Shown here piece after piece: positions 1-64,000 of a DNA stretch of 64,000 bases. The DNA lies in contig NZ_JAFEUV020000001.1 of NCBI RefSeq assembly GCF_017355915.2, positions 124,001-188,000 on the forward strand, given 5' to 3'. This DNA is from Telluribacter roseus. GTDB lineage: Bacteria > Bacteroidota > Bacteroidia > Cytophagales > Spirosomataceae. The translations under genes and the position numbers were made by a program. Within the stretch, counting starts at the first letter, position 1; each line of letters begins with the position of its first letter. Under the pieces are notes generated by a model, which saw only the letters and a program-made list of their open reading frames with translations, had not been told where the DNA came from and made no database searches.

Positions 1-153
1 CAGGGATTGGTTTTTTACTATCTATTATCGAAACCAATAATAGATATAGATATGGATGCTTTACTATTTTTTGTTGCTTCGGTCACCAGTGGTGTTTGGT
101 GTGCCTACCTGGTAGAATACCTGGAAAAGCGAGAGACTCAGCGTGAGCTCTAA
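1..153 (+). CDS. C-terminal end of an unidentified, probably membrane, protein
   Basis: An open frame enters from the left edge and stops at TAA, giving 50 residues. It contains a hydrophobic stretch (ALLFFVASVTSGVWCAYLV) followed by a charged tail ending KRETQREL, which looks like a last membrane helix with a cytoplasmic tail. The fragment is too short to name a family. A start inside it (ATG at base 52) would give a 33-residue peptide, but the frame is open to the edge, so a truncated longer gene is more likely. Confidence 0.45.
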   Translation, partial: QGLVFYYLLSKPIIDIDMDALLFFVASVTSGVWCAYLVEYLEKRETQREL

Positions 154-410
154 TACATATACCTAGTTAAAAAGTAAGAGTACCTGGTGAGCAAGTGTCC
201 GGTTGTCCGGCATCGCACAAAAATGTTCGATTCTGAACAGATAGCCGTAGCCTTTACTAGCTTCCAGTTTTATAAATATATTTGAATATAGCTCATTTAT
301 AGATAGTTGCAGATAGTGGTGGCTTGTGAATGGTAGAGGTTGGCACGATTGGCATGGACTTTTCAATAAGTATAATATAGCCATGAAAAAAACCTTAAAA
401 TAGAAAAGCC
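154..410. other. Gene-free stretch with a duplicated start region
   Basis: No convincing gene is seen here. Just before the next gene the 11-mer agccatgaaaa occurs twice, 28 bases apart (379-389 and 407-417). The first copy opens a six-codon frame (MKKTLK, stop at 401-403); the second contains the start of the exported protein downstream. This could be a tiny upstream reading frame or the remains of a small tandem duplication. Confidence 0.4.
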
Positions 411-809
411 ATGAAAACGTTCGTTATCTCTACCATCATTACTCTTTTGTTAGCTCTTGTACTTCCTGTTACTTCTGCCCGTGCCGATAACCACATGCTT
501 CGGCCTACAGATGCTAAGGCTCCCAAGGCATTCAATGTCGGAATGTACCGGATTGTTAATTCGTCTAAAGTAAGCCTGGCAGTAGCAAAGCACCCTTCTT
601 CTCGTATGACCATTACGCTGAAAGATGAAAACGGAGACGTACTCTATCAGGAGAATCGGGGCAAAGGGACAGAGCTCTACAAAAGAAAGTTTGACTTCAA
701 CCAGATCGGCAACGGTACTTACTACTTTGAAGTAGAAGTAGACGGCCAAAAGGTTACCAAAAGCATTCAGTTGTTAACAGCTGTACAGCAGACTATTGAA
801 GTAGAATAG
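411..809 (+). CDS. Small exported protein of unknown function
   Basis: The 132-residue product starts with a clear Sec signal peptide (about residues 1-25, ending TSARA). The mature part is a short beta-rich domain with alternating hydrophobic strands and the phrases MTITLKDENGDVLYQE and GNGTYYFEVEVDGQKVTKSI. Such phrases are typical of small Ig-like periplasmic or surface domains of Bacteroidota, resembling C-terminal sorting or DUF3244-type modules. No catalytic motif is visible. It is a single-gene unit closed by a strong terminator. Function is unknown; the call of a small secreted beta-sandwich protein is inference. Confidence 0.75.
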   Translation: MKTFVISTIITLLLALVLPVTSARADNHMLRPTDAKAPKAFNVGMYRIVNSSKVSLAVAKHPSSRMTITLKDENGDVLYQENRGKGTELYKRKFDFNQIGNGTYYFEVEVDGQKVTKSIQLLTAVQQTIEVE

Positions 810-823
810 TCCCAAATCCTTAC

Positions 824-865
824 AAGCAAAGAAGTCCGGGCTACTCAGCCCGGACTTCTTTGCTT
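824..865. terminator. Bidirectional terminator, 19-bp perfect stem
   Basis: The arms 824-842 and 847-865 are perfectly complementary with a 4-base loop. A/T-rich bases at both ends give T-tracts in both directions. It lies between two convergent genes and can serve both. Confidence 0.9.
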
Positions 866-878
866 TAAGATAGATAGG

Positions 879-1208
879 TCAAACCAGCTCAACCAGAGGA
901 TCCCAGAAATAGCGGCTCCATTCCTGCACCTGATCGTCTTTGACGGGTACTCCCTCGGCCTCGAGTAGTTCCTGCATGGCCGTAGGGCTGCCAAAACAAT
1001 GCTTGCCGGTCAGTAGGCCCTGGCGGTTGACGACGCGGTGGGCGGGTACATCGGGCCGGCTGTGGCAATTGTTCATGGCCCAGCCTACCATGCGTGCTCC
1101 CCGTTTAGAACCCAGGTACGCAGCAATGGCACCGTATGAGGTAACGCGCCCGGATGGAATAAGCCGAACCACCTCGTATACATCCTCAAAGTAATCACCT
1201 TTTGGCAT
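879..1208 (-). CDS. Alkyltransferase-like protein (ATL), MGMT-fold DNA-lesion binder
   Basis: The product matches the DNA-binding domain of O6-alkylguanine-DNA alkyltransferase: [13 protein letters not shown] near residues 17-29, [11 protein letters not shown] near 37-47, then [10 protein letters not shown] from residue 55. Real alkyltransferases have PCHR with the acceptor cysteine; here alanine replaces it (Ala56), which defines the ATL class. ATLs bind and flip O6-alkylguanine without repairing it and hand the lesion to nucleotide excision repair. The start [13 protein letters not shown] was chosen because family members begin close to this point; an upstream ATG at 1229 is possible. It overlaps the end of the upstream DUF3109 gene by 14 bases, suggesting coupled translation. 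Confidence 0.88.
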
Positions 1209-1782
1209 TACTGGCGGCAGTTCGCTCATCAATCTCCTGCACCAGTTGTTCGTACCAGGCCTCGCCATAGGCACGGATCAGCGGCTCTTTCAGGAATTGG
1301 TACAGAGGTACGCCCAGGTCCTGCCCCAGCGAACAGGCCGGGTTACAGATTTGCCAGCGATCGTAGTTGATGGCGTGGTACTGATCGTACTTGGTTATAC
1401 GAATAGGGTACAGGTGGCACGAAATCGGCTTCTTGTAGTCGATCTTACCGTCATTGTAAGCCGCTTCAATACCACATTTAAGGGTACCTTTCTGGTCGTA
1501 GAAGGCATAGGCGCACTCCTTGCCATCAATCACCGGCGTAACCAGATCGCCTTCCCAGTCTTTGGTATACACTCCTTCTTTGGCGATTACCTGCTTGCCC
1601 GCTTCGGTCAGGTAAGGCTCTACCTGTGGGTAAATCTGCTCAAGAATAGGTAGTTCCTCGGGCTCAAGCGGGGCTCCCGAATCCCCCTCTACACAGCACG
1701 CACCTTTGCATTTTTCGATATTACACACAAAAAACTGATCCCCGATATCATCGCTTATGCAGGTGTTATCAATCAAAATCAT
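1195..1782 (-). CDS. DUF3109 family protein (cysteine-rich, possible metal cluster)
   Basis: The 195-residue protein has the family hallmark KCKGACC near residues 24-30, and further conserved cysteines at about 8, 20, 90, 103, 122, 146 and 150, including [16 protein letters not shown] and CNPAC. The pattern is like that of YkgJ-type proteins thought to bind zinc or an iron-sulfur cluster. DUF3109 is widespread in Bacteroidota and its role is not known. It lies 38 bases after the lytic transglycosylase gene and overlaps the ATL gene, so the three are probably co-transcribed. Confidence 0.88.
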
Positions 1783-1820
1783 AATGAGGGGGTGTTATAT
1801 TTTCTTAAATTAAATGGTTA

Positions 1821-4070
1821 TCAGCGCTTCGGAATTTTGATCTTCTGCCCAACTTTTACCGTGTTATCCTTCATATTGTTGAGCACTTTGAGCTCCTCTA
1901 TGCTGGCCTGGTAGTTCTGCGAAATCCGGAATAGCGTTTCACCAGCCATAACAGTATGAAACTGATATTCGTTTCCGGCCGGAGCAGTTCGTGCCGGAGC
2001 AGAGACCGGAGCTGTGCTATTGCTACTACTGCTACCGCTGCTCTGTTTTACCTGAAGGCGCTGCCCTACGTATAGTTTGTCATTGGTGGTAAGGTTGTTC
2101 AGCGAAAGCAGGTTATTGACCGACATGTTATACATCTTGGAGATGCTGAAGTAGGTCTGTCCGCTTGCTACCAGATGATAATCAGCGTTAGGTGCCGTGG
2201 CCACCGGACGACTCTCTACCGGGCTGGTGCTGGTGCTTACCGGGCGGGTGCGAGTGGTAGGTACATCGGAGCCCCAGTCGGAGGTGGTGATGTTGGTAGA
2301 GGCAACGGTGCTGGTACTTGGGCTGGTGCTTGTACTGTTACTCATAGCAGCGGGGCGTCTGTCCTCTTCCGTAACAATGACGATGCGGTCGTTGGTATTA
2401 CCGGTAGAGGCAGCTGCTGACGTAGTGGCCGGTGACTTGGTCGCTACTGTTTCGGGCCGGCTGGGCTGATAGATACCTACCTGAGCAGGTGTACTCTCAG
2501 GTTTGGCCGTGCTGGCCTGCTGGGGCGCACTGGTACTTGTCTGGCTTGTACCAGCTGTGCTGACGCGTGCGGGTATGGAGGCCGCAGGAGAGGCCTCTGA
2601 TGGGTATGATGTATCGGCCAGCTTGGGAGTATACTTCTTGCGATCGGCCGCTGTCTGAGGTATCTCTGAGCTGGAAGCAATAGGTGCCGTGGCGGCAGGG
2701 GCAGGCTTAGTATCCTGTACGGGACCTTTGCCAGGAACAGGGCTATTGATTACCTCAACCGGCTGACTGTTCGGACGCTTTTTCATGAGCCACATTACCC
2801 GTCCTGTCTGCAGGCGCAGGTTCCGGTTGGTGAGCCGGTTGTACTTCATAAGCTCCCTGAGTCGCATACCATAGGTTTGCGAGATTCCCCGCAGGGTTTC
2901 TCCCTCCCGCACCGTATGGAAAGGTACGATGGCTTTCTTGTTCTTGCTGGCCAGGTAGTAGATCTCATTGGCTACAATGGGATCGTTGATGGTCATGTCG
3001 TTGTAGCGCAGAAAGCTCGATACGCTGATCTTAGCGGCTTTGGCCAGGGTAGCAGGTTTATCACCCTGCCGGGCCTGGATACCGGGTAGACCATTGATTT
3101 CGTAGTAGGTGTGGTCGTTGCGGCCTTTCATTTGTACACTAGCCTTGCGCAGTACCGGAAATCCAATGTCCTCACGAGCGTATTCAACTCTGCCGGCAGA
3201 TGGTCCCATGGCTAACTTTTCCCTTACTACATTGATCTGATTGGTCGCGACCGGGATCGTCAGCATGTAGTCTTTGTCAGCGGGTATCTGATCTCCATTG
3301 ACCCAGCGGTTGTAGTTTCGGAGTTCCAGGGCATTGATACCCAGATCGGCTGCTATGTCATCAAAGTGACGTCCCTTACCAAGGGCCGACTCGAGTAGCA
3401 CGATGGTATTAGTGGTACGGTGGTGATCCAGTGCGGCTTCAAAAGCGATTTTATGGGCAAAGAACCGCAGTACGTAGCGGTCTGTCTTGGCATCCAGGGT
3501 AATCTGGCGGGCGTATGACCAGTCGGCGGGGACGATCTGGCTGATGCCACCCATGCCCAGGTAGTAGGAGTAGAGGGCCGATACCCAGTTGTTGTACTGC
3601 TTGTTGCTGCGCTTGAGGTATTTAGCGGCGGCATGCGTGGAGGCCGAAATACTCTTGCGCTCGTCTATTTCATTATCCACCCGGATACCGAACTCTACGG
3701 CGGTTTCCTGTTTGAACTGCCAGAAACCTACGGCATTGGATGTCGAAACGGCGTCAGGAGCCAGTGAGCTTTCCTGTACGGCCAGGTACTTAAAATCAAT
3801 AGGTACTTCCTCTTCAATAAGTACTCCTTCAATGATTGGAAAATACAATACAGCCTTATCCAGTTTGTCTTCCCAATAGCGGCGATTGGCCATCAGGCTA
3901 CGTACATCTGATTCGACTATACGTCTTGCACCCGGGTCCAGTTTAACATTGATTCCTGCAAAAGACAGGCTGTTGGGAATGTCTGGATATTCCTGAGCAA
4001 ATACATCTCCGCACGTTAATCCTACGCACGTCCAGATGAGGAGAAGGTATTGTAGAGGGAATTTTAGCAT
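1821..4070 (-). CDS. LysM-containing lytic transglycosylase (MltD-like)
   Basis: This exported enzyme of about 749 residues cleaves peptidoglycan glycan strands non-hydrolytically. The chosen start gives a signal peptide MLKFPLQYLLLIWTCVGLTC ending near VFAQ; an ATG nine codons upstream is possible. The N-terminal half holds the SLT domain, with the catalytic Glu in LAVQESSLAPDAVS and the following GFWQF motif. At least three LysM modules follow: FHTVREGETLRGISQTYGMR in the middle, then YHLVASGQTYFSISKMYNMS and FHTVMAGETLFRISQNY at the C-terminus. About 200 Ser/Thr/Pro/Ala-rich residues link the first LysM to the last two, presumably a flexible spacer across the cell wall. Confidence 0.92.
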   Translation of the reverse strand: MLKFPLQYLLLIWTCVGLTCGDVFAQEYPDIPNSLSFAGINVKLDPGARRIVESDVRSLMANRRYWEDKLDKAVLYFPIIEGVLIEEEVPIDFKYLAVQESSLAPDAVSTSNAVGFWQFKQETAVEFGIRVDNEIDERKSISASTHAAAKYLKRSNKQYNNWVSALYSYYLGMGGISQIVPADWSYARQITLDAKTDRYVLRFFAHKIAFEAALDHHRTTNTIVLLESALGKGRHFDDIAADLGINALELRNYNRWVNGDQIPADKDYMLTIPVATNQINVVREKLAMGPSAGRVEYAREDIGFPVLRKASVQMKGRNDHTYYEINGLPGIQARQGDKPATLAKAAKISVSSFLRYNDMTINDPIVANEIYYLASKNKKAIVPFHTVREGETLRGISQTYGMRLRELMKYNRLTNRNLRLQTGRVMWLMKKRPNSQPVEVINSPVPGKGPVQDTKPAPAATAPIASSSEIPQTAADRKKYTPKLADTSYPSEASPAASIPARVSTAGTSQTSTSAPQQASTAKPESTPAQVGIYQPSRPETVATKSPATTSAAASTGNTNDRIVIVTEEDRRPAAMSNSTSTSPSTSTVASTNITTSDWGSDVPTTRTRPVSTSTSPVESRPVATAPNADYHLVASGQTYFSISKMYNMSVNNLLSLNNLTTNDKLYVGQRLQVKQSSGSSSSNSTAPVSAPARTAPAGNEYQFHTVMAGETLFRISQNYQASIEELKVLNNMKDNTVKVGQKIKIPKR

Positions 4071-4116
4071 AGTATAAGTAGCTAAAGGGTACAACAATGA
4101 GAAACACGATTAACTT

Positions 4117-4761
4117 TTATATCTTTTCTACGATCATCAGACCGTCACGTATGGGTAGCAGCACGTTCCTGACGCGGGTGTCATCCTGAACCATACGGTT
4201 AAAATCCAGCAGGGCCTGGGTCTCCTTATCGACTTTTTTGAGGCCTTGCTGTACTACCTTACCGCTCCAGAGCACATTATCAGCAATGATGATGCCACCC
4301 GGCCTTACTTTGTCAAAAATCAGGTGGTAATAGGTCGCGTAGTTGACTTTGTCGGCATCGATAAATACCAGATCAAAGGTTTCGTCCAGGTCGGGAATAA
4401 TGTCGGCGGCCCGCCCAATGTGAAAATCAACCCTGGATCCATATCCGGCACTATTCAGGTAGCGGCGTACCAGAGCTTCCAGTTCCTCGTTTTTGTCGAT
4501 GGTAATAAGTTTGCCGTCGGGTGATAGGCCTTCGCAGAGGCAGAGGGCTGAGTAACCGGTATAGGTACCTATTTCAAGAATACGCCGGGGGCGGATCAGG
4601 CGGGAGATCATTGACAGGAACCGTCCCTGCATGTGCCCCGAGAGCATCCGGGGCATGAGTACTTTGGCGTGTGTTTCGCGGCTGAGGGCACGAAGAAGGT
4701 CACTCTCAGCTTCGGTATGGGCTTCGGCGTAGGCTTCGATCTCTTCGGGTAAAAACTCCAT
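4117..4761 (-). CDS. Class I SAM-dependent O-methyltransferase
   Basis: The 214-residue product matches the caffeoyl-CoA/catechol O-methyltransferase family. SAM-binding motif I is ILEIGTYTGYSALCL, motif II includes KLITIDKNEE, and the metal-binding Asp lies in DLVFIDADKVNY. IIIADNVLWSGKVV follows, as is typical. The bacterial members are small soluble enzymes that methylate hydroxyl groups, often catechol-like, with Mg2+; the substrate here is unknown. The start MEFLPEEIEAYAEAHT fits the family; an ATG six codons earlier is possible. It is probably the first gene of the unit running into the lytic transglycosylase, DUF3109 and ATL genes. Confidence 0.88.
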   Translation of the reverse strand: MEFLPEEIEAYAEAHTEAESDLLRALSRETHAKVLMPRMLSGHMQGRFLSMISRLIRPRRILEIGTYTGYSALCLCEGLSPDGKLITIDKNEELEALVRRYLNSAGYGSRVDFHIGRAADIIPDLDETFDLVFIDADKVNYATYYHLIFDKVRPGGIIIADNVLWSGKVVQQGLKKVDKETQALLDFNRMVQDDTRVRNVLLPIRDGLMIVEKI

Positions 4762-4785
4762 TCCGTAGGGTAGGGGCAAAAATAA

Positions 4786-4825
4786 AGATGTCGTTTCTTC
4801 AAATTTATCAAAGAAAACGACATCT
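4786..4825 (-). terminator. Terminator after rfbA
   Basis: The arms 4786-4799 and about 4811-4825 pair over 14 bp with one bulged A. In the minus direction the hairpin is followed by a T-rich tract (complement of caaaaataa), fitting an intrinsic terminator for the rfbA transcript. Confidence 0.75.
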
Positions 4826-4894
4826 CCTTCTTATTCCAGTACAAAAATATCCGGGGTAGGTAGCTAAGCTATTCAGTACTAACGGATAGTTCTA

Positions 4895-5758
4895 CTATTG
4901 TTCAATAATCTGCATGAGGTACTTTCCGTAGCCACTCTTCATCAGAGGAGCCGCTACCTCTCTCAGCTGCTGCTCTGTGATGAAGCCCATGCGGTAGGCC
5001 ACCTCCTCAATGCATCCCACTTTCAGTCCCTGCCGGTCCTCGATCACCTGTACAAACTGTCCTGCCTGCATCAGCGACTGGAACGTACCTGTGTCCAGCC
5101 AGGCGGTGCCTCTATCCAGTACTCCTACTTTCAGGTTACCCCGTTCCAGATACACCCGGTTCACGTCCGTGATCTCCAGCTCCCCGCGGGGTGAAGGCTG
5201 GATGTTCTTAGCGATGTCTACCACATCGTTGTCGTAGAAGTACAGCCCCGGCACGGCGTAGTGCGACTTGGGCTGCTCGGGCTTCTCCTCGATGGAGAGC
5301 ACGTTGAAGTCCTTGTCAAACTCCACCACCCCGTAGCGCTCCGGATCGTGTACCTGGTAGGCGTAGATCACGCCTCCCTCGGGATCGTTGTTGGACTGCA
5401 GCAGCTTGGACAGCCCCGAGCCGTAGAAGATGTTGTCACCCAGGATCAGGGCTACCTTGTCGTCCCCGATAAATTCCTCACCGATGATGAAGGCCTGCGC
5501 CAGTCCGTCCGGGCTGGGCTGCACGGCGTAGCTGAACTGGCATCCGATGCGGCTGCCATCGCCCAGTAGCTTCTCGAAGTGGGGCAGATCGTGCGGCGTG
5601 GAGATGATCAGGATCTCGCGAATGCCCGCCAGCATCAGGATCGAGAGCGGGTAGTAGATCATGGGCTTGTCGTAGACGGGCATGAGCTGCTTGCTCACGG
5701 CCAGCGTCAGGGGATGAAGCCTTGTGCCGGAGCCTCCGGCCAGTATAATTCCTTTCAT
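4895..5758 (-). CDS. rfbA: Glucose-1-phosphate thymidylyltransferase RfbA/RmlA
   Basis: The enzyme joins dTTP and glucose-1-phosphate to make dTDP-glucose, the first step to dTDP-deoxysugars such as rhamnose. The 287-residue product starts [18 protein letters not shown], the nucleotidyltransferase signature, followed by [17 protein letters not shown] and the metal-binding LGDNIFYG. Full length and motifs are normal. The frame continues 42 codons upstream, but that part is low-complexity and lies in the odd intergenic repeat, so the internal ATG is the real start. rfbB and galE lie upstream on the same strand; rmlC and rmlD are not in the window. Confidence 0.95.
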
Positions 5759-5770
5759 GGTAGTTATTGA

Positions 5771-5926
5771 GTGAATGAGTGATTTAGAGATTGAGCGGAC
5801 GGAGGAGCCATCGTGCGACGGTCGCCGTGGCAGCGGCGCCTCCCGCCGCACGGAGAATAAGCGAACAATTTCATAATTATTCACTCATTCACAACTCGCT
5901 CAATCACCGCGCGGCGGCCGCTCAAT
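5771..5926. repeat. Interleaved inverted repeats with a GC-rich core between rfbB and rfbA
   Basis: The 12-mer gtgaatgagtga (5771-5782) returns inverted at 5881-5892. The 9-mer attgagcgg (5790-5798) returns inverted at 5918-5926, with a shorter inverted copy at about 5897-5904. The order A-B-A'-B' is interleaved, not nested. Between them lies a very GC-rich core unlike the flanks. No protein is evident. It could be a dispersed repeat unit, a folded RNA in the rfbB-rfbA transcript, or a recombination scar. Confidence 0.6.
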
Positions 5927-5932
5927 GATATC

Positions 5933-6991
5933 TTACCTTCCCGCGTACATGTCGTCGTAGTACTTCTGGTAGTTGCCCGTGGTGACGTTCTGCAGCCACT
6001 GCTGGTTGGTCAGGTACCATTCTACGGTCCGCTCCAATCCCTCGGCAAACTGCAGCGAAGGCTCCCAGCCCAGCTCTTCTTTGAGCTTGGTGGCGTCAAT
6101 GGCGTAGCGCAGGTCGTGGCCGGCGCGGTCGGTGACGTAGGTGATCAGCTGCTCGGAAGTACCCTCGGCGCGGCCCAGCTTCTGGTCCATGATGCGGCAC
6201 AGCAGCAGCACCAGGTCGATGTTCTTCCACTCGTTGTGGCCACCGATGTTGTAGGTCTCGCCGTTAGCTCCGCGGTGGTAGATCACATCGATAGCGCGGG
6301 CGTGGTCCTCCACAAAGAGCCAGTCGCGGATGTTCTCACCCTTGCCGTAGACGGGTAGCGGCTTGTTCTGAATGATGTTGTGGATCATCAGCGGGATGAG
6401 CTTCTCGGGGAAGTGGTTGGGACCGTAGTTGTTGGAGCAGTTGGAGATCACAACCGGCAGCCCGTAGGTATTGTGGTAGGCTCTCACGAAGTGATCCGAC
6501 GAAGCCTTGGAAGCCGAGTAGGGGGAGCGAGGATCATATTTGGTCGTCTCCAGGAAGAACTCGTTGGGGTCGTGCAGCTCACCGTATACCTCGTCGGTAG
6601 AGACGTGGTAGAACCTACGGTCCTCCATATTGCCCTTCCAGGCGGTACGGGCGGCGTTCAGCAGGTTTACGGTGCCGATGACGTTGGTCATCACAAAAGC
6701 CAGCGGATCGGTGATCGAGCGGTCCACGTGTGACTCGGCCGCCAGGTGGATCACCCCCTGAAAATCGTGCTGGGCAAAGAGTTGGTCCAGAAAATCAGCG
6801 TCCACGATATCACCTTTGACGAAGGTGTAGTTGGGAGCGTCTTCAATGTCTCTGAGGTTCTCGAGGTTGCCGGCGTAGGTCAGCGCGTCGAGGTTGAAGA
6901 TATGGTACTGGGGGTACTGGGTCACGAAGCGGCGCACCACGTGTGAGCCGATAAAGCCCGCGCCACCAGTGATTAGGATTTTCCTGGTCAT
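5933..6991 (-). CDS. rfbB: dTDP-glucose 4,6-dehydratase RfbB/RmlB
   Basis: This enzyme converts dTDP-glucose to dTDP-4-keto-6-deoxyglucose using bound NAD. The 352-residue product is a short-chain dehydrogenase-fold protein: GGAGFIGSH at residues 9-17 binds NAD, STDEVYG at 131-137 supplies the catalytic Thr-Asp-Glu, and Tyr158...Lys162 (YSASK) is the SDR pair. NCSNNYGPNHFPEKLIP is the usual family signature. Length is normal. It sits between galE (44 bases upstream) and rfbA on the same strand and feeds lipopolysaccharide or exopolysaccharide synthesis. Confidence 0.96.
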   Translation of the reverse strand: MTRKILITGGAGFIGSHVVRRFVTQYPQYHIFNLDALTYAGNLENLRDIEDAPNYTFVKGDIVDADFLDQLFAQHDFQGVIHLAAESHVDRSITDPLAFVMTNVIGTVNLLNAARTAWKGNMEDRRFYHVSTDEVYGELHDPNEFFLETTKYDPRSPYSASKASSDHFVRAYHNTYGLPVVISNCSNNYGPNHFPEKLIPLMIHNIIQNKPLPVYGKGENIRDWLFVEDHARAIDVIYHRGANGETYNIGGHNEWKNIDLVLLLCRIMDQKLGRAEGTSEQLITYVTDRAGHDLRYAIDATKLKEELGWEPSLQFAEGLERTVEWYLTNQQWLQNVTTGNYQKYYDDMYAGR

Positions 6992-7035
6992 ACTACTTTT
7001 TAGCTATTTCAGGTGTAGGTACTTATTAGTTGAAA

Positions 7036-8064
7036 TTAAACGTTATCAACACTATTAGTGATTTTTTGCTGCCACCGCCATGCGTCACGCAACGCATCAG
7101 CCAGTGATTTTTCGGCCTTCCATTTCATCACAGTATTTACTTTGTCCGACTGGGCGTAAATCTTCTCAACATCACCCGGGCGTCTGGGGCCGATGTTATA
7201 GTTAAGTTTAACACCATTGACCTCTTCAAAGGTAGTGATAAGCTCCAGTACGGTATGGCCTTGCCCGGTGCCGACATTAAAAACATCATAATAGTCACTA
7301 ATTGTTTGCTCGTCGAGCAATTCTATGGCTTTTACGTGTGCTTTAGCCAGGTCCACTACGTGAATAAAGTCACGAACGCAGGTACCATCAGGGGTATCGT
7401 AGTCGCTGCCGAATACAGTCAGCGAATTGCGCAGACCCGCCGCTACCTGAGTGAGGTAAGGTACCAGGTTGCTCGGTACTCCGTTAGGAAGTTCGCCGAT
7501 CTCGGCCGTAGGATGGGCTCCAACGGGGTTGAAATAACGAAGGGCTATCGCTTTCAGAGCCGGCTTTGAAAATACATGGTCCCGGATGATGTCTTCGCTG
7601 ATAGCTTTGGTATTGCCATAGGGCGAGGTCGCCGGCTGACGAGGTGTACTCTCGGTAACAGGTAGCTCGTTGGGTTGCCCGTAGACGGTACACGAAGAAG
7701 AAAACACAAACTTATTGATCCCATACTCGCGCATAGCCTTAAGCAGAACTATGAGCGACATGAGGTTGTTTTCATAATAGGCTAATGGCTTTTCTACTGA
7801 TTCGCCTACTGCTTTATAGGCTGCGAAATGGATAACGCCATCAAATTTTTCCTTTTCAAACAACTCACGAATCGCCTGCTCATCGTTGCAGTCAATGTCG
7901 TAGAAGGGTACTTCCTTACCGATAATATTATATAGCCCGGTCAGGACGTCCCGGTTTGAATTGTACAGGTTGTCAATAATGACGGGCGTATATCCTGCGT
8001 TGTGGAGTTCTACTACGGTATGGGATCCTATAAAGCCTGCTCCCCCGGTAACCAGAATTTTCAT
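7036..8064 (-). CDS. galE: UDP-glucose 4-epimerase GalE
   Basis: GalE interconverts UDP-glucose and UDP-galactose with bound NAD. The 342-residue protein has GGAGFIGSHTV at residues 7-17, SSSCTVYG at 122-129 and the catalytic Tyr149...Lys153 (YGNTK), then ALRYFNPVGAHPTAEIGE, a GalE signature. Length is normal for the family. It is the first gene of the galE-rfbB-rfbA unit, and a canonical Bacteroidota promoter lies about 120 bases upstream. Confidence 0.96.
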   Translation of the reverse strand: MKILVTGGAGFIGSHTVVELHNAGYTPVIIDNLYNSNRDVLTGLYNIIGKEVPFYDIDCNDEQAIRELFEKEKFDGVIHFAAYKAVGESVEKPLAYYENNLMSLIVLLKAMREYGINKFVFSSSCTVYGQPNELPVTESTPRQPATSPYGNTKAISEDIIRDHVFSKPALKAIALRYFNPVGAHPTAEIGELPNGVPSNLVPYLTQVAAGLRNSLTVFGSDYDTPDGTCVRDFIHVVDLAKAHVKAIELLDEQTISDYYDVFNVGTGQGHTVLELITTFEEVNGVKLNYNIGPRRPGDVEKIYAQSDKVNTVMKWKAEKSLADALRDAWRWQQKITNSVDNV

Positions 8065-8185
8065 AATGTAGAATTAATGTGGAAATGTTATCTATATGTC
8101 TGTTAAATAGGATCTGGATATCGTTATGACCAAAAATCAGCCACAAAAAGCCCCTGGTACGTCAATAGTAAAGTTTGAGGTAGGG

Positions 8186-8215
8186 CAAAAGTAGAAAATT
8201 TGATAGCCATACAAA
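8186..8215 (-). promoter_or_regulatory. Bacteroidota-type promoter for galE
   Basis: Read on the minus strand there is TTTG, 18 bases, then TACTTTTG. This matches the Bacteroidota housekeeping consensus (-33 TTTG, -7 TAnnTTTG). The predicted start would leave a leader of about 115 bases before galE. Confidence 0.6.
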
Positions 8216-8262
8216 AATTGTTTTTATTTAAGCATTCGTTACCAAAACAAAGCTAGAAAGGT

Positions 8263-9111
8263 ATGACTGATAAGGAAATAAAGGCATTAGTTTCTTTGCT
8301 GGATGATGAGGATGCGGAGGTTACTACCCATGTGGAGGAGAAAATTCGTTCGCTGGGAAGTAGTGTTATACCCTTCCTGGAGACAGAGTGGGAAGAAAGT
8401 TTTAGCCCGGTAATACAACGAAAGATAGAAGAACTGATCCATGATCTGCAGCTGAGGGTGATGATCGAGCGCCTGCAGGACTGGAAAAACGGTGGTGCCC
8501 TGGATCTGCTGGAAGGTATGTGGATCGTAGCTACCTATCAGTACCCGGAGTTGTCTCTGGACAAGCTCCGCTCTGATATAGAGCAACTATACTATGATAT
8601 ATGGCTACAGGTAAAAGAGGACATGAACCCGGTAGACCAGATCAAGATGATGAACGGGATCTTTTATGGAAACATGAATTTCGGGGCGAATACCAAAAGC
8701 TTCCATTCGGCCTCTAACTCCATGATCAACGTAGTACTGGAGAGCCGCCGGGGCAACCCTATAACGCTTTGTGTGATATATATGCTGATCGCCCGTAAGC
8801 TGGGTATGCCTGTACATGGCGTTAATCTGCCTAATCTGTTCGTGTTGACGTATAAGCAGGATAAGCTGCAGTTCTATATCAATGTATTTAACCGGGGGAT
8901 TATTTTCTCCAAGACGGATATAGATCATTACATTGCGCAGCTTAATCTTAAGCCCAAAGATTCGTTTTACCAGCCCTGCTCCAACCTGGAAATCGTGCAG
9001 CGCGTACTACGTAACCTGATCCTTTCGTACGAGAAGGCCGGTGAGCCCGAGAAGATCAAAGAAGTGGAGTCGATCCTCAAGTCCATCATTGATGATCTGA
9101 TCGAGGACTAG
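8263..9111 (+). CDS. SirB1/transglutaminase-core-like protein
   Basis: The 282-residue soluble protein matches the SirB1 (Transglut_core2) family: NSMINVVLESRRGNPITLCV, then IYMLIARKLGMPVHGVNLPN and FINVF-type strands, with a helical C-terminal tail that may be TPR-like. In this fold the Cys in ITLCVIYMLI takes the place of the transglutaminase nucleophile, but activity is not established and the family role is unknown. The N-terminal 70 residues are helical and acidic, HEAT-like. Its stop codon shares the bases CTAG with the stop of the convergent phosphopantetheinyl transferase gene. Confidence 0.85.
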   Translation: MTDKEIKALVSLLDDEDAEVTTHVEEKIRSLGSSVIPFLETEWEESFSPVIQRKIEELIHDLQLRVMIERLQDWKNGGALDLLEGMWIVATYQYPELSLDKLRSDIEQLYYDIWLQVKEDMNPVDQIKMMNGIFYGNMNFGANTKSFHSASNSMINVVLESRRGNPITLCVIYMLIARKLGMPVHGVNLPNLFVLTYKQDKLQFYINVFNRGIIFSKTDIDHYIAQLNLKPKDSFYQPCSNLEIVQRVLRNLILSYEKAGEPEKIKEVESILKSIIDDLIED

Positions 9112-9740
9112 ATGGCTAACGCCAGACAGTAGTCATCCACCCAGCGGATGTAAATGCGGGCTCTGATCTGGCGGTCCGTATCTGTGAGGGTACCCTCCAG
9201 TACCGTAGCGCTTTCGGTAAAGGGGGCAATACTGATGGAGTCTCTGAAACTTACTTTCTTACGGCCGTTGAGCTTATAAAGCGCTTCCTTGGCGCACCAG
9301 TACATACAGAGCCGGACCAGATGGTCACCGGCCTGATGTACTTCCGGGTCCGAAAGAAACTTTCGGGCAGTGCGTATCAATTTGGGATGTACCTTTTCCA
9401 TATCAATGCCTACGGGCGAACTCTGATGCAGTACCCCGGCCACGTACTCGGAGGTGTGGGTAATAGAGATAGGGCAGGAGACACCTACCAGAAACGGCTT
9501 CCCGTGTTCGTCCTTCCACATGCCCTGGTACTCTGCACAGGCCTGTTCCTCGACCAGTTTCTTTACCAGCACCCGCCCGGCCAGCCATTCGCGCCGCTTT
9601 TGGGGGTGGGTAATCGTGTCCAGTTCGGTGTGATCGTCGGTAACGGGCAGCAGCTCACGTAGTTGGTCTTCGTCTTCATCCAGCTTCCATAGCAATAGCC
9701 GGCAGTAGTCCGGCGTGGTTTCGGCATAGTGAAGCGGCAT
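9108..9740 (-). CDS. 4'-phosphopantetheinyl transferase (Sfp type)
   Basis: The 210-residue enzyme transfers phosphopantetheine from CoA to a serine of carrier proteins. The metal-binding GIDMEKVHPK lies at residues 111-120 (Asp113, Glu115), and the signature WCAKEALYKLNG at 148-159 supplies the catalytic Glu and Lys. FSDPE-like KFLSDPEV lies between them. Size and spacing fit the Sfp/Gsp subfamily. No carrier-protein synthase gene is nearby, so its target is probably fatty-acid ACP or a carrier encoded elsewhere. It ends tail-to-tail with a 4-base overlap with the SirB1-like gene. Confidence 0.92.
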   Translation of the reverse strand: MPLHYAETTPDYCRLLLWKLDEDEDQLRELLPVTDDHTELDTITHPQKRREWLAGRVLVKKLVEEQACAEYQGMWKDEHGKPFLVGVSCPISITHTSEYVAGVLHQSSPVGIDMEKVHPKLIRTARKFLSDPEVHQAGDHLVRLCMYWCAKEALYKLNGRKKVSFRDSISIAPFTESATVLEGTLTDTDRQIRARIYIRWVDDYCLALAI

Positions 9741-9852
9741 AGGCGTTAAAATGGATGGAGCAATAGATTAATAAACTAAAACCGATTGGCAACTTATTAC
9801 GTTGTTTCATACAAACCAAGCCTCATTGCATTTTTTAGGTAATCCCTCTCTC

Positions 9853-10755
9853 ATGAATATTCGTAAAGTCGATACTTTCTCCGGTCACCGCGACTGCGTC
9901 TATACCCTTGCTCCCGGTCATATCCCCCAGCAATTTTATTCAGCCGGTGGCGACGGGCTGGTTGTAAAGTGGGATCTTAACAAGCCCGATCTGGGTGAAC
10001 TGGTAGCGCAGGTAGGTGCTTCCATCTACGCGCTCGCTTACGATGGTACTTCCCAGCAGCTTTGGGTAGGTCATAACTTCGAAGGGATACAGGTAATAGA
10101 CCCGGTCAATAAAGCGCAGATAGCTTCTTCCAAAATCGCTTCCGCGGCTATTTTTGATATCAAACTACTGGGTGACAAAGCACTGCTGGCCCTGGGAGAT
10201 GGGGTGATCGTTGTAATGGACATTCCGACCTTTGCCGTACAAAAGCATATCAAGGCCTCGCAGAAGAGCATACGTTCGCTGGCGGCCAATCCCCTTAGCG
10301 GCGATATAGCCGCCGGGAGCAGCGACTGGCACATTACCGTCTTTGACAGCGACGGCTTTACCCTCAAAAAAAGACTACCGGCTCATGTCAACTCGGTGTT
10401 TACGGTACAGTACTCACCGGATGGCCGTTATCTGCTTTCGGCGGGCCGGGATGCCCACCTGAAGGTATGGGATGTTACCAATGATTACGAACCGGTACAG
10501 GATATTCCGGCGCATATGTTTTCCATTAACCACCTGACGTATAGCCCTGATAGGAAATACTTTGCAACTTGTAGTATGGACAAGTCAGTAAAAATATGGG
10601 ATGCAGTGACTTTTCAGCTTAGAAAAGTAATTGACCGCGCCCGACACGCCGGACATGGTACTTCAGTCAATAAACTACTGTGGTCAGAATACGAGGATCT
10701 GCTGGTTTCGTGTAGTGACGACCGGACTATTTCGGTGTGGGAGGTAAAGGAATAA
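9853..10755 (+). CDS. WD40 repeat protein
   Basis: The roughly 300-residue protein consists of WD40 repeats forming a probable seven-bladed propeller. Clear repeat ends are GGDGLVVKWDL, SAGRDAHLKVWDV, TCSMDKSVKIWDA and SCSDDRTISVWEV, with GH dipeptides in the usual places. There is no signal peptide, so it is probably a cytoplasmic scaffold. The internal start MNIRKVDTFSGHRDCVYTL was chosen because the repeat begins there; an ATG 17 codons upstream is less likely. Such single-domain WD40 proteins are common in Bacteroidota and their partners are unknown. Confidence 0.9.
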   Translation: MNIRKVDTFSGHRDCVYTLAPGHIPQQFYSAGGDGLVVKWDLNKPDLGELVAQVGASIYALAYDGTSQQLWVGHNFEGIQVIDPVNKAQIASSKIASAAIFDIKLLGDKALLALGDGVIVVMDIPTFAVQKHIKASQKSIRSLAANPLSGDIAAGSSDWHITVFDSDGFTLKKRLPAHVNSVFTVQYSPDGRYLLSAGRDAHLKVWDVTNDYEPVQDIPAHMFSINHLTYSPDRKYFATCSMDKSVKIWDAVTFQLRKVIDRARHAGHGTSVNKLLWSEYEDLLVSCSDDRTISVWEVKE

Positions 10756-10939
10756 AATGTGGGGTAGTAGTGGCAATGAAAGGTACTATTTTCTTTATTT
10801 TGCCCTAGTTACTTACCGATAGTACATTGATTTGGAAATTATGTTTTTGAAATTTGTAATTTTAGTCAGTAATTGACGAATTAGGTAACTAAGTGAGCAA
10901 GGTAATCAAGTAAGCAAAACACCAAAACGTACAGTCCCA

Positions 10940-11953
10940 ATGAAGATTTCACCCATTGATATACGGCAGCATACTTTCGAAAAAGGATTCAGGGGGTATG
11001 ATGTAGACGAAGTAAGTGCATTTCTTAATTCACTTTCGCAGGAATGGGAGCGGGTGACCAATGAGAATAAAATGCTCAAGATGCAGCTCGAAATCGCCGA
11101 AAAAGAGCTGAACAAGCTCCGGGACGTAGAACTGACGCTTTTCCGTACGTTGAAGACTGCCGAAGATACCAGCACTCAGATTACCGAGCAGGCCAACAAA
11201 GCCGCCGAAAAATACCTGCAGGAGTCGCGCCTCAAGTCCGATGAAGTGATTAATGAGGCCAAGCGCAAGGCTAGTATGCTTATACAGGATGCCGAAAATC
11301 AGTCGCGCTATATCAAGGAAGAACTTGTCAATGAGCTTAAGAACCAGGAGCGTGACTTCAAGGCCATCGAGAAGTACCGTGACAACCTGATCGTTCAGCT
11401 CAAGACGCTGGTGAACAGTACCAACGATACCGTAGATCGGTTTGAGAAGAAATTCTCAAAGGACTCGTACCAGACCCGGATCGATGACCTCAAGCAGCAG
11501 ATCGCCGAGACGGGCAAGAACAGAGGGATTGAGGATCAGAACATACAGACCGAAGCAGGCGTAGAAGAAGCCGTAGTAGCCCAGGTAGAGGAAACACCGG
11601 CTCCCTCCCTGGACGATACTACCGCTACCACTACCATCGTTGATACACCCGTTGAGGTAGTAGAAGTGACGGAAGAGGCACCGGCTGAGGAAGTGGTTGC
11701 CGAAGAGGTAGCCGTGGAGGAAGTAGCCCCGGCTCCGGTGGAGGAAGTAAAGGCAGAGGTAGTTACTGATACCGAAGTAGCCGAACCCCAAGTAGAAAAG
11801 ACAACTCAGGAGGACGCCAGCGTGGCCATGGCTGAAGCAGAGCAGGTGGCGGAAACGTCGCAGCAGGCTAGCGGAGCCCTGAAGCAAAACCGGAATCCGG
11901 AGCCCGTTGAGGAGAAAAAATCAGGAGGTTCGTTCTTTGACCAGATCGGTTAG
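10940..11953 (+). CDS. DivIVA-domain protein with long acidic tail
   Basis: The N-terminus MKISPIDIRQHTFEKGFRGY is the DivIVA/GpsB membrane-binding domain (conserved F-RGYD), followed by VDEVSAFLNSL and coiled coil over about residues 30-170. DivIVA proteins sit at curved membranes and organize division or growth. The C-terminal half (about 185-325) is rich in Glu, Val, Ala and Pro with repeats like EEVVAEEVAVEEVAPAPVEE, probably disordered. It ends KKSGGSFFDQIG, a short conserved-looking tail that may be a docking peptide. In Bacteroidota the function of such proteins is little studied. The gene is followed by a very strong terminator. Confidence 0.9.
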   Translation: MKISPIDIRQHTFEKGFRGYDVDEVSAFLNSLSQEWERVTNENKMLKMQLEIAEKELNKLRDVELTLFRTLKTAEDTSTQITEQANKAAEKYLQESRLKSDEVINEAKRKASMLIQDAENQSRYIKEELVNELKNQERDFKAIEKYRDNLIVQLKTLVNSTNDTVDRFEKKFSKDSYQTRIDDLKQQIAETGKNRGIEDQNIQTEAGVEEAVVAQVEETPAPSLDDTTATTTIVDTPVEVVEVTEEAPAEEVVAEEVAVEEVAPAPVEEVKAEVVTDTEVAEPQVEKTTQEDASVAMAEAEQVAETSQQASGALKQNRNPEPVEEKKSGGSFFDQIG

Positions 11954-11972
11954 AGAAGAAGCCCGATAGATC

Positions 11973-12026
11973 TATAAAAAGTGCAGCAGTGATCGCTCCC
12001 GTGCGGTCGCTGCTGCACTTTTTATA
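11973..12026 (+). terminator. Strong terminator, 24-bp stem
   Basis: The arms 11973-11996 and 12003-12026 pair over 24 positions with two G-U wobbles and a 6-base loop; the stem ends in A/T runs (aaaaa before, ttttt after). It ends the DivIVA transcript and could act on both strands. Confidence 0.9.
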
Positions 12027-12106
12027 TACTGTCTGAAACTAACTACCTTTGGTGATTAGTTTGATAGGCTAGGGATTAGCAAGTACATAATCAAAACACA
12101 ACTACC

Positions 12107-12457
12107 TTGGGGACAATAGCACTAGAAGGTCTGGAATTTTTTGCCTACCATGGCTACTACGCCGAAGAGCAAAAGATCGGAAATAAATATTCCCTCGATA
12201 TTACTATCAAAACTGATATTGAAGATGCCGCACAGCGTGATCGCCTGAGCGAAACGGTAAACTACGAAGAGTTGTACCGCATAGCCGCAGATGCCATGCA
12301 GGAGCGGTCCCGGTTGCTGGAGCACGTAGCCTTTCGGGTTATTGAGCGCATCAGGGAGAAATACCCTGCCGTAGAAAAAGTAGTGGTATCCGTATCCAAA
12401 TTTAATCCCCCCGTGGGAGGTGTATGTACCCGTGCCCGCATAACCCTCGAAGGGTAG
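12107..12457 (+). CDS. folB: Dihydroneopterin aldolase FolB
   Basis: FolB cleaves dihydroneopterin in folate synthesis. The 116-residue product has the family signature GLEFFAYHGYYAEEQKIGNKY at the N-terminus, with the pterin-binding Glu in ETVNYEELY and the catalytic Lys in VSKFNPPVGGVC. The start is TTG: no ATG lies upstream in frame at a sensible place, and the family begins exactly at this point (GTIALEGLEFFAYHG). A TACCTTTG at 12044-12051 just after the preceding terminator may be its -7 promoter element, though no good -33 box is seen. Confidence 0.93.
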   Translation: MGTIALEGLEFFAYHGYYAEEQKIGNKYSLDITIKTDIEDAAQRDRLSETVNYEELYRIAADAMQERSRLLEHVAFRVIERIREKYPAVEKVVVSVSKFNPPVGGVCTRARITLEG

Positions 12458-12492
12458 TCTTCTTACCTTGATCATACACCAGGTCATTTTCC

Positions 12493-13251
12493 ATGTTTTT
12501 AGAAACAAATAGTAAAGGTGCTGCAAAAGTAATTTGTAGTTTTATACTATTTTTTTGGATTAGTAGTATAGGTATAGCTTATGCTCAGAATCGTGTCCAT
12601 CAGCAACTCTACTGGACACGGATCAATTTGCAGTCGCAGGTATCTGACAAATGGCAGGTAAATGCTGAGGTGGATAACCGGCGCTTCATGGATCCGGACA
12701 GGCAGCAGCAGATTATCTTCCAGACCCAGGCACTCTATACAATCCGGCCCGGCATATTGGGAGGTACAGGGGTATCTCTGTCATGGGTCTATACGCCCAC
12801 TAAGTCAGGTACAATGGTGGTACCTGAGATACGGCCTTTTCAATCCATTGTAGTTACTCAGCCCCTGTCGACCCGACTGATACTTCAGCACCGCTACCGG
12901 ATTGATGAACGCTTTTTTCATAAACATGATGGTATACGCCTGACCGAAGGGTATCGGTTCAACTGGCGTTTTGCGTACCAGGCACAACTGAGTTATCCGG
13001 TAGTGGCAGTTAAGCCTGGCTCTTTTCTTAAAATATCAAATGATATTATGGTCAATGCGGGAAAAAACATCGCCAGCAACTTTGACCAATACCGCTTCTA
13101 TGCCGGATTTGAATACCCTATTACTCCTCATTGGGCCACCGAGGCTGGCTATATGTACATATACCAACAGGGACGCCAGAATTTACTGGTCAGGGATGTA
13201 TTGCGTCTGACCATTTTTGGCCGCTTCGGGGGAGCCAGGTACCCCCGGTAG
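12493..13251 (+). CDS. DUF2490 outer-membrane-type protein
   Basis: The 252-residue product has an N-terminal signal peptide ending near GIAYAQ and then a beta-barrel-like chain typical of DUF2490: QLYWTRINLQSQVSDKWQVN, HRYRIDERFF and a C-terminal strand ending LRLTIFGRFGG. Members are predicted outer-membrane proteins of Bacteroidota with unknown cargo. It follows folB by 35 bases, so they are probably co-transcribed, without an obvious functional link. Confidence 0.85.
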   Translation: MFLETNSKGAAKVICSFILFFWISSIGIAYAQNRVHQQLYWTRINLQSQVSDKWQVNAEVDNRRFMDPDRQQQIIFQTQALYTIRPGILGGTGVSLSWVYTPTKSGTMVVPEIRPFQSIVVTQPLSTRLILQHRYRIDERFFHKHDGIRLTEGYRFNWRFAYQAQLSYPVVAVKPGSFLKISNDIMVNAGKNIASNFDQYRFYAGFEYPITPHWATEAGYMYIYQQGRQNLLVRDVLRLTIFGRFGGARYPR

Positions 13252-13557
13252 GTACCCCCTTCGGCTTGTTGTGTCTTCTGCTTCGGCACAGTTTTTTATT
13301 ATTTTCTTTTTAAAGAATGTTAAAAGCGATTTGGCATCTTGGGTACTACCGGGTGCTGTATCTGTCTGTTATCAGGAAAACCTTGCTCCTGAAATATTGA
13401 TCTTCTGTTTAGGGGAGATCATGGGTAAGCAGCGTTGCGGAGCAGGAATAGCGACGAGGAGATAGGATCGAGTACATATGAATGTAGCTAATCAGATAAT
13501 AGCAGAGAGCTCTTTATCATGGTCTGCATTCGTTGTATGTATTATATCTATTTCAGC
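13252..13557. other. Gene-free stretch
   Basis: These 306 bases hold no supported gene. There is an A/T-rich tract after the DUF2490 gene (about 13290-13325) and the repeated word cttcggc near 13259 and 13281. No canonical TAnnTTTG promoter or clear terminator is seen. Short frames here lack any protein-like character. Confidence 0.4.
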
Positions 13558-14526
13558 ATGAAAAGCTTTCAGAAAAAATCCGTTTGTGGGGTAGTAGTCA
13601 TGATTACCCTGCTGTTGGTGCTCACGGCCAACTCCTGCACCAAAGTACCCGAAATACCAGTAAGTGAGCTGTCCCGAAAGTACAATATCAGACCTACCGA
13701 CTTTGTGGCGGTGGATGGGATGGATGTACATTTCCGGGCCGAAGGCCCCGCGTCTGATTCCGTTCCGCTGGTACTGATTCACGGAACGGGCTCCTCGTTG
13801 TTCACCTGGAATGAATGGACTCGCCACCTCAAGGACAAGCACCGCATCATCCGGATGGATCTGCCCGGCTTTGGCCTGACGGGCCCTCATCCCAAGGATG
13901 ACTATACCCTGGATATTTATGTAGACTTTCTCCATTCGTTCCTCAAAGCGCTGAACGTAAAGCGCTGTATACTGGCTGGAAACTCGCTAGGGGGGGAGAT
14001 AACCTGGCAGTATGCCCTTAAGTACCCCGAGCAGGTCCAGAAAATGATCCTGATCGGCGCCGCCGGCTATCCTACCAAATCCAGGAACGTGCCCCTGCCT
14101 TACATTGTCATGCGACTGCCGGTACTGAGGGAGGTATTTGAGAAGTCAACTACTCCTGCGGTTATTCGCAGTAGTCTGGAGTACCTCTACGCTGACCCGA
14201 GCAAGGTAACAGATAGCCTGGTTAACCTGTATTTTGATATGACCTGCCGAAACGGAAACCGGGAAGCGCTGACCGAGCGGATGGAAAGCATTGCTGAAGA
14301 TGGCCCCTGGAAACTACTACCAACGATCAAGACGCCGACCTTACTCGTGTGGGGAGCGAAGGATCAGTTGATCCCCCTGGAGTACGGGCATAGATTTGAT
14401 AAGGATTTGCCTAATAGTACGCTGGTCGTGATTCCGAACGCGGGGCATATGCCTATGGAGGAGTCGCCGAAGGAGTCAATACGGCCAGTACTAAGATTTA
14501 TCAAAGAGCCTGATGATCATCTATGA
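13558..14526 (+). CDS. Alpha/beta-hydrolase lipoprotein
   Basis: The 322-residue product begins MKSFQKKSVCGVV and has a lipobox ending at Cys27 (LTANSC), so it is a periplasm-facing lipoprotein. The hydrolase core has HGTG near residue 75 (oxyanion hole), the nucleophile elbow GNSLGG (Ser143), the acid in WGAKDQLIP and the catalytic His in NAGHMPMEE. It is an esterase or lyase of unknown substrate. The start was chosen because it gives a clean signal peptide; an ATG 13 codons upstream is possible. Its end overlaps the next gene by 14 bases, implying coupled expression. Confidence 0.9.
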   Translation: MKSFQKKSVCGVVVMITLLLVLTANSCTKVPEIPVSELSRKYNIRPTDFVAVDGMDVHFRAEGPASDSVPLVLIHGTGSSLFTWNEWTRHLKDKHRIIRMDLPGFGLTGPHPKDDYTLDIYVDFLHSFLKALNVKRCILAGNSLGGEITWQYALKYPEQVQKMILIGAAGYPTKSRNVPLPYIVMRLPVLREVFEKSTTPAVIRSSLEYLYADPSKVTDSLVNLYFDMTCRNGNREALTERMESIAEDGPWKLLPTIKTPTLLVWGAKDQLIPLEYGHRFDKDLPNSTLVVIPNAGHMPMEESPKESIRPVLRFIKEPDDHL

Positions 14527-15190
14527 CCCATTTTCGCCGGTTCCGTCCCAGATAGCGCCCGCTCCCTGGCAGCTAACAGGTAACGGGTATATTTTTCTGT
14601 TTCGGTACCGCAAAGAGTGGGTTTATGAGCACGGCTTTCTTTTACCTTTCCAGCAAAGACACTACAAGCTCTCTGTGGGAGCCGTCATCATGGCTGATTA
14701 TCACAGCTCCGATGTAGGGCCTTATCGGGAGCTGATGTTTATTCCCGGTCTTTTCAGGCTAGGCGGGCGTTACTTGTTTTCAATTTCCAAAATCTACGTA
14801 TCCAGCTACGACAGCCTCTGGAACGGCGTAGAAAACTGGGGTATTCCCAAAGAACTGGCGGACTTTCATATAGACACCACTTCCGGGCAGCAGGAAACCT
14901 GGCAGGTAAGCCGTGGGGATAAAGCTGTCTTCTCTGTCAATCTAAAAAGCAAAGGCTGGTCATTCCCCGTCACTACTACGCCCTTCCCATTCCGGATCGG
15001 GCAGGACCTTCGGGGGCAGCTACTCATTACCGAGCCCAACGTCTCCGGCCGGTGCCAGTTGGTCACCTCAGATAGCTGGCATACCGACCCCGATTATTTT
15101 CCTCCCGTCAACCAGCTACGCCCGTGGCTTGGCTTCTCCATCCGTAACTTCCGAATGACATTCCCGAAGGCGGTTAAGTCTGTAATCTGA
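14513..15190 (+). CDS. Acetoacetate decarboxylase superfamily protein
   Basis: The 225-residue protein shows the ADC fold signatures: SDVGPYRELMFIPGLF in the middle, then SISKIYVSSYDSLWNGVENW and GIPKELADFHI. Lys113 in GIPKELADF matches the position of the Schiff-base lysine in true acetoacetate decarboxylase (FPK motif). The family also contains many proteins with other or unknown activities on small keto acids, so the reaction is uncertain. The overlap with the hydrolase lipoprotein suggests the two act on one pathway. Confidence 0.75.
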   Translation: MIIYDPFSPVPSQIAPAPWQLTGNGYIFLFRYRKEWVYEHGFLLPFQQRHYKLSVGAVIMADYHSSDVGPYRELMFIPGLFRLGGRYLFSISKIYVSSYDSLWNGVENWGIPKELADFHIDTTSGQQETWQVSRGDKAVFSVNLKSKGWSFPVTTTPFPFRIGQDLRGQLLITEPNVSGRCQLVTSDSWHTDPDYFPPVNQLRPWLGFSIRNFRMTFPKAVKSVI

Positions 15191-15403
15191 GATAGGTTAA
15201 AAATAAATGCGGAAAAATGATAGAACGGAGTAGGGGAGCCCGTGCTAATATTCGTCAACCTTTATGGTAACTGGCAGTGCCATAGCGGTGAAGTCCTCAA
15301 GCCGACAGATACTTGTCAACTTTTCTGAAAATTTAAATGATTAGAACCTTGTTGATGCCTGCTTTACACAGCATAAACCGGGTATCGTGTTAATTAGTCT
15401 TGC

Positions 15404-16003
15404 ATGAAGTTGGAGAGCGTTATATCCCGTACGGAAGCTCAGCAGTGGGAGTTGCTACGAGCAGGTGATCCTGCCGTATTCGAACAAGTATTCAAATCAT
15501 ACTACAATTTTCTGTATAACTACTGCCTGCGTCTTCAGGATGATGAGGATGAGGTTAAAGACTGCATTCAGATCCTGTTCCTGAACCTTTGGGAGCGACG
15601 GGAGTACCTAGGGCCTACTACTTCCATCAAGGCGTATCTGCTGGCTTCGCTGAGGCGACTGGTGCTGAAGCGGATGAAGGCAGGTACTATATTTCAGGTC
15701 ATTGATCCCGATACCTTTGATCTGCAGCCGGAGCTTTCGTCCGAAGCCATCATGATCCGGGATCAAACCGTCAAGGATAATCTGCAGCTCCTGCAAAGGG
15801 CGCTGGATAAGCTGCCAGTCCGGCAGAAAGAAGCGCTTTACCTGAAGTTCTACGGAGAGCAATCCTTTGCCGAAATAGCCACGGTAATGTCTATTTCTAC
15901 CCGCGCTGTCTACAAGCTTGTCTACAAAGGGCTGGATTCGCTGGCCGAAGAGCTCCGTATGAGTCCTTCCAAGCTCCCTTTCCTGATGAATTTCCTTCTT
16001 TGA
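15404..16003 (+). CDS. ECF-type RNA polymerase sigma factor
   Basis: The 199-residue protein has sigma region 2 (DPAVFEQVFKSYYNFLYNYC then DEVKDCIQILFLNLWERR) and region 4 (LDKLPVRQKEALYLKFYGEQ, then FAEIATVMSISTRAVYKLV). It is the Bacteroidota FecI-like sort that partners with a FecR anti-sigma protein and a TonB-dependent transporter carrying an STN domain. The FecR gene and such a SusC transporter follow directly, so it very likely switches on polysaccharide utilization locus 1 when the substrate is bound. Confidence 0.95.
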   Translation: MKLESVISRTEAQQWELLRAGDPAVFEQVFKSYYNFLYNYCLRLQDDEDEVKDCIQILFLNLWERREYLGPTTSIKAYLLASLRRLVLKRMKAGTIFQVIDPDTFDLQPELSSEAIMIRDQTVKDNLQLLQRALDKLPVRQKEALYLKFYGEQSFAEIATVMSISTRAVYKLVYKGLDSLAEELRMSPSKLPFLMNFLL

Positions 16004-16027
16004 GCCTCGCATTCTAAGGCAGTTCTT

Positions 16028-16124
16028 CTCCCCGTACAGCTGATATATGGGGAGCTCAAGCCTTTATAGTACCTACCATCTTCGGCTTATTTACTGCCGG
16101 CTTTCTCAAACCGGTAGCCTTTTC
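16028..16124 (+). terminator. Possible terminators between the sigma and fecR genes
   Basis: Two modest hairpins lie here. One pairs ctcccc (16028-16033) with ggggag (16049-16054). The other pairs 16094-16100 with 16111-16117 and is followed by a cctttt tract. They may end or attenuate the sigma-factor transcript before fecR. Stems are short, so this is tentative. Confidence 0.35.
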
Positions 16125-16232
16125 ACTGCTTCATTTTACCCAAAGTATTTTTTTTAGAAAAAATTTGATTCACAGAGGGTCACTTCAGAAATAGTCAAGC
16201 TTTATAGTAGTAAAAGACAATTTGTAAAGCTA

Positions 16233-17306
16233 TTGGAAAAGCAGCGCTATACGCATTTTAGTGCATCGGACTTCCTACTGGATGCTGATTTTCTGGCCTG
16301 GGTTCAGGGGCAGGCTCCCGAATCGGACCAGATCTGGCAACAATGGCTGGCCGAAGATCCCACCATGCAGGCAGAGATAAAAAAGGCAAAACAACTCTAT
16401 GCAGCTTTGTCATTCAGGGAAAAGAAAATCAACTCCCGCCAGGTTGACGCTGAATGGGAGAAAATGAAGCTGGTCTTTGAATACAGAGAGGTAGACATGT
16501 ACCCTGAAGAGACTACGGGAAAAAAGAAGGTGCTGCCCGTGTTGCTGCGCGTAGCGGCAGCCGCGGCACTGCTCCTGATGGTAGTGTGGGTAGGGAAGGG
16601 GTACCTATCAGCGGGTGGCCCGGGAGCTACTGCTATGATGCAGCGTGAAGTAGCCAATGGTCAGCAGCTTACCATCAAGCTCACCGATGGTACCGTCATC
16701 AGGTTGAACGCGGGTTCTACGCTGTCATATCCCGAGAAGTTCCGGTCCGAAAAGCGTGAGGTACACCTTACGGGTGAGGCGTACTTTGAAGTCGCTCCCA
16801 ATCCCAGTGCCCCTTTTATTATTCATACCGGTGATGTTCAGGTCAGAGTAGTAGGTACCAAGTTCTCCGTGAAGGCTTATCCCGAAGGTGACGAAGTAAA
16901 AGTGGCTGTAGTAGAAGGCAAGGTAGGTGTCAATACATCGGCACCGGCCTCGGCTCAGCCGGGTACTGCCGCTCAGGCGGAAGAGGTATACCTGACCCCG
17001 AACGAGATGGCCACTTTTGAGAAAGAGAATAAGGAGATCAACGTCACCTCCTTTGACAAGGCTGAATTGCTCGGCTGGAAGGACGGCATCCTGTACTTCG
17101 AGAAAGCCGACTTCACCGAAGTGGTCAGAAAGCTGGAGCGGTGGTACGGGGTAAAGATCAGGATACAATCAGGAAAGAAAGTAGACCCCGAGTGGCGGTT
17201 TAGCGGGAAGTTTGAGAATAAGTCGATTGACTACATTCTGGACATTTGCAGCTATCCCGACCGGTTTACCTACGAGGTAACGGATAGGGAGGTAATCATA
17301 CACTAA
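16233..17306 (+). CDS. FecR-family anti-sigma factor
   Basis: The 357-residue protein has a cytoplasmic helical N-terminus (about 1-95), one membrane segment (about 101-124, LLRVAAAAALLLMVVWVG) and a periplasmic FecR domain: QQLTIKLTDGTVIRLNAGS, then LTGEAYFEVAPNPSAPFIIH and VRVVGTKFSVKAYPEGDEV. The C-terminal DUF4974-type part (FTEVVRKLERWYGVKI) ends the chain. It receives the signal from the STN domain of the downstream SusC and releases the ECF sigma factor. The start appears to be TTG; the product from there has the expected FecR N-terminus. Confidence 0.93.
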   Translation: MEKQRYTHFSASDFLLDADFLAWVQGQAPESDQIWQQWLAEDPTMQAEIKKAKQLYAALSFREKKINSRQVDAEWEKMKLVFEYREVDMYPEETTGKKKVLPVLLRVAAAAALLLMVVWVGKGYLSAGGPGATAMMQREVANGQQLTIKLTDGTVIRLNAGSTLSYPEKFRSEKREVHLTGEAYFEVAPNPSAPFIIHTGDVQVRVVGTKFSVKAYPEGDEVKVAVVEGKVGVNTSAPASAQPGTAAQAEEVYLTPNEMATFEKENKEINVTSFDKAELLGWKDGILYFEKADFTEVVRKLERWYGVKIRIQSGKKVDPEWRFSGKFENKSIDYILDICSYPDRFTYEVTDREVIIH

Positions 17307-17352
17307 CTCGTAAGCAAAGACACATGCAACCACTGGATAGTAGCTAAGAGTA

Positions 17353-17379
17353 AGGTCGGCAACCACTGATTGCCGACCT
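17353..17379 (+). terminator. Hairpin between fecR and susC
   Basis: The 10-base arms 17353-17362 and 17370-17379 are perfect complements around a 7-base loop. No T-run follows, so it may be a weak terminator or attenuator that separates the regulatory genes from the transporter genes. Confidence 0.55.
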
Positions 17380-17474
17380 GTACTTATGGCTTAGGTCATG
17401 CACTGAGTTGGCGCTCCTGGAGCATGACACTGGCCTTATTCAAAACACGGTACGTATTTCAAACACTTAAATAT

Positions 17475-20400
17475 ATGAAATTCAAACTACTACCACAAAT
17501 CATAGCCATGTCGAGGTATACAATGATTGGGGCTTTGGTCCAATGCCTGTTCGTGGGGTTGCTGACCGCGGCCGACCTGAGGGCACAGGAGAAAAGCATT
17601 GAAAACATCTACCTCTCCGCTGATATGCGCAATGTCAGTCTGGAAGATGCTTTCGTTCAGATCATCAAGATGACGGATCTGAATTTTCAGTATGATCAGA
17701 AACTGGTAGCCAGCAAGCGGCTCAACCAGAACTTCCGGAACGAGAGCCTGGGCAAGGTACTTCGTTCTATCTCCAAAGAAGCCGGACTGAGCTTCCGTCG
17801 GATCAACGAAACAATTTATGTAGCTGATAATCCGGGTAAGAAGGAGGCCGTATCAGAAGTAGTGATTCCGGCCAAAAATGTTCTCCCGGTACATCTGGCC
17901 GCGCGCGAGACTGCCAGTGGACTACCGGTACCTTTCCGTACCAATCCTATTTCGATGCAGCCTGCTAACAAAGTACAGATGCAGGCCATTGCTGTAACGG
18001 GTCGCGTGACCGGCGAAGGCAGTGACGAAGGTATACCCGGGGTAAGTATCGTAGAGAAAGGTACTGCCAATGGTACTAATACCGATGTAGAGGGACGATT
18101 CACCATCAATGTTACCAATCAGAGCTCGGTACTTGTATTCAGTGCGATCGGCTATATTACACAGGAGGTGACCGTAGGGGCGCAAACTACGCTGAACCTG
18201 AGCCTGAAGACCGATGTAAAATCGCTGGAAGAGGTAGTAGTAGTAGGATACGGTACCCAGAAAAAGGTAAACATGACGGGTGCCGTGTCAGCTATAACTG
18301 TTGACGACAAAATCACCAGCCGCGCCCTGTCCAATGTATCGTCAGGTCTGTCGGGTCTGGTGCCGGGGCTATCAGTAACCCAGGGTTCGGGTATGGCCGG
18401 CCGTAACAACGCCAGCCTTGTCATTCGTGGACTAGGTACGGTGAATAATGCCAGCCCGCTGGTGGTAGTGGACGGTATGCCCGATGTAGACATCAACCGT
18501 CTGAACATGAATGACATCGAGAGCATCTCGGTACTCAAAGATGCTACCTCGGCGTCGGTATACGGTTCACGGGCGGCTAACGGGGTAATCCTGATTACGA
18601 CCAAGTCGGGTAGAGGGCAGGAAAGAGCCAGCATCAACTATACAGGCTCATATGCCATTACCAACCCAACCCGCGCCTACGATTTTATGGCTGATTATCC
18701 CCGTGCCCTGACCCTGCATCAGCGTCTGGCATCGGTCAATACACTGCGTTCCAACCTTTTCTTTAAGGATGGTACCATTGATCAGTGGATGGCCCTGGGT
18801 ATGATCGATCCGCTGCGTTATCCCAACACCGACTGGTGGGACATAATCATGCGTCAGGGATCTATCCAGAACCACAACCTGTCGGCTTCGGGTGGTGGTG
18901 ATAAGTCCAACTTCTTTATCTCCCTGGGAGTGATGGACGAGAAAGGTCTGCAGATCAATAATGACTACAGCCGCTATAACGCCCGCTTCAACTACGACTA
19001 CAAGATCCGCCCTAATATCAATACCGGAGTGAAGTTCCAGGGGAACTGGTCTAACTTCACTTACGCTCTGGAAGATGGTTTTACGGATGATAACGCCAAT
19101 AATACGGCTGGTTTTGATATGCAGTACGCCATTGCCGGTATTACTCCGTATGATCCGGTCACTGGCTACTACGGTGGTGTAATGGCGTATAATGAGGATC
19201 CTCAGGCCTATAACCCCTATACGCTGTACATCAATAACCTCACCCGCCGGAACCGTCAGGAGGCCAATACGATGATGTACGTAGACTGGTCACCCATCAA
19301 AGGACTGACTGCCCGGGTGGACTATGCGCTGAACTACTACAACCAGTTTAGCTGGAACGCCAACATGCCTAACCGCTCCTACAACTTCCAGACCAATACG
19401 TTTGGTAGCCGGGTGTACGTAGGGGACAATGCCGGTGTAAGTAACGCGACCAATATGGGATACAAAACCCTTTTGAACGGGCGGTTGAGCTACAATACTA
19501 CCATTGCCCGTAACCACGAGATCAGTGCCCTGGCCGTATATAGCGAAGAGTTCTGGTCGGATCGCTACCAGTTTACCTCCCGCAACGACCGTCTGCACCC
19601 GTCACTCCATGAGGTGGATGCTGCCCTGACCGATATCCAGGCTACAGGAGGTAACTCCAGCATGGAAGGACTTCGTTCCTACATCGGTCGTATTAACTAT
19701 ACCGCTTTTGATAAGTACCTGTTCGAAGCCAACTTCCGGGTTGATGGTTCGTCCAAGTTTCTTCCCGGCAGTCAGTACGGATTCTTCCCATCGGTGGCCC
19801 TGGGATGGCGCTTCACCGAAGAGAGCTTCCTGCAACCAGTTCTGAGCAATATCCTGGCTCAAGGTAAGCTACGGGCGTCGTACGGTGCACTGGGTAACAA
19901 CAGTGGTGTAGGCCGCTACCAGCAGCAGGAGACACTGGCCGCCAGCAACTACTTCCTGGGTACTAGTATCGCGAAAGGTTTTGTGAACCAGAAAATGATC
20001 AACCGCGACTTATCGTGGGAGACTACTACGGTATTTAACCTGGGTCTGGATCTGGGCTTCCTGAACAACCGCCTGACTACTGAATTTGACTACTACGATC
20101 GTCTGACTACCGGTATGAACCGCCCTTCGGATATGTCTATTCACCTGACTGGTGCGTACGAAGCGCCCCGTCGCAACATCGGTGACCTACGCAACCGGGG
20201 GGTCGAAGGTAACATTACCTGGAGAGACAAGTATGGCGACATCACTTACGGGGTTAATCTGAATGCTTCTTATAACGCTACTACTCTTGAAAAATGGAAT
20301 GAGTTTCTAGGTAGAGGCTGGGTGTTCCTGAACATGCCTTATCAGTTCCTGTATACGTATGAGGATCAGGGTATCGCACAGACCTGGGAGGATGTATACA

Positions 20401-20987
20401 ATGCTACTCCTCAGGGAGCCGCTCCGGGGGACATCTTGCGTAAAGACCTGAATGGGGACGGCCGTATTGATGGCAATGACATGAGGGCGTATCCACGCAT
20501 TCAGCGCAACCGCCCCACTACCTTGTTTGCTCTGAATACCAACTTTTCCTGGAAAGGCTTTGACCTGGGTATCCTGTTCCAGGGCGCTACCGGCCGCAAA
20601 GACTACTGGCTGAATATCTATAACAACATGAACTTTGGTAACCAGCGCTATGCTTCGGGCTGGGGGCACTGGAACAATCCCTGGTCGGTTGAAAACCGTG
20701 AAGGATCCTGGCCGCGTCTGGGAGGAAGCGGAAACAACCGCGCCGAAACGTCCTTCTGGCTGGATGACCTTACCTATGTGCGCCTGAAGAACATGCAGTT
20801 TGGGTATACGGTCCCTCAGGTACTTCTGCGTAAGGTGGGACTTAACAATCTACGCATCTTCGCTTCATCCGAAAACCTGCTTACCATTACCAAGTTCCGT
20901 GGCCTTGATCCGGAGAAGGATGGCAACCGAAGCGACGCGTACCCATTGAATAAATCTTATTCACTTGGTCTAAATATTGGATTATAA
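17475..20987 (+). CDS. SusC/RagA-type TonB-dependent transporter with STN domain
   Basis: This outer-membrane importer of about 1170 residues takes up oligosaccharides with TonB energy and the SusD lid. The chosen start MKFKLLPQIIAMSRYT gives a signal peptide ending near LRAQ. Then come an STN signalling domain (IYLSADMRNVSLEDAFVQII to RRINETIYVADN), a carboxypeptidase-regulatory-like domain (GVSIVEKGTANGTNTDVEGR), the SusC motif SLEEVVVVGYGTQKKVNMTG, the plug and a long barrel ending SYSLGLNIGL. The STN domain marks it as a sensor for the ECF/FecR pair just upstream. An in-frame upstream extension has no protein-like character. Confidence 0.95.
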   Translation: MKFKLLPQIIAMSRYTMIGALVQCLFVGLLTAADLRAQEKSIENIYLSADMRNVSLEDAFVQIIKMTDLNFQYDQKLVASKRLNQNFRNESLGKVLRSISKEAGLSFRRINETIYVADNPGKKEAVSEVVIPAKNVLPVHLAARETASGLPVPFRTNPISMQPANKVQMQAIAVTGRVTGEGSDEGIPGVSIVEKGTANGTNTDVEGRFTINVTNQSSVLVFSAIGYITQEVTVGAQTTLNLSLKTDVKSLEEVVVVGYGTQKKVNMTGAVSAITVDDKITSRALSNVSSGLSGLVPGLSVTQGSGMAGRNNASLVIRGLGTVNNASPLVVVDGMPDVDINRLNMNDIESISVLKDATSASVYGSRAANGVILITTKSGRGQERASINYTGSYAITNPTRAYDFMADYPRALTLHQRLASVNTLRSNLFFKDGTIDQWMALGMIDPLRYPNTDWWDIIMRQGSIQNHNLSASGGGDKSNFFISLGVMDEKGLQINNDYSRYNARFNYDYKIRPNINTGVKFQGNWSNFTYALEDGFTDDNANNTAGFDMQYAIAGITPYDPVTGYYGGVMAYNEDPQAYNPYTLYINNLTRRNRQEANTMMYVDWSPIKGLTARVDYALNYYNQFSWNANMPNRSYNFQTNTFGSRVYVGDNAGVSNATNMGYKTLLNGRLSYNTTIARNHEISALAVYSEEFWSDRYQFTSRNDRLHPSLHEVDAALTDIQATGGNSSMEGLRSYIGRINYTAFDKYLFEANFRVDGSSKFLPGSQYGFFPSVALGWRFTEESFLQPVLSNILAQGKLRASYGALGNNSGVGRYQQQETLAASNYFLGTSIAKGFVNQKMINRDLSWETTTVFNLGLDLGFLNNRLTTEFDYYDRLTTGMNRPSDMSIHLTGAYEAPRRNIGDLRNRGVEGNITWRDKYGDITYGVNLNASYNATTLEKWNEFLGRGWVFLNMPYQFLYTYEDQGIAQTWEDVYNATPQGAAPGDILRKDLNGDGRIDGNDMRAYPRIQRNRPTTLFALNTNFSWKGFDLGILFQGATGRKDYWLNIYNNMNFGNQRYASGWGHWNNPWSVENREGSWPRLGGSGNNRAETSFWLDDLTYVRLKNMQFGYTVPQVLLRKVGLNNLRIFASSENLLTITKFRGLDPEKDGNRSDAYPLNKSYSLGLNIGL

Positions 20988-20998
20988 ATTTTTCACCA

Positions 20999-22840
20999 AT
21001 GAAAAAAATAACCTCTAAAATACTTACACTTTCTGCTCTGGCAGGAATGCTGGTCTGTGCCAGTTCGTGTACCAAGGACTTGCTGGACCTGGAACCAACC
21101 ACCGAGCTTGCTTCCAATGCTTTCTGGAAAACCGAAGCAGATGCCACCTTTGCTCTGCAGGGTGCTTATGCCTCTATTCGTCCTTTGTTCGATCGTGATT
21201 ATTACTTTGATGGTCACGGTGAGTACGTACGTACCCGTGGTACCAGTGCTACCAGTGGTAACCTGCGCCTGGGCGATGCCTACCACAATGGTAACTACAA
21301 CCCTGTAGGATATGGTGCGAGCTTCGACAAGTACTACCGCTACCTGTACGGGGGCGTTAACCGTACCAACTATGTGATCGAAAATGTCAATAAGATGCTG
21401 GCTACGGCTAGTCCTTCGTCAAGAGAAAACCTGGAAGCCATCATAGGGGAAGCACGCCTGCTGCGGGGCATGGTGTACTTCCGTCTGATCTCGATGTGGG
21501 GAGATGTACCTTACATCAGCAAGGTAATTACTGACAACTCCCAGGTAGCGGATATTACCCGTACTCCCATGACTCAGGTCAAGGACTCTATCATGGCTGA
21601 CTTTACCTACGCCTACGAAAAACTACCCGCCAAGGCACCGGTAGTAGGTCGGGCGGCCAAGCCGGCAGCTTTGGCTTTTCGTGGTAAAATGCAGCTCTAC
21701 TGGGCATCCTGGAATCGTTTTGGCTGGCCCGAACTAGATACCTTTAAGCCAAGTGCTGCGGAAGCCAATGCCGCCTATGCTGGCGCTGCCGAGGACTTTG
21801 GTAAGGTAATAAACGACTTCGGTCTGACGCTTTTCCGGAACGGTGAGCCGGGTGTAATTGATGACCTGGGCAAGGCCGAAAGATTACCCAACTACTACTA
21901 CCTGTTTACACCGGTAGCTAACGGCGATCCTGAGATGATCATGGCCTTTACCCACGGTGGCATTGGTACCAACCAGGGCGAAGAGCTGATGCGTGATGTT
22001 GCGGGCCGTTCGCACGAGGGGTCACAGGCGTGGGTAACGCCGCGTTACGAAATAGCTGATCGCTACCAGTCCCTTACAACCGGAGATTTTGTTGATCCGC
22101 TTATCCCTATGAACCCCAACACCGCCGGTGCCCGCACAAGACCTGGCTCAGCCGTAAATCCACAGAGCTATGCTGACCGGGACTACCGGATGAAGGCGTC
22201 CATCATGTGGGATTATGAAATGAGTGTGGGGATGATTAACCTTCAGCCAACCGGTTGGGTACCCTTTATCTACCAGACCTGGAACCAGCCCATCACGATC
22301 AACGGGGTACGCTATACTACCTACAATACCGACGGATCCAACTCCGGCTACGTATTCCGCAAATTCCTCCGCAACTACGCCGGGCAAGGCCGTAGCGAAG
22401 GTAACTACAACTTCCCGGTCATGCGTCTGGCTGACGTATACCTGATGTACGCGGAGGCTACCAATGCCATCAACGGACCACAGGCCGATGCCATCGCGCT
22501 GGTTAATAAGATTCGCCACCGGGGTAACCTGCCTCCCCTGGCAGCTGACAAAACGGCTAGTGCAGATGCTTTCTTTGCGGCTATTGAGCAGGAGCGTATT
22601 GTCGAATTGCTGGGCGAAGGCCACCGCGGCTTTGACCTCCGTCGCTGGAGAGCCATTGAGCGGGTGTGGGGCGCTCCGTACAGCGAAGGCGTATGGCGCC
22701 GGGATACGCATGGGGCCAACCAGCAGCGCTACTACCAGAATGCGGATGAGCGGACCTATCAGCAGGCTTACATCTTCCGTATTCCTCCCGGAGAGCGTGA
22801 TCGCAACCAGAACCTGACCCAGAATACTCCCTGGATGTAA
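20999..22840 (+). CDS. SusD/RagB-type surface glycan-binding lipoprotein
   Basis: The 613-residue partner of the upstream SusC starts with a lipoprotein signal (lipobox CASSC, Cys24) followed by TKDLLDLEPTTELASNAFW, the usual SusD N-terminus. TPR-like helices include EAIIGEARLLRGMVYFRLIS, and the C-terminal SusD signature is NFPVMRLADVYLMYAEATNA plus ERIVELLGEGHRGFDLRRW. It sits 11 bases after susC. It binds the glycan outside the cell and caps the transporter. Confidence 0.95.
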   Translation: MKKITSKILTLSALAGMLVCASSCTKDLLDLEPTTELASNAFWKTEADATFALQGAYASIRPLFDRDYYFDGHGEYVRTRGTSATSGNLRLGDAYHNGNYNPVGYGASFDKYYRYLYGGVNRTNYVIENVNKMLATASPSSRENLEAIIGEARLLRGMVYFRLISMWGDVPYISKVITDNSQVADITRTPMTQVKDSIMADFTYAYEKLPAKAPVVGRAAKPAALAFRGKMQLYWASWNRFGWPELDTFKPSAAEANAAYAGAAEDFGKVINDFGLTLFRNGEPGVIDDLGKAERLPNYYYLFTPVANGDPEMIMAFTHGGIGTNQGEELMRDVAGRSHEGSQAWVTPRYEIADRYQSLTTGDFVDPLIPMNPNTAGARTRPGSAVNPQSYADRDYRMKASIMWDYEMSVGMINLQPTGWVPFIYQTWNQPITINGVRYTTYNTDGSNSGYVFRKFLRNYAGQGRSEGNYNFPVMRLADVYLMYAEATNAINGPQADAIALVNKIRHRGNLPPLAADKTASADAFFAAIEQERIVELLGEGHRGFDLRRWRAIERVWGAPYSEGVWRRDTHGANQQRYYQNADERTYQQAYIFRIPPGERDRNQNLTQNTPWM

Positions 22841-22879
22841 TTCTTAGACTAACTTAAAACTGATCTTAACTTATTAATA

Positions 22880-23296
22880 ATGAATGCGATGGTAAAATAC
22901 AGTAAAATAACAATCGCACTTTTGTTGTCATGCCTGGTATGGGTAGGGTGCAGTCCGGATTTTCCTGTTGACGAGGACGGACTGCTGGTTACCAACAGAG
23001 CGGAGTGCTATGTGAGTAATTTTGAGCTGCTGGGCTCTGATTTTCAGACGGTCCGGACGAAGAATGCGGTCATTGACACCGTAGCTCAGACTATAGATGT
23101 AGAGGTATTTTATGGTACCGATCTCCGCAATCTGTATCCGCAGTTTACGCTGGTAACGGACGCCAAACTGGACCCGAAAATTACCGGAAAGGTAGACTTC
23201 TCTGATCTGGTTACGCCTAAAGTATATACGGTAGTATCCGGAAACCGGAAGGTAAGAAAGCCTTATACACTCAATATCACTGTACAGAAACGGTAA
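22880..23296 (+). CDS. Small surface lipoprotein next to SusCD
   Basis: The 138-residue protein has a lipobox ending VWVGC (Cys24) and one beta-sandwich-like domain: ECYVSNFELLGSDFQTVRTK, IDVEVFYGTDLRNLYPQFTL and ending RKPYTLNITVQKR. This resembles DUF5018-like domains found in accessory surface glycan-binding lipoproteins. It sits 39 bases after susD and 18 before the DUF4466 gene, so it is probably part of the outer-membrane binding complex of locus 1. The family assignment is tentative. Confidence 0.75.
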   Translation: MNAMVKYSKITIALLLSCLVWVGCSPDFPVDEDGLLVTNRAECYVSNFELLGSDFQTVRTKNAVIDTVAQTIDVEVFYGTDLRNLYPQFTLVTDAKLDPKITGKVDFSDLVTPKVYTVVSGNRKVRKPYTLNITVQKR

Positions 23297-23314
23297 TCAG
23301 AACCACTACATACC

Positions 23315-24301
23315 ATGCAACGAAACTTTCTAAAATATACGTCATTGCTGCTGTCATTGGTGCTACTGATGACAGCCTGTGAGGAAGAGAAAAGCATTAT
23401 TCCACCCGCCAGAACGGAACTGCAGAATGATGTGATCAAACGTACGCTGGGACCCAATATAGTTGGTCTCAATCTGGAGTTTGCCTATGCCATGGCACTG
23501 GCTCCTGAAAGAGGAAAACTGGTCTCTGCCCAGGTGGAGGCGTCTATTCCCGGTGCCGGTGGAACCTACATGGAAAACAAGACCTACTATACCAACGGTA
23601 GCGGCCAGGATGTAGGTACTGAAGTAGGAACAGCCCTGCCCACCGAAGGTAAGATCACGAAGGTGAACTTCACGAAGGATACGTCGGCTTCTACCCTTCG
23701 GTACTACTATGTAATTCCGGAAGCAGCCCGTGGTCAGGAAGTAACGTTTAACTTCTCGGCTACCAGCAGCACCGGTGAAACCGTTACGTACAAAATGGGG
23801 CCATACAAAATAGCCAAGATGGACATGAAGCTGGATATGGCCGTAACAGATGCCGCCGCCAGTTATATTTCTATTGCCGACATGGCGGTATACACAGCGG
23901 AAGAAGCCGCCACAAAGGCCGATAAAATCGACCTTGTATACCTGTACCGTTCTATTCCCGGCATTATGTTCAACCACGCACTGGTTTCGCCGGGAGCCAA
24001 TCCGGAGTATATGCCCGACCTGACGTTGCCAGCCGGAGTGAACCGTAGCACCAAAATCAAGAAAGAGTGGAACCTGCGGGATCAGCACCTGGCTCGTCTC
24101 CAGTTTGGCGTCTTTATTGATGACCTGGACTTTGAGAAGATCAACCTGACTGATATGCCCAACTACGCGCTCAATATGCGGGCAGAGTCGGGTGCGTGGG
24201 TAGAGACGGCTGATGGCAGATATAGAGCCTATGTCTACATTAACTCTGTGAATAACAACGGGAAGAGCGCGAGAATCAGTATCAAGCGCTACGCTCTTTG
24301 A
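23315..24301 (+). CDS. DUF4466-type surface lipoprotein
   Basis: The 328-residue product has a lipobox ending LLMTAC (Cys22) and sequence features of DUF4466: NDVIKRTLGPNIVGLNLEFA, ALAPERGKLVSAQVEASIPG and LRYYYVIPEAARGQEVTFNF. DUF4466 proteins sit beside SusCD pairs in Bacteroidota and are thought to be surface glycan-binding proteins. It is the last gene of the transporter operon and is followed by a large perfect palindrome that separates it from the lyase genes. Confidence 0.8.
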   Translation: MQRNFLKYTSLLLSLVLLMTACEEEKSIIPPARTELQNDVIKRTLGPNIVGLNLEFAYAMALAPERGKLVSAQVEASIPGAGGTYMENKTYYTNGSGQDVGTEVGTALPTEGKITKVNFTKDTSASTLRYYYVIPEAARGQEVTFNFSATSSTGETVTYKMGPYKIAKMDMKLDMAVTDAAASYISIADMAVYTAEEAATKADKIDLVYLYRSIPGIMFNHALVSPGANPEYMPDLTLPAGVNRSTKIKKEWNLRDQHLARLQFGVFIDDLDFEKINLTDMPNYALNMRAESGAWVETADGRYRAYVYINSVNNNGKSARISIKRYAL

Positions 24302-24311
24302 TCCTTTTGAG

Positions 24312-24355
24312 AATAAGGGTTACTGTACCGGCTAGCCGGTACAGTAACCCTTATT
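24312..24355. terminator. 44-base perfect palindrome, likely terminator
   Basis: Bases 24312-24333 are the exact reverse complement of 24334-24355, with no spacer. The arms begin aataaggg and end ccttatt, so each strand shows a T-rich exit. It most likely ends or attenuates transcription between the binding-protein genes and the lyase genes. Confidence 0.85.
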
Positions 24356-24544
24356 TATTAGTGCCTTATAGTAGTAATTGCTGCTTCCCTGTTTGCACCC
24401 ATACACCACATACCACCTGAGCAGACGGTTCCTTGCCGGAAACTAATTTAGTACCAGCCAGAGAGTCTGCTCTTCGATAGTACCAATGACAAGTTCAGTT
24501 GCCGGATTTTGGTAAGCTGACTACTCCTAACCCTAAAAAATACC

Positions 24545-26602
24545 ATGAAAAAGATCTACACAGCCGTACTGGTTGTCGCTGTTATGGCTATGGCTTCTAT
24601 GGTTGCTACTGCCCAGCGATTTGTGCACCCGGGCGTCAGCCAAACGGCGGCTGACCTGGCGTATATGAAGCAACAGGTACGCAAAGGTGAACAGCCCTGG
24701 AAAGAGGCCTTCGACCGACTTAAAGCCGAGACAGATCTGAAATTTGAGGTCAAGCCATTTACCCACGTTTTCCGTGGCCCCTACGGCCGCCCCAATATTG
24801 GAGGCGTGGACCTGATGAAGGGAGCTGAAATGGCCTATAACTGTGCCCTGATGTGGTACATCACCGATGATAAAGCCTACGCCAATAAGGCCATCGAGAT
24901 ACTCAATGCCTGGTCGCCCGTGATCTGGGACTTCGACTACAACGACGCCAAGCTACTGGCCGCCCTGACGGGACACGTATTCATTAACGCGGCCGAAATA
25001 CTCCGCTATACCAACTCGGGTTGGCAGCAGAAGGATATTGATCAGTTCAGCCACATGCTGATGACCGTGTACTACCCCCTGATCCGGTACTACTTCCCCC
25101 AGGCCAACGGCAACTGGGATGGCGCCATTATTCATACCCTCATGGCCATCGGCATCTTTACGGACAACCGCCCCCTGTTCAACAACGCCGTGGATCACTT
25201 TCTGCATGGGCCCATCAACGGGGGGATATTCAAGTACATATATCCCAGCGGACAGTGTCAGGAAACTACCCGCGACCAGGGGCACGTGCAGCTGGGGCTG
25301 GGGGAGTTCTCGGGAGCGGCTCAGGTGGCCTACACCCAGGGGGTAGACCTCTTTTCGATTGGGAATAACCGCATAGCTCTGGGCTATGAGTACACAGCCA
25401 AATTTCTGATGGGGGAGAAACCGCACAGCTACGGGGTAATTTCGGAGCGGGCCAAAGCTATCAGGGACGACTTCGAGTACGTGTATCGTCACTACACTTC
25501 CAAAGGTATCGACATGCCCTACACCAAAATGGCCGCTGATTCCATTCGCCCAAAGGCCAGCCGTAGTGTACTGACGGCCTTCCGGGCACCTACGGGTAAA
25601 GCAGTAGCTAAGCAGGGGGCACCAAGGCCCGGCACGATTGGCTACATAGCGGGTGCCAGAGAAACCCCATCCGCAAAGGCACCTGCCAACGCCATCCTGG
25701 TCACGCCCGAGCAGTCACTCCAGGAGGCGCTCAATTCGGCCGCAGGCACTGGCAGATGGGTAGTGGCAAAGGCGGGTCTTCACACGCTTCCGGCTACGCT
25801 TAAGGTACCCAGTGGCGTGACCCTGGCCGGAGAGGGACTGGCAACGATACTCTTTCTTGACCCCAAGTCGGCTGATCGGGAGGTAGTTACTAATGCCGAT
25901 CCCGACCTGCACGATATCACCATTCGTGATCTGGTCATTGAAGGTTCCAATCGTCCGGTTCCACCTTCGGATCCTAACAGCAACCGCTCGTACCGTAATC
26001 CCAGCAACCGGGGAGGCGTCTTCTTTATATCCATGAAGGAGGGGCAGATGAAGAATCTGGACTTTATCAACCTTACCGTCCAGAACTGTACGGTCAATGG
26101 AGCCTTCATCAGCGGAGCCTCCAATGTCACTATCACCAATTGCAACTTCGACGAGAACGGCTCCAGTATGATACCTGGCCCCCGGCTCCAGCACAACCTG
26201 CTGCTGACGCACTGCGTGGGGGTGAAGATCCGGGACAGCCGCCTGGACACCTCGCCCTACGGGAGTGGAGTAGCCCTGGGGCATTGCCGTGATGTATCTG
26301 TGACAAGTAATGAAATAGCCCGTAATGCCCAGTACGGTATTCTGGTCAGCGAAAGCCAGAACATCACCATCGAGGGTAATTTCATTGAAGCTAATGACCT
26401 CAGTGGTGTCATGGTAGAGTACCTGTCCAGAGGCTCCCGCAATATCTCCATCCGCAACAACCAGATCCAGTACAACACCGGCTACGGTGTAGAGTCGTAC
26501 GCTGCGAGTAATGTGAAGGCTGAGAAGAATACCTACGTGGGGAATGGTAACAGTGAAGCGCAGCAGAAGATCAGTAACGAGAGATTTATCGTGATGGAGT
26601 AG
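24545..26602 (+). CDS. Alginate-lyase-fold and parallel beta-helix fusion enzyme
   Basis: The 685-residue exported protein (signal peptide ending ATAQ, residue 24) has two modules. Residues about 25-340 form an alginate_lyase (PF05426-like) alpha/alpha toroid: FVHPGVSQTAADLAYMKQQV, the ANGNWDGAIIH motif at 187-197 and ETTRDQGH at 240-247. After an Ala/Pro/Lys-rich linker (about 345-385), residues about 390-680 form a right-handed parallel beta-helix with repeated N-coil phrases such as SNVTITNCNFDENGS, RDVSVTSNEIARNAQYGIL and RNISIRNNQIQYNTGYGVES. Beta-helices of this kind are common in polysaccharide lyases and epimerases. Both modules suggest action on a uronic-acid polymer. It opens the six-gene enzyme operon. 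Confidence 0.85.
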   Translation: MKKIYTAVLVVAVMAMASMVATAQRFVHPGVSQTAADLAYMKQQVRKGEQPWKEAFDRLKAETDLKFEVKPFTHVFRGPYGRPNIGGVDLMKGAEMAYNCALMWYITDDKAYANKAIEILNAWSPVIWDFDYNDAKLLAALTGHVFINAAEILRYTNSGWQQKDIDQFSHMLMTVYYPLIRYYFPQANGNWDGAIIHTLMAIGIFTDNRPLFNNAVDHFLHGPINGGIFKYIYPSGQCQETTRDQGHVQLGLGEFSGAAQVAYTQGVDLFSIGNNRIALGYEYTAKFLMGEKPHSYGVISERAKAIRDDFEYVYRHYTSKGIDMPYTKMAADSIRPKASRSVLTAFRAPTGKAVAKQGAPRPGTIGYIAGARETPSAKAPANAILVTPEQSLQEALNSAAGTGRWVVAKAGLHTLPATLKVPSGVTLAGEGLATILFLDPKSADREVVTNADPDLHDITIRDLVIEGSNRPVPPSDPNSNRSYRNPSNRGGVFFISMKEGQMKNLDFINLTVQNCTVNGAFISGASNVTITNCNFDENGSSMIPGPRLQHNLLLTHCVGVKIRDSRLDTSPYGSGVALGHCRDVSVTSNEIARNAQYGILVSESQNITIEGNFIEANDLSGVMVEYLSRGSRNISIRNNQIQYNTGYGVESYAASNVKAEKNTYVGNGNSEAQQKISNERFIVME

Positions 26603-26647
26603 GTGCGTTGGCGCCTGCATGGAAGTACTTCAAAAAACCAGTATTCT

Positions 26648-27883
26648 ATGAATTATTCTAAACCCTATTCGATACAAGTAGCCTTAATAGGTCTGTTTCT
26701 GGTACTAGGAGTACTTAGCTACGTAAGAGCAGCACCGGTACAGTTAAGCCCGAATCCACAGACGTTTCTGCTCAATGGAGACCAGCTGGTGGCAAATAAG
26801 CAAAAGGTAAAGCGGAAGGATAAAGTACTAACAAAGGCTTTGGCCGACCTGGTACAAACGGCTGATCAGGCGCTGCAGAGGGGGCCGTATTCAGTCACTT
26901 CCAAAAGCAAAGTACCTCCCAGCGGTGACAAGCGTGACTACATGAGCGTTGGCCCGTACTGGTGGCCCGACTCTTCCAAAGCCGATGGACTACCCTATAT
27001 TCGTAAAGACGGGCAGGTCAATCCGGAGCGGCATGCTATCAAGGATTCTGAGTACTTCAATGCCCTGTGTCGTGAGGTACATCTGCTGGGGGTAGCCTGG
27101 TACTTTACGGAGGATAGGAGGTACGCTGACCACGCGGCGAAGCTCCTGCGGGTGTGGTTTCTGGATGAGGCTACCCGCATGAATCCGCACCTGAACTACG
27201 GACAGGCCATACCCGGTCATACCGAAGGCAGAGGCATCGGCCTGATCGATACCCGCAACCTGGCGAAGCTGATTGACGGCGTACAGCTCTTGAAAGGCTC
27301 GACCAGCCTATCAGCTCAGGAGTACAACGGTATCCGGGACTGGTACCGGCAGTACCTGAACTGGATGCTTACCAGCCCCATCGGGCAGGATGAAGCCGAT
27401 GAACATAACAACCACGGTACCTGGTACGATGTACAGGCTGTGTCCATAGCGCTGTTTACGGAGCAGCCCGAGCTAGCCCGGAAGCTACTGGAAAATCAGA
27501 CCAAAGCTCGTCTGGAAAGTCAGCTGAAGCCGGATGGGAGTCAGCCCCACGAGCTGGCCCGCACCCTCTCCTGGAACTACTCCCAAATGAATCTGAAAGG
27601 CTTTTTTGAGCTGGCTATGCTGGCTGAAAAGGTAAACGTAGACCTGTGGAATTACGAAGCGGGAGGGAAAGGCATCAGAAAGGCCTTCCTCTATATGCTA
27701 CCCTATGCCGAAGAGAGCAAGCAATGGGAGCACAAGCAGATCAAGCCCCGGGATACCCATAACTTCCTGGAATTGGCACGTATGGCTGAACTGAAGTACC
27801 CGGGTATTGACCTGAAATCACTCCGGAAACAACTGCAGGCGCCCGACAACAGCGTGCTCCTGCTCACCAACTGGACCTTTTGA
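26648..27883 (+). CDS. Alginate lyase family protein (PF05426-like)
   Basis: The product of about 411 residues is exported (signal peptide ending near YVRA). Hallmarks are DYMSVGPYWWPD near residues 97-108 followed by GLPYIRKDGQVNPE, GRGIGLIDTRNL, and NNHGTWYDVQA near 254-264, where the Asn and His are the expected lyase catalytic residues. LARTLSWNYSQMNLKGFFEL completes the alpha/alpha toroid. The family cleaves uronic-acid linkages by beta-elimination; the exact polymer is not readable. The start MNYSKPYSIQ was chosen for its signal peptide. Its stop lies three bases before the next start. Confidence 0.88.
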   Translation: MNYSKPYSIQVALIGLFLVLGVLSYVRAAPVQLSPNPQTFLLNGDQLVANKQKVKRKDKVLTKALADLVQTADQALQRGPYSVTSKSKVPPSGDKRDYMSVGPYWWPDSSKADGLPYIRKDGQVNPERHAIKDSEYFNALCREVHLLGVAWYFTEDRRYADHAAKLLRVWFLDEATRMNPHLNYGQAIPGHTEGRGIGLIDTRNLAKLIDGVQLLKGSTSLSAQEYNGIRDWYRQYLNWMLTSPIGQDEADEHNNHGTWYDVQAVSIALFTEQPELARKLLENQTKARLESQLKPDGSQPHELARTLSWNYSQMNLKGFFELAMLAEKVNVDLWNYEAGGKGIRKAFLYMLPYAEESKQWEHKQIKPRDTHNFLELARMAELKYPGIDLKSLRKQLQAPDNSVLLLTNWTF

Positions 27884-27886
27884 CCT

Positions 27887-29803
27887 ATGAAACTTATACG
27901 AATCCTACTGTTCTGGCTCTTGCTGACGCCCGTTATGGCGCAGACAAGTACCGCACCACTGACACCCGAAGTACTGCGTAAAAACATGAAGCAGGAGCAC
28001 CCGCGCCTGCTGCTGCTCAAAGGCGAAGAGGCTACCATTCTGAAGCAAGTAAAAGCCGACAAAGGCTGGAGTCGGGTACATAACGCCATCCTGACTGAGG
28101 CGGACCGGATGATTGACTTACCCCCGGTAGAGCGCATCCAGATCGGGCGTCGGCTACTGGACAAGTCACGTGAGTGTCTGCGCCGGGTGTTTCAGCTTTC
28201 GTATGCCTACCGCACTACCGGCGACGAGAAGTACCTGCGCCGGGCTGAAAAGGAGATGCTGGCCGTAGCGGCCTTCTCCGACTGGAACCCCAGCCACTTT
28301 CTGGACGTAGCCGAGATGACCATGGCCGTGGCTATTGGTTACGACTGGCTGTACGATGCCTTGCCCGCTGCCAGCCGCAGTACCATCCGGGAAGCCATTG
28401 TTCAGAAAGGAATTAATCCCTCCTACGACAAGAAGTACAACTGGTTCCTGACCGCCGAGCACAACTGGAACCAGGTATGTAACGCGGGCATGACCTTCGG
28501 AGCCCTGGCTATTGCTGAGGACGAGCCGGAACTGGCCAGCCGCGTGATCAGCCGGGCCATCGAAACCATTCCCAAGTCCATGCATCCGTACGGACCCGAT
28601 GGCGCCTATCCCGAGGGCTTTGGCTACTGGGAGTACGGCACGAGCTTCAATGTGATGTTTCTGAGTGCGCTGGAAAAAGCATTGGGTACCGATTATGGAC
28701 TGGCGGGTATTGACGGATTCATGAAAACAGCCGGTTTTCAGCAGAGTATGATGGGACCCATTGGCCTGGTGCATAACTGGGGCGACAGTGGCCTGAAGGG
28801 CAGTCTGAGTCCGGCTATGTTCTGGTTTGCTGAAAAGCAGCGTGACCCATCACTACTGTGGAATCAGCGGGATTACTTCTCAGAAGGTAGCCCCACCGAC
28901 TACGTCAGGAACCGCTTGTTACCGGCCGTACTGGTGTGGGGGATGAATACGGATTTAAAATCCATCAAAGCGCCCAAAGCGAAGATATGGGTAGGGCAGG
29001 GGGATAGCCCGGTAGCTCTCATGCGCACCTCCTGGACCGACCCCAATGCTATTTTTGTAGGGTACAAGGGCGGCTCCGCCTCCGTCAACCACGCCCACAT
29101 GGATGCCGGCTCCTTTGTGCTGGATGCCATGGGCGAGCGCTGGGCCATGGACTTCGGACCGCAGGAGTACAACTCCCTGGAGAGCCGCGGTATTCAACTG
29201 TTCGGACGGACGCAGGATGCCGAGCGCTGGCAGATATTCCGGTACAACAACCTGGTACATAATACCCTGACGTTTGATAATCAGCACCAGCTCGTCAAAG
29301 GCTACGCCCAGGTGGATAGCTGGTCGGATGCCGCTTCGCAGCCCGCCCTAGTTTCGGACCTGTCTACCGTGTACGCCGGTCAGGTTGCAGCGGTCAAGAG
29401 AGGAATCACCATTCTGGATGATAAGCAGATAGTGGTTAGGGATGAGGTAAAAGCTACCAGCAAGCCCACTACCCTCCGCTGGACGTTGTTGACTCCGGCC
29501 AGTGTTACTATCGTGGACGAAAAAACGGTGGAGCTTTCGCAGAAGGGCAAGAAGATGTACCTGATTTTTGACTCCAAAGTACCTCTCACCATCAAGACCT
29601 GGTCGACCGAACCCACCCACGACTACGACGCGCCTAACCCTGGTACCCAACTGGTAGGTTTTGAGGCTATACTGCCCGCCGGTACCGAGCAGGCCTTCAA
29701 TGCCTATTTTTCACCCACCAGAGCCACCAAACCCGTAAAAGCGCTGGCGCAGTGGCCGGTAAATCATCGGGCTGCTGCCATTTCCAGCCATTCAAAGAAC
29801 TAG
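27887..29803 (+). CDS. Heparinase II/III family protein (lyase A)
   Basis: The 638-residue exported protein (signal peptide ending VMAQ) combines an N-terminal alpha/alpha toroid (conserved NWNQVCNAGMTFGALA near 193-208 and EGFGYWEYG near 243-251) with a heparinase II/III beta-sandwich (PF07940-like). The latter holds the metal/catalytic signature NHAHMDAGSF at 401-410 and NNLVHNTLTFDNQHQ. Such enzymes are often exo-lyases that release unsaturated uronic-acid monosaccharides. In this operon it probably finishes oligomers produced by the endo-lyases. Confidence 0.88.
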   Translation: MKLIRILLFWLLLTPVMAQTSTAPLTPEVLRKNMKQEHPRLLLLKGEEATILKQVKADKGWSRVHNAILTEADRMIDLPPVERIQIGRRLLDKSRECLRRVFQLSYAYRTTGDEKYLRRAEKEMLAVAAFSDWNPSHFLDVAEMTMAVAIGYDWLYDALPAASRSTIREAIVQKGINPSYDKKYNWFLTAEHNWNQVCNAGMTFGALAIAEDEPELASRVISRAIETIPKSMHPYGPDGAYPEGFGYWEYGTSFNVMFLSALEKALGTDYGLAGIDGFMKTAGFQQSMMGPIGLVHNWGDSGLKGSLSPAMFWFAEKQRDPSLLWNQRDYFSEGSPTDYVRNRLLPAVLVWGMNTDLKSIKAPKAKIWVGQGDSPVALMRTSWTDPNAIFVGYKGGSASVNHAHMDAGSFVLDAMGERWAMDFGPQEYNSLESRGIQLFGRTQDAERWQIFRYNNLVHNTLTFDNQHQLVKGYAQVDSWSDAASQPALVSDLSTVYAGQVAAVKRGITILDDKQIVVRDEVKATSKPTTLRWTLLTPASVTIVDEKTVELSQKGKKMYLIFDSKVPLTIKTWSTEPTHDYDAPNPGTQLVGFEAILPAGTEQAFNAYFSPTRATKPVKALAQWPVNHRAAAISSHSKN

Positions 29804-29813
29804 AAACATTATT

Positions 29814-31142
29814 ATGAACAAGCGTTCTATTATAGTACTCCTTTTCATTTTTCAGGCTGGCTGGGCGGTGGCTCAGAACCAGTCACGGACATCGTCTGAC
29901 CAGGTAATACCCGTAGCGAAGGTATGGTCGGGGCACCCCGTTGGCTTTGATCTGCTCACTACCGACAAGTACCAGTACGTGGCCTACTACGATGCCGACC
30001 GCAACATGGTAGTAGCCCAGCGCCCGCTGGACTCGAAGGAGTGGAAAATGACCAAACTACCTACCATCATTGGCTGGGACAGCCACAACTACGTCCGGAT
30101 GGCGATGGACCGGAACGGGTACCTGCACGTATCTGGCAATATGCACAATGTACCTCTGATCTATTTCCGGTCTACGAAACCCGAGAGCGTTGAAGCTTTC
30201 GAAAAACTACCCATGACCGGTAAGAATGAGGAGCGGGTCACGTATCCGGTATTCTTCAAGGACCAACAGGGCGACCTGTACTTCCAGTACCGCAACGGTG
30301 GCAGCGGGCAGGGCATCTCGTACTGGAACAAGTACGATGCGGACCGGAAGGAGTGGAAAGGTCTGTTTGATACGCCGCTTTTCGACGGGGAGCAGGAGTC
30401 TAACTCCTACATGACAGACCCGAAGCTGGGGCCGGATGGTTACTTCTATACCGTGTGGATGTGGCGGCTGACACCCATGGCTAATACTAACCATAACCTG
30501 TCCTGCGTCAGAAGCAGGGATCTGGTACATTGGGAGAATCTGCGGGGAGAGTCCGTGACGCTGCCGATCAAATGGCGGGATAATGCCCCCGTAGTCGATC
30601 CGGTCGGGCCCTGGAACGGCCTGATCAACATGAGCTTTCAGGTCAACTGGGACCAGCAGCAGGTACCTCTTATCAGCTACCACAAGTTTGATCAGAAGGG
30701 CATTAGCCAGCTATACCTGGCCCGCTGGGACAAAGGTACAGGTATCTGGCAGATCTATCAGATCAGCGACTGGAAAGACTTCACCTGGGACCTGAACCGC
30801 AACGGTTCTCTGGCCAATAGCGTAGGCATCAGCTTCGTAAAGCCGCAAGGTACCAGCGATATAGCCGTTGCCTACCATCATGAAAAACACGGCAAAGGTA
30901 TCTGGATACTGGACCGCAGCACGCTGAAAATAAAGAAGCAGCTATCGGGGCAAGAGGCCTCCAATTCACCGGTACTTTCGGCTATGCGTATCCAGCCGGG
31001 TATGAATGAGCAGCGGAAGATGGATAACACGGGCCAGTACATCATGCAGTGGCAGACCCTGCCTACCAACCAGGACCGTCCCCGCGAGGCTCCCTATCCG
31101 GCTCCCTCCGATCTGGTAGTATACAAGATAGCAGGCAACTAA
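29814..31142 (+). CDS. BNR_4 beta-propeller protein, ulvan-lyase-like fold
   Basis: The 442-residue exported protein (signal peptide ending AVAQ) matches the BNR_4 (PF15892) family, a seven-bladed propeller shared with ulvan lyases of PL24 and PL25. The likely active-site segments are WDSHNYVRMAMD (His91, Asn92) and GYLHVSGNMHNVPLIYF (His111), then YFQYRNGGSGQG and the C-terminal VAYHHEKHGKG. PL24/PL25 enzymes use His with Tyr or Arg for beta-elimination next to glucuronic acid. Whether this member is a lyase or a binding propeller cannot be decided by eye, but its neighbours are all lyase-like. Confidence 0.82.
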   Translation: MNKRSIIVLLFIFQAGWAVAQNQSRTSSDQVIPVAKVWSGHPVGFDLLTTDKYQYVAYYDADRNMVVAQRPLDSKEWKMTKLPTIIGWDSHNYVRMAMDRNGYLHVSGNMHNVPLIYFRSTKPESVEAFEKLPMTGKNEERVTYPVFFKDQQGDLYFQYRNGGSGQGISYWNKYDADRKEWKGLFDTPLFDGEQESNSYMTDPKLGPDGYFYTVWMWRLTPMANTNHNLSCVRSRDLVHWENLRGESVTLPIKWRDNAPVVDPVGPWNGLINMSFQVNWDQQQVPLISYHKFDQKGISQLYLARWDKGTGIWQIYQISDWKDFTWDLNRNGSLANSVGISFVKPQGTSDIAVAYHHEKHGKGIWILDRSTLKIKKQLSGQEASNSPVLSAMRIQPGMNEQRKMDNTGQYIMQWQTLPTNQDRPREAPYPAPSDLVVYKIAGN

Positions 31143-31169
31143 TTTTCTCTATTTCAGACAAGCGAAGAA

Positions 31170-32249
31170 ATGAAAACACTGCTGATAACCCTACTGATAA
31201 GTACCCTGGCTACCTGGGGCTACGGGCAGTACCCCCATCCGGGAGGTATGCACCCGCAGGCGCAGCTGGAGTTTGTGAAGAAGAAGGTCAAGGCCCGGGA
31301 GCAGCCCTATCTCAACGCCTACCGCCAGCTTATCCAATATGCCGATTCGGCTTTTCAGCATCCTACCCATGCGCTGGCTGATTTTAGGGTACCGGGCTAC
31401 TACATAGATGCCGTCGGCCACCGAACCAACTCCCGCTCCCTACAGTCCGACGCTTTTGATGCCTACGCCTGTGCCCTGACCTTTCAGCTAAGTGGTCAGA
31501 AAAAGTACGCCGACCAGGCCCTGCGATTTCTGAAGGCCTGGGCCGACCTCAATACTTCCTATTCGGAGCGCGACGGATCGCTGGTGATGGCCTACTCGGG
31601 TACGGCTATGGTAATGGCAGGGGAGCTGCTTTCTGATTACAAAGGCTGGAAGGCGGCCGACCGGGACCAGTTCAGAACGTGGGTACGTGATGTGTACCGG
31701 AAGTCGACCAACGAAATAAGAACCAAGAAGAACAACTGGGCCGACTGGGGGCGCTATGGCTCCATACTCTCCGCGTACTTTCTGGACGATACCGCTGAAG
31801 TCAACGAGAATATACGGTTGATGAAGAGTGACCTGTTTGATAAAATAGCGGAGGATGGGCACATGCCGCACGAAACGGTGCGCGGCAACAACGGAATCTG
31901 GTACACCTACTTCTCGCTGGCTCCCATTACGGCGGCGGGCTGGGTAGCCTACAACGCTACCGGCGAGAACTTGTTCACCTACTCCCAGGGCAGTCGCTCT
32001 ATCAAAAGAGCCGTGGATTACCTCTACCAGTATACCCTGCATCCGGAGGAGTGGCCGTGGTTTAAGAACCCAAACCGCGGCTCGCCGCAGAAGTGGCCGG
32101 GCAACCTGCTGGAGGTACTGGGAGATGTCTATAACGATCCCCGCTACACCGATTATGTCCGGGAGGCCCGCCCACTTATCTACAACCTGCACCACTTCGC
32201 CTGGACCTTCCCGACCCTGATGAAGGTACAACTGACTGAATATAAATAG
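31170..32249 (+). CDS. Alginate lyase family protein, PL38-like
   Basis: The 359-residue exported enzyme (signal peptide ending WGYGQ) has an alpha/alpha toroid with HPGGMHPQAQLEFVKKKV at the N-terminus, NNWADWGRYGSILSAYFLDD at 188-207 and DGHMPHETVRGNNGIWYTYF from 229. This resembles alginate_lyase proteins of the PL38 type, where glucuronan and alginate lyase activities are known. Assignment to PL38 is from motif memory and should be tested. It lies between the propeller and the second heparinase-like gene. Confidence 0.83.
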   Translation: MKTLLITLLISTLATWGYGQYPHPGGMHPQAQLEFVKKKVKAREQPYLNAYRQLIQYADSAFQHPTHALADFRVPGYYIDAVGHRTNSRSLQSDAFDAYACALTFQLSGQKKYADQALRFLKAWADLNTSYSERDGSLVMAYSGTAMVMAGELLSDYKGWKAADRDQFRTWVRDVYRKSTNEIRTKKNNWADWGRYGSILSAYFLDDTAEVNENIRLMKSDLFDKIAEDGHMPHETVRGNNGIWYTYFSLAPITAAGWVAYNATGENLFTYSQGSRSIKRAVDYLYQYTLHPEEWPWFKNPNRGSPQKWPGNLLEVLGDVYNDPRYTDYVREARPLIYNLHHFAWTFPTLMKVQLTEYK

Positions 32250-32280
32250 AAAGTAGCTACTCCTAACCCCTTATACAGCT

Positions 32281-34242
32281 ATGGCTTTAAACATGATGAA
32301 ACTCCTGATCCTCCCGATACTGCTCCTGCTTTCAGTAGGTAGCTGGGCACAGAAGCAGAACCTGCTAAGTGGCAAGTACACAGTTGATGAACTGGGTAAG
32401 GTACTTATCCCACAGGCGCAGTGGACACCCTTCCCCCGGCTGGACGATCGCGCTGGCTGGGCCAAAGCCGACAAGGCCATGATGCAGGCCTTTGTCAAGA
32501 AGGCCGAAGGCTACCTCAACTACGAGTGGCCCTTTATACCCGCGACCAAGTCGCTGCTGATCGAGCGGACCGGTGACCGCAACGAGTACCAGACCATCAG
32601 CTTTAAGAAGCGTGAAGTACTGGGTACTATGATCCTGGCCGAGATTTACGAAAATCAGGGTCGTTTTGTAGATCCCATTATCAACGGCGTGTGGTCTATC
32701 TGCGAAGAGTCATTCTGGGGGGTACCGGCTCACCTGCCCAAAACCAAAGAGCTGTCGGGGCTTATGGATGTGTCGAAGCCCTTCGTTGATCTGTTCGCCG
32801 CCGAAACGGCCACTTTTCTGGCCTGGGCCGACTACTACCTGGGCGACAAGTTTGACAAAGTATCGCCCCAGATCAGGAAGCGGATTTATAACGAAACGAA
32901 CTACCGGGTACTTGAGCCGCTCATGACCAAGCACCACGGCTTCATGACGTCCAACGCCAATGGACGCCGCCCCAACAACTGGAATCCCTGGATTTGCTCC
33001 AACTGGCTCAACGCGGTACTACTACTCGAAAAAGATCAGAACAAGCGCACCCAGGCCGTTCAGAAAGTACTAACCGTACTGGACAACTACCTCAATCCGC
33101 ACCCCCTCGATGGCGGCTGCGACGAAGGCCCCAGCTACTGGGGAGCCGCCGCCGCTTCGCTGTTTGACAACCTCGCTCTGCTGAATCAGGCTTCCAATGA
33201 TGCCTTTCGGTACGTCTATGAAGATGAAAAGATCAGGAATATGGGGCGATTTATCTACCGGGTACAGATCGGGCCGGAGTACTTTCTCAATTTTGCTGAT
33301 GCAGATCCACAGCCCAAAATGTCAGCCAGCATGATCTACCGCTTTGGCAAGGCCATCGGGGATGAGGAGATGATGAAGTTCGGAGCCTACTACCGCGAGC
33401 CCGAAGACGGCTCCATCGGACGGTTCCACTATTTCCGAAATTTCTACTCCCTGTTTATGCAGGACGAGTACCGCAAGGCTCCCCAGGGCTTGCCGCTCCC
33501 TAAAAGCGTGTGGCTCCCTGACTTGGAAGTAATGGTAGTACGCGACCGGGCCGGCAGTACGGATGGTCTTTTCGTGGCCGCCAAGGGAGGGAATAACGAC
33601 GAAAGTCACAACCACAACGACATTGGCAACTACGTGGTGTACTACAACGGCCTGCCGCTGCTGATTGACGTAGGGCGGGGTACCTATACACGTAAAACAT
33701 TCAGCGACGGGCGCTACGATATCTGGTACAACCGCTCCGACTACCACAATGTACCCACCATCAACGGCCACACGCAACCACCGGGGCCGCAGTTTAAGGC
33801 CAGTAACGTCGCTTTCCGGGATGACGAAGCTAGCGCGCAGTTTTCGCTGGATATGGCTCCCTCGTATCCTGCCGAAGCGGGTGTTACCAGTTGGCAGCGT
33901 ACCATCCGGCTCAACCGGGGGCGCAATGTCCAGGTTCAGGATGTTGTTAGTCTGAAAAACGCTACCGGCCTTACGCACCATCTGATGACCAGCTACCCCG
34001 CTGAGGTAGGTAAGCCCGGAGAACTAATCATCCACTACCAGCCCCAGGGGCACTCGGCCAAAGACTTTATAGTAAAGTATGACGCCAGGAAAATGCAACC
34101 CGTCGTAGAGAAAGTAAAACTGGAGGCCATGGAGGATGAAGGTATCAGGACCAAGTGGGGAGATACCATCTACCGGATCAACTTTAAGGTTATTTCTCCT
34201 AAAAAAGTAGATAAATTTGATTTTGTGGTAGCGGAGAAATAG
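32281..34242 (+). CDS. Heparinase II/III family protein (lyase B)
   Basis: The 653-residue exported protein (signal peptide ending GSWAQ) has an alpha/alpha toroid with RRPNNWNPWICSNWLNAVLL near 229-248 and CDEGPSYWGAAAAS near 280, followed by the heparinase II/III beta-sandwich with SHNHNDIGNYVVYYNGLPLL from 442 and RSDYHNVPTING. It is a different subfamily from lyase A, with which it shares only the fold. The 13-base word ctactcctaaccc just upstream (32257-32269) also precedes the first gene of the operon. It is the last gene of the enzyme operon. Confidence 0.88.
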   Translation: MALNMMKLLILPILLLLSVGSWAQKQNLLSGKYTVDELGKVLIPQAQWTPFPRLDDRAGWAKADKAMMQAFVKKAEGYLNYEWPFIPATKSLLIERTGDRNEYQTISFKKREVLGTMILAEIYENQGRFVDPIINGVWSICEESFWGVPAHLPKTKELSGLMDVSKPFVDLFAAETATFLAWADYYLGDKFDKVSPQIRKRIYNETNYRVLEPLMTKHHGFMTSNANGRRPNNWNPWICSNWLNAVLLLEKDQNKRTQAVQKVLTVLDNYLNPHPLDGGCDEGPSYWGAAAASLFDNLALLNQASNDAFRYVYEDEKIRNMGRFIYRVQIGPEYFLNFADADPQPKMSASMIYRFGKAIGDEEMMKFGAYYREPEDGSIGRFHYFRNFYSLFMQDEYRKAPQGLPLPKSVWLPDLEVMVVRDRAGSTDGLFVAAKGGNNDESHNHNDIGNYVVYYNGLPLLIDVGRGTYTRKTFSDGRYDIWYNRSDYHNVPTINGHTQPPGPQFKASNVAFRDDEASAQFSLDMAPSYPAEAGVTSWQRTIRLNRGRNVQVQDVVSLKNATGLTHHLMTSYPAEVGKPGELIIHYQPQGHSAKDFIVKYDARKMQPVVEKVKLEAMEDEGIRTKWGDTIYRINFKVISPKKVDKFDFVVAEK

Positions 34243-34588
34243 GACTGTAACTCAGTCTAAAAGCTACAGAAACTATCATACGGAAGGCGCCCCTGGGGGC
34301 GCCTTCCGTGCATGAGGGGCCTGAATTTGGCACATATTTTGTAACCTATATCGTAATACTGTCTATTAATATGTTAGCATGTAAATAGTTAGTATTTTAA
34401 TTAATTGTAAAAAGTAAATGAAATCAGGGGTGAGTAGAACTTCCGGGAGCGGTACCTTTGTTAAAATAATCTTTGTAAAAGGAGAACCAGGATTCTCCCA
34501 TCAGGATTAACAAATCTTTCTGGCCGGTCCCGAATCTACCGGGCAGAGAGGTACTTGACTAGTAATTTTTGCTTTACCCCAACTGCCG
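34243..34588. other. Intergenic region between the two loci
   Basis: Beyond the terminator described separately, this A/T-rich stretch of about 345 bases contains no gene. TTTG occurs at 34457-34460 and 34472-34475, but spacing does not fit a canonical promoter. ggagaaccaggattctcc near 34481-34498 is a short imperfect inverted repeat. Confidence 0.35.
34280..34309 (+). terminator. Terminator after the lyase operon
   Basis: A 14-bp GC-rich stem (34280-34293 with 34296-34309) around a minimal tg loop. There is no long T-run, but its place right after the last lyase gene supports a terminator. Confidence 0.75.
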
Positions 34589-35083
34589 ATGAAACCCTAT
34601 TCGGAATATTCTGCCGAAGAGCTTGCGATGGAGCGCCTGTTTATCAGGTGGGTTCGGTACCCTAATGACCTGCCCATACGTGCGTTCTGGGAGAACTGGC
34701 TCATTCAGCACCCGCACATGGATGAGACAGTAACCGTAGCCAGGCAGCTGGTCGAAACATCTTCGGCTCTGGGGGCAGATGTCCTGTCAGGGGAGGAGGT
34801 GGGCTCACTCTGGAATAAGATCCGTACCTCCATTGAACAAATGCCCGATGTAGAGCCACTGGATGCTAAGCTGAAGACCGTGGCTACCAACTGGTACATC
34901 ATCAGGTGGAGTGTAGCAGTACTTACTGCTTTTGTAATGGTGTTGCTTTGGTATTTTCTTCAACCCGCTCACAGCTGCAAGGCACTGCTGCCTTTCTATG
35001 CCAAAGCTAACAGTGTTCAGGCAACGTCTCCGGCTGATTCGCTTAAGAAGCCGTTTACCATTTCTAAGAATCTTACTGACTAG
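34589..35083 (+). CDS. Truncated FecR-like membrane protein, orphan
   Basis: The 164-residue protein resembles only the N-terminal part of FecR anti-sigma factors: an acidic helical cytoplasmic region (ELAMERLFIRWVRYPNDLPI, FWENWLIQHPHM and EEVGSLWNKIRTSIEQM) and one membrane segment (about residues 106-128, RWSVAVLTAFVMVLLWYFL). Only about 35 periplasmic residues follow, with no FecR domain. No sigma-factor gene is adjacent, and the downstream SusC lacks an STN domain. It may be a remnant or a free-standing sigma inhibitor. A terminator follows immediately. Confidence 0.7.
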   Translation: MKPYSEYSAEELAMERLFIRWVRYPNDLPIRAFWENWLIQHPHMDETVTVARQLVETSSALGADVLSGEEVGSLWNKIRTSIEQMPDVEPLDAKLKTVATNWYIIRWSVAVLTAFVMVLLWYFLQPAHSCKALLPFYAKANSVQATSPADSLKKPFTISKNLTD

Positions 35084-35104
35084 TTACAAAGCTGCTTTGT
35101 AACT
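35082..35104 (+). terminator. Terminator after the FecR-like gene
   Basis: The 10-base arms agttacaaag (35082-35091) and ctttgtaact (35095-35104) are perfect complements with a 3-base loop, followed by gcttcttttt. The left arm overlaps the stop codon. Confidence 0.8.
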
Positions 35105-35510
35105 GCTTCTTTTTACCTGGTCCTGCCACCCTTGCGATACTGGCGGGCTCATCAGGACCGCCTGCATGTGTCCGTCTGTGTATTAACCGATTCAAAAAAT
35201 TAAGTGACTAAATCTTGTCGGGAGATAAGTAGGCCTACGTTCAATTATTCTTCTTAACACAATTCTAAGAAAAAATTGTAGGAAAGGCGTAGGGGTAGCC
35301 GCAGGAATGGCTCGTCAGTCAGAATTAAGAAACCCAATGAGGGGTATAGGTAACATAGTGTCTGGTGGATACATACAAAAAGTCCTTTATATATTCATAA
35401 TTAAAGGTGCTTTTGCAGGATCCGGCTCAAAAGAGTACAAATCAGTAATTCTTTTCTCACATAATAATAATTTCCAATCAACCTATGTTCAACTCAAATC
35501 TCAAAGCGCT
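35105..35510. other. Long leader region of the second susC
   Basis: About 400 A/T-rich bases precede the second SusC. The susC frame stays open from an ATG at 35307, but those 68 codons look non-coding and precede the real signal peptide. A short inverted repeat, ggtcctg (about 35118) with caggacc (about 35153), is present. No exact TAnnTTTG box was found. A long 5' leader could carry post-transcriptional control. Confidence 0.4.
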
Positions 35511-38500
35511 ATGAAGAGACGCTTTACACGCATCGAACACATTTTGTACAGCTGTGCGGTAGCTACTCTGATAGGTACCTGCACCACTGTCAAAGCCGGA
35601 TCTTTCAACTCTCTGAATAAGGGAGTTAGCGTTGGCATAGCCATTGACAAAACAGTCACCGGTAAGGTGGTATCTACTGAAGATAACAGCCCGGTCCCTG
35701 GTGTAACTGTAGTAGTTAAGAATTCAACTGTAGGTACCACTACCGATGCCGATGGTACTTACCGGATCACTGTACCCAACGATAATGCTGTACTGGTATT
35801 CTCAGCCGTTGGTTTTACTACCCAGGAGGTAACTGTTGGGGCCCGCAGTGCCGTTAACATCAGCATGACCACCGACCAGAAGACCCTGAATGAGGTAGTT
35901 GTAGTTGGGTATGGTACTCAGAAAAAGAGTCAGTTAACAGGAGCTATTTCTTCGGTTTCGTCCCGTGAAATTGGTGAACTTCCCGTGACTAATGCCCGTC
36001 AGGCCTTGCAGGGCCGGGCTGCGGGGGTAGATGTTAACCAGGCAGGTAGTAAGCCAGGCTCGGCTCCTCAAATTCGTATCCGGGGGCGTCGTTCATTCAA
36101 CGCTTCCAATGATCCGCTGTTTGTAGTGGATGGTATTCCACTGTCCGGAGGAATCGATGACATCAACCCCAATGATATTGCCTCCATGGAGGTACTAAAA
36201 GATGCTTCTTCTACCGCTATTTATGGTTCAAGAGGTGCCAACGGGGTAGTTATTATTACTACGAAGCGGGGTACACCGGGTAAAACGACTGTAAGTTTGG
36301 ATGCCTATAGCGGCCTTAATAAGGAACTGGGTAGAATCGATGTAATGAATGGTCCCGAATTTGCAGAATTTAAAAGGGAATCACGTCGTGCTGTTGGTAA
36401 TTATACCACAGATGAAGCTCTTTTTGAACCAGTTGAGTTAGAATCCATTAAATTAGGGCGTACTACCGATTATCCGGCTGCTTTACTTCGCACCGGCTCT
36501 ATTAAGAGTTATCAAGTGGGTGTATCGGGGGGAACCGAAAAAACCCAGTTTAATATTTCAGGTAACTTTTTCCAGGATAAAGGAGTCGTCAAAAATCAGG
36601 ACTTTACCCGTTACACCTTCCGGGTAAATCTGGACCACAAAATCAACGATAAGATACGGGTTGGTACCTCCACGTTTGCTGTGTATGGAATACGTAACGG
36701 AGAGAACTTTAACCCCATAGGCGGTGCCCTACAGGAAAACCCACTGGGTAAGCCCTTCGATGATAATGGGAATATGATATTCCTGCCCACGCAGGATGGA
36801 CTACGTACCAATCCTTATGCGGAAATTGTACCAGGTGCGATCGTTGACGAACGTAAAAATTACCGGATCTTTAACAGCATCTATGGAGAGTGGAGTATCC
36901 TTGATGGTCTGAAGTACCGCTTCAACTTCGGCCCGGACATTAACTCAAACCGATATGGTCGCTTCTTTGGCAGTATGACCAATGCACGTCGTGGTGCACC
37001 TGCTTCGGGTAGTATTTTCAATGAGTTTACCTTCAACTATACAATTGAAAATATCCTTACTTATGCTAAGCAGTTCAATCAGATTCATAACCTGAACGTT
37101 ACACTTCTACAATCCTACCAGAAGGATAATTTTGAAGCCTCGGGAATAGACGTAACGGGAATTCCTGCCCCAACCCAAAAATTCTATAACTTGGGAGCTG
37201 CCAGCTTGATCAATAGTGTTGGAACTAACCTGCGGGAGTGGGCTCTGTTATCATACATGGCTCGTGTTAACTATGACTACAAAGAAAAGTATCTGGTTAC
37301 TGCTACTATTCGGGCTGATGGTTCTTCACGGTTTGGAGCTAACAACAAGTTTGGTTACTTCCCTTCGCTGGCCCTGGGCTGGAATATATCCAGCGAACCT
37401 TTCCTTCAGAATGTAAGGTGGCTGGATATGTCCAAGTTGCGCTTGAGCTACGGTTCTACGGGTAACCAGGCCATTGATCCTTATCAAACTCAACCTTTAC
37501 TATCGCGTACTGCTTACGCCTGGGACAATACAGCTGCTTTTGGTTATCGTCCGGGCTCGATCGGAAACCCCGATCTACGCTGGGAATCGTCGGCTACTGC
37601 CAATGCCGGTCTTGACTTTAGCATGTTCAACGGCCGTATTTCGGGTGCTCTCGAGTACTACGTGACTACGACTACTGATCTGCTGGCTCCTCAGCCCCTA
37701 CCTAACTCAACAGGTTTTGGTGGGTTTACAACCAACATCGGAAAAACCCGGAACCGGGGTATAGAGCTCTCGCTTTCTACCGTAAATATTGACAGAGGTA
37801 GTTTCCGCTGGAATACTGACCTGATGTTCACCCGCAACCGTGAAGAGATCGTTGAACTGGCAAACGGTAAAGTTGACGACGTGGCCGCCGGACGTTTTAT
37901 AGGTCAGCCTCTATCGGTCATCTTTGATTACAAGAAAATTGGTATCTGGCAAAGCAACGAAGCCGATGAAGCAGCCCGCTATCAGAGCAAAGTAGGTGAG
38001 ATCAAGATCCAGGACCTGAACAATGACGGAATCATCAACGCATTGGATCGTCAGATACTGGGGTCTGCTGTACCTGATTTCGTAGCTGGTCTTACCAACC
38101 GTTTTGAATACAAAGGTTTTGATTTTTCTTTCTTCCTGTACGCCCGGGCCGGACAGTTTATCGTGAGTACTTTCCATAATGACAGAAACCAGCTGGCCGG
38201 ACGCTATAACAACCTGGATGTTGATTACTGGACGCCTGATAATCCTACAAACGAATTCCCCCGTCCAAACGTAAACCAGGAGTTCCCCCGTTATAACACA
38301 TCACTTCTATATTTCGACGGGTCGTTCCTGAAGGTGCGCAATATTAATCTGGGTTATAATGTTCCGGCAAACTGGGCTTCTAAATTGGGGATGTCAAGCC
38401 TGCGTTTATACACCAGCATCCAGCAGCCGTTCATATTCTCGGAATACCGGACCAAGTACAAGGGCATAGATCCCGAAGTTGAACTGGACAATGGGCCCAG

Positions 38501-38579
38501 CAATCAGAACCGTGGAATTAGTGCGGATCTGGCGCCAGCTACAACCATTTACACTTTTGGCTTAAATGCTCGCTTTTAA
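35511..38579 (+). CDS. SusC/RagA-type TonB-dependent transporter without STN domain
   Basis: The product of about 1022 residues starts MKRRFTRIEHILYSC with a signal peptide ending near TVKA, then goes directly to the carboxypeptidase-regulatory-like domain (VTGKVVSTEDNSPVPGVTVV, TTDADGTYRITVPNDNA), the motif TLNEVVVVGYGTQKKSQLTG, the plug with KDASSTAIYGSRGANGVVII and a barrel ending YTFGLNARF. Unlike the SusC of locus 1 it has no STN domain, so it is not a FecI/FecR sensor. Its codons are visibly more A/T-rich than those of the lyase operon. It imports the substrate of locus 2 with the SusD encoded next. Confidence 0.95.
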   Translation: MKRRFTRIEHILYSCAVATLIGTCTTVKAGSFNSLNKGVSVGIAIDKTVTGKVVSTEDNSPVPGVTVVVKNSTVGTTTDADGTYRITVPNDNAVLVFSAVGFTTQEVTVGARSAVNISMTTDQKTLNEVVVVGYGTQKKSQLTGAISSVSSREIGELPVTNARQALQGRAAGVDVNQAGSKPGSAPQIRIRGRRSFNASNDPLFVVDGIPLSGGIDDINPNDIASMEVLKDASSTAIYGSRGANGVVIITTKRGTPGKTTVSLDAYSGLNKELGRIDVMNGPEFAEFKRESRRAVGNYTTDEALFEPVELESIKLGRTTDYPAALLRTGSIKSYQVGVSGGTEKTQFNISGNFFQDKGVVKNQDFTRYTFRVNLDHKINDKIRVGTSTFAVYGIRNGENFNPIGGALQENPLGKPFDDNGNMIFLPTQDGLRTNPYAEIVPGAIVDERKNYRIFNSIYGEWSILDGLKYRFNFGPDINSNRYGRFFGSMTNARRGAPASGSIFNEFTFNYTIENILTYAKQFNQIHNLNVTLLQSYQKDNFEASGIDVTGIPAPTQKFYNLGAASLINSVGTNLREWALLSYMARVNYDYKEKYLVTATIRADGSSRFGANNKFGYFPSLALGWNISSEPFLQNVRWLDMSKLRLSYGSTGNQAIDPYQTQPLLSRTAYAWDNTAAFGYRPGSIGNPDLRWESSATANAGLDFSMFNGRISGALEYYVTTTTDLLAPQPLPNSTGFGGFTTNIGKTRNRGIELSLSTVNIDRGSFRWNTDLMFTRNREEIVELANGKVDDVAAGRFIGQPLSVIFDYKKIGIWQSNEADEAARYQSKVGEIKIQDLNNDGIINALDRQILGSAVPDFVAGLTNRFEYKGFDFSFFLYARAGQFIVSTFHNDRNQLAGRYNNLDVDYWTPDNPTNEFPRPNVNQEFPRYNTSLLYFDGSFLKVRNINLGYNVPANWASKLGMSSLRLYTSIQQPFIFSEYRTKYKGIDPEVELDNGPSNQNRGISADLAPATTIYTFGLNARF

Positions 38580-38619
38580 GCAATAAATCAAAGTATCGAA
38601 CATGATAAGGTTTAATCAT

Positions 38620-40290
38620 ATGAAGAATTATATAAATTCATCGAAAGTGCTAAAAACAGGGGCCATGGTGGCTGTCCTGTTTATGGGCCAGTCGTGTGGA
38701 ATAAGTGTACTTGATGAGGATGTTGTATCCGGTATTAGCAACGATTACCTCAATACTGCACAGGGCTTTAATGATGGCGTCAATTCTGTTTATACAGGAT
38801 TACGGGATTGGTATGGTACTGAGCGGGGGAATAATTTTACCGTATTCGGTACAGATACCTACCAGAATGGCGCTGATGGAAGTCATAAATTTATCAATAC
38901 CTACGATGGAGCCTTTGATGCCCGTTCGGCTCACGTTCGGGAAGTATGGGATCTGTTTTACGCTACAATTAACGGCGCTAACGCTGTAATAGAGCGGGCA
39001 CCAAACGTAACAGGTATTACTGATGCAGTTCGAAAAGAACGTGTTGCCGAAGTAAAAGCCATCCGGGCTCACCATTACTTTATCCTGACGCAACTTTTTG
39101 GTGGAGTTGATCTGCGTCTTACCGAAACACTCACCCCCACCAAAGTAGCGGCCCGGGCTACGGTTCCGCAAATGTATACGGCTATCATCAAGGACCTGGA
39201 AGAAGCTATTCCTGATCTGGACGCGCGCTACCGCCATCCTAATTATGGACGATTCACCAAAGCGGCTGCTCAGCATCTCCTGGGTAAAGTATACCTGACC
39301 AAGGCTACCTCCGAAGCCAAGGCTGCCGACGACTATGCCAAAGCCGAAGCCCTGCTGAAGCAGGTAATTGCTACACCGGGTGCCGCACTGCTGGCTGACT
39401 TTGGTGATGTACACCGCCAGGGTAATGAGATGAATAACGAAGTAGTATTCGGAGTGCAGTATACTACCAACCCGTTGTCAAACGGAGGAGGAAATAACTC
39501 CCACCTGTACTTCCTGATGGAGTATGATGTAATGCCTGGTATGCGTCGTGACGTTACCAACGGACGTCCGTTCAAGCGGTATATGCCTACCAAGTACACG
39601 CTGAACCAGGTCTTTGTAAACCGTGAGAATGACAGCCGCTACTACAAGACCTTCAAGGATGTGTACTACAGTAACAACCCAGGTACTTATAACACAAACT
39701 ACGATAAGTCAAAGGCCAAGATAACCGTGGCTGCGGGTGATACGGCTATCTATGATCCGGGCTTCGAAATGCCCGAGGCCGAGAGAGCCAAGCGTAAATA
39801 CCAGGTACTGACCCCCAGCATGTACGATGAGCGTCGTTTCCCGGCTCTGCGTAAGAACATTGACGGTAATCGGGCTGACCTTACCGCTGAGCAGGGGGTA
39901 CGCGACTATATCGCCTTCCGTCTGGCTGATACGTATCTGATGCTGGCCGAAGCGCAGTTTAAGCAGGGTAAAGTAGACGAAGCTACTCAGAATATTAACA
40001 TGGTACGTCGGCGGGCGGCCTGGCCTGGTAAGCAGAAAGAAATGGAAATCACTCCGGCTCAGCTCACCATGGACTTCATCATGGAAGAGCGCGAGCGTGA
40101 GCTGCTGGGCGAGCAGATGCGCTGGTTTGACCTGAAGCGTTGGGGTGTACTGGTAGAGCGTGTGAAGCTGCATAACAATCAGGCAGCTCCTAATATTAAG
40201 GACTTCCACGTGTTGCGTCCTATTCCTCAGAACCAGATCGACCGGGTAGAAGGAGGCCCTTCTGCATTCCCTCAAAACCCGGGATTCTAA
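38620..40290 (+). CDS. SusD/RagB-type surface lipoprotein
   Basis: The 556-residue partner of the second SusC has a lipoprotein signal MKNYINSSKVLKTGAMVAVL ending at FMGQSC. SusD signatures include EVKAIRAHHYFILTQLFGGV, FTKAAAQHLLGKVYLTKATS, DYIAFRLADTYLMLAEAQFK and EERERELLGEQMRWFDLKRW. An upstream ATG at 38602 would add six residues. It lies about 40 bases after susC. The FGGVDLRL segment followed by TPTKVAARATV is typical of SusD proteins that bind plant-type glycans, but specificity cannot be read. Confidence 0.94.
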   Translation: MKNYINSSKVLKTGAMVAVLFMGQSCGISVLDEDVVSGISNDYLNTAQGFNDGVNSVYTGLRDWYGTERGNNFTVFGTDTYQNGADGSHKFINTYDGAFDARSAHVREVWDLFYATINGANAVIERAPNVTGITDAVRKERVAEVKAIRAHHYFILTQLFGGVDLRLTETLTPTKVAARATVPQMYTAIIKDLEEAIPDLDARYRHPNYGRFTKAAAQHLLGKVYLTKATSEAKAADDYAKAEALLKQVIATPGAALLADFGDVHRQGNEMNNEVVFGVQYTTNPLSNGGGNNSHLYFLMEYDVMPGMRRDVTNGRPFKRYMPTKYTLNQVFVNRENDSRYYKTFKDVYYSNNPGTYNTNYDKSKAKITVAAGDTAIYDPGFEMPEAERAKRKYQVLTPSMYDERRFPALRKNIDGNRADLTAEQGVRDYIAFRLADTYLMLAEAQFKQGKVDEATQNINMVRRRAAWPGKQKEMEITPAQLTMDFIMEERERELLGEQMRWFDLKRWGVLVERVKLHNNQAAPNIKDFHVLRPIPQNQIDRVEGGPSAFPQNPGF

Positions 40291-40424
40291 AAATACTGCC
40301 TGTGTGAGGTAGCGTGATGAGAAGTTATCTGGTAGCGGTTGCCGCACAGCCGTCTGCCAGGTAGCTATTCATCAAAGTACGATTCGTCTTCCCGACGGAT
40401 TGCCGAACGATTGAATCCTCAGAA

Positions 40425-40492
40425 GAAAGTCTCCCACTGGGGGGCTTTTCTCTTTAGAAAGGTAGTATATGCCCCTGGTTTGGGGCTTTTCT
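40425..40492 (+). terminator. Tandem terminators after the second susD
   Basis: Two hairpins follow each other. The first pairs 40425-40435 with 40439-40449 (two G-U pairs, 3-base loop) and runs into ttctcttt. The second pairs gcccc (40471) with ggggc (40482) and runs into ttttct. Both exits share the word ggggcttttct (40441 and 40482), suggesting duplication of a terminator. Confidence 0.65.
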
Positions 40493-40522
40493 GAATAGAT
40501 AACCATTACCGCTAACACCGTT

Positions 40523-41455
40523 ATGAACTACATTAGTGATAAGAACAACTACGAACTAGACCGTCGCTCGTTTCTGCGTACTGCCGCCCTGGCCGCCTCT
40601 GCGTTGGTCACCTCACCTGTCTGGGCCGATGAGCTTGTCAAAAAAAGTGGCATCAAGATTGGCTACTCCTCCATTACCTGGGGAGGCAAGGACGAGCAGG
40701 CTATCAAAGATCTGGCTTCGCTGGGGTACAAGGGCGTGCAGCTCAGAGCCAATACATTTGGCCCCTACCGTAATAAGGTGTCGGATCTGCGGCGGATGCT
40801 TACCGAAAACGGACTTGAATTATGTATGTTCTCGAGCGGCAACGTGGAAATAGATCCGGCCAAAGAAGCCAGTACCATTGACACGCACGTAGCTCATGCG
40901 AGCTTTGTAAAGGCCCTGGGAGGTAGCTCACTACAGCTCACCAATAACGTACGTCCCAAGGATCGTGCCCCCTCGGTGGATGAGCTCAAAAGGCTGGCGG
41001 CTGTAATGAACGAGATCGGAAAGCAAACCGCCGACATGGGGGTTCAGGCGGTATACCACAACCACATGCACCAGCTGGGCGAAACACCCGAAGAGGTAGA
41101 TGTGATCGTACAGGCCATGGATCCACGGTACGTCAAACTGCTGCTGGATATCGCCCACTACAAGCAGGGGGGAGGAGAGCCCGAGAAGGCCGTACTCCAG
41201 TATAAGAATATGATCCACGCGCTTCACCTGAAAGATACCAAACCAGCCGATACCAAGAACGGCTACAAGTTTGTAGAGCTGGGTCAGGGACGGGTGGACG
41301 TACCGGCTGTATTCAAGGCGTTGAACAAGATCAAGTTTGATGGCTGGGCGGTAGTGGAGCTGGACGGGGTGCCCGATCCCGAAAAGAGCCCGCTGGTATG
41401 TGCTGAAATCAATAAGAAATTCATTACCGAAACCTTACGTCACCCTTTAAGCTGA
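40523..41455 (+). CDS. Tat-exported TIM-barrel protein (sugar isomerase/epimerase-like)
   Basis: The 310-residue protein has a twin-arginine signal (DRRSFLRTAALAASALV) and an AP-endonuclease-2/xylose-isomerase-like TIM barrel: GYSSITWGGKDEQAIKDLAS, then QAVYHNHMHQLGE, LLLDIAHYKQGGGEP, HALHLKDTKP and WAVVELDGVPDPE, which supply the His, Asp and Glu metal ligands. Despite the family name it is exported, so it acts on unphosphorylated sugars in the periplasm. In 3-keto-glycoside pathways of Bacteroidota, proteins of this fold catalyse elimination or hydration next to a 3-keto group. Its DUF1080 and Gfo/Idh/MocA neighbours support that role. Confidence 0.88.
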   Translation: MNYISDKNNYELDRRSFLRTAALAASALVTSPVWADELVKKSGIKIGYSSITWGGKDEQAIKDLASLGYKGVQLRANTFGPYRNKVSDLRRMLTENGLELCMFSSGNVEIDPAKEASTIDTHVAHASFVKALGGSSLQLTNNVRPKDRAPSVDELKRLAAVMNEIGKQTADMGVQAVYHNHMHQLGETPEEVDVIVQAMDPRYVKLLLDIAHYKQGGGEPEKAVLQYKNMIHALHLKDTKPADTKNGYKFVELGQGRVDVPAVFKALNKIKFDGWAVVELDGVPDPEKSPLVCAEINKKFITETLRHPLS

Positions 41456-41567
41456 TTAACTGCTTAGTCTTGTAAGGGTAACATAGCTAAATTATCGTTA
41501 GTAGTATTCGAAAGAAATGATACTCTTTCCTCGAGAAATACTAATAATCTACTAATCAAATATGTAC

Positions 41568-42947
41568 ATGAAGAGAATTAAGTATGGCGTCGCCCTCTTT
41601 TTGCTGGCCGCTTCTCTGAACGGAGCCGTAGCCCAAAAATCCAAAGATGGCTGGCAGATGCTATTCAATGGTAAAGACCTTACCGGCTGGAAACAGCTCA
41701 ACGGAAAGGCTAAGTACGAAGTAAAGGATGGTGTGATCGTAGGGACGTCTACCGTCAACACGCCTAACTCCTTCCTGACTACCGAAAAGAACTACGGAGA
41801 CTTTATTCTAGAAATGGATGTCATGGTAGATAACCAGCTCAACTCTGGTATCCAGATCCGTAGCTTATCCAAGCCTGAGTATATGGATGGTCGTGTACAC
41901 GGTTATCAGGTGGAGATCGACCCGAGCGATCGGGGCTGGTCGGCCGGTATCTACGACGAAGCGCGTCGAGGCTGGCTGTATCCGGTGGATCTGAACCCGG
42001 ATGCCAAGAAAGCTTTCAAGAAGGGTGAGTGGAACAAGTACCGGATCGAAGCCATGGGGCCCTCTATCCGTACTTTCCTCAATGGAGTACCCGTTGCGCA
42101 CGTCATTGACGACATGACTCCCGAAGGTTTTATATGCCTGCAGGTACATGGTATCGGCAACGACGCCAAAAAAGAAGGTACCCAAGTACGCTGGAAGAAC
42201 GTTCGCATCAAGACGACTGACCTGCAACCATCGCCCCCGGCCAACATCCGGGTAGTAAACAACCTGCTCAATACCCTCTCGGATGCCGAGAAGGCCCAGG
42301 GCTGGGAGTTGCTGTATGATGGTAAGTCGGCCGCTCACTGGCGTGGCTACAACAGCACAGAGTTTCCGCCTAAGCGCTGGAGCTACAACGATGGTACTAT
42401 CACAGTATCCAAGTCGGATGGCTCTGAAACCGGCAACGACATCGTAACCCGCGAAAAATTTGGCCCTGCATTTGAGTTTCAATTTGATTTTAAACTGACC
42501 GAAGGAGCCAACAGCGGTGTGAAGTACTTCGTCAACGAAGAGCTCAACTCTAAAGGCAAGTCAGGCCTCGGACTGGAGTACCAGGTACTGGACGATGAGC
42601 GCCACCCCGATGCCAAAATGGGCGTGGTAGGTAACCGTACCCTGGCTTCCCTGTATGACCTGATTCCTTCCGAAAAGCCCCGTAATTCCATTAATAAGAT
42701 TGGTGAGTGGAACAACGGCCGCATTGTAGTGCAGGCAGATGGTACCGTAGAGCATTTTCTGAATGGTCAGAAGGTACTTGAGTACAAGCGTGGTTCGGCC
42801 ATTTACAGAGCGCTGGTAGCTCGCTCCAAGTACAAAGACTTCCAGGGCTTTGGGTTGGCCGAGCAGGGAAATCTTCTCCTACAGGACCACGGCGACCATG
42901 TGTCGTTCCGTAACCTGAAAGTGAAGCGGATGAATCCCAAGATTTAA
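41568..42947 (+). CDS. Exported tandem DUF1080 (3-keto-disaccharide hydrolase-like) protein
   Basis: The protein of about 459 residues has a Sec signal peptide (MKRIKYGVALFLLAASLNGA, ending VAQ) and two DUF1080 (PF06439) concanavalin-like domains: one from about 30 (DGWQMLFNGKDLTGWKQLNG, FILEMDVMVDNQLNSGIQIR) to 210, the second from about 245 (GWELLYDGKSAAHWRGYNST, FQFDFKLTEGANSGVKYFVN) to the end. DUF1080 domains are linked to cleavage of 3-keto glycosides. Two in one chain could form two active sites or one active and one binding site. An ATG two codons upstream is possible. Confidence 0.9.
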   Translation: MKRIKYGVALFLLAASLNGAVAQKSKDGWQMLFNGKDLTGWKQLNGKAKYEVKDGVIVGTSTVNTPNSFLTTEKNYGDFILEMDVMVDNQLNSGIQIRSLSKPEYMDGRVHGYQVEIDPSDRGWSAGIYDEARRGWLYPVDLNPDAKKAFKKGEWNKYRIEAMGPSIRTFLNGVPVAHVIDDMTPEGFICLQVHGIGNDAKKEGTQVRWKNVRIKTTDLQPSPPANIRVVNNLLNTLSDAEKAQGWELLYDGKSAAHWRGYNSTEFPPKRWSYNDGTITVSKSDGSETGNDIVTREKFGPAFEFQFDFKLTEGANSGVKYFVNEELNSKGKSGLGLEYQVLDDERHPDAKMGVVGNRTLASLYDLIPSEKPRNSINKIGEWNNGRIVVQADGTVEHFLNGQKVLEYKRGSAIYRALVARSKYKDFQGFGLAEQGNLLLQDHGDHVSFRNLKVKRMNPKI

Positions 42948-42990
42948 TACACGTTTCTGATTCTCACAAAAACATAAAGCTAAACAATCC

Positions 42991-44331
42991 ATGACCAGTA
43001 GAAGAGATTTTATAAAGAAAACCGCTCTGGCCTCCGCAGGTATAGCCGTGAGTGCCAACGCTGTCAGCGCAGCCAGCTACCGTCGTATTCTGGGCGCCAA
43101 TGACCGGGTACGGGTAGGTATCATCGGTTTCTCTGACCGTTTCCGTAGCTCCCTGGCCCCCAGCTTCGCTGAGCACGCCAAGGAGATGAACTTCGAGTTT
43201 ATGGGCGTATCCGATATCTGGAACCGTCGCCGCGACGAGGCCGAGAAGTTCTTTAAGGATAAGCCTTCGGCTACTAAAGACTTCTTCAAGGCGCGAAACA
43301 ATGACGAACTACTGGCTCGTAAGGATGTTGACGCCGTAATCATCAGTACGGCTGATTTCCAGCACGCACTGCATTGCGTGGATGCCGTGAAGTCAGGACG
43401 TGATGTATATGTGGAGAAGCCATTTGCCGAGTCGCTGGAAGATGCCAAACTGGCTCTTAAAACCGTCGAAGCCTCCCGCCAGATCGTACAGGTAGGTTCG
43501 CAGCGCCGCTCAGCTCCTAATTACCATGCAGCTAATGAGTTTATCCGCTCAGGTAAGTTTGGTGATATCTCCATGGTAGAAATGACCTGGAACGTCAACC
43601 AGCCCGGCCGCTGGCGCCGTCCTGATCTCGTTAATTCTATTAAAAAAGAAGACGTAGACTGGGATCGCTTCCTGCTCAACCGTCCTAAGGTAGCCTGGAA
43701 TCCGCGCTACTACCTGGAGTACCGCTTGTTCTATCCCTACTCATCGGGTATTCCCGGTCAGTGGATGTCACACCAGATCGATACGGTACATTGGTTCTCA
43801 GGGCTGGAAGCACCACGTAGCGTAGTAGCCAACGGTGGTGTGTACGTATGGAAGGATGGCCGTACCAACGCCGATACCTTCACGGCAGTATTTGACTACG
43901 GTCCGTTCGATAATAAAGAAAAAGGCTTCCAGGTGATCTACTCATCGCGTATGCACCAGGCCGCCGGTGATGTGAAGGAGTACTACTACTCGAATGGTGG
44001 TATGATCAACCTGGATACCAACCAGATTACCCCGGAGGGAGGCTTGCAGGCCGGACCAGCCAAGTCCATGGGTATGGAGGCTAACCTGCTGCCCAAGATG
44101 GAGCTTAAGCAGGGGCCGAAGATCGAAACCTCGGCCAACACCGGTTCGGATCCGATGACATCGCTGCACATGCGCAACTGGATGGAATGTATTCGCAGCC
44201 GCAAGGAGCCCAATGCTCCTGCTCGTGCCGGCTTCAACCACTCCGTTGCCAATATCATGGCTACTCAGGCTATGCATACGGGTAAGCGTATCACCTGGGA
44301 TACCAAGAAGACGGACATCGTCATCAGCTAA
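42991..44331 (+). CDS. Tat-exported Gfo/Idh/MocA family oxidoreductase
   Basis: The 446-residue protein has a Tat signal (TSRRDFIKKTALASAGIAV) and a Rossmann domain beginning RVRVGIIGFSDRFRSSL near residue 39, with the family motif VEKPFAES (Glu142-Lys143-Pro144) and the C-terminal alpha/beta domain including NQPGRWRRPDLVNSIKKEDV and GQWMSHQIDTVHWFSG. Export through Tat fits a protein that folds around NAD(P) before secretion. Such enzymes can oxidise the 3-hydroxyl of glycosides and reduce keto sugars. A 14-bp terminator follows. Confidence 0.92.
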   Translation: MTSRRDFIKKTALASAGIAVSANAVSAASYRRILGANDRVRVGIIGFSDRFRSSLAPSFAEHAKEMNFEFMGVSDIWNRRRDEAEKFFKDKPSATKDFFKARNNDELLARKDVDAVIISTADFQHALHCVDAVKSGRDVYVEKPFAESLEDAKLALKTVEASRQIVQVGSQRRSAPNYHAANEFIRSGKFGDISMVEMTWNVNQPGRWRRPDLVNSIKKEDVDWDRFLLNRPKVAWNPRYYLEYRLFYPYSSGIPGQWMSHQIDTVHWFSGLEAPRSVVANGGVYVWKDGRTNADTFTAVFDYGPFDNKEKGFQVIYSSRMHQAAGDVKEYYYSNGGMINLDTNQITPEGGLQAGPAKSMGMEANLLPKMELKQGPKIETSANTGSDPMTSLHMRNWMECIRSRKEPNAPARAGFNHSVANIMATQAMHTGKRITWDTKKTDIVIS

Positions 44332-44343
44332 TAGCGCTGCACC

Positions 44344-44375
44344 AGTATCCGGCAGCCACTGGGCTGCCGGATACT
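44344..44375 (+). terminator. Terminator after the oxidoreductase gene
   Basis: Perfect 14-base arms 44344-44357 and 44362-44375 with loop actg, followed by ttctt. Confidence 0.85.
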
Positions 44376-44406
44376 TTCTTCTCTTCAACCTATAACTCTT
44401 GCTAAC

Positions 44407-45459
44407 GTGTATTCAAAAATAGTTACTAAAGCCAGTGTAGCTGCGACTTTAGCCATAGGGCTATGGGGAGGTGCGGCCAATGCTCAGCGTGTGGATCTGG
44501 TCCATAATCAGGCGGATAAGAAAGTCGAAGTAACGGTAGACGGCAAGCCTTTTACGGCCTACATCTATCCGGGTCAGGAGGTGTTGCGTAAAGCTGTGCT
44601 GTACCCGGTACTAACGGCGAAAGGAACGGCCATCACCCGTGGCTGGCCGATGGACCCGCGTCCTGACGAGCGGGTAGATCACCCGCACCACGTGGGAGTG
44701 TGGCTCAACCATGGCGATGTGAACGGCTATGATTTCTGGAACAGCTCCAATGCTGTGGACCGTACCAAACATAAGTACGGGGATATCCATCATACGGGTA
44801 TCAAGTCCATGAAAAGTGGCAAAAGTAAGGGTGAACTGACCGTGACTGCGGACTGGATCAATCAGGACGGAGGGTTGACACTCAAAGAAACGACTACGTA
44901 CATTTTCCGGGCAGAGGGGGACCGTCGGATCATTGATCGGATTACAACCCTTACCGCACCAGAAGGGGATGTTACTTTTAAGGATTCCAAGGAAGGCGTA
45001 TTTGCTATCCGACTGGCCCGCCAGCTCGAACATCCTTCCAACAAGCCTGAGCTGTTTACGGATGCGAGTGGTATAGCTACCAAAGTACCCGCTCTTAACA
45101 ACAATGGCGTAACGGGAAGCTATAAAAACAAGGAAGGAGTGAAAGGAGAAGATGTATGGGCCAAGCGTTCGGTATGGACTAATCTTACCGGGCAAATTGG
45201 CAACGAAAAAGTAAACGTAGCCATCATTGACCATCCACAGAACGTTAGCTATCCATCGTACTGGCATGCCCGTGGCTATGGTCTGTTTGCCATAAATCCA
45301 ATGGGTACCAAAGAGTTTACCAATGGAAAAGAAGCGCAGAACTTCCAATTAAAGAAAGGAGAATCCAAGACATTCAGGTACCGTTTAGTTGTTGACTCCA
45401 AGGACCTGGCTGATGCTGACCTGGATGCACTGGCGGCTGACTTTGCCAAAGTAAAGTAA
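44407..45459 (+). CDS. PmoA family protein (DUF6807), copy 1
   Basis: The 350-residue exported protein starts at GTG and has a signal peptide ending near GGAANAQ. The body shows the PmoA family core: GKPFTAYIYPGQEVLRKAVL, RPDERVDHPHHVGVWLNHGD and SYPSYWHARGYGLFAINPMG. The conserved His cluster (DHPHHVG) may bind metal. Despite the name it is not shown to be a methane monooxygenase part; the Bacteroidota proteins sit in glycan loci with unknown role. The next gene is a tandem duplicate with the same length and start codon. Confidence 0.88.
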   Translation: MYSKIVTKASVAATLAIGLWGGAANAQRVDLVHNQADKKVEVTVDGKPFTAYIYPGQEVLRKAVLYPVLTAKGTAITRGWPMDPRPDERVDHPHHVGVWLNHGDVNGYDFWNSSNAVDRTKHKYGDIHHTGIKSMKSGKSKGELTVTADWINQDGGLTLKETTTYIFRAEGDRRIIDRITTLTAPEGDVTFKDSKEGVFAIRLARQLEHPSNKPELFTDASGIATKVPALNNNGVTGSYKNKEGVKGEDVWAKRSVWTNLTGQIGNEKVNVAIIDHPQNVSYPSYWHARGYGLFAINPMGTKEFTNGKEAQNFQLKKGESKTFRYRLVVDSKDLADADLDALAADFAKVK

Positions 45460-45484
45460 TTGCTTTACCCGCTACTGAATACGT

Positions 45485-45516
45485 GACTCCCCCTGAGCTT
45501 CGGTTCTGGGGGAGTT
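45485..45516 (+). terminator. Terminator with a UUCG-type tetraloop
   Basis: The arm actccccc (45486-45493) pairs with gggggagt (45508-45515). The inner stem closes a c(ttcg)g tetraloop, a very stable RNA loop. It lies between the two PmoA genes. Confidence 0.8.
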
Positions 45517-45633
45517 GCTTCTTCAGATCAAAATTTTCAAACGTTTTCGACTCCAATATACTCCTTGTCTTGTAAGTTTGATGTCATAGGGGCACTGCCT
45601 CAGATATTATTCAACCCTTATTTACTAATAGCT

Positions 45634-46686
45634 GTGAAGATCAAGACACTACCTGCCGCCAGAGCTGCGGCTATCTTTTCGCTGGCTCTGCTGACGAGTG
45701 CCGCCAGTGCTCAGCGTGTGGACCTGGTTCATTACGAAGCGGACAAAAAAGTAGATATAATCGTAGATGGCAAGCCATTTACCTCCTACATCTATCCGGG
45801 GCCGGATAAGCTCAAGAAAGCCGTGCTGTACCCCATCCGTACCTCCCACGGCAAACTCGTGACCAGAGGGTGGCCCCTGGACCCACGTCCGGGTGAACGC
45901 GTAGACCACCCGCACCACGTGGGCGTTTGGCTCAACTACGAAGACGTCAACAAGCACGACTTCTGGAATAATTCGAACACGCCTCCCCGGCCTAACAGTA
46001 CCTACGGGACTATTGTACATACGGGTATACAATCCATAAAGAGTGGCAAACGGAAGGGAGAGCTGGCCGTCACGGCCGACTGGCTGGATAAGGACGGGAA
46101 CGTGATGCTGAAGGAGAAAACTACCTACCTCTTTAGTGCTTTGGGTGAACGCCGGGTTGTAGACCGCATCACTACCCTGACGGCCGCTAACGGTGAGGTG
46201 GAGTTTCCGGATGTAAAAGACGGTATGTTTGCCATACGGGTAGCCCGGGAGCTGGAACACCCTTCCAACAAGCCGGAGATCTATACGGATGCCAGTGGAG
46301 TAGCTACTAAAGTACCCGTCATGAACAACGAAGGAATAACGGGGAATTACCGAAGTAGTGAAGGGGTAGAAGGCGAAGATGTATGGAGCAAGCGTGCCAG
46401 CTGGGTAAACCTGCGCGGCAAGATAGGCGAAGAGAAAATTAGCGTAGCTATCATTGATCATCCCAAAAATGTAGGGTACCCTGCTTACTGGCACGCGCGC
46501 GGCTACGGCCTGTTTGCGGTAAATCCGTTGGGTGCCAAAGCCTTCACCAACGGCAAGGAAGTACTGAATTTTAAGCTGAAAAATGGGGAGTCAACTACTT
46601 TTCGCTACCGGTTGGTGATAGATTCCGATCATATCTCAGATGCTGACATGAAGGCTCTGGAAGCCGAATTTGCGAAGCTGAAGTAG
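45634..46686 (+). CDS. PmoA family protein (DUF6807), copy 2
   Basis: This is a paralogue of the preceding gene. From the GTG start the product is 350 residues, identical in length to copy 1, with the signal peptide VKIKTLPAARAAAIFSLALL ending ASAQ. It shares RVDLVH.EADKKV, RVDHPHHVGVWLN, LEHPSNKPE, TDASG.ATKVP and YWHARGYGLFA.NP.G. An in-frame upstream ATG at 45565 would add 23 atypical residues and is unlikely. The two copies differ over most of the chain, so the duplication is not recent and they may have separate substrates. Confidence 0.87.
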   Translation: MKIKTLPAARAAAIFSLALLTSAASAQRVDLVHYEADKKVDIIVDGKPFTSYIYPGPDKLKKAVLYPIRTSHGKLVTRGWPLDPRPGERVDHPHHVGVWLNYEDVNKHDFWNNSNTPPRPNSTYGTIVHTGIQSIKSGKRKGELAVTADWLDKDGNVMLKEKTTYLFSALGERRVVDRITTLTAANGEVEFPDVKDGMFAIRVARELEHPSNKPEIYTDASGVATKVPVMNNEGITGNYRSSEGVEGEDVWSKRASWVNLRGKIGEEKISVAIIDHPKNVGYPAYWHARGYGLFAVNPLGAKAFTNGKEVLNFKLKNGESTTFRYRLVIDSDHISDADMKALEAEFAKLK

Positions 46687-46710
46687 TAGTGCTATTTTAT
46701 CAGAAATCCA

Positions 46711-46747
46711 TACAAAAAGCCACGGGCCGGTTCCGTGGCTTTTTGTA
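46711..46747. terminator. Bidirectional terminator, 15-bp stem
   Basis: Perfect arms 46711-46725 and 46733-46747 around a 7-base loop, with aaaaa/ttttt inside the lower stem. Confidence 0.88.
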
Positions 46748-46817
46748 TATCCCTAATTTAAGTACTTTTAGAAACTTTTACGCTTTTTGTCCTGAATTCA
46801 TAATCCCTTATTAAACA

Positions 46818-47243
46818 ATGAAAAACACGTCCCGTCGCAAGTTTCTGAAGGCATCGGCTCTCGCCGGTGTAGGTACCACCATTGCTACCGGTGCAGTAGC
46901 TGCATCCACAGCGGCTGCTCCCAAAAAAGAACTTTTTGTCCACCATGTTTATTTTTATCTGAAAAATGCGGGTAGTGCCGCGGACAAGGCCAAGCTGATG
47001 GAAGGACTGGAGAAGCTTTCTAAGGTACCTACCATCCGGATGGTACACATCGGTACGCCGGCTACTACCAACCGGGATGTAATCGAGCGCGGGTACTCTA
47101 TATCATGGCTATGCTTATTCGACAACCTGGAAGAGCAGGAAGTATACCAGAAGCACCCGATTCACCTGAAATTCGTCGATGACTATTCACATCTGTGGGA
47201 GAAAGTAATCGTATACGATTCGGTAGGTCCTAAGCGGGCTTAA
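46818..47243 (+). CDS. Tat-exported Dabb (stress-responsive A/B barrel) protein
   Basis: The 141-residue protein has a Tat signal (TSRRKFLKASALAGVGTTIA) and a Dabb domain (PF07876): ELFVHHVYFYLKNAGSAADK, then LEKLSKVPTIRMVHIGTPAT and SWLCLFDNLEEQEVYQKHPI ending YSHLWEKVIVYDSVG. Dabb proteins are dimeric ferredoxin-like barrels. Exported members often lie beside Gfo/Idh/MocA genes in Bacteroidota and their role is unknown; a small-molecule enzyme or binding function on a keto-sugar is plausible. The last base of its stop codon is the first base of an upstream ATG for the next gene. Confidence 0.88.
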   Translation: MKNTSRRKFLKASALAGVGTTIATGAVAASTAAAPKKELFVHHVYFYLKNAGSAADKAKLMEGLEKLSKVPTIRMVHIGTPATTNRDVIERGYSISWLCLFDNLEEQEVYQKHPIHLKFVDDYSHLWEKVIVYDSVGPKRA

Positions 47244-47293
47244 TGGAGCCGACCGCTTACCAGACAACATTGGCCGCAACTTATATTAATTTT

Positions 47294-49048
47294 ATGCACA
47301 AGGTTAAATCCTTACTGGTACTACTGGCCGGAACGATCGGTTCGTCAGTAGCACAAACACCTACCGAGAAGATTCGCCTGAATCAGATTGGATATTATCC
47401 CGATGCTCCCAAGGTAGCCGTAGTAGTGGGGGAAGAGGCACAGGGGCCGTTCCAGATCAAGGAAGCCGGGAGCAACAAGGTTGTATTTAAAGGTACCCTG
47501 AGCGCGCCCCGTAGCAATCAGCATTCGGGCAAGAAGAGTCGGATTGCTGATTTTTCAGGCTTTACGAAAAGGGGGAACTATGTAGTCGAGATCCCAGGCG
47601 TAGGTACTTCGTATTCGTTCTCCATCAAGCCCGCCGTACACCGCGAGGTAGCGGCCGCTTCGCTCAAAGGATTCTACTACCAGCGCATTTCGACGCCTCT
47701 ACCCGAAAAGTACGCCGGGAAGTGGGCCCGGCCAGCCGGGCATCCCGACGACCAGGTCCTGATCCATCCGTCAGCGGCTTCGGCTGAGCGTCCGGCTGGT
47801 TCAATGATCTCTTCGCCCGGGGGCTGGTACGATGCCGGTGACTACAACAAGTACATTGTTAACTCAGGTATTACGGTGGGTACCTTGCTCTCGCTGTACG
47901 AGGATTTTCCGCAGTACACCCGGGGGCTGGATGTGAACATACCCGAAAGTGGTGACCAGGTACCCGATCTGCTCGACGAGACGTTGTACAACCTGCGCTG
48001 GATGCTGACCATGCAGGACCCCAATGACGGAGGCGTGTACCACAAGCTCACCAATCCTAGCTTTGACGGTATGGTGATGCCTGATAAAGCTACGAAGCCC
48101 CGGTACGTCATTCAGAAGAATACGATCGCTACGCTCAATTTCATAGCTGTAACAGCACAGGCGGCCCGAATTCTGGACAATTACAAGAAGGAGCTCCCCG
48201 GACTGGCCGACTCCTGCCGTACGGCTGCTCTCAAGGGCTGGGACTGGGTGAAGAAAAACCCGAATGTGCTGTACGATCAGAACGAAATGAACAAGCAGTT
48301 TGATCCGGACGTATCCACAGGTAGCTACCAGGACCGTAACGGAGAGGACGAATGGATATGGGCGGCTACCGAACTATACGTAACCACCGGACAGGACAAG
48401 TACCTCCAGGGAATCAACCTGTTTCCCGATGCCACGCTGCAATTGCCTTCCTGGAATCAGGTGCGGGCGCTGGCCTACTACACGCTGGCCCGCTCGCAGA
48501 AAAAGCTACCTGCCGGTGGAGCGCAGCACGTCAATCAGGCCAAGCAGGTACTCCTGAAATTTGCCGATGATCTGCTTACGGATCTGGACAAGCAGCCGTA
48601 TCATACGGTCATGGGCAAGACCAAGGGGGACTATATCTGGGGAAGTAGCGCTGTCGCGGCCAATCAGGGTATCACGCTCATACAGGCTTACCAGCTCAGC
48701 GGCGACCGCAAGTACCTCCATGCCGCACTCGGTAACCTGGATTATATCATGGGCCGTAATGCCACCGGGTACTCGTTCCTGACTGGTTTTGGACATAAGA
48801 CGCCCATGCGCCCACACCACCGCCCATCCGTGGCCGATGGTATCGAGGAGCCCGTGCCGGGACTGCTATCGGGCGGTCCTAATCCGGGACAGCAGGATAA
48901 GTGCAAAACGTACACGAGCAACTTTGCCGATGAGTCCTTCACGGATGATGACTGCTCGTATGCCTCCAACGAAATCGCGATCAACTGGAATGCTCCCATG
49001 GTGTACCTGGCCACGGCCGTGGAAGCGCTCATGGAGAAGAAAAAGTAA
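47294..49048 (+). CDS. GH9 family glycoside hydrolase (endo/exo-beta-glucanase)
   Basis: The 584-residue exported enzyme (start MHKVKSLLVLLAGTIGSSVA, signal ending VAQ) has an N-terminal Ig-like cellulase domain (IRLNQIGYYPDAPKVAVVVG) and a GH9 catalytic alpha/alpha barrel. The nucleophile-activating Asp pair lies in PGGWYDAGDYNKYIVN, and the acid Glu in SYASNEIAINWNAP near the C-terminus; LTGFGHKTPMRPHHRPS is the usual GH9 His-loop. GH9 enzymes cut beta-1,4-glucan, cellodextrins or mixed-linkage glucans. It gives the best hint to the substrate of locus 2. An upstream ATG at 47243 is unlikely. Confidence 0.93.
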   Translation: MHKVKSLLVLLAGTIGSSVAQTPTEKIRLNQIGYYPDAPKVAVVVGEEAQGPFQIKEAGSNKVVFKGTLSAPRSNQHSGKKSRIADFSGFTKRGNYVVEIPGVGTSYSFSIKPAVHREVAAASLKGFYYQRISTPLPEKYAGKWARPAGHPDDQVLIHPSAASAERPAGSMISSPGGWYDAGDYNKYIVNSGITVGTLLSLYEDFPQYTRGLDVNIPESGDQVPDLLDETLYNLRWMLTMQDPNDGGVYHKLTNPSFDGMVMPDKATKPRYVIQKNTIATLNFIAVTAQAARILDNYKKELPGLADSCRTAALKGWDWVKKNPNVLYDQNEMNKQFDPDVSTGSYQDRNGEDEWIWAATELYVTTGQDKYLQGINLFPDATLQLPSWNQVRALAYYTLARSQKKLPAGGAQHVNQAKQVLLKFADDLLTDLDKQPYHTVMGKTKGDYIWGSSAVAANQGITLIQAYQLSGDRKYLHAALGNLDYIMGRNATGYSFLTGFGHKTPMRPHHRPSVADGIEEPVPGLLSGGPNPGQQDKCKTYTSNFADESFTDDDCSYASNEIAINWNAPMVYLATAVEALMEKKK

Positions 49049-49072
49049 CAGTACTCAATATCCTAAGCTAAA

Positions 49073-49103
49073 AGAGGCAGCCTGTACAACACGGGCTGCC
49101 TCT
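49073..49103. terminator. Bidirectional terminator between GH9 and hydrolase genes
   Basis: The arms 49073-49085 and 49091-49103 pair over 13 positions with one G-U pair, a 5-base loop and a following ctattttt tract. It separates convergent genes. Confidence 0.85.
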
Positions 49104-49121
49104 CTATTTTTACAGGTACTA

Positions 49122-50123
49122 CTACTTTTCCAGCGCTTTGCTCAGGTGCTCTTTGAATAGCGGGAAGTTCTCGATGTGGGGGAGGTGACCAATTCCTTCC
49201 AGCTCGAGGAGGCGGCTGTTGGGTATCTCCTGAGCTACCTCCTGGTCCAGCGTGGCATAGTTGCCCATAGTTTTGGCTACGGCTTCACTGACCAGATCCT
49301 TGCCCAGCGCTGTCTTGTCCCGCTGCCCTATGATGAGTACGGTAGGTACCTTCAGGAACCTGAATTCGTGCCGTACCGGCTGTGTAAAGATCATATCGTA
49401 GGTGAGGGCGGCGTTCCAGGCGTAGCGGGGGTAGTCGGGGCTATCAAGTACCGCGGCCGATAGGTTTAGCCAGGGGTCGTACTCCGGCCTCCATTTGTTA
49501 TCGTAGTAGCTGGTCAGCATGTACTTTTTGAGGCCTTCGTAGGTTTTTTTGAGCTCGCTCCTATACCAGCTCTCCACGGGCTGATAGGGTACCTTCAGTT
49601 TCCAGTCTTCCAGGCCGATGGGATTTTCCAGAATCAGCTTCTCTACCTGCTCTGGAAACATCAGCGCGTATCGCGTAGCCAGCATACCGCCCATGGAGTG
49701 TCCAAGTACTACCACTTTTCTGATGCCCAGCGAATCAATAATGCTCTTGGTGTTGAGGGCCAGCTGCTGAAAGGTGTAGTGGTAGTGATCCGGCTTGGTA
49801 GACTTGCCAAAGCCGATCTGATCTGGTACAAATACGTCGTAGCCGCTATCCAGCAGGTACTTCATGGTTTCGCCCCAGTAGGCCCCATTGAAGTTCTTGC
49901 CGTGCATCAGCACTACCGTTCCCTTACGCGCTTTGGACGTTTTCTGATGCATATACGCCATGCGCAGCGGCTGTCCCTGCGACTCCAAAAGGTGGAAATG
50001 TACGGGGTAAGGGTAGGAGTACCCTTCCAGATTGATACCCAGCGCAGGTACCTTGTTGTTTTGATTGGTCTGAGCCCCGGCGGTGAGGCTTATGCCTAGT
50101 AGGAGCAGAATTACTGTTTTCAT
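49122..50123 (-). CDS. Exported alpha/beta hydrolase
   Basis: The 333-residue protein has a signal peptide (MKTVILLLLGISLTAGAQ). The hydrolase core has LMHGKNFNGAYWGET, the nucleophile elbow GHSMGGM (Ser143), the acid in IIGQRDKTALG and His in GIGHLPHIENF. It resembles periplasmic esterase/lactonase-type hydrolases of Bacteroidota; the substrate is unknown. It faces the GH9 gene across a shared terminator and is not part of locus 2. Confidence 0.88.
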   Translation of the reverse strand: MKTVILLLLGISLTAGAQTNQNNKVPALGINLEGYSYPYPVHFHLLESQGQPLRMAYMHQKTSKARKGTVVLMHGKNFNGAYWGETMKYLLDSGYDVFVPDQIGFGKSTKPDHYHYTFQQLALNTKSIIDSLGIRKVVVLGHSMGGMLATRYALMFPEQVEKLILENPIGLEDWKLKVPYQPVESWYRSELKKTYEGLKKYMLTSYYDNKWRPEYDPWLNLSAAVLDSPDYPRYAWNAALTYDMIFTQPVRHEFRFLKVPTVLIIGQRDKTALGKDLVSEAVAKTMGNYATLDQEVAQEIPNSRLLELEGIGHLPHIENFPLFKEHLSKALEK

Positions 50124-50208
50124 GGGGTTGAATCGCTCGTTTGGTAGTACTGATCAGGCCCAGCGGCCCGGACAGCAGAGAGATTCAACAAAATGGTGCC
50201 AGCGCCGC

Positions 50209-51333
50209 CTACTCCACGAATAGCTCGCTGGTAACCCGGTCCGCGAATAGCTTGCCGGATTCGGTCAGCAGGAGGGTCTCGTCGTGGAGGTAGAGCCAGC
50301 CGCTTTCGATCAGACGGAATATCTCCTTGCCCTGGCGCGACAGGAAGCTTCCTTCCGAAAGTTCGCTGAGCATGTCCAGACGGCAGCCCCACTTGGTACG
50401 CAGGCCGGTGAGCAGGTACTCATTGACCTGGTCGGCCGGGCTGAGCTGCTCGTAGGTAGCGGGTATCTGATCCTTCTGCAGGGCCGTAAGGTACTGCGCG
50501 TTATTATTGATATTGTATTGCCGGCTCGCGCCATCGTACGAGTGAGCGCTGGGGCCCACGCCCAGGTAAGGTCGCCGTTGCCAGTAGGCGCTGTTGTGGC
50601 GGCTGTAGTGGCTGTTGCGGGCAAAGTTGGAGATCTCGTACTGCTCATAGCCTCCTTCCGCCAGCGATTCGACGACGTATTCAAATTGTCGAGCCGCGTA
50701 TTCCTCGTCAATGGGCTTGATCTTTCCTTTTTTGAGCCAGTTGCCAAATACCGTCTGTGGCTCTACCGTAAGGCAATAGGCCGAAATATGAGGTACATCC
50801 AGAGCCAGTACCTTTTCTACATCTGTTTTCAGAATAGCATGGTCGGGGGCCGGTATGGCGTAGATCAAGTCTACTGAAATATTGGTAATGCCCAGGTCCT
50901 GCGCCCGCTTTACACTGTCACCCGCTTCCACGGCGGTGTGTATACGATGCAGGTGTTTCAGGTGTGCTTCGTCGAACGACTGTATCCCAATGCTCAGCCG
51001 GTTGATCCCCGCTTTCTGCAATTGTTCCAGTTTCGGGGCCGTCAGGTCGTCCGGGTTAGCCTCGAGAGTAATCTCGGCGGTAGACCGTACCGAGAAGTGC
51101 GTATGGATGGTATTCAGCAGGAGGGAGAGCTCTTCTTCATCAAGTAGGGAAGGAGTGCCACCACCAAAGTAGATCGTTTGTAGCTCGGGGGTAGGCAGGT
51201 ACTCTTTCCGCAGAACAATCTCCCGGGCTATGGCTTCAGTGATTTCCCGTTTCTGTTTGGTATTGGTACTGAAATGGAAATCACAGTAGTGGCAGGCTTG
51301 TCGGCAGAAAGGAATATGAATGTACAGATGCAT
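50209..51333 (-). CDS. hemW: HemW, radical SAM heme chaperone
   Basis: The 374-residue protein begins MHLYIHIPFCRQACHYCDFH, with the radical SAM cysteines C10, C14 and C17 in the HemW spacing. YFGGGTPSLLDEEELSLLL and GINRLSIGIQSFDEAHLKHL follow, then a C-terminal HemN-like domain (ENEYLLTGLRTKWG-like NEYLLTGLRTKWGCRL). It resembles oxygen-independent coproporphyrinogen oxidase but belongs to the HemW branch, which handles heme rather than oxidising coproporphyrinogen. Confidence 0.93.
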   Translation of the reverse strand: MHLYIHIPFCRQACHYCDFHFSTNTKQKREITEAIAREIVLRKEYLPTPELQTIYFGGGTPSLLDEEELSLLLNTIHTHFSVRSTAEITLEANPDDLTAPKLEQLQKAGINRLSIGIQSFDEAHLKHLHRIHTAVEAGDSVKRAQDLGITNISVDLIYAIPAPDHAILKTDVEKVLALDVPHISAYCLTVEPQTVFGNWLKKGKIKPIDEEYAARQFEYVVESLAEGGYEQYEISNFARNSHYSRHNSAYWQRRPYLGVGPSAHSYDGASRQYNINNNAQYLTALQKDQIPATYEQLSPADQVNEYLLTGLRTKWGCRLDMLSELSEGSFLSRQGKEIFRLIESGWLYLHDETLLLTESGKLFADRVTSELFVE

Positions 51334-51447
51334 CGGTACTTACGAACATTTGACTGAGGAAATACGGGCAGTATGTATCTGCCAGTAACAAAGTAACAGC
51401 TTTCTTCTCAGGAGTTGTTCCTGAATGGCGATTTTTCACCAATAAAA

Positions 51448-51474
51448 AATAGCAACCCGGTAGGGGTTGCTATT
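51448..51474 (-). terminator. Terminator of the ribosomal protein operon
   Basis: Perfect 11-bp stem (51448-51458 with 51464-51474), 5-base loop; on the minus strand a tttttatt tract follows. It lies just after rplI. Confidence 0.88.
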
Positions 51475-51499
51475 AATACGTGTTACTTCAAAGAAAGTA

Positions 51500-51946
51500 C
51501 TACTCTTCAGCAGGTACTACGTTGATGGTAACGTTATGCTTTACTTCTTTGTGCAGGTCGATCACGGCAGTATAAGTACCAACGCTCTTCACGTCGTCTA
51601 CTGTGATTTTCTTGCGGTCGATGTCGAAACCTTTAGCTTTCAGAGCATCAGCAACCTGCGTGTTGGTAACACGACCGAAGATACGGCCGCTTTCACCTAC
51701 TACTGCAGGAATATCGATGGTCATGTTGCCAATGCCGGCAGCAATCGCTGCTGCGTCATTCTTAAGTTTCTCAGCTTTGTGAGAGGCCTGACGAATGTTC
51801 TCGTTAGCAATCTTGCGATTGGTTTCGTTGGCCAGCACAGCGTAGCCCTGTGGGATCAGATAGTTACGACCATATCCAGCTTTTACGCTTACGATGTCGT
51901 TCTTGTATCCTACTCCGGCTATATCTGTCAATAGTATGATTTCCAT
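51500..51946 (-). CDS. rplI: Ribosomal protein bL9
   Basis: The 148-residue product begins MEIILLTDIAGVGYKNDIVS and continues VKAGYGRNYLIPQGYAVLAN, the L9 signature, followed by the long helix and the C-terminal domain (GRIFGRVTNTQVADALKAKG, DIDRKKI). It is the last gene of the rpsF-rpsR-rplI operon, 24 bases after rpsR. Confidence 0.97.
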   Translation of the reverse strand: MEIILLTDIAGVGYKNDIVSVKAGYGRNYLIPQGYAVLANETNRKIANENIRQASHKAEKLKNDAAAIAAGIGNMTIDIPAVVGESGRIFGRVTNTQVADALKAKGFDIDRKKITVDDVKSVGTYTAVIDLHKEVKHNVTINVVPAEE

Positions 51947-51970
51947 GTGTTAGACTACCTCCTTCCTTTA

Positions 51971-52222
51971 TTATTTCAATTGATCGGTTACGAACGGTAG
52001 CAGCGCCAGTTGACGTGACCGCTTAATGGCCTGCGATACTTTACGCTGGTACTTAAGGCTAGTACCGGTAAGGCGGCGAGGCAGGATCTTACCTTGCTCG
52101 TTCACGAGCTTCAGCAGGAAGTTAGGATCTTTGTAATCGATGTATTTGATGCCGGACTTCTTAAAGCGGCAATATTTTTTGCGGTTGACGTTCTTTTCAA
52201 CCGGTTCGTTCACGAGTGTCAT
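51971..52222 (-). CDS. rpsR: Ribosomal protein bS18
   Basis: The 83-residue protein has the S18 core [20 protein letters not shown], then [20 protein letters not shown] and [14 protein letters not shown]. It starts 3 bases after the end of rpsF. Confidence 0.97.
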
Positions 52223-52225
52223 AGC

Positions 52226-52609
52226 TTAGGCTTGTTCGTTTTCGGTTTTTGTTTCAGTTGCTTCTTCCTTCTTTCTACCTACCAGGCCCTTGCGCTTCTT
52301 CTCGTTATAGGCGATAGCGTGCTTATCAAGTGCAATGGTCAAGAAACGCATAACGCGCTCATCACGGCGGAACTCAGTTTCGAGCGTATCAATCACCGGA
52401 CCTTCGGCTGTGTACTCAAATAACTGGTAGTATCCAGTGTTTTTCTTTTGGATCGGGTAGGCCAGCTTGCGCAATCCCCAGTTTTCCTCATGCACCAGCT
52501 TCGCTCCATTGTTGGTGAGGATATCGCGAAACTTGTCAACGGCGTCCCTCATCTGGGCCTCAGATAAGATGGGAGTTAAAATGAACACCGTTTCATACTG
52601 CTTAGACAT
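52226..52609 (-). CDS. rpsF: Ribosomal protein bS6
   Basis: The 127-residue protein begins [20 protein letters not shown], then [20 protein letters not shown] and [12 protein letters not shown], the S6 signature. The C-terminal tail is Lys/Glu-rich. It is the first gene of the operon. No exact TAnnTTTG promoter was found in the 60 bases upstream. Confidence 0.97.
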
Positions 52610-52669
52610 ACGGTAATTGTTTGAAAGTAAAATAATTATACTTGTGTCTCAAAATGAGGGTGCAAAAAT

Positions 52670-52698
52670 AGGGCTTGGAATGCATAATTCCAAGCCCT
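52670..52698 (-). terminator. Terminator after the coiled-coil protein gene
   Basis: Perfect 12-bp stem (52670-52681 with 52687-52698), 5-base loop, followed on the minus strand by atttttgca. Confidence 0.88.
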
Positions 52699-52730
52699 GC
52701 TCGTACTATTATTAGCTGAAACTGATCGAA

Positions 52731-53672
52731 TTACCTGATGGTGAAGTCGCTCTGACCAATTTTGAAGCCTTCGCTGTATAGTTCTACGGTGTATTTGCCT
52801 TCTTTCAGCGGTGTACCACCCCGACCGTACAGGATATCAACGGCCTGGCGGCTGTTGGTATAGTTTACGGCTCCCTTAGAGCTATATAGGATTTCGCGGC
52901 CGTTGTGCATGAAGGCGCCCGAGCCGGTAGCCATATCCGACAGCACCGCTCCGTTGGGATCCAGGATACGCAGGTATATTTCTTTTTGATTCTGCTGGGC
53001 AATGGGGTTTTCACCCAGGCGGAAGTTTACCTTGATCTTGTCCACCCGGCGGGCCCTGAAGCTGCCGCCTTCGCGCTCCTTGCCTTTGGTCGTAATGGCA
53101 TTGACCGAAATCTCTTCCGCCCGTAGGGCTGAGGCCAGGCTTACCTTTTCGCTTAGCTCCCGGTTACGGCTCGAGTAGGTAGTGACCGAGTCGCTAAGGG
53201 CCTGACGTTCGCTCTGCAGGCCGGTTACCTTCTGGCTAAGCTCTTCGTTGCGGCTGGTGACTATACCCAGTTCCTCCCGTAGTTTACGGATATCCTGGTC
53301 TTTCTGGGCCAGTACGGCTTCGTAGGAGCGGATCTTGCCCTCGTACTGTTTTATGGACGAAGCGTTACTAATTCTTAAGTTCTGTTTATCCCGTTCGAGT
53401 TGTTCTTTCAGGGCTACCAGTGAGTCCACACTGCCTCCGAGTTGCTGGATTTCCGCAATTTTGGCGTCCAATTGTACTGATATCGAGTCCAGCTTGGTTT
53501 TGGTATTGAGTACTTCTTCGGTCTTGGCGGCAATGATTGTATCTTTGTTTACATTTTCCTGTCTTTCCTGGTAGAAAAAGTACAGCAGCACCAAGTTAAG
53601 AAGAGCCAGTACAGCCAGGGCGGCCCACAGAAGATTCTTACGGTCTTGCTTCTGTTCTTGATTGTAATCCAT
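52731..53672 (-). CDS. Membrane-anchored coiled-coil protein of unknown function
   Basis: The 313-residue protein has one N-terminal membrane segment (about 13-33, NLLWAALAVLALLNLVLLYF) with a short cytoplasmic lead, then a long coiled coil (about 35-185) with heptads such as SIKQYEGKIRSYEAVLAQKD and SQKVTGLQSERQALSDSVTT. A C-terminal beta domain (about 200-313) includes KIKVNFRLGENPIAQQNQKE and ends YTVELYSEGFKIGQSDFTIR. The layout suggests a periplasmic rod with a beta-sandwich tip. It is conserved-looking in Bacteroidota, but I know no assigned role. Confidence 0.8.
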   Translation of the reverse strand: MDYNQEQKQDRKNLLWAALAVLALLNLVLLYFFYQERQENVNKDTIIAAKTEEVLNTKTKLDSISVQLDAKIAEIQQLGGSVDSLVALKEQLERDKQNLRISNASSIKQYEGKIRSYEAVLAQKDQDIRKLREELGIVTSRNEELSQKVTGLQSERQALSDSVTTYSSRNRELSEKVSLASALRAEEISVNAITTKGKEREGGSFRARRVDKIKVNFRLGENPIAQQNQKEIYLRILDPNGAVLSDMATGSGAFMHNGREILYSSKGAVNYTNSRQAVDILYGRGGTPLKEGKYTVELYSEGFKIGQSDFTIR

Positions 53673-53740
53673 ACGGAATCAGAGGTTTTTTGGTAGTGAA
53701 CTTAATATAGTTATTACTTGAGTAGAAACCATTATCCGGA

Positions 53741-53748
53741 CAAATATA
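53741..53748 (-). promoter_or_regulatory. Possible -7 promoter element
   Basis: Read on the minus strand the bases are TATATTTG, matching TAnnTTTG, upstream of the coiled-coil protein gene. The matching -33 TTTG is not clear, so this is tentative. Confidence 0.35.
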
Positions 53749-53809
53749 ACGTAATATTTTATTATAAATTTTTAGTGCCTGCGGGCAATAACAGTAACAC
53801 TGTATCAAA

Positions 53810-54481
53810 ATGAGCATCAGAGCGAATATTGCACATATCGAAGAAGGGCTGGGCGGAAGGGCCCGGTTGGTAGCAGTCACTAAAACGAAGCCTGTAGAGG
53901 TACTGATGGAAGCGTATGAGGCGGGTTTTAAGCGGTACGGCGAAAACAAAGTACAGGAAATGGCCGCCAAGTACGAGGCGCTGCCCAAAGACATCGAGTG
54001 GCACATGATCGGGCACCTGCAGTCTAATAAGATCAAGTACATTGTGCCCTTTGTGTCGCTTATTCATTCGGTAGACAGCTTTAAACTCCTGAAAGAAATC
54101 AACAAACAGGCGGCTAAGGCAGGCCGGGTCATTGACTGTCTGCTGCAGATGTACATCGCCGAGGAGGAGACCAAATTTGGATTGTCAGAAGAGGAGGCCG
54201 TAGAGATACTTGGCTCGCCGGAGCTTGAGCAGCTTACCCACATCCGTATCGTAGGACTGATGGGAATGGCTACCAACACCGACGACGATACCCAGATCCG
54301 GAAGGAGTTCAGGCGGCTCAAAAGCCTGTTTGAACAGTTCAGGACGTACCAGAGCGAGCGGGTAACCATGCGGGAGCTATCCATGGGCATGAGCAGCGAC
54401 TACCACATAGCCGTAGAGGAGGGGAGTACCCTGGTGCGCGTGGGTAGCGCTATTTTTGGGGCCCGCAACTACGCCATCTAG
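53810..54481 (+). CDS. YggS-family PLP homeostasis protein
   Basis: The 223-residue protein is of the YggS/PROSC alanine-racemase-fold family. The PLP lysine lies in VAVTKTKPVE (Lys25), then RYGENKVQEMAAKYE, WHMIGHLQSNKIKYI and the phosphate-binding ELSMGMSSDYHIAVEEGSTL plus VRVGSAIFG. These proteins buffer PLP and affect amino-acid metabolism. Its stop codon shares CTAG with the stop codon of the convergent GT9 gene. Confidence 0.95.
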   Translation: MSIRANIAHIEEGLGGRARLVAVTKTKPVEVLMEAYEAGFKRYGENKVQEMAAKYEALPKDIEWHMIGHLQSNKIKYIVPFVSLIHSVDSFKLLKEINKQAAKAGRVIDCLLQMYIAEEETKFGLSEEEAVEILGSPELEQLTHIRIVGLMGMATNTDDDTQIRKEFRRLKSLFEQFRTYQSERVTMRELSMGMSSDYHIAVEEGSTLVRVGSAIFGARNYAI

Positions 54482-55521
54482 CCTTTGAGTACTTCTTTAG
54501 AAAGTACCTCGGCAATGGGCTGCTTTACCTTCTCGACGGGTAGCTGCGCACAGGGTTTGCCTTCCTCCCGGATCAGGACACAGTTTTCGCCCCGTCCGTA
54601 GCTGCCCGAGTACGGGTTGTAAGCCGGGAAGTCGCCCAGTGCTCCCATCAGTACGAAGCCATAGGTACCTGTGGCATTGGCCAGGTGCGAAGGACCGCTG
54701 TCGAGCCCGATAAAGTAGGCAGCGCGGCGTATTACTTCGCTCGTCTCCAGGATGGTTAACTTGCCGCACAGGTTATGGTAGCCTTCCCGCTGTATGTCCA
54801 GATTGCTGCGCAGGCCTATCTCTACGACCTGGTAGGGGTAGGTATCCAGCAGCCAGTTGACCAGCTCCACCCATCGCTCGGCGGGCCAGTCTTTGGGTGC
54901 GTAGTTGGACTGGCAATGAATGACTATAAAGGAATCAGGCAGGTTCAGTGCATCGACCTTCTGCCGGTGCCGGTCCTGCAAGTACAGGCGGGGCTGATCA
55001 TCAGCCGGCATGGATGCGCCGCCCGTCTGGGCAAATACTTCGAGCAGATTTCCGTAGTTAAAGTACGTGTGAACGTTAATACCCGCCGCATCCGAAATAG
55101 GATTGTCCAGAAACACCTGACACCTGGGGCAATGATTATTATTCCGGAACTGAAGCGGGTACACCTTATCAAAGACATTGGTCTCCAGCAGCACTCTTCG
55201 CTCCGTCACACACAACTCTCCGTAGGCTTCATCCACATTTGGATTGGTCTCCACCAGCTCCCGGAAGGCTGGCTTCACAAACCACACAATGTGGGCCTTG
55301 GGGTGCAGCGCCCGGATATGCCGCGAAAGCGGCTCGGCGGCCACAATATCTCCAAAATGCTCAGTACGTACTACGGCCACCAGTTCGGAGCCTTTGGGTA
55401 GTTGCTGTTTCTTCCGGGAGAAGTAGAGCCAGGCCTGGTAGCCCATGGCGTGGGCTTTGAATATATGGGAGTACTTATGGTAGCGGTGTGTCCAGAGTTC
55501 TACGAAACGTCGGAATGTCAT
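54478..55521 (-). CDS. Glycosyltransferase family 9 protein
   Basis: The 347-residue protein has the GT-B layout of heptosyltransferases: ELVAVVRTEHFGDIVAAEPL at the N-terminus, HIVWFVKPAFRELVETNPNV, and the C-terminal donor-site phrase FIGLDSGPSHLANATGTYGF. A cluster CPRCQVFLDNP looks like an extra metal-binding loop. It probably adds a sugar to lipopolysaccharide core, but the sugar is unknown. It is a single gene. Confidence 0.9.
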   Translation of the reverse strand: MTFRRFVELWTHRYHKYSHIFKAHAMGYQAWLYFSRKKQQLPKGSELVAVVRTEHFGDIVAAEPLSRHIRALHPKAHIVWFVKPAFRELVETNPNVDEAYGELCVTERRVLLETNVFDKVYPLQFRNNNHCPRCQVFLDNPISDAAGINVHTYFNYGNLLEVFAQTGGASMPADDQPRLYLQDRHRQKVDALNLPDSFIVIHCQSNYAPKDWPAERWVELVNWLLDTYPYQVVEIGLRSNLDIQREGYHNLCGKLTILETSEVIRRAAYFIGLDSGPSHLANATGTYGFVLMGALGDFPAYNPYSGSYGRGENCVLIREEGKPCAQLPVEKVKQPIAEVLSKEVLKG

Positions 55522-55791
55522 ACGTCGGTCTTTTGACTAGGTCCGCAAGATAATGAAGTATTTTTAATGGTATAGCCTCAGCGGGCAGAAGAGTAGCGCA
55601 GGGCGGTGCAATAGATGAGCCGACGCTTAGGCATTGACAGAAATAGTGGCTGGCTGAAGGACTATAAGGTGCTACAGCTAGTTACTGCATAAGGTACTGT
55701 TGGATTAGTACGATTTTAAGAATATGTTAACAACTGGCATGCTCTTTGCTTAAAGGTACAGAGTGTGCTCAGTGAAAAGCCTACCTGTTGT

Positions 55792-56730
55792 ATGAAGAGC
55801 ACGCGCTTGATAATCTGTATGTTAATAGGGTTGGTGATGGCAAGTTGCCACCTGACGATGCCCACCGTGAAGCCGGGGAATCAAAACCTATCGTTATGTC
55901 CGCCGCTCCAGCCTATGCTCACTCCTGCTTATAGAGGAGTGTATGTTAATAATATGCTGGATATACTGGGTGATACCGCTAGGGAGGATTCGCTGCTCAG
56001 GTGGTGTGTGTGTAACGGCTTTAATGCCATCAGCCTCTATGACCTCAATACTGTGATGGCCAATGAGCAGTATGCCGTACTGGGGCGCTTTATCCGAAAG
56101 ACACGGCTTACCTACGGGATCAGTCAGGTAGCGGCCGTGCGGGGCTCTCGGAATAACTTCATACAGACCAACGAGTATAATGCTTCCCGGGCTGATACGA
56201 ACGAGCGCTTTACGGTATATAATCTGGAAAGGGAGTGGTGGAATGAGGGAGAAGACTGTGATTTTGCCTGCTTTGTGGATCATATGAAATCCATGCGTAG
56301 TACAACCACGCCCGTGATGGCTGAAGCGTATATAGGGTGGTTTCGCAATCCGGTTGACCAGGAAGCACAGCAGGCCGATACGCTGGTACACTGGCTGGAC
56401 CGGATCATGGTACATACCTACCGGAGTACACCCGAGTTTGGCTACATGCAGAGCCGGCTCGCGCACCTGGGCCAGGCTGCCCGCCGGCAGAACAAGGTCA
56501 TGGATGTTATAGTGTTGTTCAGTGCGGAGCCCGATTACATGTACTCCTATTACAGTGAGGCCGGAGGCAATTACACCTTTGGCGACGCGTATACGGATAT
56601 ACTTAATCAGTACAATGCGGCCGATTTTGAGGGGAAGGACAACATCAGACTAGTAGGGTATCAGGTGTTTGCCTATACCTGGGCCAAAGCGGCCCGTCCA
56701 ACTGTACCGCCCCGGCTCCGGATGCAGTAG
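55792..56730 (+). CDS. Lipoprotein of unknown function, possibly TIM-barrel
   Basis: The 312-residue product has a lipobox (MKSTRLIICMLIGLVMASC, Cys19). After it, RGVYVNNMLDILGDTAREDS, CVCNGFNAISLYDLNTVM, TYGISQVAAVRG, DFACFVDHMKSM, PVMAEAYIGWF, DRIMVHTYRS and MDVIVLFSAEPDYMYSYY read like successive strand-helix units of a glycosidase-like barrel: conserved Asp, Glu and Tyr at strand ends. I do not recognise a named family. It sits alone between a GT9 gene and a GAF-Hpt gene. The start was chosen for the signal peptide. Confidence 0.7.
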   Translation: MKSTRLIICMLIGLVMASCHLTMPTVKPGNQNLSLCPPLQPMLTPAYRGVYVNNMLDILGDTAREDSLLRWCVCNGFNAISLYDLNTVMANEQYAVLGRFIRKTRLTYGISQVAAVRGSRNNFIQTNEYNASRADTNERFTVYNLEREWWNEGEDCDFACFVDHMKSMRSTTTPVMAEAYIGWFRNPVDQEAQQADTLVHWLDRIMVHTYRSTPEFGYMQSRLAHLGQAARRQNKVMDVIVLFSAEPDYMYSYYSEAGGNYTFGDAYTDILNQYNAADFEGKDNIRLVGYQVFAYTWAKAARPTVPPRLRMQ

Positions 56731-56829
56731 TATATGATTTGAAACGGGGCATAGCAGTACTTACCAATGCGTGCCTGACATAAGCTGATAATAACCAATA
56801 CCTCTTTCTGTAACACTATTATACACTAT

Positions 56830-57861
56830 ATGTTAAAAACACTGCCGGTTCCGGTCAATGAACCTCAGCGACTAAAAGCCCTGAAAAACTACAAGATCCT
56901 GACTACCGTAGCCGAACCAGAATTTGATCGTCTGACCCATCTGGCTTCTGTCATCTGCAAAGTACCCATTTGCTTAATTACGCTGGTTGATAGGGAAAAG
57001 GTCTGGTTTAAGTCCAGGCAAGGGCTTGACCTGGATCATATAGATCGTCACCAGTTTTTCTGCCACTATACCATCGGGAGCGGCACCCTGTTTGAAGTAG
57101 AGGACGCTTCGGAGGATGATAGGTTCAAAAGTACTCCCCTGGTCGCGGGATCTTCTGCCATTCGTTTTTATGCGGGCTATCCCATCGTGGATCCTCAGGG
57201 TAATGCCTTAGGTACCTTCTGTATACTGGATCATAAAGCTAACAAGCTATCGGAAGAGCAGGAGCTTACACTTCGTACCCTGGCTCAGGAGGTCGCTTCG
57301 CACATCGTTTCCAAAAAAGAACAACGGACCCTGAAGCTGTACGAGGCGCTTATTACAACCGCTGTAAACGGGGCCAACGGAGAAACCGTTGAAGACTGCT
57401 GCACGGATTGGTCGGAGCTGACAACAATTGCTCAGGCTCCCAAAGAACTCTATCTTAAAATTACCCAATTCATACATATGGCAAATGCTGCCCCTAAGCC
57501 AGGTGTGGAGGTTGATACAGAGGCGAATGTGATTGACCTGGCTTATCTAAAAAACTTTTCGGACGGATCCAGTGAGTTTGAGAAGGAGATGATAGAGCTG
57601 TACCTCTCCAGAACACCGGAAGATATGGGCAATCTCGAAATTGCTATTCAGGAAGGAGACTATGACCTGATCATGAAGAGAGCCCATAAGCTCAGTAGTT
57701 CTTTTGCCCTGATGGGTGTAAAAGAGCAGGGCCTGCTGAAATACATGGAAGAGCAGGCCGCATCCCATGATGATTTGGCTGCCATCCGGTCTAGCTTCGA
57801 TAAACTTATGCGTATATTCCTGCTATCGGTAGAGTTACTCAGGAAAGAGCTCGAAAAATAA
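56830..57861 (+). CDS. GAF-Hpt fusion signalling protein
   Basis: The 343-residue cytoplasmic protein has a GAF domain (about 25-165: EFDRLTHLASVICKVPICLI, VWFKSRQGLDLDHIDRHQFF, GYPIVDPQGNALGTFCILD) and a C-terminal Hpt domain (about 235-343). The phospho-accepting His is His286 in MKRAHKLSSSFALMG, in the right context for an Hpt helix. There is no kinase, receiver or output domain. It should relay phosphate between an unlinked hybrid kinase and a response regulator, with GAF input tuning it. A terminator follows. Confidence 0.88.
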   Translation: MLKTLPVPVNEPQRLKALKNYKILTTVAEPEFDRLTHLASVICKVPICLITLVDREKVWFKSRQGLDLDHIDRHQFFCHYTIGSGTLFEVEDASEDDRFKSTPLVAGSSAIRFYAGYPIVDPQGNALGTFCILDHKANKLSEEQELTLRTLAQEVASHIVSKKEQRTLKLYEALITTAVNGANGETVEDCCTDWSELTTIAQAPKELYLKITQFIHMANAAPKPGVEVDTEANVIDLAYLKNFSDGSSEFEKEMIELYLSRTPEDMGNLEIAIQEGDYDLIMKRAHKLSSSFALMGVKEQGLLKYMEEQAASHDDLAAIRSSFDKLMRIFLLSVELLRKELEK

Positions 57862-57884
57862 CTACTACCAGTCCAATCCTACTC

Positions 57885-57920
57885 AAGAGAGCTTTCAGTC
57901 ACTGTGCCGAAGGCTCTCTT
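57885..57920 (+). terminator. Terminator after the GAF-Hpt gene
   Basis: A 12-bp stem (57885-57896 with 57909-57920, one G-U pair) with a 12-base loop, followed by ctttttgg. Part of it encodes the C-terminus of the convergent GT2 gene. Confidence 0.7.
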
Positions 57921-59370
57921 CTTTTTGGGGCAGAACGGGCTTCGCCGTAGGAGCCTCTTTCGTAAATCCTTTCCGGGTCATTTCGCCCCAGGTCTTCTTG
58001 CCTTCCAGAAAATCCAGATTGCCCTGAATGGCCGATATTACCAGGAAGGGATGGAACAGGATAGGCTCCAGGAAAGCCGTCAGGATAAGTTTGAACAGGT
58101 CACGAAAGCGCTTGTACTGAAAGTACGTAAACTCCTCAGCCAGCAGGGTAAACAGGTTGAACATGATGACAAAGGCATAGACCATGCCCATCAGGCTGAG
58201 AAAGAAGGTCCAGTCGACCAGGCCCAGTACCGAAAGCGTCAGGAGAATCAGAAAGCCAAAAAACTCAATGTGCGGCGCCAGGAACTCGTAAAACAGCCAG
58301 TAGGGGTAGCTGATTAGTCCCAGCTTGCCGTAGGCAGGGTTCAGAAACATTTTCCGGTGTAGGAGCAGAGTCTCGATGGTGCCCCGCATCCAGCGGTTGC
58401 GCTGACGGCTCAGGATGGTAATGCTCTCGGGGGCTTCGGTCCAGCAGAGGGGGTCGGGAATAAACCTGACCGTATGGGGGAGCTTGTTTTCAATCATGTA
58501 CCTCCGCATGCGCACGACCAGTTCCAGGTCTTCGCCTACGGTTTTGGGATTATAGCCCCCGGCTTTCACTACGATCTCCCGGTCAAACATGCCGAAGGCG
58601 CCCGATATGAGCAGGAGGCCATCGATCCGTCCCCAGGCCATGCGGGCCATCAGAAAAGACCGGAGGTACTCAAGTACCTGTACCCTCGCCAGAAATGAGT
58701 CAGGTACCTTAACCTCCACTATACTACCGTGTTCTATGACGCAGGAGTTGGCGATACGTATAACACCTCCGGTGGCAATCACTCGGGTTTTACCTTCCAG
58801 AAATGGCTTTACCATCTTTAGTAACGAATCCTGCGCCAGTACACAGTCCACATCGATACACGCCACAAACCGGCCTGACGATACATTAATACCCGCGTTG
58901 AGGGCGTCCGCTTTGCCCCCGTTTTCTTTGTCTACCACTATCAGATTCCGGAAGGCGGGGAGGGAGGATTTATAAATATTCCGGATAGACTTCGACACCA
59001 GTTCTTCGTTGACGGCAAAGTCAACTACTTCCAGTTGGTAGGCTTCGATGGCTTTCTGTAAAGTGTCATCCCTGCTGCCGTCGTTTACGATGATTACCTC
59101 GTAGCTGGCGTAGTGGATCGACAGGAGCGAGCGGATGTTTTCTACGATGGTTTTGCCCTCATTATAGGCCGGTGCCACCAGTGAGATAGAGGGAGTGAGG
59201 GTAGAGAGTACTACATCGGCGTAGTCGATACGGCGGTTTTCGCGCAGGTACTTCCTGAGCGTGACAAAAGAGATGATCCCCAGTATAAGGGTAATCAGCA
59301 GCACGGTGATGCAGTAGAGCAGCAGCCCCTTGGTGTAAACTTCGGTCAGAAGAAAAGTAATGAATTCCAT
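57895..59370 (-). CDS. Processive GT2 glycosyltransferase (polysaccharide synthase-like)
   Basis: The 491-residue membrane enzyme has an N-terminal membrane segment (about 16-37), a cytoplasmic GT2 domain with VNDGSRDDT (Asp97), DVD at 173-175, the acid in TVGEDLELV near 277 and the processive-synthase motif QRNRW at 323-327, then three or so C-terminal membrane helices (around 345-450). This is the architecture of PgaC-, BcsA- and hyaluronan-synthase-like enzymes that make and push a beta-linked polymer across the inner membrane. There is no PilZ domain. The HEAT-repeat gene ends two bases upstream, so the two are one operon. Confidence 0.92.
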   Translation of the reverse strand: MEFITFLLTEVYTKGLLLYCITVLLITLILGIISFVTLRKYLRENRRIDYADVVLSTLTPSISLVAPAYNEGKTIVENIRSLLSIHYASYEVIIVNDGSRDDTLQKAIEAYQLEVVDFAVNEELVSKSIRNIYKSSLPAFRNLIVVDKENGGKADALNAGINVSSGRFVACIDVDCVLAQDSLLKMVKPFLEGKTRVIATGGVIRIANSCVIEHGSIVEVKVPDSFLARVQVLEYLRSFLMARMAWGRIDGLLLISGAFGMFDREIVVKAGGYNPKTVGEDLELVVRMRRYMIENKLPHTVRFIPDPLCWTEAPESITILSRQRNRWMRGTIETLLLHRKMFLNPAYGKLGLISYPYWLFYEFLAPHIEFFGFLILLTLSVLGLVDWTFFLSLMGMVYAFVIMFNLFTLLAEEFTYFQYKRFRDLFKLILTAFLEPILFHPFLVISAIQGNLDFLEGKKTWGEMTRKGFTKEAPTAKPVLPQKEESLRHSD

Positions 59371-59372
59371 GA

Positions 59373-60461
59373 CTAGATGCGGGTATCGCTAACGTGTCTG
59401 ATAATTTTATCGATCTGGGTGTCCTGTAAGGAATGGAGCTGCTTCATGGCTTCGGTTCCTCCTCCGGTCTTATCGATGGCTCGGATGGCTGCCATGCGTA
59501 TCCTGAAGGGCTCACGGATGGTACATTCGATCAGGAAGGGTAAGGCCGCCGGATCTCCGAACTGGGAGAGTGCTTCCAGAATGGCTAATTTTACTTCTTC
59601 GTTTTCGTGGGGGTAAATATCCATGAGGAGCGGACCTGCGTCATTAGCCTCCAGCACCCCCAGCGTCCTGACTACCTCTACCTTTACGTGAGGCGGGGTA
59701 GTGGTAACCAGTTCCTTGAGCAGGGGGATCTCGATCAGTGACTTGGTGAAGCGGATAAGCCGGCAGCCAAAGATAATCAGTGAGTCATTTTTGGTCAGCC
59801 ATTTATCCAGATACGGTACATCGTAGTAGTCCTTTCGGTCCAGTAGGGCTATGATCGTCAGCTGATGCCACTCCGACAGGTACTTGTTGGCTTCGTTGAG
59901 GTACCTGAATCCCTGATCAGGGTTCAGGTTCAGGATGGCCAGGTGCACGTGGCCCTGTATCTCTTCATCTTCTTCGGTTTGTAATAGCGAGGCCAGAGCC
60001 GGAATGGCTGATGTAACGTTCATCTCCATCAACTCCTCGATCCCCATCAGAATGGCCTTCTTATCCCCGGTTTTTAGCTTATCCAGAGAAAACTCAACCA
60101 GTTCTTCCCGCTGGTAAAACTCCCGGAGCTTGTCGGCTACCTCTCCGGTAAACTGCCTTGTAAGCCCCACCAGTTCGTTCACCAGAAACTGCGTTTCGGT
60201 AGCGTCCGAAAGAAGATCATCCAGAATATCCTCCGCCTCATTGGAGAGCCGCTCTTCGAACATGATGGAGTTAAATACTGTTTCGCACAGCTCATTCAGC
60301 TCTTTGTCTCGCCGCTGCCGCATCTTCCGGCTTTTGATGCTTAGTAGGGTGAGTATAAAAAAAGCCAGGCTGATGCTGGTAAATAGCAGAATGAAGAAAA
60401 TAAGTAACGAGTATTGAAAATTGTGAGCGCCTCCACCGAAGTATGTAAACCAGTAGATCAT
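59373..60461 (-). CDS. Membrane-anchored HEAT-repeat protein
   Basis: The 362-residue protein has one strong N-terminal membrane segment (about 18-45, YSLLIFFILLFTSISLAFFI) and then a cytoplasmic array of HEAT repeats (for example GIEELMEMNVTSAIPALASL, EVVRTLGVLEANDAGPLLMD, EALSQFGDPAALPFLIECTI and AAIRAIDKTGGGTEAM). Such arrays are docking scaffolds. Immediately upstream of the GT2 synthase, it is probably its regulatory or assembly subunit. This is inference from operon position. Confidence 0.85.
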   Translation of the reverse strand: MIYWFTYFGGGAHNFQYSLLIFFILLFTSISLAFFILTLLSIKSRKMRQRRDKELNELCETVFNSIMFEERLSNEAEDILDDLLSDATETQFLVNELVGLTRQFTGEVADKLREFYQREELVEFSLDKLKTGDKKAILMGIEELMEMNVTSAIPALASLLQTEEDEEIQGHVHLAILNLNPDQGFRYLNEANKYLSEWHQLTIIALLDRKDYYDVPYLDKWLTKNDSLIIFGCRLIRFTKSLIEIPLLKELVTTTPPHVKVEVVRTLGVLEANDAGPLLMDIYPHENEEVKLAILEALSQFGDPAALPFLIECTIREPFRIRMAAIRAIDKTGGGTEAMKQLHSLQDTQIDKIIRHVSDTRI

Positions 60462-60897
60462 TAAGTAGTGTCAAATGGTAAGATATGGCTTATGCCAAAA
60501 TTGAACTCTGGGACTATGTACTGAAACTTAAAATATGCGAAATGATATCAGGTACCTACTGCACCAAGTAGACTAAGGGTGAAGTGCAGACTCCATTGCT
60601 CACGCGTAAGCAATTCAAGTTCAGATCATTCAGCAACCTTTAAGTGGATTTGGATACGTACATAGCCTGATATATACACCTGCGGGTGCGAAATAAGGCA
60701 TGTTATTTGCTTGAAAGAGGAGGCTGGTTGATCTGGTATGAATCCACATCAACAGGTGAGTTAGATCAAATTTCGTGCCCAATTCAGCTTTTGGAGTTGG
60801 ACTTTTCGGAGGTGAAGCAACTTCTCTGGGTACGTGATTCTAACTACCGGGCTACTTGACATATGAGGTCCATGCTGACTTTTAGAACCAATCCACT
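60462..60897. other. Divergent intergenic region of the exopolysaccharide cluster
   Basis: These 436 bases separate the minus-strand HEAT/GT2 genes from the plus-strand YaiO gene. No gene is supported. On the minus strand near 60462-60520 there is a TTTTG...TACCATTTG arrangement, one base off the consensus spacing within the -7 box. A 7-base inverted repeat, ttgatct (60728) with agatcaa (60763), lies in the middle and could be an operator half-site pair. Confidence 0.4.
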
Positions 60898-62157
60898 GTG
60901 AGAAACTTTTACTCGGTACTATTTCCTGTCTTTCTTACTTTCCTGTCGGGGGTAGCCCTGGCTCAGGTAGAGCTCAGCTCCGCGGAGCTACATCGAAGGG
61001 CTCAGTTAGCCACCTATGTTCGCAAAGACTACACCGAAGCCCTGCGCCTGATCCGGCAGGCAATCCAGAAGGAACCCGGGCAGGTCCAGATGCGGGTACT
61101 GCTGGGCCGGATCTACATACTCACGGATAGTCTGGACCAGGCACGGAAAGAACTGGATCAGGTACTTGAGAAGACACCCGGAGACAGAGAGGCACTCAAC
61201 AGCTACATTGGGCTGGAATACAAAGCCAAAGATCCGGATGAAGCACTTACCTACATCAACAAGGCCCTCACATTTTTTCCCGATGACGAGGGGCTTATGC
61301 TCAGGAAAGCCCAGGCGCTGTATGATCTGAAAGAATACCCGGAGGCGTTTTCGCTGATCAATGACATCCATGTCAGGTTCCCCCGCAGTACCGTGTCCAA
61401 AGAACTTGAGGTCAGGATCCGGGAGCAGGCTTCACTGCGGCAGCTTACCGTCGGGTACGATTACTTCTACTTTGACAAAAACTACAACTCAGCCCTGCAC
61501 GACACGCCCTGGCACATAGCCAATATAGCCTACGGCTACCGGACCGGGCGGGGAATTATCATAGGTCGCGTCAACTATGCCAACCGCTTCGGTACCAATG
61601 GCCTGCAGCTGGAGGCGGACGCCTACCCCCGTATCAGCCCCACCTTTTATAGCTACGTCAACGTAGGGTACTCGTTCAACGAACCTATATTCCCCCGTTT
61701 CAGGGGGGGCTACTCCCTATATGCCAACCTCCCCCAAAGCTTCGAGGGGGAAGTAGGGTTCAGGTACCTCAAGTTCTCTACCGCTACCTGGATATTTACG
61801 TCATCAGTAGGTAAGTACTATAGTAACTACTGGTTCAATCTGCGGACGTACCTGGTACCTGACAACAGGAAAGTATCCCATAGCTATACCCTTACCACCC
61901 GCTACTACTTCAATACGGCTGATGATTTTGTGTCATTGGGTGTAGGGTCGGGTATATCGCCGGACGAAAACCGGAGCGTACTACTGGACCGGCAGCAGCA
62001 GCGCCTCAACTCAAGGAAGGTGGATGTATGGTACAGCCGGAGGTTCCAGAAAGTTAATGTACTCCAGCTGACGGCCACGTGGTTTAATGAAGATCTGTCC
62101 AGAGGCTCCCGGGGCTCGCAGCTTAGCGCCGGCTTTACCTACCAGCGCCGATTCTAA
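60898..62157 (+). CDS. TPR plus YaiO-type outer-membrane beta-barrel protein
   Basis: The 419-residue exported protein starts at GTG with a signal peptide ending VALAQ. TPR-like repeats occupy about 30-180 (EALRLIRQAIQKEPGQVQMR, QARKELDQVLEKTPGDREAL, EALTYINKALTFFPDDEGLM). A C-terminal barrel of the YaiO family follows (TVGYDYFYFDKNYNSALHDT, NIAYGYRTGRGIIIGRVNYA, ending SAGFTYQRRF). TPR-plus-barrel is the design of polysaccharide exporters such as PgaA, which supports an export role next to the GT2 synthase. It is followed closely by an unknown gene. Confidence 0.88.
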   Translation: MRNFYSVLFPVFLTFLSGVALAQVELSSAELHRRAQLATYVRKDYTEALRLIRQAIQKEPGQVQMRVLLGRIYILTDSLDQARKELDQVLEKTPGDREALNSYIGLEYKAKDPDEALTYINKALTFFPDDEGLMLRKAQALYDLKEYPEAFSLINDIHVRFPRSTVSKELEVRIREQASLRQLTVGYDYFYFDKNYNSALHDTPWHIANIAYGYRTGRGIIIGRVNYANRFGTNGLQLEADAYPRISPTFYSYVNVGYSFNEPIFPRFRGGYSLYANLPQSFEGEVGFRYLKFSTATWIFTSSVGKYYSNYWFNLRTYLVPDNRKVSHSYTLTTRYYFNTADDFVSLGVGSGISPDENRSVLLDRQQQRLNSRKVDVWYSRRFQKVNVLQLTATWFNEDLSRGSRGSQLSAGFTYQRRF

Positions 62158-62168
62158 TCAGTAGCTTC

Positions 62169-63341
62169 ATGATGAAAATCTCTCCCGTCAGACTCCTCTT
62201 TTACTTTCTGTTCACTATTCCCTTCTGGTTGTGGCTGGCGTGGTTCCTGACTCCCAAGCGTAAGCTGGTAGCTGCCATCGTGGACAAGACAGTACTTACG
62301 CCCGATGCCCCCAAGCATAGCTCCCTGACCTGGATGCTGAGGCACAACCGCTTCACCAAAACCCGCACCCGCCTCTACGACCTCAACGACTATTTCGGTT
62401 TCTTTCCGGAAGATAACCAGCTTTATAAAGTAAAAGGTCTGGAGCGCTTCACCAACGATCAGCTGGAGCAGCTCAGCCGCGATTGTGACCTCGCCTACTA
62501 TACCGATACCTACGGCGTATATAAGCAGGAATGGTTTCCCACTGATAGTGGAGCCGGACGGGCGGGTATGATCTATGGGGGGATGAGTGAGCAGGATATC
62601 TTTTTTCTGAAGAGCATGAAGAAGAACAAAAAGCTGATCCTGCTGGAGTTCAACGCCATCAACTCACCTACCAGTACCACCATCCGGGGGCGCTTTGAGC
62701 GGGAGTTTGGGATGCGCTGGACGGGCTGGATCGGCCGGTACTTCAGTTCCCTTGATTCCACCAATCCCGAAATACCCCGCTGGCTGATCAGCGACCACAA
62801 GCGCCGACACGGACACTGGAACTACAGGCGCTCAGGCATCGCCTTCGTCAAAGATACGAAGGAAGTGGTGGTGCTTGAGAACGAAACGCATCTCGACGAG
62901 GAGGTGCCGCACCTGGTACCGACACAGCAGGGGCGTGATCAGTTTGGACTGCCAGGCAGGGCCAGGTACGCGTACTGGTTTGATGTATTACTCTTTGATC
63001 CCCGCATCAACCAGGCCATCGCCCACTATGAGATCGGAGCCAATGCCCGGGGCAAAAGTCTGTTGACCCGCCACGGCCTTTCGACCCGCTTCCCGGCGGT
63101 ACTGATGCATAAAGCTCCCGATTATCAGTTCTACTACTTTGCCGGTGATTACAGCGACAACCCCGTAAAGCTCCAGTCAGCCTACTTTAAGTGGATTGAG
63201 CGGGTAGTGCCGCTGTTTATGCATAGTGCCACCCTGGCCGACCGCAACGAGTTTTTCTGGAAAGTGTACCAGCCCATGATGGCGCGTATCCTGGACGAGT
63301 ACTACCAGGGCGTGGTCGCAGGTACAGTCCCTAAAGATTAA
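62169..63341 (+). CDS. Membrane-anchored protein of unknown function in the polysaccharide cluster
   Basis: The 390-residue product has one N-terminal membrane segment (about 8-27, RLLFYFLFTIPFWLWLAWFL) and a periplasmic body without a recognised domain. Visible phrases are CDLAYYTDTYGVYKQEWFPT, KKLILLEFNAINSPTSTTIR and FEREFGMRWTGWIGRYFSSL, like a Rossmann-type amidotransferase-like fold, and later LMHKAPDYQFYYFAGDYSDN. It lies 12 bases after the YaiO gene, so it likely works in modification or export of the polymer. Its 3' end overlaps the convergent sulfatase-fold gene by 11 bases. Confidence 0.75.
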   Translation: MMKISPVRLLFYFLFTIPFWLWLAWFLTPKRKLVAAIVDKTVLTPDAPKHSSLTWMLRHNRFTKTRTRLYDLNDYFGFFPEDNQLYKVKGLERFTNDQLEQLSRDCDLAYYTDTYGVYKQEWFPTDSGAGRAGMIYGGMSEQDIFFLKSMKKNKKLILLEFNAINSPTSTTIRGRFEREFGMRWTGWIGRYFSSLDSTNPEIPRWLISDHKRRHGHWNYRRSGIAFVKDTKEVVVLENETHLDEEVPHLVPTQQGRDQFGLPGRARYAYWFDVLLFDPRINQAIAHYEIGANARGKSLLTRHGLSTRFPAVLMHKAPDYQFYYFAGDYSDNPVKLQSAYFKWIERVVPLFMHSATLADRNEFFWKVYQPMMARILDEYYQGVVAGTVPKD

Positions 63342-64000
63342 ACTTCACCAGTGCCGAATCAGGTACCAGCCGGCTACCATTCAGGATGCGGCTGTTCTTT
63401 TGCTTGAACAGCTCAAAGGTACTTTGCAGACTGCTTCTTTTGGACTGATCATCAATCAGACTAAGATCCATATTGGCCGATATGTCATACAGTTCGTTCC
63501 GGCTCAGCATGTAGTTGCCCATGATGTAGTCGACCATTTCGGCCTTGGTTACCATGAAGGGGTACGAATGGACATTGCGGAACTGCCGTACCGTATCAAT
63601 ACCCGTACCCAGCCAACTGGTAACGGCGGGGCGGCTCACAGCATAGTTATTGGACAGAAAGGCGACCAGCGATGGGGTAATGTCAAAATGGGTGGAGATG
63701 GACCGGAAATAGGCCGTGCGACTGAGTAGTGGTGAGTAGATAATGAGAGGCACGTGGTACCGGTCTATCTTGGTAGTCATCGGGATCTCGGGCATGCGGT
63801 GGTCACCCGTGATGAGGAAGATGGTGTTCTGGAAGTCGGTCCGCTGGCTGTACTTCCGGAAGAAGTCGCGCAGCGCCCCATCCGTAAACAGGATCGTCGA
63901 CAGCATCTGCTTGTAGGGGCGGGTCTTTTCTTTCTGCTCTTCCGAGAAAGCCAGCTCCGTCATTCTTTGTTCTACCTTCGACATATATACCTCCTGATTA
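63331..64000 (-). CDS. Sulfatase-fold enzyme, C-terminal part (LTA-synthase/phosphotransferase type)
   Basis: The frame stays open to the window edge, so the N-terminus is missing; about 223 residues are visible. The motif FLITGDHRMPEIPMTTKIDR carries the Asp-His metal ligands of the alkaline-phosphatase/sulfatase superfamily, and YHVPLIIYSPLLSRTAYFRS followed by STHFDITPSLVAFLSNNYAV is the typical continuation of LTA-synthase-like members (FRKYSQRTDFQNT precedes). These transfer phospho-alcohol groups or cut sulfate esters. Near the GT2/YaiO genes it may decorate the polymer. Confidence 0.85.
   Translation of the reverse strand, partial: NQEVYMSKVEQRMTELAFSEEQKEKTRPYKQMLSTILFTDGALRDFFRKYSQRTDFQNTIFLITGDHRMPEIPMTTKIDRYHVPLIIYSPLLSRTAYFRSISTHFDITPSLVAFLSNNYAVSRPAVTSWLGTGIDTVRQFRNVHSYPFMVTKAEMVDYIMGNYMLSRNELYDISANMDLSLIDDQSKRSSLQSTFELFKQKNSRILNGSRLVPDSALVKFNL

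Follow-up and report, generated by a model that had tools for sequence, protein, structure and literature searches.

Glycan cleavage by redox chemistry and elimination was recognised only recently and is probably under-annotated. The Bacteroides cluster BT2156-BT2160 (Nasseri et al. 2024) reportedly encodes a 3-keto glycoside system made up of a TIM-barrel eliminase, a DUF1080 protein and two Gfo/Idh/MocA oxidoreductases. Genetics of this cluster is cited in PMC9007349 and PMC11501099. Levoglucosan is degraded by oxidation, elimination, hydration and reduction, using Gfo/Idh/MocA and PF01261 enzymes (PMC7676230, PMC10066097). In AtOGE, the 3-keto-O-glucoside eliminase of Agrobacterium, residues H132, H134, D163, H189 and E233 are the metal ligands and the catalytic histidine (PMC10628242). 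Hydrolysis of 3-keto disaccharides has been proposed for DUF1080, and DUF1080 proteins with signal peptides have already been proposed to act on periplasmic 3-keto sugars (PMC9007349). ThuA and ThuB take part in forming 3-keto disaccharides (Ampomah 2013, as cited in PMC4765114 and PMC6683767).

The window analysed here is a stretch of 64,000 nucleotides from Telluribacter roseus, a soil-type member of the Bacteroidota. All seven ORFs at 40523-49048 on the + strand were found behind a SusC-SusD pair, and the original prediction of seven adjacent exported proteins at this place was right as to ORFs, order and families. Gene calls were simple ORF picks. The features are as follows.

35307..38579, + strand: SusC-like TonB-dependent transporter (Plug and CarbopepD_reg domains), upstream of the core in relatives too
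38602..40290, + strand: SusD-like lipoprotein (PF07980, 5e-34)
40523..41455, + strand: Tat-exported xylose-isomerase-like TIM barrel, putative 3-keto-glycoside eliminase or hydratase (PF01261, 4e-33)
41562..42947, + strand: Sec-exported tandem DUF1080, putative 3-keto-glycoside hydratase/hydrolase (PF06439 twice, 7.5e-85)
42991..44331, + strand: Tat-exported Gfo/Idh/MocA oxidoreductase, putative glycoside 3-dehydrogenase (PF01408, 2e-15)
44344..44375, + strand: terminator-like hairpin between the Gfo gene and the first DUF6807 gene, 14-bp stem, function putative
44407..45459, + strand: Sec-exported DUF6807 protein 1 (PF14100, 1.7e-79, 267.7 bits)
45634..46686, + strand: Sec-exported DUF6807 protein 2 (PF14100, 3.2e-81, 273.3 bits)
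46709..46749, no strand assigned: long terminator-like hairpin between the second DUF6807 gene and Dabb-GH9, 17 pairs with a 14-bp perfect stem
46818..47243, + strand: Tat-exported Dabb protein, accessory (PF07876, 8.2e-16)
47294..49048, + strand: Sec-exported GH9 glycosidase with CelD_N, accessory (PF00759, 4.1e-83)

The second DUF6807 gene starts better at the in-frame GTG 45634, which gives a signal peptide followed by 350 amino acids, the length of its paralogue. The start of the GH9 gene was moved to ATG 47294, which differs from the ORF list. Three twin-arginine signals were observed directly, as had been predicted: DRRSFLR in the TIM barrel, SRRDFIK in the Gfo protein and SRRKFLK in the Dabb protein. 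The NCBIfam Tat model matched those of the TIM barrel and the Gfo protein, the RR motif was conserved among orthologues, and TatC is encoded in the same genome. Sec-type signals were recognised by eye in the other four proteins (DUF1080, both DUF6807 and GH9). The same locus is present on a contig of T. humicola (L009), where DUF6807 identity is 94%. Ahead of SusC lies a 164-amino-acid ORF (34589-35083) with no Pfam match. It is possibly a truncated anti-sigma factor, and several relatives have a similar reading frame in front of SusC.

Since the genome of T. roseus itself carries ~24 DUF1080 genes and ~44 first-look Gfo/Idh/MocA candidates, adjacency alone is weak evidence. We therefore rely on recurrence. 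Sixty loci of the host family were sampled solely for holding DUF6807. A close Gfo orthologue was present in 23 of the 60, nearly always beside DUF1080, and the order TIM barrel-DUF1080-Gfo was found in ~15 and was kept across many genera; some loci lacked the TIM barrel or had a single DUF1080. The Gfo protein and the main type of DUF6807 agreed in 77 of 81 family genomes (both in 71, neither in 6, Gfo only in 4), a co-presence with a Fisher value of 6e-7 when relatedness is ignored. Phylum-wide, a Gfo orthologue of 60-65% identity was found in 16 other genomes, usually with DUF1080 and sometimes with DUF6807 beside it. Outside the family, DUF6807 occurred in 8 of 15 genomes with the Gfo orthologue and in 20 of 230 without it (Fisher 4e-5, phylogeny ignored). 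The core TIM barrel-DUF1080-Gfo-DUF6807 is found repeatedly within the family, and Gfo-DUF1080, alone or together with DUF6807, in genomes across the phylum, so this gene set is no chance juxtaposition. The four families recur together, as the original prediction had expected.

Residues H179, H181, D209, H235 and E279 of the TIM barrel were invariant in 13 of 13 orthologues. In the sequence comparison they correspond, in this order, to the five AtOGE residues named above, so that the metal and catalytic residues of an eliminase are in place in the predicted lyase. PDB sequence matches of the TIM barrel were IolE 3cny, 8tct, 8tcs, 8tcd, 8bvk and 8ro4. The closest sequence relative was IolE, with which the H-x-H, D, H, E set is also compatible; the score against the IolE myo-inosose dehydratase equivalog TIGR04379 was 100.3 bits, below its curated cut-off of 290. 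Because AtOGE-type enzymes and IolE both perform keto-assisted elimination, the residues leave the substrate class unfixed. The locus might accordingly be read as an exported cyclitol/inositol-type pathway of the same chemistry, in which an inositol-like dehydrogenase (the Gfo protein) and an inosose-type dehydratase (the TIM barrel) would act on inositol-containing plant compounds. The 3cny and TIGR04379 matches favour this pathway, as does a score of 76 bits for the IolG model against the Gfo protein. Both scores are nevertheless far under the equivalog cut-offs (355 for IolG), the locus holds no other Iol gene, and DUF1080 and SusCD indicate glycans. The glycoside 3-dehydrogenase model also scored higher than IolG on the Gfo protein, and we consider the inositol pathway improbable.

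That higher-scoring model, NF058561 (BT_2158 glycoside 3-dehydrogenase), was the best NCBIfam model for the Gfo protein, with 103.9 bits, far below its cut-off of 750. The best PDB relatives were 8tdh/8tdf, and putative glycoside 3-dehydrogenases are among the closest proteins of solved structure. We take Nasseri et al. 2024 to be the source of these nearest chains, and also of some of those nearest to the TIM barrel and DUF1080. The tandem DUF1080 protein was matched over almost its whole length by 4jqt ('putative glycosyl hydrolase'; 521 bits). Alignment and conservation showed that K143 and H261 of the Gfo protein are invariant and that Q257, likewise invariant, occupies the place of the canonical catalytic Asp. 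The AlphaFold models of the Gfo and DUF6807 proteins were weak, being built from very few sequences; the Gfo model had a pLDDT of 46.4 overall, and its Rossmann half (~60-88) was the only usable part. Foldseek with this half returned DgpA1, levoglucosan dehydrogenase and GFOR. A nicotinamide-binding Rossmann domain is thus present, as the predicted bound NAD demands, both by PF01408 and by the match of the modelled half to Gfo/Idh/MocA enzymes. The position that is oxidised is not fixed, because the model score fell far short of its cut-off (104 vs 750 bits) and the Asp position holds Q257. Oxidation at C3 by this protein would follow by analogy. The original prediction also had this enzyme closing the redox cycle with its own NAD; this is a hypothesis that gains no support here, as Gln stands at the Asp position and the data show no reduction step.

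The two proteins called PmoA in the original prediction were misnamed, and their family is DUF6807 (PF14100). They are 66% identical, and both are over the PF14100 gathering cut-off of 27. A true PmoA/methane monooxygenase was rejected, as the window proteins match no Pfam family except PF14100. The papers searched described no function for DUF6807, a PDB sequence search gave no relative, and a scan of viral sequences no DUF6807. A contig scan with an alignment of the two paralogues gave 2 loci only. H92, H94, N106, D109, E161 and R202 (numbering of the first DUF6807 protein) were kept even in divergent forms and likely belong to the active site. The AlphaFold model (pLDDT 45.8) gave a weak Foldseek hint at a galactose-mutarotase-like fold, with a best E of 4.6e-3 from this poor model; comparison with PF01263 proteins of related genomes gave no profile similarity.

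Outside the host family, a Gfo/Idh/MocA gene was immediately adjacent to DUF6807 in 12 of 20 loci selected only for DUF6807; such genes made up 12 of the 39 genes adjoining DUF6807 vs 1 of the 134 at least 4 genes away. Within the family the counts were 19 of 117 adjoining and 5 of 451 distant genes. Fusions of DUF6807 to DUF1080 (L131) and to ThuA (L136, L137) were observed directly, the latter beside Gfo genes. Neighbourhoods, fusions and conserved residues agree that DUF6807 acts with sugar oxidation, and leave the reaction unspecified; DUF6807 could represent a lyase, hydratase or epimerase of a new type for oxidised sugars. We give an even chance to the reading that DUF6807 enzymes form an overlooked family in the breakdown of 3-keto sugars outside the cytoplasm. 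They would work beside several oxidation systems that are unrelated to one another: Gfo/Idh/MocA, PQQ-cytochrome c-DUF1080 and DUF7133-cytochrome c.

Other arrangements of DUF6807 were seen as well. The DUF1080-DUF6807 fusion (L131:7555-9144) has DUF1501 before it and a Gfo/Idh/MocA gene after it. The genome of T. roseus encodes a 1278-amino-acid fusion of DUF6807, DUF7133, HEAT repeats and cytochrome c (L122:2523-6356, G000:C13), and open frames of ~1280 amino acids matching DUF6807 occur in many searched genomes of the host family. In the same genome, a PQQ-cytochrome c-DUF1080 fusion adjoins a divergent DUF6807 gene, with a SusCD pair nearby (L124:9390-13204, G000:C17). In a Bacteroidota MAG, DUF1080x2, a Gfo from another subfamily (BT_2158_fam score 163 bits), DUF6807 and one more DUF1080 follow each other (L010:319-4834).

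The last two genes of the set are of another kind. PDB matches of the Dabb protein were 3bn7 (2e-27) and olivetolic acid cyclase, and the GH9 translation holds the catalytic motifs GWYDAGDYNKY and SNEIAINW. Among the family loci, Dabb and GH9 accompany the core in just two genera, Telluribacter and one more. Terminator-like hairpins lie after the Gfo gene, between the DUF6807 genes and before Dabb, and GH9 may therefore be separately transcribed. GH9 and Dabb, absent from the locus in most relatives, were rejected as core parts, and their proposed integral role is not supported. With GH9 and Dabb carried by few relatives and set apart by hairpins, the proposal that the substrate is beta-glucan oligomers from GH9 is unproven and, as it stands, unsupported. 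PmoA and Dabb had been put forward as extra steps; DUF6807 is a recurrent partner of the core, and Dabb an accessory seen in two genera. The same observations bear on a rival reading, a conventional GH9 locus that hydrolyses beta-glucan and carries the oxidoreductase-type genes as unrelated passengers. The catalytic motifs and the SusCD pair ahead would suit such a locus, but in most relatives the core persists while GH9 is missing, and hairpins lie between the two. We regard it as very unlikely.

Directly upstream, positions 15404-34242 hold a sigma factor, FecR, SusCD, DUF4466 and BNR_4 proteins, together with three members of the alginate-lyase family, one of which has a beta-helix, and two proteins that resemble heparinase II/III. 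This content is consistent with a uronic-acid polysaccharide utilisation locus. The module might serve uronic-acid oligosaccharides from that locus and no glucans, as the alginate-lyase-family and heparinase-like proteins are on the same strand, and distant Gfo loci lie near glucuronate isomerase (L081) and near GH28 (L080). However, SusCD and sigma/anti-sigma genes are already part of the upstream locus itself, and among the family loci that were read the core was usually accompanied by a separate SusCD pair. We consider a uronic-acid role unlikely.

Core recurrence, the TIM-barrel residues and the solved relatives of the Gfo protein make a secreted, step-wise oxidation-elimination-hydration module for glycoside cleavage the best reading, and we consider it probable. 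Deletions of BT2157 and BT2158 gave no growth defect on raffinose-family sugars (PMC11501099), which counts against a 3-keto module. In the following route we infer every reaction, as well as the substrate, oxidation at C3 and the redox balance. SusCD would import oligosaccharides or glycosides through the outer membrane. The Gfo/Idh/MocA protein, exported by Tat in folded form with its nicotinamide cofactor, would oxidise a sugar hydroxyl, at C3 by analogy. The Tat-exported, metal-dependent TIM barrel would then split off the aglycone or the leaving sugar by elimination, which yields a 2-hydroxy-3-keto-glycal, and the tandem DUF1080 would hydrate the glycal or hydrolyse the 3-keto glycoside. 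The two DUF6807 proteins may act on oxidised sugar in the same route, for instance by broadening its range with an alternative lyase, hydratase or epimerase activity. Dabb and GH9 would be an accessory pair, transcribed separately. Of the 3-keto module first proposed, the recurrent exported TIM barrel, DUF1080 and Gfo proteins, the eliminase residues and the putative 3-keto-pathway relatives support the centre; GH9 and Dabb drop out as core parts, and beta-glucan as the substrate is unsupported. If the reading is true, a Tat-exported version in SusCD loci of an environmental Bacteroidota family would extend this chemistry beyond the gut. Tying DUF6807 to 3-keto chemistry also gives a testable function to a family with a misleading methane-oxygenase name.

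The Telluribacter core shares its three enzyme superfamilies with BT2156-BT2160, but differs in a distinct Gfo subfamily, one Gfo protein vs two, a tandem DUF1080 and Tat signals. It also has DUF6807, which was not found in the Bacteroides control genome searched; the control search did find a DUF6807 gene in Caulobacter. The levoglucosan pathway LgdA-LgdB1-LgdB2-LgdC likewise couples oxidation by a Gfo/Idh/MocA enzyme to elimination and hydration by PF01261 TIM barrels; unlike the exported Telluribacter set, it has a separate reductase, LgdC, and is described with no DUF1080, SusCD or DUF6807. With AtOGE (PMC10628242) only the barrel corresponds, its H-x-H, D, H, E site being conserved in Telluribacter, whereas oxidation in Agrobacterium is by a flavoenzyme. 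In Caulobacter (PMC9007349) the 3-keto sugar is also made outside the cytoplasm with a signal-peptide DUF1080 downstream, but by the membrane dehydrogenase LacABC in place of a Tat-exported Gfo protein. The ThuA/ThuB route resembles the present system in that ThuB is an oxidoreductase and ThuA-DUF6807 fusions stand beside Gfo genes; the core in the window has no ThuA. The 'periplasmic version' of the original prediction is less new than implied, given the earlier DUF1080 proposal (PMC9007349). The step-wise chemistry is known, and the locus presents a variant of it with Tat export, a link to SusCD and a Gfo subfamily of its own. The well-supported new point is the link of DUF6807 to 3-keto-sugar chemistry.
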